This document shows, piece by piece, positions 1-23,170 of a DNA stretch of 23,170 nucleotides. The translations under genes were made by a program, and so were the position numbers. Source of the DNA: a virus. Position 1 is the stretch's first letter; each line of letters begins with the position of its first letter. Location of the stretch: the IMG/VR virus record IMGVR_UViG_3300042402_005128, positions 1 through 23,170 of that record. One strand, 5' to 3'. The notes beneath the pieces were generated by a model. That model was given only the letters and a program-made list of their open reading frames with translations, did no database searches and had not been told where the DNA came from.

Positions 1-351
1 ACTAGACCTGACTCACAGAAACTAGCAAACGTAGAAGTCATTGATCAACCCATGACCAACATGGAATTATTTGCTATTTTAATTAACGCACAAAAGCGTG
101 TATTGATTGATTCTTCTCTACAACATGCTGCAGCAGCATTCAACCTCCCGTCTACAGTATTTTGGATTGGTACTTCACCGAAAGTATTTGGATATAAGCT
201 ACATAACAACATTGTAGCCAAGCCACCTAAAGGCGGTACTAAGCTAATCGATGCCTACCTCTTTGATTATAACTTAGATGGAGTATTACACGAATGTCCT
301 TACATTAATGTAAATGAGATGTTTGATCAGAGCGTTATTAACAAAATTTAA
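1..351 (+). CDS. C-terminal part of a GT9 (heptosyltransferase)-like glycosyltransferase, cut by window start
   Basis: The reading frame is open from base 1, so the ATGs at 52 and 61 are probably internal and this is the last 116 residues of a longer gene. The segment around codons 25-55 of the visible part (RVLIDSSLQHAAAAFNLPS followed by TVFWIGTSPKVFGY) resembles the nucleotide-sugar-binding half of GT-B enzymes of the GT9/ADP-heptose transferase type. There a conserved 'D-S-G/S...H-A-A-A-x-x-x-P-T/S' stretch is followed by a strand and a Gly-Thr/Pro loop. The stop codon shares one base with the ATG of the next gene (TAATG), so the two are probably translationally coupled. The neighbours are sugar-modifying enzymes, which supports the call. 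The acceptor and donor cannot be told from this fragment. Confidence 0.6.
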   Translation, partial: TRPDSQKLANVEVIDQPMTNMELFAILINAQKRVLIDSSLQHAAAAFNLPSTVFWIGTSPKVFGYKLHNNIVAKPPKGGTKLIDAYLFDYNLDGVLHECPYINVNEMFDQSVINKI

Positions 352-1766
352 TGGAAGGATATTTCGATTTTATTGAAATAGGTTCAGCTGACTTTGAAAC
401 GTTGATAGAGAGTGCTACCGACGAAACAAGAGGTATTACCCTTGAACCGTTAAAGCAGTACTTTGACAGGCTTCCAGATAAGAAGAACGTAATTAAGGTT
501 CAAGCTGCTCTCTCTGATAAAGACGGAACAGACCTTATCTACTATGTAGATGAAACTAAGATTCAAGAACATAAACTTCCGGAATGGACAAGTGGAAGTA
601 ATAGCCTAGGTCAACCACATCCGTTTTTGACTTTATTTTACGGGGAAGAGTTTTATAAAAGTCTAGTAGAGACGGTAGAGGTTGAAACTATAACATTCGA
701 TACTTTAGTTTCTACTTATAACGTACAGGGAATTGGTTATCTCAAGATAGATACTGAAGGACATGATCACGTAGTCTTAAAAGGATATTTGGACGTATGT
801 AAAAAAAATCCTAAATTATTAGCGCAGACAGTCGTATGCGAGTACGATAAACTTGTTTCAAACGTAGAGGAGATGGATAAAGTACTTAAGGAATTTGAGA
901 AGTACTACTACGTTGTAAAAGGAAAGAATGATTGTTTTATGACAACTAAACAAACGATATTTTATCAATCCTCTCTTCCAAGAGCAGGATCTACTTTATT
1001 ACAAAACCTTGTAGGTCAAAATCCAGCATTTCACGTTACACCAACATCAGGTATGATTGATTTGATGCTTGGAGCAAGAATCGGGTATAACGAGAATAAA
1101 GAAGCTAAAGCAGGCGATAAAGATTTGTGGCGTGAAGGGTTTTATGCTTTCTGTAAAGCAGGATTAAATGCTTATGTAGCTAATCTCACTAACAGACCTT
1201 ACGTACTAGATAAAAATAGAAACTGGGCTGCTTCCTATCCGTTACTGACTAAGATGTTTGATAGACCTAAGATCCTTTTCATGGTAAGGGATTTGAGATG
1301 TGTATTTGCTTCGATGGAGAAGAAATTTAGAGCAAATCCTGATATCGAAGACGGTACTGTAGATAATATGAATTTGACTGGACTTACTACTCAAGCTAGG
1401 GTAGAAAAATGGTCTATGGGTCATCCGATCGGTCATGCATTACCTAAACTCTATCAATCTTTTCTGGATAAGACAGCCGATAATTTTCTATTCATCAGAT
1501 ATGAAGATCTCTGCACTAATCCAGAAACGCAGTTAAAACGTATCTACGCCTATCTCGAAGTACCCTACTTTCAACACGATTACAACTACATACCTCAAAT
1601 AACAGTTGAAGATGATACCGTACACGGCATTTACGGCGATCACACAATCAGAAATACACTCGGTATGCTACCTGACGATTCACGTGAAATCCTAGGGGAC
1701 TTTACCTGCGAGTGGATCTACAGCAATTACAAATGGTTTTTTGACATATTTCAATATAAAAAATGA
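351..1766 (+). CDS. FkbM-type methyltransferase fused to a PAPS-dependent sulfotransferase
   Basis: Two enzymes are fused in 471 residues. Residues ~4-195 are an FkbM-family SAM methyltransferase: a SAM-loop-like start (DFIEIGSADF, 6-15) and the family motif YLKIDTEGHD (130-139). Such enzymes usually O-methylate sugars. Residues ~203-471 are a sulfotransferase. The 5'-phosphosulfate-binding loop is SLPRAGSTLLQNLV (208-221), the 3'-phosphate region is VRDLRCVFASM (312-322), and the C-terminal helix motif RYEDLCTNPETQLKRI (383-398) is typical of the family. The protein should transfer sulfate from PAPS to a hydroxyl, probably on a glycan, and methylate the same or a related glycan. Its stop overlaps the next start by 4 bases (ATGA). 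The next gene resembles an APS kinase, the enzyme that makes PAPS. The methyltransferase half is paralogous to the first domain of the gene at 8605. Confidence 0.88.
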   Translation: MEGYFDFIEIGSADFETLIESATDETRGITLEPLKQYFDRLPDKKNVIKVQAALSDKDGTDLIYYVDETKIQEHKLPEWTSGSNSLGQPHPFLTLFYGEEFYKSLVETVEVETITFDTLVSTYNVQGIGYLKIDTEGHDHVVLKGYLDVCKKNPKLLAQTVVCEYDKLVSNVEEMDKVLKEFEKYYYVVKGKNDCFMTTKQTIFYQSSLPRAGSTLLQNLVGQNPAFHVTPTSGMIDLMLGARIGYNENKEAKAGDKDLWREGFYAFCKAGLNAYVANLTNRPYVLDKNRNWAASYPLLTKMFDRPKILFMVRDLRCVFASMEKKFRANPDIEDGTVDNMNLTGLTTQARVEKWSMGHPIGHALPKLYQSFLDKTADNFLFIRYEDLCTNPETQLKRIYAYLEVPYFQHDYNYIPQITVEDDTVHGIYGDHTIRNTLGMLPDDSREILGDFTCEWIYSNYKWFFDIFQYKK

Positions 1767-2215
1767 TTATAGTATTATTTGGACAGCCCCATTGCGGCAA
1801 AACAACTCTAGCCCGTAAACTAGCCAACGAACAGTGCTGGAACATTGACGGAGACGATTTAAGAACTCTTTTCAAGAACAAGAACTATACCCGCGAAGGA
1901 CGTCTACAGAATTTAAACCGGGCTAGTGATATAGCCCACTACATGGAGAGCCTAGGTACCGATATCGTTCTCTCCCTTATTTACCCTTACAGAGATGCAC
2001 GTAATTACCTTAATAGTCTCAATGATAACGTAAAGTGGATACACTTGACATACGAGGGAGAAAGGGGTAGAGAAGAGTACCACGTAAAAGATTTTGAATA
2101 TCCAGTAGGAGAGCGTATATTACATTTAGATACCTCTAAGTTATCAATTACAGAATGTATTAGTGCAATAAAAACTTACACCAATGAAGAACTACCTAGC
2201 GAAAGCACAGAGTAA
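1763..2215 (+). CDS. cysC: APS kinase-like (adenylylsulfate kinase) P-loop protein
   Basis: At 150 residues this is shorter than a typical CysC (about 200) but keeps the family's landmarks in order: P-loop GQPHCGKTT (7-15), IDGDDLR (28-34, the CysC 'DGDxxR' substrate motif), RLQNLNR (47-53, cf. 'R..N..R') and IYPYRDAR (73-80, cf. 'SPYRxxR'). APS kinase phosphorylates adenosine 5'-phosphosulfate to PAPS, the donor used by the sulfotransferase just upstream. The 4-base ATGA overlap with that gene favours co-translation and a shared pathway. The C-terminus is shortened and the lid region is not obvious, so another small-molecule kinase is possible. The context makes APS kinase the best reading. 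The gene symbol is by family resemblance only. Confidence 0.75.
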   Translation: MIIVLFGQPHCGKTTLARKLANEQCWNIDGDDLRTLFKNKNYTREGRLQNLNRASDIAHYMESLGTDIVLSLIYPYRDARNYLNSLNDNVKWIHLTYEGERGREEYHVKDFEYPVGERILHLDTSKLSITECISAIKTYTNEELPSESTE

Positions 2216-2570
2216 ATCTGGCAAGTATGCAATGTTTATTGGAAGATGGCAACCCTGGCATTCTGGGCATAGATGGCTTATTGATCAAGCCCTAAAGGAG
2301 GGTAAAAACGTACTACTCTGTATTCGAGATGTAGAACCAGACGAAAAAAATCCATGGACTGCCCAAGAAGTCCTTATGAACCTCTCTAGCGAATTAAAAG
2401 ATCTTGTAGAGGCAGGAAAATTACATATTATAAAAATTCCCGATATTGAATCTATCAATATTGGACGAGGAGTTGGGTATGATATTATAGAACATACACC
2501 ACCTCAAGATATTCACGATATTTCTGCCACCAAAATTCGTGAACAAATGAAAGCCGAAGGCAAGTTATGA
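2184..2570 (+). CDS. HUP-superfamily nucleotidyltransferase (NMNAT/cytidylyltransferase-like; possible APS-forming enzyme)
   Basis: A 128-residue adenylyl/cytidylyltransferase fold. FIGRWQPWHSGHRWL (18-32) holds the HxGH nucleotide-binding motif (26-29), and ISATKIREQ (113-121) is the matching C-terminal 'IS(A/G)TxIR' motif. The start at 2184 overlaps the previous gene by 32 bases. An ATG at 2232 would avoid the overlap but would cut the first beta strand just before the GRWQPWH loop, so I prefer 2184. NMN adenylyltransferases and many unassigned transferases share these motifs. ATP sulfurylase belongs to the same superfamily, so forming APS for the upstream kinase is an attractive inference. 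However, the protein is much smaller than a normal ATP sulfurylase and lacks an evident QxRNP motif. The stop overlaps the next start by 4 bases (ATGA). Confidence 0.72.
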   Translation: MKNYLAKAQSKSGKYAMFIGRWQPWHSGHRWLIDQALKEGKNVLLCIRDVEPDEKNPWTAQEVLMNLSSELKDLVEAGKLHIIKIPDIESINIGRGVGYDIIEHTPPQDIHDISATKIREQMKAEGKL

Positions 2571-2779
2571 TAGTAGAAAGAAAACGACATATAGCCAAAA
2601 CTATTAGCTATCGAATCGTTAGTACTTTAATTGGATTCTTACTTATGTGGCTAATTTCCGGGTCTATAAAGATAGGGGTAGCATTCGGTGTAGCCGAACT
2701 CGTTTACAAGCCAATTCAATACTATATCCACGAGCGTATTTGGTATCGCTGGATAAAATACGGACTCAAGAAAAGCTAA
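2567..2779 (+). CDS. DUF2061 family small membrane protein
   Basis: A 70-residue protein with the recognisable DUF2061 layout. It has a basic N-terminus (VERKRHIAKTISYRIVSTL), a first hydrophobic helix (about 19-34), a short turn, a second hydrophobic helix (about 36-47) and a C-terminal YYIHERIWYRW segment (52-62) that is characteristic of the family. It should sit in the host inner membrane. The biochemical role of DUF2061 is not established. My recollection is that the domain is often found with sulfate-assimilation genes, which fits its place at the end of the cluster of sulfotransferase, APS-kinase-like and nucleotidyltransferase genes. It overlaps the previous gene by 4 bases and is followed by the first true intergenic gap, so it closes this operon. 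Confidence 0.8.
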   Translation: MIVERKRHIAKTISYRIVSTLIGFLLMWLISGSIKIGVAFGVAELVYKPIQYYIHERIWYRWIKYGLKKS

Positions 2780-2788
2780 TTTCAGATC

Positions 2789-2796
2789 TATTTATA
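2789..2796 (+). promoter_or_regulatory. putative phage late promoter motif TATTTATA
   Basis: TATTTATA lies 61 bases before the fibre ATG. It is one of about ten copies of TATTTAT-like boxes in the intergenic gaps of this window. The 15 bases AGAAAAGCTAATTTC at 2769-2783 directly upstream recur before the motif at 18390. Confidence 0.55.
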
Positions 2797-2800
2797 TTAG

Positions 2801-2835
2801 TCCTCATATAGGATTAGATTACCGGGTATATACCC
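2801..2835 (+). promoter_or_regulatory. two short hairpins in the fibre mRNA leader
   Basis: Between the late-type motif and the fibre ATG the leader can form two small stems. The first is TCCT (2801-2804) with AGGA (2810-2813). The second is the palindrome GGGTATATACCC (2824-2835). Neither is followed by a T run, so they are not terminators. They may protect the 5' end or set translation of the very large fibre mRNA. No other leader in the window has such structures. Confidence 0.35.
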
Positions 2836-2857
2836 ACTTCGAAGGTAAAACATAGAT

Positions 2858-5800
2858 ATGTCTGTAAGAATTGAACTGAAACGCAGTAGCGTTCCCGGAA
2901 AAGTACCTGATACCCAAGATCTCCTTCTTGGGGAAGTAGCCATAAACACCTATGACGGAAAGGCTTACATCAAAAAAGATGTAAACGGAGTTCAAACTAT
3001 TGTCGAACTAGGGTCTGCAGGAGCACCAGGAACATCTGGTACATCGGGGACTAGCGGTACATCAGGCACATCAGGGGCTGCTGGCTCGTCAGGTACAGCA
3101 GGAACAAGCGGAACCTCGGGAGTTTCTGCAGAATACATCGGATTCTCTACCTCCTCACTTACTATACCTTCAGGATCAGGGCAACCCTATACAATCTATA
3201 CTCAAACTAATCTAGCCTATACAATTGCCCAAACCCTACTTATTGCTTACGATGTAAGTAACAATTTTGAGGCTAGTGTTACAAGCTACAACGCAGGTAC
3301 CGGGATTCTAGACGTCATATCTAATGGAACTTTCGTAGGATCAGGTACATACAGTAACTGGACTATCAACCTAGCAGGTGCATCAGGGGGTGATGGTACA
3401 TCCGGAACTAGCGGCACTAGCGGAACAAGCGGTACATCAGCAACCTCCGGCACGTCTGGTACGAGCGGAACAAGCGGGACTAGCGGAACTAGTGCAACAA
3501 GCGGAACATCCGGTACCAGCGGAACGCCTGGAACTAGCGGTATAAACGGAACATCTGGTACTTCAGGAACAACCGGTACCTCTGGTACGACCGGAACCAG
3601 CGGAACAAGTGGTACTAGTGCAACTAGCGGTACTTCGGGTACTAGTGGCGTGAACGGTACAAGCGGAACATCTGGCACTACTGGAACTAGTGGTACAACA
3701 GGCACATCAGGTACATCAGGTACTTCGGGGACTAGTGCAACTAGCGGTACCTCCGGTACATCAGGAGTAAACGGAACTTCAGGTACTAGCGGTACTACAG
3801 GCACCAGCGGAACATCTGGTACTACCGGTACTAGTGGAACATCAGGAATAAACGGCACTAGCGGAACTTCAGGAACAAGCGGTACATCGGGTATAGACGG
3901 AACTAGCGGCACTAGCGGAACAAGCGGTACGTCAGGGACTAGCGGAACTACGGGAACTAGTGGCACTAGCGGTACATCGGCAACTAGCGGAACATCTGGT
4001 ACAGCAGGTACGACAGGAACGTCGGGGACTAGCGGAACTACCGGTACTAGCGGGACTAGCGGAACGTCAGGGACTAGCGGAACTACGGGAACTAGCGGAA
4101 CTACCGGTACTAGCGGGACTAGCGGAACGTCAGGGACTAGCGGAACTACGGGAACTAGCGGAACTACCGGTACTAGCGGGACTACTGGTACATCCGGTAC
4201 AAGCGGTACATCTGGTACAAGAGGAACATCAGGAACAACTGGTACCTCTGGTACATCAGGAACGAGCGGGACTGGATTTAATACTATAAATAATCCAGGT
4301 CAAGGTAGGGTATTGCTATCAGACGGTTCAACAAACGCAGCTACTGCATCAGTCGTAGCTACAGTAGTAGGAAGTACTTTTAGTATTTCAGGCAGTGCAG
4401 CACTGACCGGATCTGCTGTCTTTTCTTATATAGTACCTTCAGTTTGGGTAGCAGGCGGTGCTATGATTACTGCTAGATCCTGCTTAGGAGGCGCTGGAAC
4501 ACCTAGTGCCGCTCTTGCTTTTGGAGGAAATGTTAGCAGTCCAATAATTGGCCCTTTCTGTACGTGCACCGAAGCGTATAACGGAACAACCTGGGCAACG
4601 GGTGGATCTTTGATCAACGGTACTGCGTTTTTGTCATCAGCAGGTACGCAAAATGCTGCGCTAGCTGCTGGAGGTGGATTTCCCGGAACTACCTGTACTG
4701 AAGCATACAACGGACTTACATGGTCGGCAGGCGGAGCTATGAATGTAGGTAGAGCACGGATGGGATCGGCAGGTATACAAAATTCAGCTATAGTATTTGG
4801 AGGATACACTCCTGCAAACAATCCAACAAGGTGTACCGAAACCTATAACGGTTCAGCATGGGCAGTAGGAGGTAATTTAATAACGGAGAGAAACTGTTTA
4901 GCAGGAGCTGGAGCTTCAAATACTGCTGCCCTAGCATTTGGAGGTTATAATGCAGCTATTGTAATCGTTAGTTGTGTAGAAGCGTATAACGGTGCTTCTT
5001 GGTCAACAAGAACTGCAATGATAACTGCAAGACAAGGGCTAGCAGGAGCAGGTATACAAAATTCAGCACTTGGCTTTGGTGGAAACACATCGTTTCCATC
5101 GATTGTCTGTGTTGCTTGCACTGAAGAATACAACGGTACCTCTTGGACCACAAGAGCTGCCTTGAATACTGCTAGAGTTCTTTTAGCAGGATGTGGAGCA
5201 TCTAATGCTGCAGCAGTAGGATTTGGAGGATTGGCACCCAGTAATGTAAGCTGTACCGAAGCATACACGGGACCTACAGTAACCCCCACCTACAATTACT
5301 CAAACGCTGATGGAAGCAGTCAAGTAACCGGTAGTTTTCTAGTAACAGGTTCTGTTTATTTGAGAGGCCTTCAATATACCACGTCTGTAACAAGTAGTGT
5401 ATTGATAGATACAGCAACTGGATTACTTTATTTTACATCAGGAAGCGTAGGCGGAGGTAGCGGTACTTCCGGCACATCAGGCACCAGTGGAACATCGGGT
5501 ACAAGCGGTACTAGTGCAACAAGCGGCACCTCTGGAACTAGCGGTATTAGTGGAACTTCAGGGACTAGCGGTACATCGGGGTTAAACGGAACTTCAGGAA
5601 CATCAGGTACTAGCGGAACTAGCGGTACTACAGGAACATCGGGCACTAGCGGTACTACAGGAACATCAGGTACTAGCGGAATTAACGGTGCAAACGGAAC
5701 ATCAGGTACATCCGGTACTAGTGGAGCAAATGGCTCTAGCGGAACTAGTGGAACTAGCGGTACATCAGGGGTAAATGGCGCTGACGGTAGTAGCGGAACG

Positions 5801-7771
5801 TCAGGAACTAGCGGTACTACAGGCACCAGCGGTACATCTGGAACCTCCGGTACTCGAGGAACATCAGGTACTAGCGGAACAAGCGGAACGTCAGGTTTCA
5901 GCGGTAATGATGGATCAAACTCGGGTAGATGGGTATTTGATACCAGTTCACTAGCATTTAGTGATCCAGGAAGTACATACTTTAACACTGATGCTACAAA
6001 CGTTAGTGCTATTACAAAAATATCAATAAGCGATACTAACGCTAACTCGATAAATTACCAAGCTTGGTTAGAAGGATTAGTTACACTCAGGACTACTCAG
6101 ACCGGTTATATTCAAGTGACAGAAGTCGGAAGTACGAGTGTTATAGGAATATGGCCAATAAGCAGTGCAACTGATCAAGCAGGTTATATAGACGTTAGCT
6201 TAGGTACCTCACTCGCTACTAACGGTATTTTAATAGATAACCGTACCTATACAATATCCTGGGTATTTAATGGAGCCAATGGAACTAGCGGTACGTCTGG
6301 TACTAGCGGTACATCAGGGACAAGTGGTACAACAGGTACCTCCGGTACTAGTGGATTAAACGGAGCCAATGGAACTAGCGGTACATCTGGTACTAGCGGT
6401 ACATCAGTAGCTGTATCAGGTACAACTAACTACGTTACTAAATTTACATCAGCTACTACAATTGGAAATACAGGAGTCCCAATATACGATGATGGAACTA
6501 ATGTAGGTATAGGTACAATATCTCCAGTAGATAAATTAACAGTTAACGGTAATTTATTTTTAACAGGAAGTAGCCGCAGTGTATGGATAGGAAATAATGC
6601 TGATTCTGGACCTAGATTTAGAATGCATCATAATGGAACTAATGCTTATCTTGATTACTCTTCTAGTTTATATATTAGAAATGGTGCTTTTAGTTCAACA
6701 ACCACTTTCGATCCTATTGGTAGGGTTGGTATAAATACTACGAACCCATTACATAGATTAGACGTAAGCGGTGATGCTCGAATTACTGGAAATTTGGGTG
6801 TTAATGGGGTATTTGCTACATTTCCTTTATATGTTAGAACTGCAACAAATCAAAGATTTAGAGTTGTAGATGGGGGTGGCGGTTATACTCAATTATCCTC
6901 ATTAGATGATGCGGAAGCATTTTTTACCCCAATAATGTTAGGTGATTCTTGGGTAAATATAAATGCCTCAGGAAGTGTCGGTATAAATACGTTATCTCCA
7001 TCAGCAAGACTTCATGTAGCAGGTACTACCTACCTCTCCGCGTCTCTTAATAACACACCATTAACATCATTTTCAGGAAATAATACTGCAGGGGTTTATT
7101 CTACTCAACTTGCATTCGTTAACGATACTACATATTATGGCGCTTACTTAAGTACGAAACGAGATAATTCTAGTGTAAACGGGGTACAACTGACTCTTAC
7201 AACTGCTGACGGATCGGCTGATTTCTTTTTTGAAACACCTGATTACGCAACTCCGCAGTTAAGATTTTCGGCCGGTGGAGCTAGTAGTTATGCTAATCTA
7301 GCATTTAGTAACAATACCGGTAGTGGACTCTATTCTGATGGATTTGGACCAAACAATAGCCCTCAAAGTATTTATTTTGCTTTCGATAACACAAATAAAT
7401 TTCAATTCTCAGGAAGTGGATTATTTAGAGCAGCCGACGACGTAATAGCTTTTTATTCTTTCTCGGATAGAGAACTCAAGAAAAATATCTTACCAATCTG
7501 CGGTAGTCTAGCGCTTGAAAAAGTACAGCAGCTACAGGGAGTATATTATAGGTGGAAAGATGATGGAGGTAGTAGGGCCGGTAACGAGGAGATAGGATTT
7601 ATTGCTCAAGATGTAGAAAGCGTTATACCACAGCTTGTACGAGAGTACGAACGTCTTGGACAGGAAGGAAAATATAAATCCGTCGATTACGCTCACATTA
7701 CAGCCCTTCTTGTAGAAGCAATAAAGGAACAACAGAAGCAGATTGATGAACTAAAAGCTAAAATAGGGTAA
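2858..7771 (+). CDS. giant tail fibre with Gly-Thr-Ser collagen-like tracts, kelch-like repeats and S74 chaperone domain
   Basis: A 1637-residue fibre. Residues 1-52 (RIELKRSSVPGKVPDTQDLLLGEVAINTYDGKAYIKK region) match the N-terminal attachment domain common to phage fibres. Collagen-like Gly-X-Y tracts, mostly GTS, occupy about 54-88, 178-471, 867-1021 and 1138-1184. Small beta-rich domains lie at about 89-176 and 1022-1137. Six kelch-like repeats of about 46 residues fill about 527-805. From about 1190 come shaft modules containing 'GTNVGIGT..P..KLTVNG' and 'RVGINTTNPLHRLDVSG'. The last 100 residues (SDRELKKNI at about 1537, then IGFIAQDVE and VDYAHITALLVEAIKE) are a peptidase S74/endosialidase chaperone domain, which normally trimerises the fibre and then cuts itself off. 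The protein should be a trimeric receptor-binding fibre. No Shine-Dalgarno sequence is visible; the leader is A-rich. Confidence 0.93.
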   Translation: MSVRIELKRSSVPGKVPDTQDLLLGEVAINTYDGKAYIKKDVNGVQTIVELGSAGAPGTSGTSGTSGTSGTSGAAGSSGTAGTSGTSGVSAEYIGFSTSSLTIPSGSGQPYTIYTQTNLAYTIAQTLLIAYDVSNNFEASVTSYNAGTGILDVISNGTFVGSGTYSNWTINLAGASGGDGTSGTSGTSGTSGTSATSGTSGTSGTSGTSGTSATSGTSGTSGTPGTSGINGTSGTSGTTGTSGTTGTSGTSGTSATSGTSGTSGVNGTSGTSGTTGTSGTTGTSGTSGTSGTSATSGTSGTSGVNGTSGTSGTTGTSGTSGTTGTSGTSGINGTSGTSGTSGTSGIDGTSGTSGTSGTSGTSGTTGTSGTSGTSATSGTSGTAGTTGTSGTSGTTGTSGTSGTSGTSGTTGTSGTTGTSGTSGTSGTSGTTGTSGTTGTSGTTGTSGTSGTSGTRGTSGTTGTSGTSGTSGTGFNTINNPGQGRVLLSDGSTNAATASVVATVVGSTFSISGSAALTGSAVFSYIVPSVWVAGGAMITARSCLGGAGTPSAALAFGGNVSSPIIGPFCTCTEAYNGTTWATGGSLINGTAFLSSAGTQNAALAAGGGFPGTTCTEAYNGLTWSAGGAMNVGRARMGSAGIQNSAIVFGGYTPANNPTRCTETYNGSAWAVGGNLITERNCLAGAGASNTAALAFGGYNAAIVIVSCVEAYNGASWSTRTAMITARQGLAGAGIQNSALGFGGNTSFPSIVCVACTEEYNGTSWTTRAALNTARVLLAGCGASNAAAVGFGGLAPSNVSCTEAYTGPTVTPTYNYSNADGSSQVTGSFLVTGSVYLRGLQYTTSVTSSVLIDTATGLLYFTSGSVGGGSGTSGTSGTSGTSGTSGTSATSGTSGTSGISGTSGTSGTSGLNGTSGTSGTSGTSGTTGTSGTSGTTGTSGTSGINGANGTSGTSGTSGANGSSGTSGTSGTSGVNGADGSSGTSGTSGTTGTSGTSGTSGTRGTSGTSGTSGTSGFSGNDGSNSGRWVFDTSSLAFSDPGSTYFNTDATNVSAITKISISDTNANSINYQAWLEGLVTLRTTQTGYIQVTEVGSTSVIGIWPISSATDQAGYIDVSLGTSLATNGILIDNRTYTISWVFNGANGTSGTSGTSGTSGTSGTTGTSGTSGLNGANGTSGTSGTSGTSVAVSGTTNYVTKFTSATTIGNTGVPIYDDGTNVGIGTISPVDKLTVNGNLFLTGSSRSVWIGNNADSGPRFRMHHNGTNAYLDYSSSLYIRNGAFSSTTTFDPIGRVGINTTNPLHRLDVSGDARITGNLGVNGVFATFPLYVRTATNQRFRVVDGGGGYTQLSSLDDAEAFFTPIMLGDSWVNINASGSVGINTLSPSARLHVAGTTYLSASLNNTPLTSFSGNNTAGVYSTQLAFVNDTTYYGAYLSTKRDNSSVNGVQLTLTTADGSADFFFETPDYATPQLRFSAGGASSYANLAFSNNTGSGLYSDGFGPNNSPQSIYFAFDNTNKFQFSGSGLFRAADDVIAFYSFSDRELKKNILPICGSLALEKVQQLQGVYYRWKDDGGSRAGNEEIGFIAQDVESVIPQLVREYERLGQEGKYKSVDYAHITALLVEAIKEQQKQIDELKAKIG
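3390..4275 (+). repeat. longest Gly-Thr-Ser coding repeat tract
   Basis: About 98 Gly-X-Y triplets in one reading frame, mostly GTS with interruptions of the types GAT, GIN, GVN, GID and GTT. Codons are varied: Gly is GGA, GGT, GGC or GGG; Thr is ACT, ACA, ACC or ACG; Ser is AGC, AGT, TCA, TCT, TCC or TCG. Most of the tract is therefore degenerate at the DNA level. Shorter tracts of the same kind lie at about 3017-3121, 5455-5920 and 6270-6408. Confidence 0.95.
4028..4183 (+). repeat. perfect 63-bp tandem duplication inside the GTS tract
   Basis: A 63-base unit of seven 9-base codon triplets is present twice without a mismatch (4034-4096 and 4097-4159). It starts a third time for 24 bases (4160-4183) before diverging. 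The unit encodes 21 residues of GTT/GTS triplets. This is a recent in-frame expansion, unlike the codon-scrambled tract around it. Confidence 0.93.
4438..5275 (+). repeat. six kelch-like repeats in the fibre gene
   Basis: Six degenerate units of about 140 bases encode repeats of the form W-x-x-G-G-x-(M/L)-x-x-x-R ... A-G-x-x-x-x-A-x-x-F-G-G ... C-(T/V)-E-x-Y-N-G. A cysteine directly before the (T/V)-E-x-Y motif is kept in all six. The pattern matches kelch/galactose-oxidase-type blades, so a six-bladed propeller is likely. Confidence 0.75.
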
Positions 7772-7772
7772 A

Positions 7773-8306
7773 ATGGCACTTCCATCATCTGGTCAAATAT
7801 CAATACTAGACATCGTCAATGAAGGGACTAGCGGAGGATGTTATGTTGCTGAATTAGGAGGATATTCACTAGGATCACTTGCTACTGCTTTTGAAATAGC
7901 AGGTAATCCAGACGCAATGAGCGAGTTTTACGGACTAAGCTGCCCCCCAGGATGTTATTATGTTGATGGAGATTACTATTTTGCTGTAAGAAATATGTCA
8001 TCTAGAACAGGCCGAAACAGGGGTAGAGTAAAAACTATAAACGGATCATACGAAGTATACACTAAACCATCAGCAACTGATACAAACTTTAGTAATTACA
8101 CGCAAGTAACACGTAGTGTTAATACAGACCCTCTAACTATATACGACGTCCCGTATACAATGACAAGAGGTGAGTGGGTAACTTCTGTTAATGTTACCGT
8201 AGACGGAGGGTGCCCGTTCTTTACTTTTCCAACTCCCTCACAAACAGGATCATACGGGGCTAATTTTTATATATCCGCTGTTACACCTTTTCTCCCTCTC
8301 CCTTAA
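7773..8306 (+). CDS. small phage structural protein, probably fibre-associated
   Basis: A 177-residue protein starting one base after the fibre stop codon, so the two are co-translated. Its N-terminus, MALPSSGQISILDIVNE followed later by MSEFYGLS (residues 49-56), is a pattern seen at the start of many phage tail and appendage proteins (MALPSSGxISxxDI... then a short 'FYG'-type strand). The rest is rich in Tyr, Thr and Gly with predicted beta character, including DGDYYFAVRNMSSRTGRNRG, and has four cysteines. No enzyme motif is visible. A role as a fibre tip, collar or second adhesin riding on the fibre is inferred from position and N-terminal pattern only. Confidence 0.65.
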   Translation: MALPSSGQISILDIVNEGTSGGCYVAELGGYSLGSLATAFEIAGNPDAMSEFYGLSCPPGCYYVDGDYYFAVRNMSSRTGRNRGRVKTINGSYEVYTKPSATDTNFSNYTQVTRSVNTDPLTIYDVPYTMTRGEWVTSVNVTVDGGCPFFTFPTPSQTGSYGANFYISAVTPFLPLP

Positions 8307-8308
8307 TA

Positions 8309-8316
8309 TATTTATT
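8309..8316 (+). promoter_or_regulatory. putative late motif TATTTATT, split by the intron
   Basis: TATTTATT lies three bases after the stop codon of the 177-residue structural gene and 288 bases before the next ATG. The inferred 5' splice site of the group I intron falls inside it, after base 8315. Confidence 0.4.
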
Positions 8317-8535
8317 AGTGTCCCTGTAAAATTGGGTTAATTGCTGGAAAGCTAAGTCCATTTGAGATATGCCAATCAGCAGCCAAGCCTAGAGTACACT
8401 CTAGGAAGGTTCAGAGACTACTGGAGGAATAAAGTTTCCTTAATAACCAGCTAGAGCGCCCAACAGATGCAAATCTGATGATATAGTCCGATCTTTATGG
8501 AAACATAAAGCTAACATAAATGCGTGTTCGGCACG
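8316..8535 (+). ncRNA. group I intron (compact, no homing endonuclease)
   Basis: The classical R sequence GTTCAGAGACTA (8409-8420) and S sequence GATATAGTCC (8480-8489) are present, and all core stems can be built by eye. P1 is TTTAT 8311-8315 with GTAAA 8326-8330, ending in the required U.G pair. P3 is TTGGGT 8332-8337 with GCCCAA 8458-8463. P4 is TTGCTG 8341-8346 with CAGCAG 8377-8382. P6 is CCTAGAGT 8388-8395 with ACTCTAGG 8398-8405. P7 is GACTA 8416-8420 with TAGTC 8484-8488. P7.1/7.2 is CTGG 8421-8424 with CCAG 8447-8450 and AGGAA with TTCCT inside it. P8 is CAGAT 8464-8468 with ATCTG 8473-8477. P9 is CTTTATG-GAAA-CATAAAG (8493-8510). The extra stems at P7 suggest subgroup IA. The 5' splice site is after 8315; the 3' end near 8535 is a guess based on possible P10 pairing of TCCC with GGGA. 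No ORF lies inside. Confidence 0.88.
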
Positions 8536-8569
8536 GGATAAAAAGCATTTAGTAAGTTAACAAGATTTA

Positions 8570-8600
8570 TTTGACAGTAATGTTAACTTTCGTATATTAC
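8570..8600 (+). promoter_or_regulatory. host-like promoter TTTG-N19-TATATTAC before the glycosyltransferase operon
   Basis: TTTG at 8570-8573 and TATATTAC at 8593-8600 are exactly 19 bases apart, matching the Bacteroidota primary-sigma form TTTG-N19-TAnnTTTG in spacing and in most positions. The same bases also read as TTGACA-N16-TATATT. Transcription would start at or within a few bases of the ATG at 8605, giving an almost leaderless mRNA. Confidence 0.5.
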
Positions 8601-8604
8601 AGTT

Positions 8605-11600
8605 ATGAACGGTAGTTTCGATTTTATAGAAATAGGTACAGCGGATTTTGATACACTCATTGAAGAAGCCTCTAATACAGATAGAGGGCTCAGTATCGAA
8701 CCTCTTGGATTCTACTTAAACAAACTTCCAGACAAAGCTAATGTAATCAAATACCAAGCTGCAGTAACAGATACTGACGGCTTCATGGATATCTACTATA
8801 TAGAGGAAAGTAAGATAGTAGAATATAACCTACCCTGGTGGGTGAGAGGATCCAATAGCGTCGGCAAACCGCACCCATTCACTGTTCAGGAAATCGGAGA
8901 AGAATTATACAACAAACTTGTAACTATTGATAGGGTACCTACTGTATCCTGGAAAACATTAATTGAAAAATACCAAATCGAAAAAATTAAGTATCTAAAA
9001 ATAGATACAGAAGGCTACGATATTGTTATATTGAATGCATACTTAGATGAGTGTGAAAAAAATCCTAATTTATACGCCGATAAAATAAAGTTTGAATGTC
9101 ATAACGGAGTTTCTAATAGAGAAGAAGTCAATAAGTTACTTACCAGGTTTAAAGGATATAGCGTTCAGGTCAATGATATTGATGTCAATCTCGTAAAAGA
9201 AACTATCCCTAGAGTTATACACCAGACTTATAGAACAAAAGAACTTCCAGTTGAGCTTGCTTTTTCAGTTGAAAAACTGAAATTAATGAATCCTACTTTT
9301 GAATATAAGTTTTACGATGATCAAGACTGTATTAATTTTATTCGAGATAATTACGATCAAGATACTTTAGATTGTTATTTAGATATTAATCCAAAATACG
9401 GAGCAGCAAGAGCAGACTTTTTCAGGTACTTGTTGATGTATAAAGTAGGGGGTGTTTACCTTGATATAAAAAGCACTACAACTATTCCCTTAGAGCAAAC
9501 ATTGCTTGTAACTGACGAGTACATTTTAACACATTGGCCAGGAAAAGACTGGGCCGAAGAATTAGGGTATGAACATGGCGAGTTTCAAAACTGGCATATA
9601 ATTTGTAAACCAGGACATCCGTTCTTAAAGCAAACGATTGAGGATGTTAAAAACAACATAAAAAATTACGATGGAGTTGTAGGTAGAGAAGCAGTTTTGA
9701 AAATTACCGGTCCTATTGCTTATAGTAAAGCTATCCTCAGCTCTTTAGGTAAGTACAGAAGAAATAAATGGGACTCACCTGTAAGAGAGTATAAGTTAGA
9801 AGGAGAGGTAGGTCTTAAGTACATGAACATAAGAGTCGATCGTCATACGGCCTATCATAGTAAGTATCCAATGGATGAACCTCTTATTCTACCTAGAAAA
9901 AAACATAAAAAAGCGTACGTACTGTATGCTAACGAGAATTACTTTGAGACAGTTCAAGCTTGTGTAGATTCTATTAAAGCTTTCAGTCAAATTCCTATCT
10001 TTGTTTACCTGCTAAACTGCAGTAAGAAAATAGAGGGAGCAAGAACAATCAATTGGACATCTCAAATAGGTAAACTAGAAGATAATAACTATATTCAAGA
10101 AAGTGGTAATTTTTACATTGATAGATCTAAGCCTGACATTTATAAATTACTTATACAGCGTCCGCTTATAATCAAAGATGCACTCAAAAAGTATGCTGAG
10201 ACTGTCTGCTATGTAGATTCTGATTCAATAGCAACAGATAATGTAGATCGTATTTTCAGTTATTACGATTCTGAGAAATCATACCCGTACTTCGTAAAAG
10301 GAATATACGATTATCTACTTGTAGGAAGTAGAGGAGGTGCTAGTGATAGAGATAACTTACACACAACACTTGAGCATCCTGCTTGTGAATTATTTGGAGT
10401 AGATCAGCGAGTAAGACGAGGTTATAGACAGACAGGATATTTTGTTGCAGGTAAAAACACTATCGACTTCCTAGAAGAGTGGTATTGGATGTGTACTAAT
10501 CCAAAAGTTCTAAGTAATTCAACTTGGTATGCACCTTACCATGAAGAGACTATTGCTAATGTCTTGTTATGGAAATACGATATACATGATGGACTGCCTT
10601 ATATCTATGTAAACGGAAGTTTAGATAGGATACATAAGGTATACTCAGAATTAGAATTTACAGGAGTATCTAGAGAGATAGAGGAGTGGTTTAAAATCCC
10701 GGGACGTAAAGAAGATATTTTATTCTTTCACGGAGAGAAAAATCCGGATAAGATGTCAAGTATGGTGGACAGAATAAAAAACCGTGGAAAAAAGATTAAA
10801 AAATTAGTTTACATTGCCCCGCATCTCTCTACAGGAGGGCAGCCTCAATACCTACTTAAGCAAATACAAGAATTCAAAGATCAGTTTGATATTCACGTCA
10901 TAGAGTACAACTATAACTCAGCACATTTTATTGTCCAGCGAAGTCAGATAGAACAAATGCTCGGTACTCGATTCTTTAGTCTAGGTGATGACAAAGATAA
11001 CCTAATGCCTATCATCAACGAGATAAATCCCAATATCGTACATCTGCACGAGGTACCTGAATTTTTTATGAAAGAGGAGATTGCCGTAGACCTATTTAAC
11101 AACGCTACTAGGAACTACTTTATTGTGACAACAACGCACTCTTCTACAACTAATCCTTCCGCATTAAAATTTCATCCAGATAAATTTGTGTTAGTAAGCG
11201 AATGGTCTAGACAAAAATTTGAAAAAGAGCTCCCGGAAGTACCTACCGAGGTTTGGGAATATCCAATTCACGCCTATACCGGAGATAAGAAAGCCGCACA
11301 AAAACTACTAAATCTAGATCCGCAGTATAAGCACGTATTGAATGTAGGACTATTCACCCCAGGAAAAAATCAAGGAGAGATTTTTAAAATAGCACGTGAG
11401 CTAGAGAATGAAAAAATTAAGTTTCACTTTGTAGGTAATCAAGCAGGCAACTTTCAAGAGTATTGGGAACCGTTGATGAAGGATAAGCCTGATAATTGTA
11501 TAGTATGGGGCGAAAGACAAGATGTAGAAAATTTTTATCAAGCCTGCGATCTATTCTATTTTAGCTCGAAGTTTGAATTGAATCCTCTTTCTATTAAAGA

Positions 11601-11739
11601 AGCCTTGAGCTATAGAATGCCTTGTCTATTCAGAAGACTTGAAACCTACTTAGATAGCTACGATAATAATCCGCTAGTGAAATATATCGACGATGATCTA
11701 GAAAAAACTAAAGAGATACTGTTGCATGATCTACGATAA
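8605..11739 (+). CDS. four-domain FkbM methyltransferase / triple glycosyltransferase
   Basis: A 1044-residue polypeptide with four enzyme domains. Residues 1-195 are an FkbM methyltransferase (DFIEIGTADF at 6-15, YLKIDTEGYD at about 130-139) closely similar to the start of the gene at 351. Residues about 200-425 are a GT32/Och1-like transferase (IPRVIHQTYR, then ARADFFRYLLMYKVGGVYLDIKS ending near 290); the usual DxD reads D-I-K. Residues about 434-715 are a GT-A domain with GT8-like features (CYVDSDS, DSD at 538-540). Residues about 733-1044 are a GT-B domain of the GT4 type (PHLSTGGQPQYL near the start, FELNPLSIKEA at about 990-1000). Together these could build and methylate a short glycan. 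The end overlaps the next gene by 14 bases. The start lies just after a host-like promoter and has no Shine-Dalgarno sequence. Substrates cannot be read from sequence. Confidence 0.85.
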   Translation: MNGSFDFIEIGTADFDTLIEEASNTDRGLSIEPLGFYLNKLPDKANVIKYQAAVTDTDGFMDIYYIEESKIVEYNLPWWVRGSNSVGKPHPFTVQEIGEELYNKLVTIDRVPTVSWKTLIEKYQIEKIKYLKIDTEGYDIVILNAYLDECEKNPNLYADKIKFECHNGVSNREEVNKLLTRFKGYSVQVNDIDVNLVKETIPRVIHQTYRTKELPVELAFSVEKLKLMNPTFEYKFYDDQDCINFIRDNYDQDTLDCYLDINPKYGAARADFFRYLLMYKVGGVYLDIKSTTTIPLEQTLLVTDEYILTHWPGKDWAEELGYEHGEFQNWHIICKPGHPFLKQTIEDVKNNIKNYDGVVGREAVLKITGPIAYSKAILSSLGKYRRNKWDSPVREYKLEGEVGLKYMNIRVDRHTAYHSKYPMDEPLILPRKKHKKAYVLYANENYFETVQACVDSIKAFSQIPIFVYLLNCSKKIEGARTINWTSQIGKLEDNNYIQESGNFYIDRSKPDIYKLLIQRPLIIKDALKKYAETVCYVDSDSIATDNVDRIFSYYDSEKSYPYFVKGIYDYLLVGSRGGASDRDNLHTTLEHPACELFGVDQRVRRGYRQTGYFVAGKNTIDFLEEWYWMCTNPKVLSNSTWYAPYHEETIANVLLWKYDIHDGLPYIYVNGSLDRIHKVYSELEFTGVSREIEEWFKIPGRKEDILFFHGEKNPDKMSSMVDRIKNRGKKIKKLVYIAPHLSTGGQPQYLLKQIQEFKDQFDIHVIEYNYNSAHFIVQRSQIEQMLGTRFFSLGDDKDNLMPIINEINPNIVHLHEVPEFFMKEEIAVDLFNNATRNYFIVTTTHSSTTNPSALKFHPDKFVLVSEWSRQKFEKELPEVPTEVWEYPIHAYTGDKKAAQKLLNLDPQYKHVLNVGLFTPGKNQGEIFKIARELENEKIKFHFVGNQAGNFQEYWEPLMKDKPDNCIVWGERQDVENFYQACDLFYFSSKFELNPLSIKEALSYRMPCLFRRLETYLDSYDNNPLVKYIDDDLEKTKEILLHDLR

Positions 11740-12874
11740 TCTTATAAAGAACCTAGATAATATAAAGGCTAGCCTTGGGATATCGTTTGTAAACGGCCCT
11801 AAGGTAGAAGTAATATCGCCTGTTAAGGCCGAATATAAGGTAGAGTTCATTAATCCAATTACTGGACAGATCGTTCATACCAGTATTATCAAGAACAATC
11901 ATTGGACTAAATGCTTGTATGAATATTTTATACCCTGGTATATTAAGGTGTATCAAAATGAGAACGGTACTTTTGTATTTGCCGAAGACCATCACTTTAA
12001 TGCAGAAGGTAAGAGAGTCTATATTTCACTAGATTCAAAAGCACTAGGTGATACCCTGGCCTGGTTTCCGTACGTAGAAGAATTTAGGAAGGAGCATAAC
12101 TGTAAAGTTGTTTGCTCTACCTTCCATAATTATCTATTCAAGGATCAGTATCCAGAAATTGAGTTTATAAAGCCAGGAGAGGTAGCACACAATCTCTATG
12201 CGATGTATGTATTAGGTTGGCCATATAAAGAAGACGGAGAAGTCAATCTATATAGAACACCTAGTGATTTTAAAACTAAACCGCTGCAGCAGACAGCTAG
12301 TGATATTTTAGGAATTGAGTTTTCAGAAGTTAAACCAAAACTACCTATCTACGGTACAGAAAAGAAAAAACAAGTTTCAATAGCCATTCACGGAACCGCT
12401 CAAGCTAAGTATTGGAATAATCTAACGGGGTGGCAAGAAACAGTAGATTGGCTTATTGAAAGAGGTTACGAAGTTTATCTTCTATCTAAGGAAGGAGATA
12501 CGTACATGGGTAATAATCACCCTAAAGGAATTAAGTATCTAGATTCATATACGCTAGAGAATACAATCAAAGTATTACAAGAATCAGAAGCATTCATAGG
12601 AATTAGTAGTGGATTGAGTTGGGTATCGTGGGCTGCAGGCACACCAACAGTACTGATCTCGGGTTTTACTGAAGAATACACAGAACCTGAAAGCTGTTAC
12701 AGATTAGGTGCACCACAAGGTAAGTGCAGGGGCTGTTTCAATAGATCAAGACTCGATGCAGGAGATTGGAATTGGTGTCCAGATCATAAGAATACTGAAA
12801 GACAGTTTGAATGCTCTAAATCTATTAAATCTGAAGCAGTTATAGAGAAACTTAAGTTAATTTTAGGTAGATAG
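11726..12874 (+). CDS. TibC/BAHT-like protein O-heptosyltransferase (iron-finger GT-B)
   Basis: At 382 residues the protein follows the bacterial autotransporter heptosyltransferase (TibC, Aah) pattern along its whole length. The N-terminal beta domain (about 26-90) is followed by SLDSKALGDTLAWFPYVEEF (101-120), PLQQTASDILGI (186-197), the donor-site segment AIHGTAQAKYWN (220-231) and IGISSGLSWVSWAAGTP (291-307). The cysteines C334-x2-C337, C351 and C363 then correspond to the iron-finger of TibC. Family members attach ADP-activated heptose to Ser residues of strand-loop-strand repeats in secreted proteins. In a phage, the obvious Ser/Thr-rich candidate acceptor is the fibre at 2858, which is inference. 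The start overlaps the preceding glycosyltransferase gene by 14 bases. It is the last gene before a 129-base gap carrying late-type motifs. Confidence 0.88.
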   Translation: MIYDNLIKNLDNIKASLGISFVNGPKVEVISPVKAEYKVEFINPITGQIVHTSIIKNNHWTKCLYEYFIPWYIKVYQNENGTFVFAEDHHFNAEGKRVYISLDSKALGDTLAWFPYVEEFRKEHNCKVVCSTFHNYLFKDQYPEIEFIKPGEVAHNLYAMYVLGWPYKEDGEVNLYRTPSDFKTKPLQQTASDILGIEFSEVKPKLPIYGTEKKKQVSIAIHGTAQAKYWNNLTGWQETVDWLIERGYEVYLLSKEGDTYMGNNHPKGIKYLDSYTLENTIKVLQESEAFIGISSGLSWVSWAAGTPTVLISGFTEEYTEPESCYRLGAPQGKCRGCFNRSRLDAGDWNWCPDHKNTERQFECSKSIKSEAVIEKLKLILGR

Positions 12875-12938
12875 AAGTGAAAATTATTTAAAAAACAGTT
12901 ATATCTTATTAGTAGGTTGAAAAATACGTAATTCTATC

Positions 12939-12957
12939 TATTTACTGACTATTTATA
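12939..12957 (+). promoter_or_regulatory. paired late-type motifs TATTTACT and TATTTATA
   Basis: TATTTACT (12939-12946) and TATTTATA (12950-12957) lie side by side in the 129-base gap between the heptosyltransferase-like gene and the small Lys-rich gene. The second is 46 bases before the ATG at 13004. Confidence 0.5.
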
Positions 12958-12981
12958 TATTAGCCCACGTTAAACTGATAC

Positions 12982-12989
12982 TATTTATC
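12982..12989 (+). promoter_or_regulatory. late-type motif TATTTATC
   Basis: A third copy in the same gap, 14 bases before the ATG at 13004. Three boxes in one gap mark the switch from the glycan genes to the tail genes. Confidence 0.5.
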
Positions 12990-13003
12990 AAAAATAACAG
13001 CTC

Positions 13004-13144
13004 ATGAAACTTACAAACATTATCAACAAGTTAAAAAGCCTCTTCGCTAAGCCTGAGCCTAAAGTAGAAGCTCCTATTGTAGAGGTAAAGCCGGCTCAAA
13101 CTAAAAAGCCTGCTAAAAAGAGCACTAAAAAAGTTACAAAATAA
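13004..13144 (+). CDS. small Lys/Pro/Ala-rich protein, unknown function
   Basis: A 46-residue ORF that begins MKLTNIINKLKSLFAKPEPK and ends in a strongly basic KKPAKKSTKKVTK tail. The first 15 residues could form an amphipathic helix; the rest is a low-complexity Lys/Pro/Ala/Val region. It sits between a late-type motif 14 bases upstream and the coiled-coil gene 8 bases downstream, and its codon use is like that of its neighbours. These facts support a real gene despite its size. I recognise no family. A basic, disordered virion or assembly protein is possible but unproven. Confidence 0.6.
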   Translation: MKLTNIINKLKSLFAKPEPKVEAPIVEVKPAQTKKPAKKSTKKVTK

Positions 13145-13152
13145 ATAATAAC

Positions 13153-13407
13153 ATGGAAAAACAAAAATTAACTCCAGAAGAGTTACAAGAGTTTCAAAAC
13201 AACAGACAAGAGGCCAATCGCCTTGCAGCAGTTCTCGGTGAATTACATTTTCAAAGAACTTTATTAGATCTTGAGCTTGAGAACATGAAAGAAGCTGTAA
13301 AAAGCAATACACTTAAGCAGCGTGAACAGCTCAAGAAGCTTGGAGAGAAGTATGGAGACGGTAGCATTAACCCCGAAAATGGTGAGATTACCCCACTCTC
13401 TGCTTAA
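13153..13407 (+). CDS. small coiled-coil protein, unknown function
   Basis: An 84-residue, mostly helical protein. Residues about 8-65 are charged heptad-like sequence (ELQEFQNNRQEANRLAAVLG, then LDLELENMKEAVKSNTLKQ) that should form a helical hairpin or coiled coil, somewhat like prefoldin-type proteins. The C-terminus GDGSINPENGEITPLSA is a short loop-like tail. It starts 8 bases after the small Lys-rich gene and precedes the sheath gene, so it belongs to the tail operon. An assembly-chaperone or minor virion role is a guess from position; no family is recognised. Confidence 0.75.
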   Translation: MEKQKLTPEELQEFQNNRQEANRLAAVLGELHFQRTLLDLELENMKEAVKSNTLKQREQLKKLGEKYGDGSINPENGEITPLSA

Positions 13408-13453
13408 GACAGTACTCCTTGGGAATAAATTAGGTTTTGCCTTTACGGACTGA

Positions 13454-13461
13454 TATTTATT
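13454..13461 (+). promoter_or_regulatory. late-type motif TATTTATT before the sheath gene
   Basis: TATTTATT within GATATTTATTA, 20 bases before the sheath ATG at 13482, in a 74-base gap with no other evident signal. Confidence 0.6.
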
Positions 13462-13481
13462 ACTAGAAATAAATCATTAAA

Positions 13482-15605
13482 ATGGCAGAAGCATTAATTT
13501 CACCAGGCGTATTCCTAAGAGAAAACGACCTTTCCCAAATAACAGCAGGTCCCGTTACAGTAGGTGCAGCCCTAATCGGCCCCACTGTAATAGGAAAACC
13601 TAACGTTCCCACCCTCGTAACTTCTTACTCTCAGTATAAGGCTAAATTCGGAACTACTTTTATTTCCGGAGGCAATACCCACGAGTACTTAACTTCACAA
13701 GCTGCTTACAATTACTTCCAACAAGGAGGTACTTCTCTTCTTGTAACGAGAGTAGCTAGTGGATCTTATACTGCAGCTACTGCAGATGTGGTTAGTAATG
13801 CAGGAACGAAAGCAACGCTCGTTACTTCTAGCTTCCCTATCGACGTTCCAGGTCCAGGTACCGGATTCCAACTTACCGGATCATCAGTTGGATTCTTTTT
13901 TGTAACAGCTAGTACTTATGTTGTTGCTGATGCCCCTCCTCTTTATTACGTATCCTCTGGATCTACTCAAACTACTACAGCTACTGCTATTGCCAATAAG
14001 ATCAATTCCTTGATCTCTACATTCAGCATTTCAGCTTCTGCTGCTGCAGGCGTACTTCAACTAACTGCAAGCTCTGTCGGAATCGCAGGTAATAGCTATT
14101 CATACGTTACTCAATCTATCACGTCTACCTTCTCAGGAGGTACAGAGCAAACTGCTTCTTTCGTTCTTGAAACATTATCAGTTGGTGAGATAATGAATAA
14201 TAACTTCTCAGCTTCTGCTAATATTAACAGAAATGGTATTCTACCTTCTGGATCTGCAAACAACGTAAGATGGCAGGTTACTCAAGCTGATTCCGCTTCA
14301 GGCGTATTTACCGTTATTGTAAGAAGAGGTGATGATTACACAGCAAACCAAACTGTACTTGAAACTTGGACAAATCTTTCTTTAGATCCAAACCAAAATA
14401 ACTACATCGCCTACGTAATTGGTGATCAGACTCAAACACTTGCTTACGATAGCGATGGTCAAGCATATTTAGAGGTTACAGGTAGCTACCCTAACGCTTC
14501 AAACTACATTCGAGTTAAGACCGTTAATCAACCTACTCCAAACTATCTAAACCCACAAGGTCAAGCTTATTCTCAATACACTGCTTCAATTCCATTGAAC
14601 GGAAGCGGTTCTTATAACGGTTCATTTAGCGGTGCAACAGGACCTTTATTTGGATGCTCTGTAGGTACATCATTAGCTAGAGTGAATTTATTCGAGAATA
14701 TCCCTACCATTACCTCTACAGGAGGAACTCCTTCTACTAACATTCAAGGTGTATTCCCCGATAACTATACTGCCACACTAAACTTACTATCAAATCAAGA
14801 TCAGTACGTTTATGATTCAATCTATGCCCCCGGCATAACTAATCAAAACGCTAGTTCAGTAATCGGCGAACTTCTCGCTATGGTTCAGAACCGTGGAGAT
14901 GCTATTGCAGTAGTGGATATGGTTGGATACAATCAAGCTATCAACTCTGTAACATCGGCCGCTCAATCTTACGATAACAGCTACGGTGCTACTTACTGGC
15001 CATGGGTTCAAGTTCGTTCAATCGAAACTGGACGTCTACACTTTGTACCTGCTTCGGTAATTATCCCTGGAGTATACGAATACAATGATAGAGTATCAGC
15101 TGAGTGGTTTGCACCAGCCGGTCTTAATCGCGGAGGTCTTCCAACCGTAATCCAGCCTGAAAAGCGCCTTACTGTAGGTCAGCGTAATATCTTATATACT
15201 GCTAAAGTTAACCCAATTGCAGTATTCCCAGGACAGGGAACGGTAGTATACGGACAGAAGACTTTACAAGCTCGTGCTTCTGCACTAGATAGAGTAAACG
15301 TTCGCCGTCTGTTGATCGCTCTTAAGAGCTATATCGGTCAAATTGCCCAGACCCTGGTATTCGAGCAGAATACAGCCGTTACACGTAATCGTTTCCTTGC
15401 TCAAGTTAATCCATATCTTGATTACGTACAACAGCGTCAAGGTCTATATGCTTTCCGCGTAGTAATGGACGAGACCAATAATACACCGGATGTAATCGAT
15501 CGTAATCTTCTTGTAGGTGCCATTTACTTACAGCCAACTAGAACTGCTGAATTCATTCAACTTGATTTCAACATTCTACCAACCGGTGTAACCTTTGGTG
15601 CATAA
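13482..15605 (+). CDS. contractile tail sheath protein
   Basis: At 707 residues the protein is close to T4 gp18 in length. The N-terminus (SPGVFLRENDLSQITAGPVT, then GAALIGPTVIGKPNVPTLVTS) is the standard sheath start. The C-terminal part (ASALDRVNVRRLLIALKSYIG, RNRFLAQVNPYLDYVQQR, LVGAIYLQPTRTAEFIQLDF) is the conserved sheath core that packs on the tube and forms the handshake with neighbouring subunits. Between them, residues about 126-222 form an inserted module with the pattern TATAIANKINS ... LTASSVGIAGNSY. Similar modules occur in Mu/P2-type sheaths, and a close copy exists in the gene at 16760. The protein polymerises around the tail tube and contracts at infection. It is preceded by a late-type motif and no Shine-Dalgarno sequence. 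Confidence 0.95.
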   Translation: MAEALISPGVFLRENDLSQITAGPVTVGAALIGPTVIGKPNVPTLVTSYSQYKAKFGTTFISGGNTHEYLTSQAAYNYFQQGGTSLLVTRVASGSYTAATADVVSNAGTKATLVTSSFPIDVPGPGTGFQLTGSSVGFFFVTASTYVVADAPPLYYVSSGSTQTTTATAIANKINSLISTFSISASAAAGVLQLTASSVGIAGNSYSYVTQSITSTFSGGTEQTASFVLETLSVGEIMNNNFSASANINRNGILPSGSANNVRWQVTQADSASGVFTVIVRRGDDYTANQTVLETWTNLSLDPNQNNYIAYVIGDQTQTLAYDSDGQAYLEVTGSYPNASNYIRVKTVNQPTPNYLNPQGQAYSQYTASIPLNGSGSYNGSFSGATGPLFGCSVGTSLARVNLFENIPTITSTGGTPSTNIQGVFPDNYTATLNLLSNQDQYVYDSIYAPGITNQNASSVIGELLAMVQNRGDAIAVVDMVGYNQAINSVTSAAQSYDNSYGATYWPWVQVRSIETGRLHFVPASVIIPGVYEYNDRVSAEWFAPAGLNRGGLPTVIQPEKRLTVGQRNILYTAKVNPIAVFPGQGTVVYGQKTLQARASALDRVNVRRLLIALKSYIGQIAQTLVFEQNTAVTRNRFLAQVNPYLDYVQQRQGLYAFRVVMDETNNTPDVIDRNLLVGAIYLQPTRTAEFIQLDFNILPTGVTFGA

Positions 15606-15623
15606 AATAAAAAATAACCCTAG

Positions 15624-16130
15624 ATGAAAAATAACACGAAAGTTAGATTGCATTTATCAAAGCAATTGTTCGAATCTCTTGCCAAGCAGGTGTTGGCTGA
15701 AGCCAAGAAAGGCGACATGTCAGGCGGTGCCTATACTGAGGCTGTAAAAGCTCCTAAAGCACCTAAAGCTCCCAAAGCCCCTAAGGCTGATAAAGAAGTA
15801 AAAGAGATGGAGACTATGACAGCAGAAGCTCCTGTGAAGAAAGATAAAGAGCAGGTTAAAGAGTTCGCTGAACCTATTCAGCAGCTTTTTTCTGACCCCG
15901 AGACTTTTCAATCTTTCTTAAAGAGTCTAGCAGTACTTGGTACTAGTGGTGCCGCTATCGCCGGTCTTATTAAAGTAGGTGTTAAAAAAATGGCATCTAA
16001 GTTAAAGAAAGATCCTAAGTATGCTGGTAAGTCTGATCAAGAGATTGAGAAGATGATAGGCCAAGAGCTTACAGGTAAAGTGCAACAAACTGCAGGCGGT
16101 TCTGGCGAAGGCGGACTTCTTGGAAAGTAA
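15624..16130 (+). CDS. hypothetical protein with KAP repeats and one hydrophobic segment
   Basis: A 168-residue protein of no family known to me. Residues 1-30 are basic and probably helical (VRLHLSKQLFESLAKQVLAE). Residues about 42-55 are a Lys-Ala-Pro repeat (KAP four times in a row, then KAD). Residues about 99-120 (FLKSLAVLGTSGAAIAGLIKV) are hydrophobic enough for one membrane or fusion-like helix. The C-terminus is charged, then Gly-rich. It starts 18 bases after the sheath stop with no late-type motif of its own, so it is probably transcribed with the sheath. A minor tail protein is possible. Confidence 0.7.
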   Translation: MKNNTKVRLHLSKQLFESLAKQVLAEAKKGDMSGGAYTEAVKAPKAPKAPKAPKADKEVKEMETMTAEAPVKKDKEQVKEFAEPIQQLFSDPETFQSFLKSLAVLGTSGAAIAGLIKVGVKKMASKLKKDPKYAGKSDQEIEKMIGQELTGKVQQTAGGSGEGGLLGK

Positions 16131-16146
16131 GTTTTGTATTAACAGA

Positions 16147-16154
16147 TATTTATA
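16147..16154 (+). promoter_or_regulatory. late-type motif TATTTATA before the tube gene
   Basis: TATTTATA in GATATTTATATAAAAC, 16 bases before the tube ATG at 16171. Confidence 0.6.
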
Positions 16155-16170
16155 TAAAACATAGAATAAA

Positions 16171-16656
16171 ATGCCAGTATTAGATCCAAATGAAATAATG
16201 TTTACGGCCTATGAACCAACGGTTCAGAACCGCTTTATCATGTATATTGACGGCATTCCTTCTTTCATGATTAAGAGTGCTACTGCACCTAACGTGAACT
16301 TGAATGAAGTTAAGCTTGACCACATCAACATCTACCGTAAGATCAAGGGCAAGGCCGAGTGGCAAGATATGACCTTGAATCTTTATAACCCAATCTCTCC
16401 TTCCGGTCAACAGGCCTGTATGGAGTGGATTCGTTTATCACACGAGTCTGTAACAGGACGTGATGGATATTCTGACTTCTACAAGAAGGATTTAAATCTA
16501 TCAATCCTAGGTCCAGTAGGTGATGTAGTATCAGAATGGATTATTAAAGGCGCTTTCATCAAAACCGCAAACTTCGGATCTTACGATTGGTCAAACCAAG
16601 ATGCAATCACAATCGAGCTTGGTATTGGAATGGATTACTGTATCCTCAACTACTAA
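16171..16656 (+). CDS. tail tube protein (T4 gp19-like)
   Basis: At 161 residues it has the size of T4 gp19 (163). The order of features fits the tube family: an N-terminal arm (MPVLDPNEIMFTAYEP), RFIMYIDGIPSFMIKSATAP (21-40), the long beta hairpin with IYRKIKGKAEWQDMTLNLYNP, a helix (QQACMEWIRLSHES) and the final strands (GAFIKTANFGSYDW). Subunits stack as hexameric rings to form the rigid inner tube through which DNA passes. It has its own late-type motif, A-rich leader (AGAATAAAATG) and a strong terminator 24 bases after the stop, so it can be a single-gene, high-level transcript. Confidence 0.93.
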   Translation: MPVLDPNEIMFTAYEPTVQNRFIMYIDGIPSFMIKSATAPNVNLNEVKLDHINIYRKIKGKAEWQDMTLNLYNPISPSGQQACMEWIRLSHESVTGRDGYSDFYKKDLNLSILGPVGDVVSEWIIKGAFIKTANFGSYDWSNQDAITIELGIGMDYCILNY

Positions 16657-16679
16657 ACGATCTATATTTTATTACAAGA

Positions 16680-16702
16680 CCCCGCCACAAGCGGGGTTTT
16701 TT
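16680..16702 (+). terminator. rho-independent terminator after the tube gene
   Basis: CCCCGC (16680-16685), loop CACAA, GCGGGG (16691-16696), then six T. A perfect 6-bp GC-rich stem. Confidence 0.93.
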
Positions 16703-16724
16703 ATTGGAAAGAGAATTTCCGTAC

Positions 16725-16732
16725 TATTTATT
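16725..16732 (+). promoter_or_regulatory. late-type motif TATTTATT before the glycine-rich gene
   Basis: TATTTATT 27 bases before the ATG at 16760 and directly after the tube terminator, so it should restart transcription. Confidence 0.6.
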
Positions 16733-16759
16733 AATGCATCATTCTAAACTAAATAAAAC

Positions 16760-17956
16760 ATGGCGATAACATTATCTGGTGGCGTAATTAATACCTTCAC
16801 TTCAGGTGCAGTTAATTATAAATCACATACTTTTACAGGAAGTATCGGTCAATTAACCGTAACAGGAACCGGCACTCAAGCCGTACAATTTTTACTTGTA
16901 GGCGGCGGCGGTGGCGGCGCAAGAGGTGCAGGCGGTACTTCTAATACTACCGATCACGGAAACGGCGGCGGCGGCGGTGGAGTATTTTATACCGCATCCT
17001 ATGTTATCGGTACTACATATCCAACCTGGAGTGTTTTAGTTGGAGACGGAGGTCTTGGAGGATCGAACGCAGCTGCTGCTACCGTTGGGGGAATAACCAC
17101 TTTCTTAGGTCCAGCGGTTAACGCTAAAGCTATAACTAGCTCACTTTTTGCCGATGGAGCATTTTTCCAATTAACCGGATCAGTGACAGGTACATTCTTT
17201 GTAACCTCTAGCACTACACAAGTTGATGCTGCACCAATCTACTACGTAATTACTGGTTCTACTGCTAACTTAACAGCTACAGCTATTGCAACTAAGATCA
17301 ACAGTCTACCCGCTTTCAACATTACTGCTTCAGCATCTGCTTCTAATCTACTGATGACAGCAAGTATTGCAGGCACTGCTGGAAATAGCTTTAGATATGT
17401 AAGTAGTTCATTTACCTTAGCCTTCACTGGAGGTATAAATGAAACAAGATTCACAGGTTCATATGGCGGATTTGGCGGACAACCCGAAGGAGGCGTCGGC
17501 GCATCAGGTGGCGGTAGCTTCCCAACAGGTGCTGCAGCAATCTTTGGAGCAGAGGGAACCGCAGGCGGTGCTCAAAAAGGCAAATCAGGTGCCGGCGGCG
17601 GTGGTGCCGCTAGTGCAGGAAGCGATGCATATACAATCTTCGATAATCCTTTTACATTCTATAACGGAGGTAATGGAGGAGCAGGCCGCGCATTCACAAT
17701 CGAAGACGGAACTACTAAACATTATGGTTCCGGAGGCGGTGGAGGCGGATGGGTAAATGTAGGACCAGGCGGCGGAGGAACAGGCGGGAACGGAGTCGGC
17801 GGCGATGGCGGTTCCGGAGTACAAGCACCCGGTAAAAACGGCCTAGCCAATAGAGGCGGAGGCGGTGGCGGCGGAGCTCTCTCCGATCAATCATCTAACT
17901 GGGGGGCTGGCGGAAACGGAGGCTCTGGCGTAGTAGTGATTACTTATACAGTCTAA
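16760..17956 (+). CDS. glycine-rich adhesin-like tail protein with a sheath-type insert
   Basis: A 398-residue protein. Residues about 1-45 are a beta-rich start (HTFTGSIGQLTVTGTGTQAV). The Gly-rich parts (about 50-130 and 230-398) hold runs of up to seven glycines and end GGNGGSGVVVITYTV. That is the 'GGSG(I/V)V(I/V)IxY' signature of glycine-rich phage and bacterial surface domains, which resemble polyglycine-sandwich receptor-binding tips. Residues about 133-228 are a module (TATAIATKINS ... TASIAGTAGNSF) matching the insert of the sheath gene. The gene has its own late-type motif and lies between two strong terminators, so it is an independent unit. A virion decoration or host-binding role is likely. 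Its GC-rich glycine codons make the DNA locally richer in GC. Confidence 0.8.
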   Translation: MAITLSGGVINTFTSGAVNYKSHTFTGSIGQLTVTGTGTQAVQFLLVGGGGGGARGAGGTSNTTDHGNGGGGGGVFYTASYVIGTTYPTWSVLVGDGGLGGSNAAAATVGGITTFLGPAVNAKAITSSLFADGAFFQLTGSVTGTFFVTSSTTQVDAAPIYYVITGSTANLTATAIATKINSLPAFNITASASASNLLMTASIAGTAGNSFRYVSSSFTLAFTGGINETRFTGSYGGFGGQPEGGVGASGGGSFPTGAAAIFGAEGTAGGAQKGKSGAGGGGAASAGSDAYTIFDNPFTFYNGGNGGAGRAFTIEDGTTKHYGSGGGGGGWVNVGPGGGGTGGNGVGGDGGSGVQAPGKNGLANRGGGGGGGALSDQSSNWGAGGNGGSGVVVITYTV

Positions 17957-17975
17957 TTGATTCTCAATAAGTTAG

Positions 17976-18002
17976 AAAGCCGCCTAAAAAGCGGCTTTTT
18001 TT
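17976..18002 (+). terminator. rho-independent terminator after the glycine-rich gene
   Basis: AAAGCCGC (17976-17983), loop CTAAAAA, GCGGCTTT (17991-17998), then continuing T. A perfect 8-bp stem ending in a T run. Confidence 0.93.
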
Positions 18003-18037
18003 ATGTAAAAAGTTGATTATTAGAGATTAAACACTTA

Positions 18038-18044
18038 TATTTAG
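18038..18044 (+). promoter_or_regulatory. variant late-type motif TATTTAG
   Basis: TATTTAG, one base off the consensus, 16 bases before the ATG at 18061 and downstream of the second terminator. Confidence 0.4.
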
Positions 18045-18060
18045 GTATAAAATAAATGTT

Positions 18061-18366
18061 ATGAGTACGTCAACTTTTTTCGTGTTATTACCGATTACTC
18101 TTATTATCCTAGTATTAATGAGAGTTTTCTGGTTAGAGCTATTGAGTATTATTATAGTTTTAAAAATCTTATTCTATCTCTCAATTTTATCTTTTGGTTC
18201 AGCTATTATTTGGTCTATTGGAATTAATAACGATCAAGAAGGCTTTTGGACTTGCTGGCTATTTTTTGGTATCGTTTATCTAGTTGCAACTGCTCTCGTA
18301 TTCGGAATCTTGAGAAATATCTTCGATATGGGAGTAGATTTGATTAGGTATATTTTTAAACTATAA
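18061..18366 (+). CDS. small multi-pass membrane protein, unknown function
   Basis: A 101-residue, very hydrophobic protein with about three membrane segments (about 6-22, 25-58 as one or two helices, and 65-85). A polar loop GINNDQEGFW (about 54-63) and a short basic/amphipathic end (DLIRYIFKL) complete it. It has no recognisable family motif. A holin or a superinfection-related membrane protein would fit the size and topology, but nothing in the sequence decides this. It lies alone between a terminator and the late-type motif of the chaperone gene, and its leader is A/T-rich (AAATAAATGTTATG). It interrupts the usual tube-chaperone-tape order together with the glycine-rich gene. Confidence 0.72.
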   Translation: MSTSTFFVLLPITLIILVLMRVFWLELLSIIIVLKILFYLSILSFGSAIIWSIGINNDQEGFWTCWLFFGIVYLVATALVFGILRNIFDMGVDLIRYIFKL

Positions 18367-18389
18367 CGATAGAAAAGCTAATTTCGATA

Positions 18390-18397
18390 TATTTATG
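18390..18397 (+). promoter_or_regulatory. late-type motif TATTTATG before the chaperone gene
   Basis: TATTTATG 22 bases before the ATG at 18420. The 15 bases AGAAAAGCTAATTTC at 18371-18385 upstream are identical to 2769-2783. Confidence 0.55.
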
Positions 18398-18419
18398 TAT
18401 ATATAACTAAATTAAGATT

Positions 18420-19172
18420 ATGTCAGAAAAATTCACTCTCCCTACAGAAGTTATCGAACTTCCATCCCTAGGTAAAGTTTACGAAACCGAAAACCCTCTC
18501 TCTTCCGGTACTATCGAAATGAAGTATATGACAGCACGCGAGGAAGATATTCTCACCAATGTAAACCTGTTAAAACAAGGGATCGCTATTGAAAAGATGT
18601 TACAGTCGTTGATCAAATCTCCCATTAAATATGAAGATCTATTATTGGGAGACAGGAACGCCCTTCTCATTGCCTCTCGTATTCTGGCTTACGGATCTAA
18701 CTACTCTTTTGAATTCGTAGATTCAGAAACAGAATCGAAAGAGACGGTCACAATCGATTTGCAAAATCTAAAGAATAAAGAAGTAGATCATTCTATCTTT
18801 AATAATAAGAATGAATTTACCTTTGAACTCCCATATTCAAAAAATGTAGTCACCTTTCGACTATTGACTGTAGGAGATGAAAAAGCTATTGATGCAGAAA
18901 TGAAAGGATTAAAGAAAGCAAATTTAGCTGCTGGTGAGATTACTACCCGTCTCAAGAAACAGATTCTATCTGTAAATGGAAACTATGAAGCAAAAGCCGT
19001 TAGAGATTTCATTGATAATTACTTAATCGCTAAAGACTCTAGCCCACTAAGAGCATATATTGGTAAAATAACCCCGGATATAGACCTAACAATCAGCTTC
19101 ACGCTCGCCTCGGGCAAAGAAGTAGAGCAAATGCTACCGCTGACGGCGGAATTTTTTTTTCCCGGGGGTTGA
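18420..19172 (+). CDS. tail assembly chaperone / T4 baseplate (gp26-like) protein
   Basis: A 250-residue protein. Its N-terminus (VIELPSLGKVY at 11-21, then GTIEMKYMTAREEDILTN at about 30-47, and a helical region) follows the pattern of T4-type gp26/baseplate-hub and tail-chaperone proteins: 'LPS.G..Y......I.....T..EE..L'. The remainder contains FTFELPYSKNVVTFRLLTVG and ends TLASGKEVEQMLPLTAEFFF. It sits directly before the tape-measure gene, where tailed phages keep the tape-measure chaperone. The ORF ends in a T9 run followed by CCC GGG GGT TGA. A conserved-looking continuation lies in the +1 (or -2) frame from 19144, so the short form may be the unshifted product of a frameshifting pair. 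The exact T4 counterpart is uncertain. Confidence 0.78.
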   Translation: MSEKFTLPTEVIELPSLGKVYETENPLSSGTIEMKYMTAREEDILTNVNLLKQGIAIEKMLQSLIKSPIKYEDLLLGDRNALLIASRILAYGSNYSFEFVDSETESKETVTIDLQNLKNKEVDHSIFNNKNEFTFELPYSKNVVTFRLLTVGDEKAIDAEMKGLKKANLAAGEITTRLKKQILSVNGNYEAKAVRDFIDNYLIAKDSSPLRAYIGKITPDIDLTISFTLASGKEVEQMLPLTAEFFFPGG

Positions 19173-19431
19173 GTACCGGCAAATATACAAACGAGAAGTA
19201 TTTGAACTCACCTACCACGGAGGAGGTGGCTTTTCCTGGTCTGAAGTAATGGAAATGCCTGTTACTGAACGTAGGTTAAATCTACGGTTTATAAATGAGC
19301 ATTTAGAAAAACTTCAAGAAATTAGAAAAGAACAGCAAACTGTTACTGCAGATAAACCTTTGGTTTCTAAGCCAAACATTAAGCCTAAAGAAGAAACTCC
19401 TACCTATACTTCCAAGGTAAAAAAACGATAA
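19144..19431 (+). CDS. frameshifted C-terminal extension of the tail assembly chaperone
   Basis: This frame is open from 19144, overlaps the previous ORF through its T9 run (19152-19160), and has no ATG until 19249. The codons before that ATG are clearly coding-like: EYRQIYKREVFELTYHGGGG, then FSWSEVMEMPVTERRLNLRF. This matches the 'iFxLxYhGgFsxxxxxxMPxxxRR' pattern of tail-chaperone C-terminal domains. A shift on the T run, +1 or -2, would give a fusion of about 336 residues. The end (KPLVSKPNIKPKEETPTYTS, then KVKKR) is basic and disordered. Alternatives are a true small gene starting at 19249, or one continuous gene broken by a homopolymer sequencing error. It stops 28 bases before the tape-measure gene. 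Confidence 0.72.
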   Translation, partial: RRNFFFPGVEYRQIYKREVFELTYHGGGGFSWSEVMEMPVTERRLNLRFINEHLEKLQEIRKEQQTVTADKPLVSKPNIKPKEETPTYTSKVKKR

Positions 19432-19437
19432 ATAATC

Positions 19438-19445
19438 TATTTATT
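19438..19445 (+). promoter_or_regulatory. late-type motif TATTTATT before the tape-measure gene
   Basis: TATTTATT 14 bases before the ATG at 19460, the shortest spacing in the set together with 12982. Confidence 0.55.
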
Positions 19446-19459
19446 TCTATAGATAGAGT

Positions 19460-21787
19460 ATGGCTGTTTCTCAAAATCCACAGAATCCACAAAATCCTCA
19501 ACGGACTCCTCAAGAGCAAGAAGCTAGAGAGCAAGTGCGTTATCTTGATGAACAGGCTTTAAGTCTAAAAAATATACTCAGCCTCAAAAGACAGATTAGT
19601 AAAGCAGATAAGGAAGAGCAGAACCTAAGGGAACAAATTGTTAATTTAGGAAGACAGCAAGCTAGAAACGCTATCGACTATAAGCAACAGACTGAGTTTA
19701 TTAAACAACTTCAGGATGATTTGCGAGACAACATACTACAAGGAAACGCTTCAAGCGTAAGAGCTCTAAAAGTGCAAATTACAATGGAGCAAGCAAGAGC
19801 AGCAGAAATGAAAAAGACTGCTGGAGGAGCTCTTGCAGCCCAAGCTTTAGAAGCTAAGAAAAGAAAAGATGCCTTAACGGCAGAAAGAAATCTAGTAAAA
19901 GACATTAATAGCAAGCGAAACATTGGAACTAGGCTGATGGATTTGTTTAAGTCTAAAGAAGCCCGACAACGACAGATAGATCTAGCTAGAGCCCAGACAC
20001 AGGGAGGTGCCAATCTACCTCCAGGCGGCGGTGCTGGAGGAGGAAAAGGAGCAGCAGCTGCAGCAGCCGGAGCCGGCCTTTTTGGAGGAATCGCTGCAGG
20101 ACTCATGGCTGGTGCAAAAGCTCTCATGGGACCTTTAAAGGCATTAGGCGGTTTAGCACAAAAAGCTATTGTAGCTCCTTTTGCTGATGCAGCACAATTG
20201 CTTACCGGTGAGAACTTTGGTATGGGAAGCGGTAAGGTAAGAACAACTGGTGTCGGAGGACTGCTAGGGGGTGTTCAAGAATTTGCAAGTGCAATACCTA
20301 TAATCGGAGGGTTAATGGGAAGTCTCGTAGGCGTAGTAAAGACTATAGTCGAAGGTATTCTCGGTATCGAACAAGGTATTTTTAGGTTTGCAAGAGCAAT
20401 AAACGTTTCTTACGGACAGGCAAATCGAATGAGAAGTTCATTTGCTGCAATAGCAGCAAGTAGCGGTAATATTGCAATCAATGCCGATAGGATGATGCAA
20501 TCTCAAGCAGAGATTGGCAATCAGCTAGGGATCAATAAACAGCTTAGCGGCGATATCTTAAAGAACGACGTACTACTTAGAGACGTAGTAGGTACAGAAG
20601 CCGAAATCAGACAATCGATTGCAGCTACATCTATTACTTCAGGTAAGAATGCAATTAAACTTACCCAAAGTCTTATAGGTACTGTAGGAGTGTTCAACAA
20701 ACTAAGAGGTACTAGTTTTAGCTTTAACGGTATAATGAAAGAAGCAGCTAAATTGACAGGTGTTATAGGATTGACCTTTTCTAAGTACCCGGAGAAAATA
20801 GCAAAAGCTCTAATGTCGGCCAAAGCTCTAGGAATGGAGTTACAGCAATTAGACTCAATCGGAAGTAGTCTATTGGACTTTGAGACTAGTATCAGTAAAG
20901 AGATGGAAGCCCAGGTTTTGACAGGGAGGGAAATGAATCTAACTCTTGCAAGAGAGGCAGCATTAAATAACGACTATGCCACTCTCACAGAAGAAATCGC
21001 AAAAAACGTAGGTGATTCAACTCAGTTTTTAGAACTAAATAGAATACAACAAGAGGCTATCGCCGAATCAGTAGGAATGACTGCTAACAGTCTCGCCGAT
21101 GTTCTTAAGAAGCAAGAGCTATATAAACAGTTAGGTGCAACTGACTTAAAAACCTTCCATGAAAAGATAGCACTTCTAGAAAAGCAAGGTAAGACTCAAG
21201 AACAAATTAGCGCAATGATCGGTAAGGACGCATACAATGCATATACGCAAATATCTACGGCAGAAAGACTTACCGAAATTCTCGAAGGAATGAAAAGAAC
21301 CTTTGTTGAACTTATAAGACAATCAGGTATATTTGATTTCATAACCAAACCAGAAAAGATTACTGCTTTTGTAAGAGCACTTGCCGATAAGTTGGCTAGT
21401 GTTATAGACATTGTAGGTAGAATTGTAGCCGGAATAATGGAAGGAGTAGCATATGTAGTTGGTTTATTTAGCGATCAAAAAGCACAGGAAATAAGATCAT
21501 TAGCCGGCTCTGTTAGAGCAGGTACCGGTACTTTTGCTGAAAGTATGAGAATAGCCACAGGGGCTATGGGAGGTACTCCTGCACCCTCGGTAGGTACAAC
21601 TGTCGAAAACACTACCCGTCAACAAGCAGCAGCTACAGCTACCAAAACAGCAGAAGCTAAAAGTGCAGCAGCACAACAACAAGGTAGACCTTTAGTACTA
21701 AATAACTACTTACAAGTTGATAAAGATGTTCTTGCAAAAAATACTGTCGAGGCATTTCCTCGGCAGTGGCAAACATATTTACAGTAA
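19460..21787 (+). CDS. tail tape-measure protein
   Basis: A 775-residue protein with tape-measure architecture. After a short Asn-Pro-Gln repeat (QNPQNPQNPQ, 5-14) come about 150 residues of charged helix and coiled coil. A Gly/Ala linker follows (about 180-200), then hydrophobic segments at about 200-235, 277-310 and 648-670, with long helices between (for example LMSAKALGMELQQLDSIGSS). A Thr/Ala/Gln-rich stretch then leads to the C-terminal motif VLNNYLQVDKDVLAKNT. The protein spans the tube lumen, sets tail length and is ejected ahead of the DNA. At about 0.15 nm per residue, 775 residues would mean a tail of roughly 115 nm. It follows the chaperone gene, as expected, and has its own late-type motif and no Shine-Dalgarno sequence. 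Confidence 0.88.
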   Translation: MAVSQNPQNPQNPQRTPQEQEAREQVRYLDEQALSLKNILSLKRQISKADKEEQNLREQIVNLGRQQARNAIDYKQQTEFIKQLQDDLRDNILQGNASSVRALKVQITMEQARAAEMKKTAGGALAAQALEAKKRKDALTAERNLVKDINSKRNIGTRLMDLFKSKEARQRQIDLARAQTQGGANLPPGGGAGGGKGAAAAAAGAGLFGGIAAGLMAGAKALMGPLKALGGLAQKAIVAPFADAAQLLTGENFGMGSGKVRTTGVGGLLGGVQEFASAIPIIGGLMGSLVGVVKTIVEGILGIEQGIFRFARAINVSYGQANRMRSSFAAIAASSGNIAINADRMMQSQAEIGNQLGINKQLSGDILKNDVLLRDVVGTEAEIRQSIAATSITSGKNAIKLTQSLIGTVGVFNKLRGTSFSFNGIMKEAAKLTGVIGLTFSKYPEKIAKALMSAKALGMELQQLDSIGSSLLDFETSISKEMEAQVLTGREMNLTLAREAALNNDYATLTEEIAKNVGDSTQFLELNRIQQEAIAESVGMTANSLADVLKKQELYKQLGATDLKTFHEKIALLEKQGKTQEQISAMIGKDAYNAYTQISTAERLTEILEGMKRTFVELIRQSGIFDFITKPEKITAFVRALADKLASVIDIVGRIVAGIMEGVAYVVGLFSDQKAQEIRSLAGSVRAGTGTFAESMRIATGAMGGTPAPSVGTTVENTTRQQAAATATKTAEAKSAAAQQQGRPLVLNNYLQVDKDVLAKNTVEAFPRQWQTYLQ

Positions 21788-21798
21788 AAACGAAGTGT

Positions 21799-22029
21799 AT
21801 GGCAATACTACAGCAAATAAGAAACTCGAATTTAAGTAAGCAAGGTAAGACTAATCCTTCCGGTCAATTTGAAGGGGTACCTGCTAACGTTGCAGCTGTA
21901 CTAAGAGGATCATCAGTACCTCTAAGTTCACCTGCTATTCCTCCAGTACAGAGGCCTATCGACGCCGTTTATGAAGCCCTACCTCAACCAACTTATTTAA
22001 CTTTCCTACAAGCAGCTAACAAGAAGTAA
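21799..22029 (+). CDS. small hypothetical tail-region protein
   Basis: A 76-residue protein starting MAILQQIRNSNLSKQGKTNP. An in-frame ATG at 21766 would overlap the tape-measure gene by 22 bases and add eleven residues. The start at 21799 sits 11 bases after the tape-measure stop and is preferred. The middle is Pro/Ser-rich (AAVLRGSSVPLSSPAIPPVQ) and the end is PTYLTFLQAANKK. No family is recognised. It is followed after one base by the next ATG, so it is part of the tape-measure operon and probably a minor tail or baseplate protein. Confidence 0.68.
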   Translation: MAILQQIRNSNLSKQGKTNPSGQFEGVPANVAAVLRGSSVPLSSPAIPPVQRPIDAVYEALPQPTYLTFLQAANKK

Positions 22030-22030
22030 A

Positions 22031-23170
22031 ATGCCTCTAATTAATTTTAGAACAAATCTAAAGTCCTTACGGTTTGGTGCCGATAGGCCAGGTGGAGGTA
22101 GTAGCGATCAACCTTTCGTTCAATTCCCTATTGAAGATGCTAGTACACCAACTCAATTTAGAGCCTATTACGAAAATAACAGGACAGGATTAGACTACCC
22201 GGTAAGGGGAGGTGCTATTACTACTTTGCTTCAAGGACAGGTAGGTGTGATTTCATCTACAATCGATAGAGAGAGGATACAAAAATTTTTTAACAGTGCC
22301 CCGCGCGGTACTACGTTTGTTACAAAGCAAAAAAATTTACAATTAACCAATCCTAGAATACAGGTACCAAACAGTTTAACATTTTCAGATGTTGAAGGAA
22401 TCGATAACGTTTACCTACCTGTTACCAACATCTACCAGCCTGCTAATACTCTAGCCCAGGTACAGGTAATGGGTACTGGAGCACACTTTAATAGACACGG
22501 GTTTGTACCTTCTATCTATCAATCACCCTTGAGAACCTATGCCTACATCGTAGGTAATCCTGAAAACAATACATCTACTACAAATAGGTTAGCTATCTTA
22601 GCAGCATTAAAGCTCGGTAGTGGTATTAATAGAGACATAGATCCTGCCCTTGTTGATAGACTTGGAATCTCTACTCTACAGAATCAAATCTATAATTATA
22701 TAGGGGGTCCTGGATCAGTATATGGAGTTGGATTTACTAGAGTTTCTAGAGATGCCGATACTCGTGCCACTGAACTATTAACTAAGAGCACAAGAGGCTT
22801 TACAATTAACGGTAATCCCCAGCCCACAGGAGTGAGTAAACCTTACTCTGCTATAGCGTTAACCTATCAACAGCTTGCCGATCAAGATACCCGCTCTACT
22901 AACCCCGAAGCACCAGTAAAAGCTAAGGTATCCGATTTTAGAAAACTAACCAATAACGGTAGACCTGTTATATTATGGAGCGATTACCCGAACCTAAATA
23001 TTCAGGGCCCTTCTAAAGGAATTAATGGACCAGGCCTTGGTATAGGGAATCCCGGTGCTCCGTTAACAGGATCTAGGTATACTCAGTATCAGGAGGTAGG
23101 AGAAGACCTATTAAATATGACCGATCCTCTGACTAACAATTTATTCTATAATCCAAGTAACGGAGGGACT
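22031..23170 (+). CDS. N-terminal part of a large phage structural protein, cut by window end
   Basis: The ATG at 22031, one base after the preceding stop, opens a frame that continues without a stop to the last base: 380 residues. It begins MPLINFRTNLKSLRFGADRP. Residues about 66-113 (RGGAITTLLQGQVGVISSTI, then DRERIQKFFNSAPRGTTFVT and KQKNLQLTNP) recall a 'DRxRIxKFL...G..F..KQxxLQLxNP' segment that I associate with structural or baseplate proteins of Bacteroidota phages. Much of the rest is Asn/Pro/Gly/Thr-rich with TGVSKPYSAIALTYQQLAD near residue 271. Position after the tape measure suggests a baseplate or distal tail protein. The function is inferred from context. Confidence 0.75.
   Translation, partial: MPLINFRTNLKSLRFGADRPGGGSSDQPFVQFPIEDASTPTQFRAYYENNRTGLDYPVRGGAITTLLQGQVGVISSTIDRERIQKFFNSAPRGTTFVTKQKNLQLTNPRIQVPNSLTFSDVEGIDNVYLPVTNIYQPANTLAQVQVMGTGAHFNRHGFVPSIYQSPLRTYAYIVGNPENNTSTTNRLAILAALKLGSGINRDIDPALVDRLGISTLQNQIYNYIGGPGSVYGVGFTRVSRDADTRATELLTKSTRGFTINGNPQPTGVSKPYSAIALTYQQLADQDTRSTNPEAPVKAKVSDFRKLTNNGRPVILWSDYPNLNIQGPSKGINGPGLGIGNPGAPLTGSRYTQYQEVGEDLLNMTDPLTNNLFYNPSNGGT

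Follow-up and report, generated by a model that had tools for sequence, protein, structure and literature searches.

The BAHT family of protein O-glycosyltransferases (TIGR04414), which includes TibC of ETEC and Aah, acts on beta-helical autotransporters, and its canonical members work as dodecamers that transfer heptose from ADP-heptose to serine. O-glycosylation of a collagen-like protein is seen in BclA of the Bacillus exosporium, where Gly-X-Thr triplets are presumed to carry the O-glycans, as proposed below for a phage fibre, although the enzymes and sugars differ and BclA is not a phage tail fibre. Mycobacteriophages that glycosylate their virions likewise use a phage-encoded glycosyltransferase on a virion protein, with different transferases and targets. 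Viral enzymes of NDP-heptose biosynthesis have been reported (Tang 2024, as described in PMC11461863 and PMC11573728), and both of these papers call their viral role unknown. Among open-licence papers, a scope that does not amount to proof of absence, we found none on phage TibC, on phage Gly-Thr-Ser (GTS) repeats or on a pathway combining such steps.

The locus analysed here is a 23,170-nucleotide (23 kb) fragment of virus record IMGVR_UViG_3300042402_005128, which we call the window, and comes from a T4-like phage, whose tail module it represents: tightly packed genes, all on the plus strand like every feature given below, flank a collagen-like fibre gene. The tail sheath (13482..15605; PHROG tail sheath, 2.4e-71), a lineage marker outside the pathway discussed here, is 47% identical to that of Flavobacterium phage immuto, and the hosts are uncultured bacteria, probably of Bacteroidota type. 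Gene coordinates and order in a preliminary description of this DNA proved correct on re-analysis, and Pfam and NCBIfam confirmed its FkbM plus sulfotransferase, APS-kinase-like, nucleotidyltransferase, FkbM plus GT32 plus GT4, and TibC assignments; it lacked a DUF2061 gene (2567..2779), a group I intron and the fibre's S74 chaperone C-terminus. The first gene, truncated by the contig start, encodes the 116-residue C-terminal fragment of a GT9/heptosyltransferase-like protein (1..351), with weak matches to RfaC/heptosyltransferase I (E 8e-4 and 0.02) that stay below threshold; homologues lie upstream of the sulfotransferase in several related loci. Downstream of the fibre, an ORF for a 177-residue protein of no known family (7773..8306) overlaps at its 3' end the group I intron match (8241..8510; RF00028, 101.2 bits against a gathering threshold of 50), and a search for the exons of the intron's host gene through homologues of this protein yielded a single viral relative, covering the N-terminal 57 residues only.

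Between the sulfotransferase/APS-kinase cassette and the other sugar-modifying enzymes lies the gene (2858..7771) for a 1637-residue collagen-like tail fibre with an S74 intramolecular chaperone at its C-terminus, as identified by PF01391 (218.5 bits) and PF13884 (58.1 bits), both over cut-off, and by phage tail-fibre PHROGs. We counted 172 Gly-X-Y triplets, in agreement with the roughly 170 reported before, of which 114 are exactly GTS, arranged in four main blocks of 12 (3011..3121), 88 (3377..4270), 49 (5441..5914) and 14 triplets (6272..6400). The longest uninterrupted run is 44 triplets, against a maximum of 6 in 500 shuffles. Since GTS is encoded in 39 distinct ways at the DNA level, and adjacent triplets show 353 codon differences of which 242 are synonymous, the amino-acid pattern has been kept and does not reflect fresh slippage.

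The last of the sugar-modifying genes (11726..12874) encodes a predicted TibC/Aah-type protein O-glycosyltransferase of 382 residues, an assignment based on TIGR04414 (270.9 bits, cut-off 200, residues 18-377), phmmer (TibC ranking first among PDB sequences, 2.8e-50 to structure 4RAP), structural searches and a comparison of individual residues. A predicted model (pLDDT 83.9) retrieved 4RAP and 4RB4, both TibC, at Foldseek ranks 1-21 (E 2.2e-30 and TM ~0.74 to 4RAP). Taking the catalytic Asp, sugar site, adenine contact and iron finger of TibC from Yao 2014 (PMC4358343), we found catalytic Asp110 and sugar-site Thr226, Lys230 and Trp305 retained as D109, T224, K228 and W299, and the iron finger as C334, C337, C351 and C363, so that the enzyme shares with the BAHT family its fold, its catalytic Asp/Lys/Trp and its iron-finger cysteines. 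The Asp/Lys/Trp set and the four cysteines are retained in 73-74 of 74 rows of the phage clade (73/74 for the iron finger), and the Ser that Aah has at the position governing heptose stereoselectivity is present here as well. In contrast, TibC Arg286, which contacts adenine, is replaced by Thr280; this position is Arg in 36/36 classic rows and in only 7/74 phage rows, where Val, Thr, Ile or Leu mostly take its place. Because of this substitution, the sugar nucleotide used by the window's enzyme may differ from ADP-heptose, and we class the enzyme as belonging to a variant clade and not as a canonical BAHT. The beta-hairpin thumb pair Phe265/Val266 is replaced by Tyr260/Met261, different residues that are again hydrophobic. 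Phage-type enzymes also branch apart from the classic clade in a tree, frequently occur as fusions with GT4 and further transferases, and, in the window, are partnered by the collagen-like GTS fibre instead of an autotransporter, for which a search of the window found no candidate.

The preliminary description had proposed that the phage glycosylates and sulfates its own fibre, and had named co-occurrence of the enzymes with GTS fibres as a check. To assess this, viral contigs were sampled by repeat type, comprising 39 with Ser/Thr-rich Gly-X-Y repeats and, as controls, 36 with Pro/Gln-type Gly-X-Y repeats. TIGR04414 was found in 19/39 of the former and 1/36 of the latter (Fisher p = 3.6e-6), in a partly redundant set of viral contigs whose controls were unmatched in either host or habitat, and the association was also seen within contigs of 40-100 kb (Fisher p 0.0017); about half of the GTS-repeat contigs, many of them fragments, are without TibC. 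In three contigs of 299, 249 and 548 kb, TibC lies 2.9, 1.3 and 5.0 kb, respectively, from the sole strong repeat cluster (combined p 0.006), in loci L004, L426 and L427 neighbouring TibC and repeat genes are 25-36 nt apart, and the cultured Microcystis phage Mel-JY01 carries the same TibC and GTS/GSS gene pair. In Mel-JY01 the repeat ORF, spanning genome positions 2-3049, has no fewer than 1016 residues (75 GTS and 56 GSS), and positions 4750-8430 encode a 1226-residue protein that combines GT4 and TibC domains. The commonest TibC lineage is arranged differently, with its repeat proteins elsewhere in the genome and another large fibre of 2.3-2.5 k residues as the immediate neighbour of TibC, as might be expected if the enzyme glycosylated another virion protein, such as this adjoining non-collagen fibre, and GTS fibres simply co-travelled in large aquatic phages. 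The same genomes, however, still mostly carry GSS/GTS giant proteins.

Bacterial chromosomes bear on this point too. Among bacterial loci chosen by TibC similarity alone, a small GTS/GSS protein is encoded within 1 kb in 10/16 loci of the nearest non-phage homologues, compared with 0/59 for distant loci, a group to which the canonical autotransporter-paired clade belongs (p 1e-8). The 36 classic enzymes that form a well-supported clade have no GTS/GSS neighbours. In Methylobacter, for example, a TibC-GTS pair sits between mfd and miaB-type genes, and the GTS protein of Methylomicrobium has 233 residues. Since no phage fibre is present in these bacterial pairs, each partner being a short GTS protein that is secreted or a lipoprotein, we judge glycosylation of another virion protein distinctly unlikely. 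GT9, GT4, FkbM and sulfotransferase enzymes also build capsules, and phages carry O-antigen modifying enzymes; both points would fit a reading in which the enzymes of the window act on host surface polysaccharide or LPS, for receptor masking or serotype conversion, and owe their place near tail genes solely to the gathering of host-interaction genes in this region. This we consider very unlikely, since TibC belongs to a family of protein O-glycosyltransferases, follows Ser/Thr-rich repeats and not collagen-like fibres in general, and is paired with GTS proteins on non-phage chromosomes. The recurrence of the enzyme-repeat pairing across many unrelated phages and bacterial chromosomes thus makes it probable that the virus itself glycosylates its fibres.

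Immediately upstream of TibC, and overlapping its gene, lies the gene (8605..11739) for a 1044-residue, four-part enzyme composed of FkbM (1-200), GT32-like (201-430), GT8-like (431-725) and GT4 (726-1044) regions, with PF05050, PF04488 and PF00534 over cut-off. The GT32-like motif reads DIK instead of DxD. For the GT8-like part, recognised in the preliminary description, a DxD-like YVDSDS was found that is present in those nearest relatives having the motif, but there was no Pfam or PDB sequence match, and an attempt to confirm the fold by structure failed on a poor model (pLDDT 50). In another phage (L425), FkbM, GT32, GT8, GT4 and TibC form a single ORF, collinear with the two overlapping genes of the window. 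Among 80 related viral loci, an HldE-like heptose nucleotidyltransferase accompanies TibC in 42 and an HldE-like, PfkB-type kinase is also present in 38, an arrangement that recalls the enzymes of NDP-heptose biosynthesis. The nucleotidyltransferase gene is no more than 400 nt downstream of TibC in 41 loci, a tight link that reflects the local TibC-nucleotidyltransferase-kinase order of one lineage only. These genes carry HxxH and GAGD motifs, and the nucleotidyltransferases match TIGR02199 best, at 90-103 bits, below its equivalog cut-off of 181.5; they have diverged from known enzymes, lack the Arg of the promiscuous STTR5 motif, and are absent from the window, where no heptose-synthesis gene was found in 23 kb. 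They do not mark GTS phages in general, TIGR02199-like genes being present in control contigs as well, and the window's own nucleotidyltransferase is no HldE relative, since it groups with NMN adenylyltransferases. Taken together, the L425 fusion and the 42 loci make elongation and FkbM methylation of the fibre glycan, as envisaged earlier, plausible.

The sulfotransferase/APS-kinase cassette begins with a 471-residue FkbM methyltransferase-sulfotransferase fusion (351..1766; PF05050 55.9 bits and PF13469 68.9 bits, both over cut-off), followed by a 150-residue APS-kinase-like protein (1763..2215; PF01583 39.6 bits, cut-off 21.1) with P-loop, DGD and SLIYPYR motifs, whose nearest solved structures are APS kinases and which does not reach NCBIfam equivalog cut-offs. 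Next come a minimal, 128-residue nucleotidyltransferase (2184..2570; PF01467 30 bits, over cut-off) with WHSGH and SATKIR motifs and the DUF2061 small membrane protein (PF09834 60.8 bits), which is found in the cassette at 12/80 sheath-relative loci. The nucleotidyltransferase, which has NMN adenylyltransferases as its best specific matches and is joined to a kinase in phrog_10255, possibly performs the adenylyl-transfer step of PAPS synthesis; a match to the ATP sulfurylase domain PF01747 reached 13.4 bits (cut-off 24.3). A single pathway that extends and methylates the fibre glycan and uses phage-made PAPS to sulfate it as well would account for the genes being tightly packed on one strand around the fibre, for the fusion of FkbM to both sulfotransferase and glycosyltransferases, and for the two FkbM copies being related at the DNA level. 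Against it, among 80 loci of sheath relatives the APS kinase and nucleotidyltransferase are found in 16 and the sulfotransferase in 14, adjoining the tail sheath with no TibC or Ser/Thr Gly-X-Y repeats in the locus; contigs of this group, up to 74 kb long, contained no collagen repeats; and sulfotransferases were detected in 1/39 GTS contigs versus 0/36 controls. We therefore regard sulfation as part of the same pathway as unlikely, although less so than the two alternatives above. Of the original proposal, the central idea of fibre glycosylation by the TibC-like enzyme passed the co-occurrence check, and the sulfation step ran into a refuting condition set there, since the cassette recurs in close relatives whose contigs hold no Thr/Ser-rich fibres.

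On the basis of gene content and predicted enzyme families, we favour, with reasonable though not full confidence, a model in which the phage glycosylates its GTS fibre with the TibC-like enzyme, extension and methylation fall to the GT and FkbM domains, and sulfation is separate. In the infected cell, the TibC-like enzyme would add an O-linked sugar, most likely heptose from NDP-heptose, to many Ser/Thr residues of the GTS blocks before fibre assembly; the GT32, GT8 and GT4 domains of the upstream enzyme would extend it and the FkbM domain methylate it. The glycan would probably replace proline or hydroxyproline as a stabiliser of the proline-poor Gly-X-Y rod, or else protect from proteases or tune adhesion, and the sulfotransferase/APS-kinase/nucleotidyltransferase/DUF2061 cassette would be a separate, lineage-resident module of the tail locus. 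More tentatively, and with the balance somewhat against it, large phages and some bacteria might share a glyco-collagen system, in which Gly-Thr/Ser-Ser triplets are glycosylated by a TibC-like clade of its own kind, whose nucleotide pocket has changed and whose members are frequently joined to elongating transferases and, in many phages, accompanied by HldE-like genes for NDP-heptose supply; since the sugar would here take over the stabilising role of (hydroxy)proline, fibres would fold only when glycosylated. Such a system would at the same time assign a function to the NDP-heptose enzymes found in viruses.

Should the favoured model hold, fibre glycosylation by the phage itself, by means of a borrowed adhesin-glycosylation enzyme, would extend to hundreds of environmental phages and bear on fibre stabilisation, on receptor recognition and on how virions appear to antibodies and proteases. 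The TibC-HldE gene order proposes a testable role for the viral NDP-heptose enzymes treated in PMC11461863 and PMC11573728, and the bacterial TibC-GTS pairs would offer small, simple substrates for the enzyme.

In the 23-kb fragment over which gene content was judged, every gene between positions 1 and 12874 lies on the + strand, and the majority overlap or almost abut. Pfam and NCBIfam matches bear out most of the assignments made in the preliminary description, namely an FkbM-sulfotransferase (351-1766), a protein resembling APS kinases (1763-2215), a minimal nucleotidyltransferase (2184-2570), a collagen-like fibre (2858-7771), an FkbM-GT32-GT4 protein (8605-11739) and a TibC-type enzyme (P0009; 11726-12874), and add a DUF2061 gene (2567-2779) and the S74 C-terminus of the fibre. 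The GT9-like fragment proposed at the contig start is weakly supported, and the GT8 part claimed for the FkbM-GT32-GT4 gene has a YVDSDS motif and synteny as its basis, without a profile match. Tail sheath, tube and hub genes follow downstream, and among isolates Flavobacterium phage immuto and Microcystis phage Mel-JY01 come nearest. The fibre contains 172 Gly-X-Y triplets, 114 of them GTS, in four main blocks; since adjacent triplets differ mostly synonymously, its amino-acid pattern is maintained. The FkbM domain joined to the sulfotransferase (351-950) and the one joined to the glycosyltransferases (8605-9200) are recognisable as DNA-level duplicates, with patches 73-87% identical. A group I intron (RF00028, 101 bits; 8241-8510) overlaps the 3' end of the small ORF (7773-8306) that comes directly after the fibre; it may interrupt this gene, as a short open frame lies beyond it.

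P0009 scores 270.9 bits against TIGR04414 (cut-off 200) and matches the TibC 4RAP sequence at 2.8e-50; the first 21 PDB chains retrieved with its AlphaFold2 model are TibC 4RAP/4RB4, followed by GT9 and WaaC. Residue roles were taken from Yao et al. 2014 (PMC4358343), where Asp110 is catalytic and Arg286 touches adenine. Asp110, Lys230, Trp305, Thr226 and the four iron-finger Cys (TibC numbering) are kept in the window and nearly all phage relatives, and the window enzyme shares with Aah a Ser at the stereoselectivity position. Position 286 is Arg in 36/36 classic enzymes, Thr in the window and Val, Thr, Ile or Leu in most phage relatives, a replacement that places the window enzyme in a variant clade of the TibC family, whose donor may carry a different nucleotide. 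One phage homologue (L431, 9421-11721), adjoining a Ser/Thr-rich fibre of 360 triplets, has none of the four Cys and retains the catalytic Asp.

Two IMG/VR pattern scans, for Ser/Thr-rich and for Pro/Gln-rich Gly-X-Y repeats, provided samples drawn irrespective of TibC, from which contigs with stronger repeats, mostly of at least 20 kb, were retained. The co-occurrence of TibC with GTS-type fibres anticipated by the preliminary description was found across phage genomes: TIGR04414 was present in 19/39 Ser/Thr-rich versus 1/36 Pro/Gln-rich contigs (Fisher p 3.6e-6), these being partly redundant fragments, with Pro/Gln controls unmatched for host or habitat. Among contigs of 40-100 kb only, the counts were 8/18 and 1/26 (p 0.0017). 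The repeat gene lay within 10 kb of TibC in 12 of the 19 TibC-positive Ser/Thr-rich contigs, and in giant contigs of 299, 249 and 548 kb TibC was 2.9, 1.3 and 5.0 kb, respectively, from the sole strong repeat cluster (combined p 0.006). Conversely, among 35 contigs initially picked up through TibC similarity, 19 have collagen repeats that exceed the Pfam cut-off; where these were inspected, GSS/GTS triplets predominate, at times in ORFs of 3000-4700 aa, and one lineage has mixed GTS/GNQ/GPQ repeats.

Several individual contigs merit separate mention. In two T4-like TibC carriers (L432, L436) the nearby Gly-X-Y gene 5' of TibC is nearly Ser/Thr-free (TS 0.03-0.05). The Ser/Thr-rich Gly-X-Y proteins predicted from phage contigs G003, G005 and G049 are 4500-5300 residues long, which puts their ORFs among the largest in the analysis. 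The record of the cultured phage Mel-JY01 (PP395634.1) begins with an ORF (2-3049) that encodes at least 1016 aa with GTS/GSS repeats and is missing from the deposited annotation, where ORFs on the minus strand and a short one on the plus strand take its place.

Sulfation of the fibre, also part of the preliminary description, is not supported. Among relatives identified through the tail sheath, the APS-kinase/nucleotidyltransferase pair occurs in 16/80 loci, with the sulfotransferase in 14 and DUF2061 in 12; TibC and Ser/Thr-rich Gly-X-Y proteins are absent from every locus with the pair, and contigs of this group, of up to 74 kb, have zero collagen repeats. Sulfotransferases, in turn, occur in 1/39 Ser/Thr-rich Gly-X-Y contigs. 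The cassette therefore belongs to this lineage's tail-sheath locus. The window's fibre separates this cassette from the glycosyltransferases, and in one 9.7-kb locus (L005) cassette and TibC stand together with no intervening fibre. That the pair makes PAPS is no more than a proposal, since the nearest relatives of the window nucleotidyltransferase are NMN adenylyltransferases.

In another viral locus (L425), a single FkbM-GT32-GT8-GT4-TibC ORF is collinear with the window's two genes and lies 1.7 kb from a 1672-aa Gly-X-Y protein, and a GT4 domain accompanies TibC in most viral loci, either in the same protein or immediately 5' of it; together these lend support to the proposed elongation and methylation of one glycan. 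A protein with an HldE nucleotidyltransferase domain as best match lies 3' of TibC in 42/80 viral TibC loci, 38 of which also have an HldE-like kinase, suggesting a role in protein heptosylation. At other positions in phage genomes, HldE-like genes are not confined to TibC carriers, and commentaries regard the viral role of NDP-heptose enzymes as unresolved (PMC11461863, PMC11573728).

When bacterial genomes were scanned with the phage TibC alignment, the nearest matches comprised some phage-like MAG contigs and 16 chromosomal-looking loci. In 10 of these 16, TibC has a neighbour no more than 1 kb away that encodes a small lipoprotein or secreted protein with tandem GTS/GSS triplets, for example (GTS)17 in Methylomicrobium; a Methylobacter pair is flanked by mfd and csiV/miaB-type genes. 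More distant loci (n=59, 907 kb), including canonical autotransporter-paired enzymes, contained 0 GTS/GSS repeats (p about 1e-8 versus 10/16). The classic enzymes group together with support in a tree whose labels cover some loci picked for their repeats, and 0/36 of them have a GTS/GSS neighbour. Tandem pairs of TibC-like genes, drawn from two separate clades, occur in rumen/gut Selenomonadales/Acidaminococcaceae (L464, L466, L467, L468, L470, L473, L476, L492, L494). The two-sample comparison, the giant-contig proximity and the bacterial neighbourhoods, all sequence-based, provide the least biased support, and because the bacterial carrier proteins have no obvious resemblance to phage fibres beyond the triplets, GTS/GSS triplets are likely to be the substrate of the TibC-type enzyme.

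Follow-up and report, generated by a model that had tools for sequence, protein, structure and literature searches.

The window analyzed here is the whole 23,170-nucleotide stretch of the IMG/VR virus record IMGVR_UViG_3300042402_005128. It carries tail genes in the order tail sheath, tail tube, two other ORFs, chaperone, and tape measure, and two reading frames overlap at the 3′ end of the chaperone gene. The features of this region are as follows.

13482 to 15605, plus strand: tail sheath protein (phrog_23, E 2.4e-71; PF04984, E 2e-14)
16171 to 16656, plus strand: tail tube protein, gp19-type (phrog_4542, E 1.5e-22)
18420 to 19172, plus strand: T4 gp26-type tail assembly chaperone, short form (“G” or TAC-N), a 0-frame ORF of 250 amino acids
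19137 to 19149, plus strand: CCGCTGACGGCGG, a 5-bp hairpin and candidate stimulator, ending 2 nt before the T run and terminator-like together with T9
19152 to 19160, plus strand: T9 run of exactly nine T, three TTT Phe codons, the slip region
19158 to 19161, plus strand: likely slip codon UUU_C, placed from wobble patterns
19161 to 19166, plus strand: CCC GGG, candidate slow A-site codons, both rare, CCC invariant and GGG mostly so
19162 to 19428, plus strand: +1-frame C-terminal domain (“T” or TAC-C), PGVEYRQIYKREVFELTYHGGGGFSWSEVMEMPVTERRL..., with its TAA stop at 19429 to 19431
19170 to 19172, plus strand: TGA stop of the 0 frame, ending the short form
19460 to 21787, plus strand: tape measure protein of 775 amino acids (BLASTP, E 7e-28 against the protein annotated as tape measure in Flavobacterium phage immuto)

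The 0-frame ORF ends in GAA TTT TTT TTT CCC GGG GGT TGA, and its T9 run is the sole A/T homopolymer of at least nine in the whole window. The +1 frame is open from 19144, just after a TGA, to the TAA at 19429 to 19431. Its first ATG, GTG, or TTG lies at 19249, and the only rare start candidate upstream of that position is ATA at 19183. Both frames were thus read as in the preliminary description, which had reported a 250-residue ORF ending just after nine T and an overlapping frame open from 19144 and startless until 19249. Because no usual start precedes 19249, the conserved block REVFELTYHGGGGFSWSEV lies upstream of any start. Stop-free +1-frame stretches of equal length inside the other ORFs of the window numbered 0 of 3326, and no other coding copy of the +1-frame extra domain was found within the window, which represents an incomplete genome. 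A chaperone C-terminal domain had been placed at 19144 to 19251; a conserved domain is indeed found there, but much of it continues to 19428.

The short form belongs to the T4 gp26 type according to the Pfam and PHROG models, matching PF12322 with E 5.5e-10 and 39.7 bits (curated cutoff, 24.5) and phrog_150 with E 9.3e-14. T4 gp26 and T4 gp51 match the same two families; when profiles were compared directly, neither gp26 nor gp51, nor their close relatives, matched the short form. The chaperone gene sits between the genes for the major tail protein and the tape measure, the position occupied by G/GT chaperone genes, and, as in a G/GT system, the short-form ORF is overlapped at its 3′ end by a second frame with a conserved offset. 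Immuto, SP-15, and LIS04 have the same gene order as the window, and their +1-frame domain is either left out of the annotation or represented by a small “hypothetical protein.” Between tail tube and chaperone, the window has a glycine-rich 398-aa ORF and a membrane-like 101-aa ORF (16760 to 18366); the immuto region that matches this insertion is without annotated genes.

The short form and the extra domain were modeled separately, with rows from named phages left out of two predictions. The AlphaFold model of the short form has a pLDDT of 92.4. In VIA-align, its top two matches among 986 aligned PDB chains were 3klu (YqbN; Z 5.1, rmsd 3.8 over 85 residues) and 2ob9 (the HK97 chaperone; Z 4.7, rmsd 4.5 over 92 residues), both below the level of a strong match, so that the resemblance of the predicted fold to known tail assembly chaperones is suggestive. 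The extra domain is predicted to form a helical hairpin (pLDDT about 84 to 94 over the first 60 residues), and a structure search gave no confident fold match for it (best E 0.33). Its profile aligned with the C-terminal tail of the T4 gp51 family with an hhalign E of 7.6e-4 at a probability of only 25%, and the aligned tail is the part that is present in gp51 and absent from gp26. The earlier reading of the gene as a tail chaperone preceding the tape measure gene is backed by the family models, by its place among the tail genes, and by the homology of the tape measure, and the predicted fold is suggestive of it.

Conservation of the junction was followed in 333 loci, collected from four viral scans, one genome scan, and named phages. 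The offset was counted in the 328 loci with both parts, including sets fetched by the upstream domain alone; some loci share a contig, and distinct junctions number 226 to 240. In 325 of the 328 loci, the second part is encoded in the +1 frame, down to a protein identity of ~50% in the first part. The junctions that share this offset differ widely (T9, TTCT6, T7, TTTCTTCTC); the +1 offset proposed earlier is conserved in relatives, and the run itself varies. The cultured phages immuto, Mel-JY01, SP-15, LIS04, and GXN1 all have an overlapping +1 extension, and several relatives are located in Flavobacteriales MAG contigs. Homologs of the +1-frame domain share 25 to 88% identity, and comparison with one relative (L083) shows 10, 3, and 32 differences at codon positions 1, 2, and 3; the +1-frame domain is under purifying selection. 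One junction alone has CCA instead of CCC or CCT (L320, TGG CCA GAT), with the +1 offset kept. In the deposited annotations of Mel-JY01 (L163, 3752 to 3988) and immuto (L162, 3854 to 3964), parts of the long form appear as separate hypothetical proteins.

This record bears on the possibility that a miscounted T, introduced in sequencing or assembly, has split a single continuous ORF. Long homopolymers are error-prone, and eight T would fuse the two frames. The offset recurs, however, in hundreds of contigs that come from numerous metagenomes, as well as in phages in culture; most of these junctions lack T9, their sequences are diverse, and synonymous constraint is focused on the slip region. 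The eight-T explanation raised in the preliminary description is therefore excluded for practical purposes, its probability being negligible.

Two of the three loci that depart from the offset are also informative about a second alternative, namely, two separate genes with reinitiation at ATG 19249 and no fusion protein. L044 and L053 encode the extra domain in a gene of its own, which opens with an ATG and has ...CPLFPGPEYR close to the beginning. The T run has been lost from L044, which reads TTC TTC TTC CCA there instead; the row of the third exception (L281) looks like a mislocated stop. Separate, well-started genes, named earlier as an observation that would count against a fusion, therefore do exist, but as rare exceptions, one of them without the T run. 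In some other relatives, the stop is followed at a short distance by an ATG in frame. For the window itself we regard reinitiation as highly improbable, since the best-conserved part of the domain (EYR...FELTYHGGGGFSWSEV) is upstream of 19249, selection on the +1 frame reaches the slip site, and a product starting at 19249 would lack the conserved GG motif.

The place of the shift is limited by stop codons on both sides. Among the 240 distinct junctions compared, no upstream stop in the +1 frame ends closer than 11 nt to the Pro codon, and the earliest stop in the 0 frame, at +3, comes directly after that codon in L035 (TTC TTT TTT CCC TAA). The shift is therefore confined to four codons, F-F-x-P. 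The site reads TTY TTT TTT CCC GGG in the clade of the window and TTT YTT TGG CCT GAC in the sister clade, with the variants TAC CCT, TTC CCT, and CTC CCT. In the subclade of the window all three run codons are TTT in 33 of 33 sequences, while other conserved Phe columns have 18 to 30% TTC. Codon choice next to the run is equally strict in the window's clade: CCC occupies the site in 63 of 63 cases versus 4% of the Pro codons upstream in the same genes, and GGG accounts for 55 of 57 Gly codons at the site versus 5% upstream.

Wobble positions allow the slip to be placed more closely. Codon −2 of the sister clade is either TTT or CTT, its first base differing in 34 of 181 (at least 6 changes on the tree); this exchange swaps F and L in the 0 frame and is silent in the +1 frame. 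At codons −3 and −2 of this clade, the wobble base of the 0 frame hardly departs from T (0 and 1 changes; TTT is 78% upstream), and the +1 reading F-F-[GST]-L-T is steadier than the 0-frame reading. The +1 frame thus seems to be already read at these codons, with the slip on UUU at codon −3, and we infer re-pairing on UUU or UUC (UUU_U or UUU_C) from this pattern. In the clade of the window, wobble bases of the 0 frame vary as far as codon −3 (TTT/TTC, 42/21) and not beyond it, which places the slip on the last UUU, before CCC. Slips at UUU_U, UUU_C, and CCC_G (19161 to 19164 in the window) would yield an identical protein in this clade; judging by the wobble pattern, UUU_C with the rare CCC next is the most likely site. 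The sites of the SP-15 group (TTT TTT CAC in SP-15, TTT TTT AGT in LIS04, TTC TTT CGT in GXN1) fit a UUU slip, as far as few sequences and weak profile matches allow. In the jumbo phages XacN1 and LR756511, a similar domain is reached via −1 after T TTT TTA or T TTT TTC; this statement, like that on the SP-15 group, draws on few sequences with weak profile matches (E 1.1e-3 and 1.6e-4). The family extension in Xanthomonas phage XacN1 (L165) and uncultured LR756511 (L344) is unannotated and lies in the −1 frame.

A ribosomal variant in which peptidyl-tRNAPro slips +1 on CCC_G (CCU_N in the sister clade) is unlikely in our estimate. In its favor, 239 of 240 junctions have CCC or CCT as the Pro codon, CCC is rare elsewhere, L035 has CCC immediately 5′ of the stop, and phages with +1 slippage at Pro codons have been described (PMC5009743). 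Slippage on Pro would leave the 0-frame wobbles before it free, yet these are frozen in both clades, and in the sister clade +1-silent positions vary before Pro, as if the frame had been shifted already. The third Pro base is, moreover, the second position of a +1-frame codon (CTN Leu, CCG Pro), so that no Pro slip is needed to account for its conservation. The Pro-codon slip was dropped as the leading model after the wobble analysis.

The preliminary description had left the offset as +1 or −2. A −2 slip on the T run, adding one Phe, is used by phage Mu (PMC5009743), and T9 permits re-pairing two bases back, so the −2 reading is conceivable for T9. The relatives with TTTCTTT and TTTCTTCTC cannot re-pair in this manner and yet have the same offset; the +1 offset is the conserved one, and a −2 event is most improbable for the family.

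The region just 5′ of the T run is biased in codon usage (GCG, 49% versus 5%; ACG, 55% versus 8%). Compared with synonymous recodings, the hairpin region has a mean stability z of −2.16 in the clade of the window and −1.16 in the other clade, while control regions are mostly near 0 and reach at most −0.54. After thinning and GC matching, the values are −1.02 and −0.60, and the controls range from −0.26 to 0.14. From these comparisons of coding sequences, the predicted upstream hairpin is favored by codon choice. In the window's clade it is found at 24 of 37 T9 junctions versus 2 of 21 with shorter runs, counts that are uncorrected for relatedness. No consistent 3′ stimulatory structure was found in 60-nt downstream windows (mean z −0.12 at +8 and −0.83 at +20), and no phage tRNA genes were found in the window.

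A hairpin next to T9 could stimulate slippage of RNA polymerase (PMC5009743) or act on the ribosome. Stem-loop-assisted transcriptional slippage, in which the polymerase drops one base and the shorter mRNA encodes the 336-aa fusion, is therefore a real rival and the main one, for the clade of the window only (hairpin, T9, and CCC). CCGCTGACGGCGG would sit in the exit channel over a U9-C3 hybrid, and the inverted repeat ends 2 nt from T9, as this mechanism would have it; nine T suffice for slips of bacterial polymerase, T9 is invariant in the 33 sequences of the subclade, and the hairpin and T9 tend to occur together. A hairpin 5′-adjacent to T9CCC also resembles the layout of Roseiflexus IS630, where an inverted repeat lies beside T5C5 and one C is deleted, giving the +1 frame (PMC5009743). 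The two differ in the tract, T5C5 there and T9C3 here, and the offset persists in relatives whose tract cannot realign: it is found with TTTCTTT, TTTCTTCTCCC, and TTCTTCTTTCCC, and with runs shortened to T6 and T7. The hairpin is absent in 13 of 37 T9 members, U9 without context would insert bases too, and two mechanisms for one homologous frame are less parsimonious than one. On balance we hold polymerase slippage to be improbable, though worth serious consideration. A mixed account, by which the long form would be made by polymerase slippage in the window's clade and by a ribosomal +1 shift on UUU in the sister clades, is decidedly improbable; it would make this one family with several decoding strategies, including −1 in the jumbo relatives, split genes in two relatives, a second gene in T4, and a switch from ribosomal to transcriptional frameshifting.

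The explanation that we favor, and consider probable, is a programmed +1 frameshift through which one gene for a T4 gp26-type tail assembly chaperone gives two isoforms. Most ribosomes would stop at the TGA ending at 19172 and release the 250-aa short form, and a minority would shift +1 in the U run and read to 19428, giving a 336-aa fusion. In this minority, the P-site tRNAPhe would move from UUU at 19158 to 19160 to UUC at 19159 to 19161 while the rare CCC waits in the A site, the next codon being CCG at 19162 to 19164, and the upstream hairpin may stimulate the slip. If lambda gpG/gpGT and T4 gp26/gp51 are a guide, the short form would coat the tape measure, and the long form would recruit tail tube subunits. 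The system would thus operate like lambda gpG/gpGT inside the T4 chaperone family.

Frameshifted tail chaperones are well known, are described as widespread among long-tailed phages, and are usually −1, also −2 and +1, with T4 a named exception (PMC5009743). The window shares with the lambda-type gpG/gpGT system (PMC5009743) a major short form and a frameshifted long form encoded just 5′ of the tape measure gene; the predicted short-form fold bears a weak resemblance to the HK97 chaperone (2ob9, Z 4.7). Lambda shifts −1 on a heptamer, whereas the shift here would be +1 on UUU in the family of T4 gp26 (PF12322), and the offset likewise differs from a canonical −1 frameshift on X XXY YYZ. T4 gp26/gp51 is similar in its PF12322/phrog_150 family and in the gp51 tail that matches the +1-frame domain. 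It differs in having two full-length genes for the short and long forms, in contrast to one shifted gene here; a separate full-length gene for the long form is not found in the window, where the +1-frame domain has no start before 19249. According to papers citing the 2022 work of Vladimirov, Gautam, and Davidson (PMC10885494, PMC12846349), T4-like chaperones arise by another mechanism, and one such paper ascribes poly-T −1 signals to some of them. The chaperones of Vandenendeviridae and Andersonviridae (PMC12846349) likewise slip on poly-T where the short form ends, and annotation has missed their long form, but they shift −1 on a GTTTTT motif. In Listeria phages PSA, A118, and A500 (PMC5009743), a +1 shift at CCC_UGA in a phage structural gene has CCC at the site as here; those genes encode major tail or capsid proteins and slip on Pro, in contrast to a chaperone and a probable Phe slip. 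Influenza A PA-X (UCC_UUU_CGU; PMC3498833) also shifts +1 on UUU_C followed by a slow codon, with TTC TTT CGT of GXN1 resembling its site, but on a eukaryotic ribosome and in an unrelated gene. Among the publications consulted, which cover the 2022 study of T4-like chaperones through papers citing it, we found no description of a family-wide +1 shift in T4-type chaperones.

The T4-type chaperone family would accordingly use frameshifting, despite the phrase “except T4,” in a large group of environmental phages, and in the direction that is rarer for chaperones. This gives reason to reannotate many genes called “baseplate hub subunit” and the small fragments after them. The relatives form a natural series of −1, +1, split gene, and two genes, which may reveal how phages hold the ratio of short to long form, and immuto is a cultured phage suited to testing a +1 chaperone frameshift. 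To our knowledge, little is understood of the rules that govern bacterial +1 sites, and for this reason a conserved UUU +1 site with a hairpin on its 5′ side would serve well as a model.

Upstream of the tail genes, the window has a possible sulfation cassette (351 to 2570), which consists of the following.

351 to 1766: fused FkbM methyltransferase and sulfotransferase
1763 to 2215: adenylylsulfate-kinase-like protein
2184 to 2570: nucleotidyltransferase-like protein

It is followed by a 1637-aa fiber-like protein (2858 to 7771) with many collagen-type GTS repeats and a peptidase S74 intramolecular chaperone at the C terminus, and by a 1044-aa ORF with an FkbM methyltransferase and several glycosyltransferase domains, then a family 9 glycosyltransferase (8605 to 12874). 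An AT-rich motif like ATATTTATNTATATAA occurs just 5′ of genes, with 10 matches versus 3.6 expected (sites include 2784 to 2799, 16146 to 16161, 18037 to 18052, 18389 to 18404, and 19437 to 19452), and is perhaps a late promoter.
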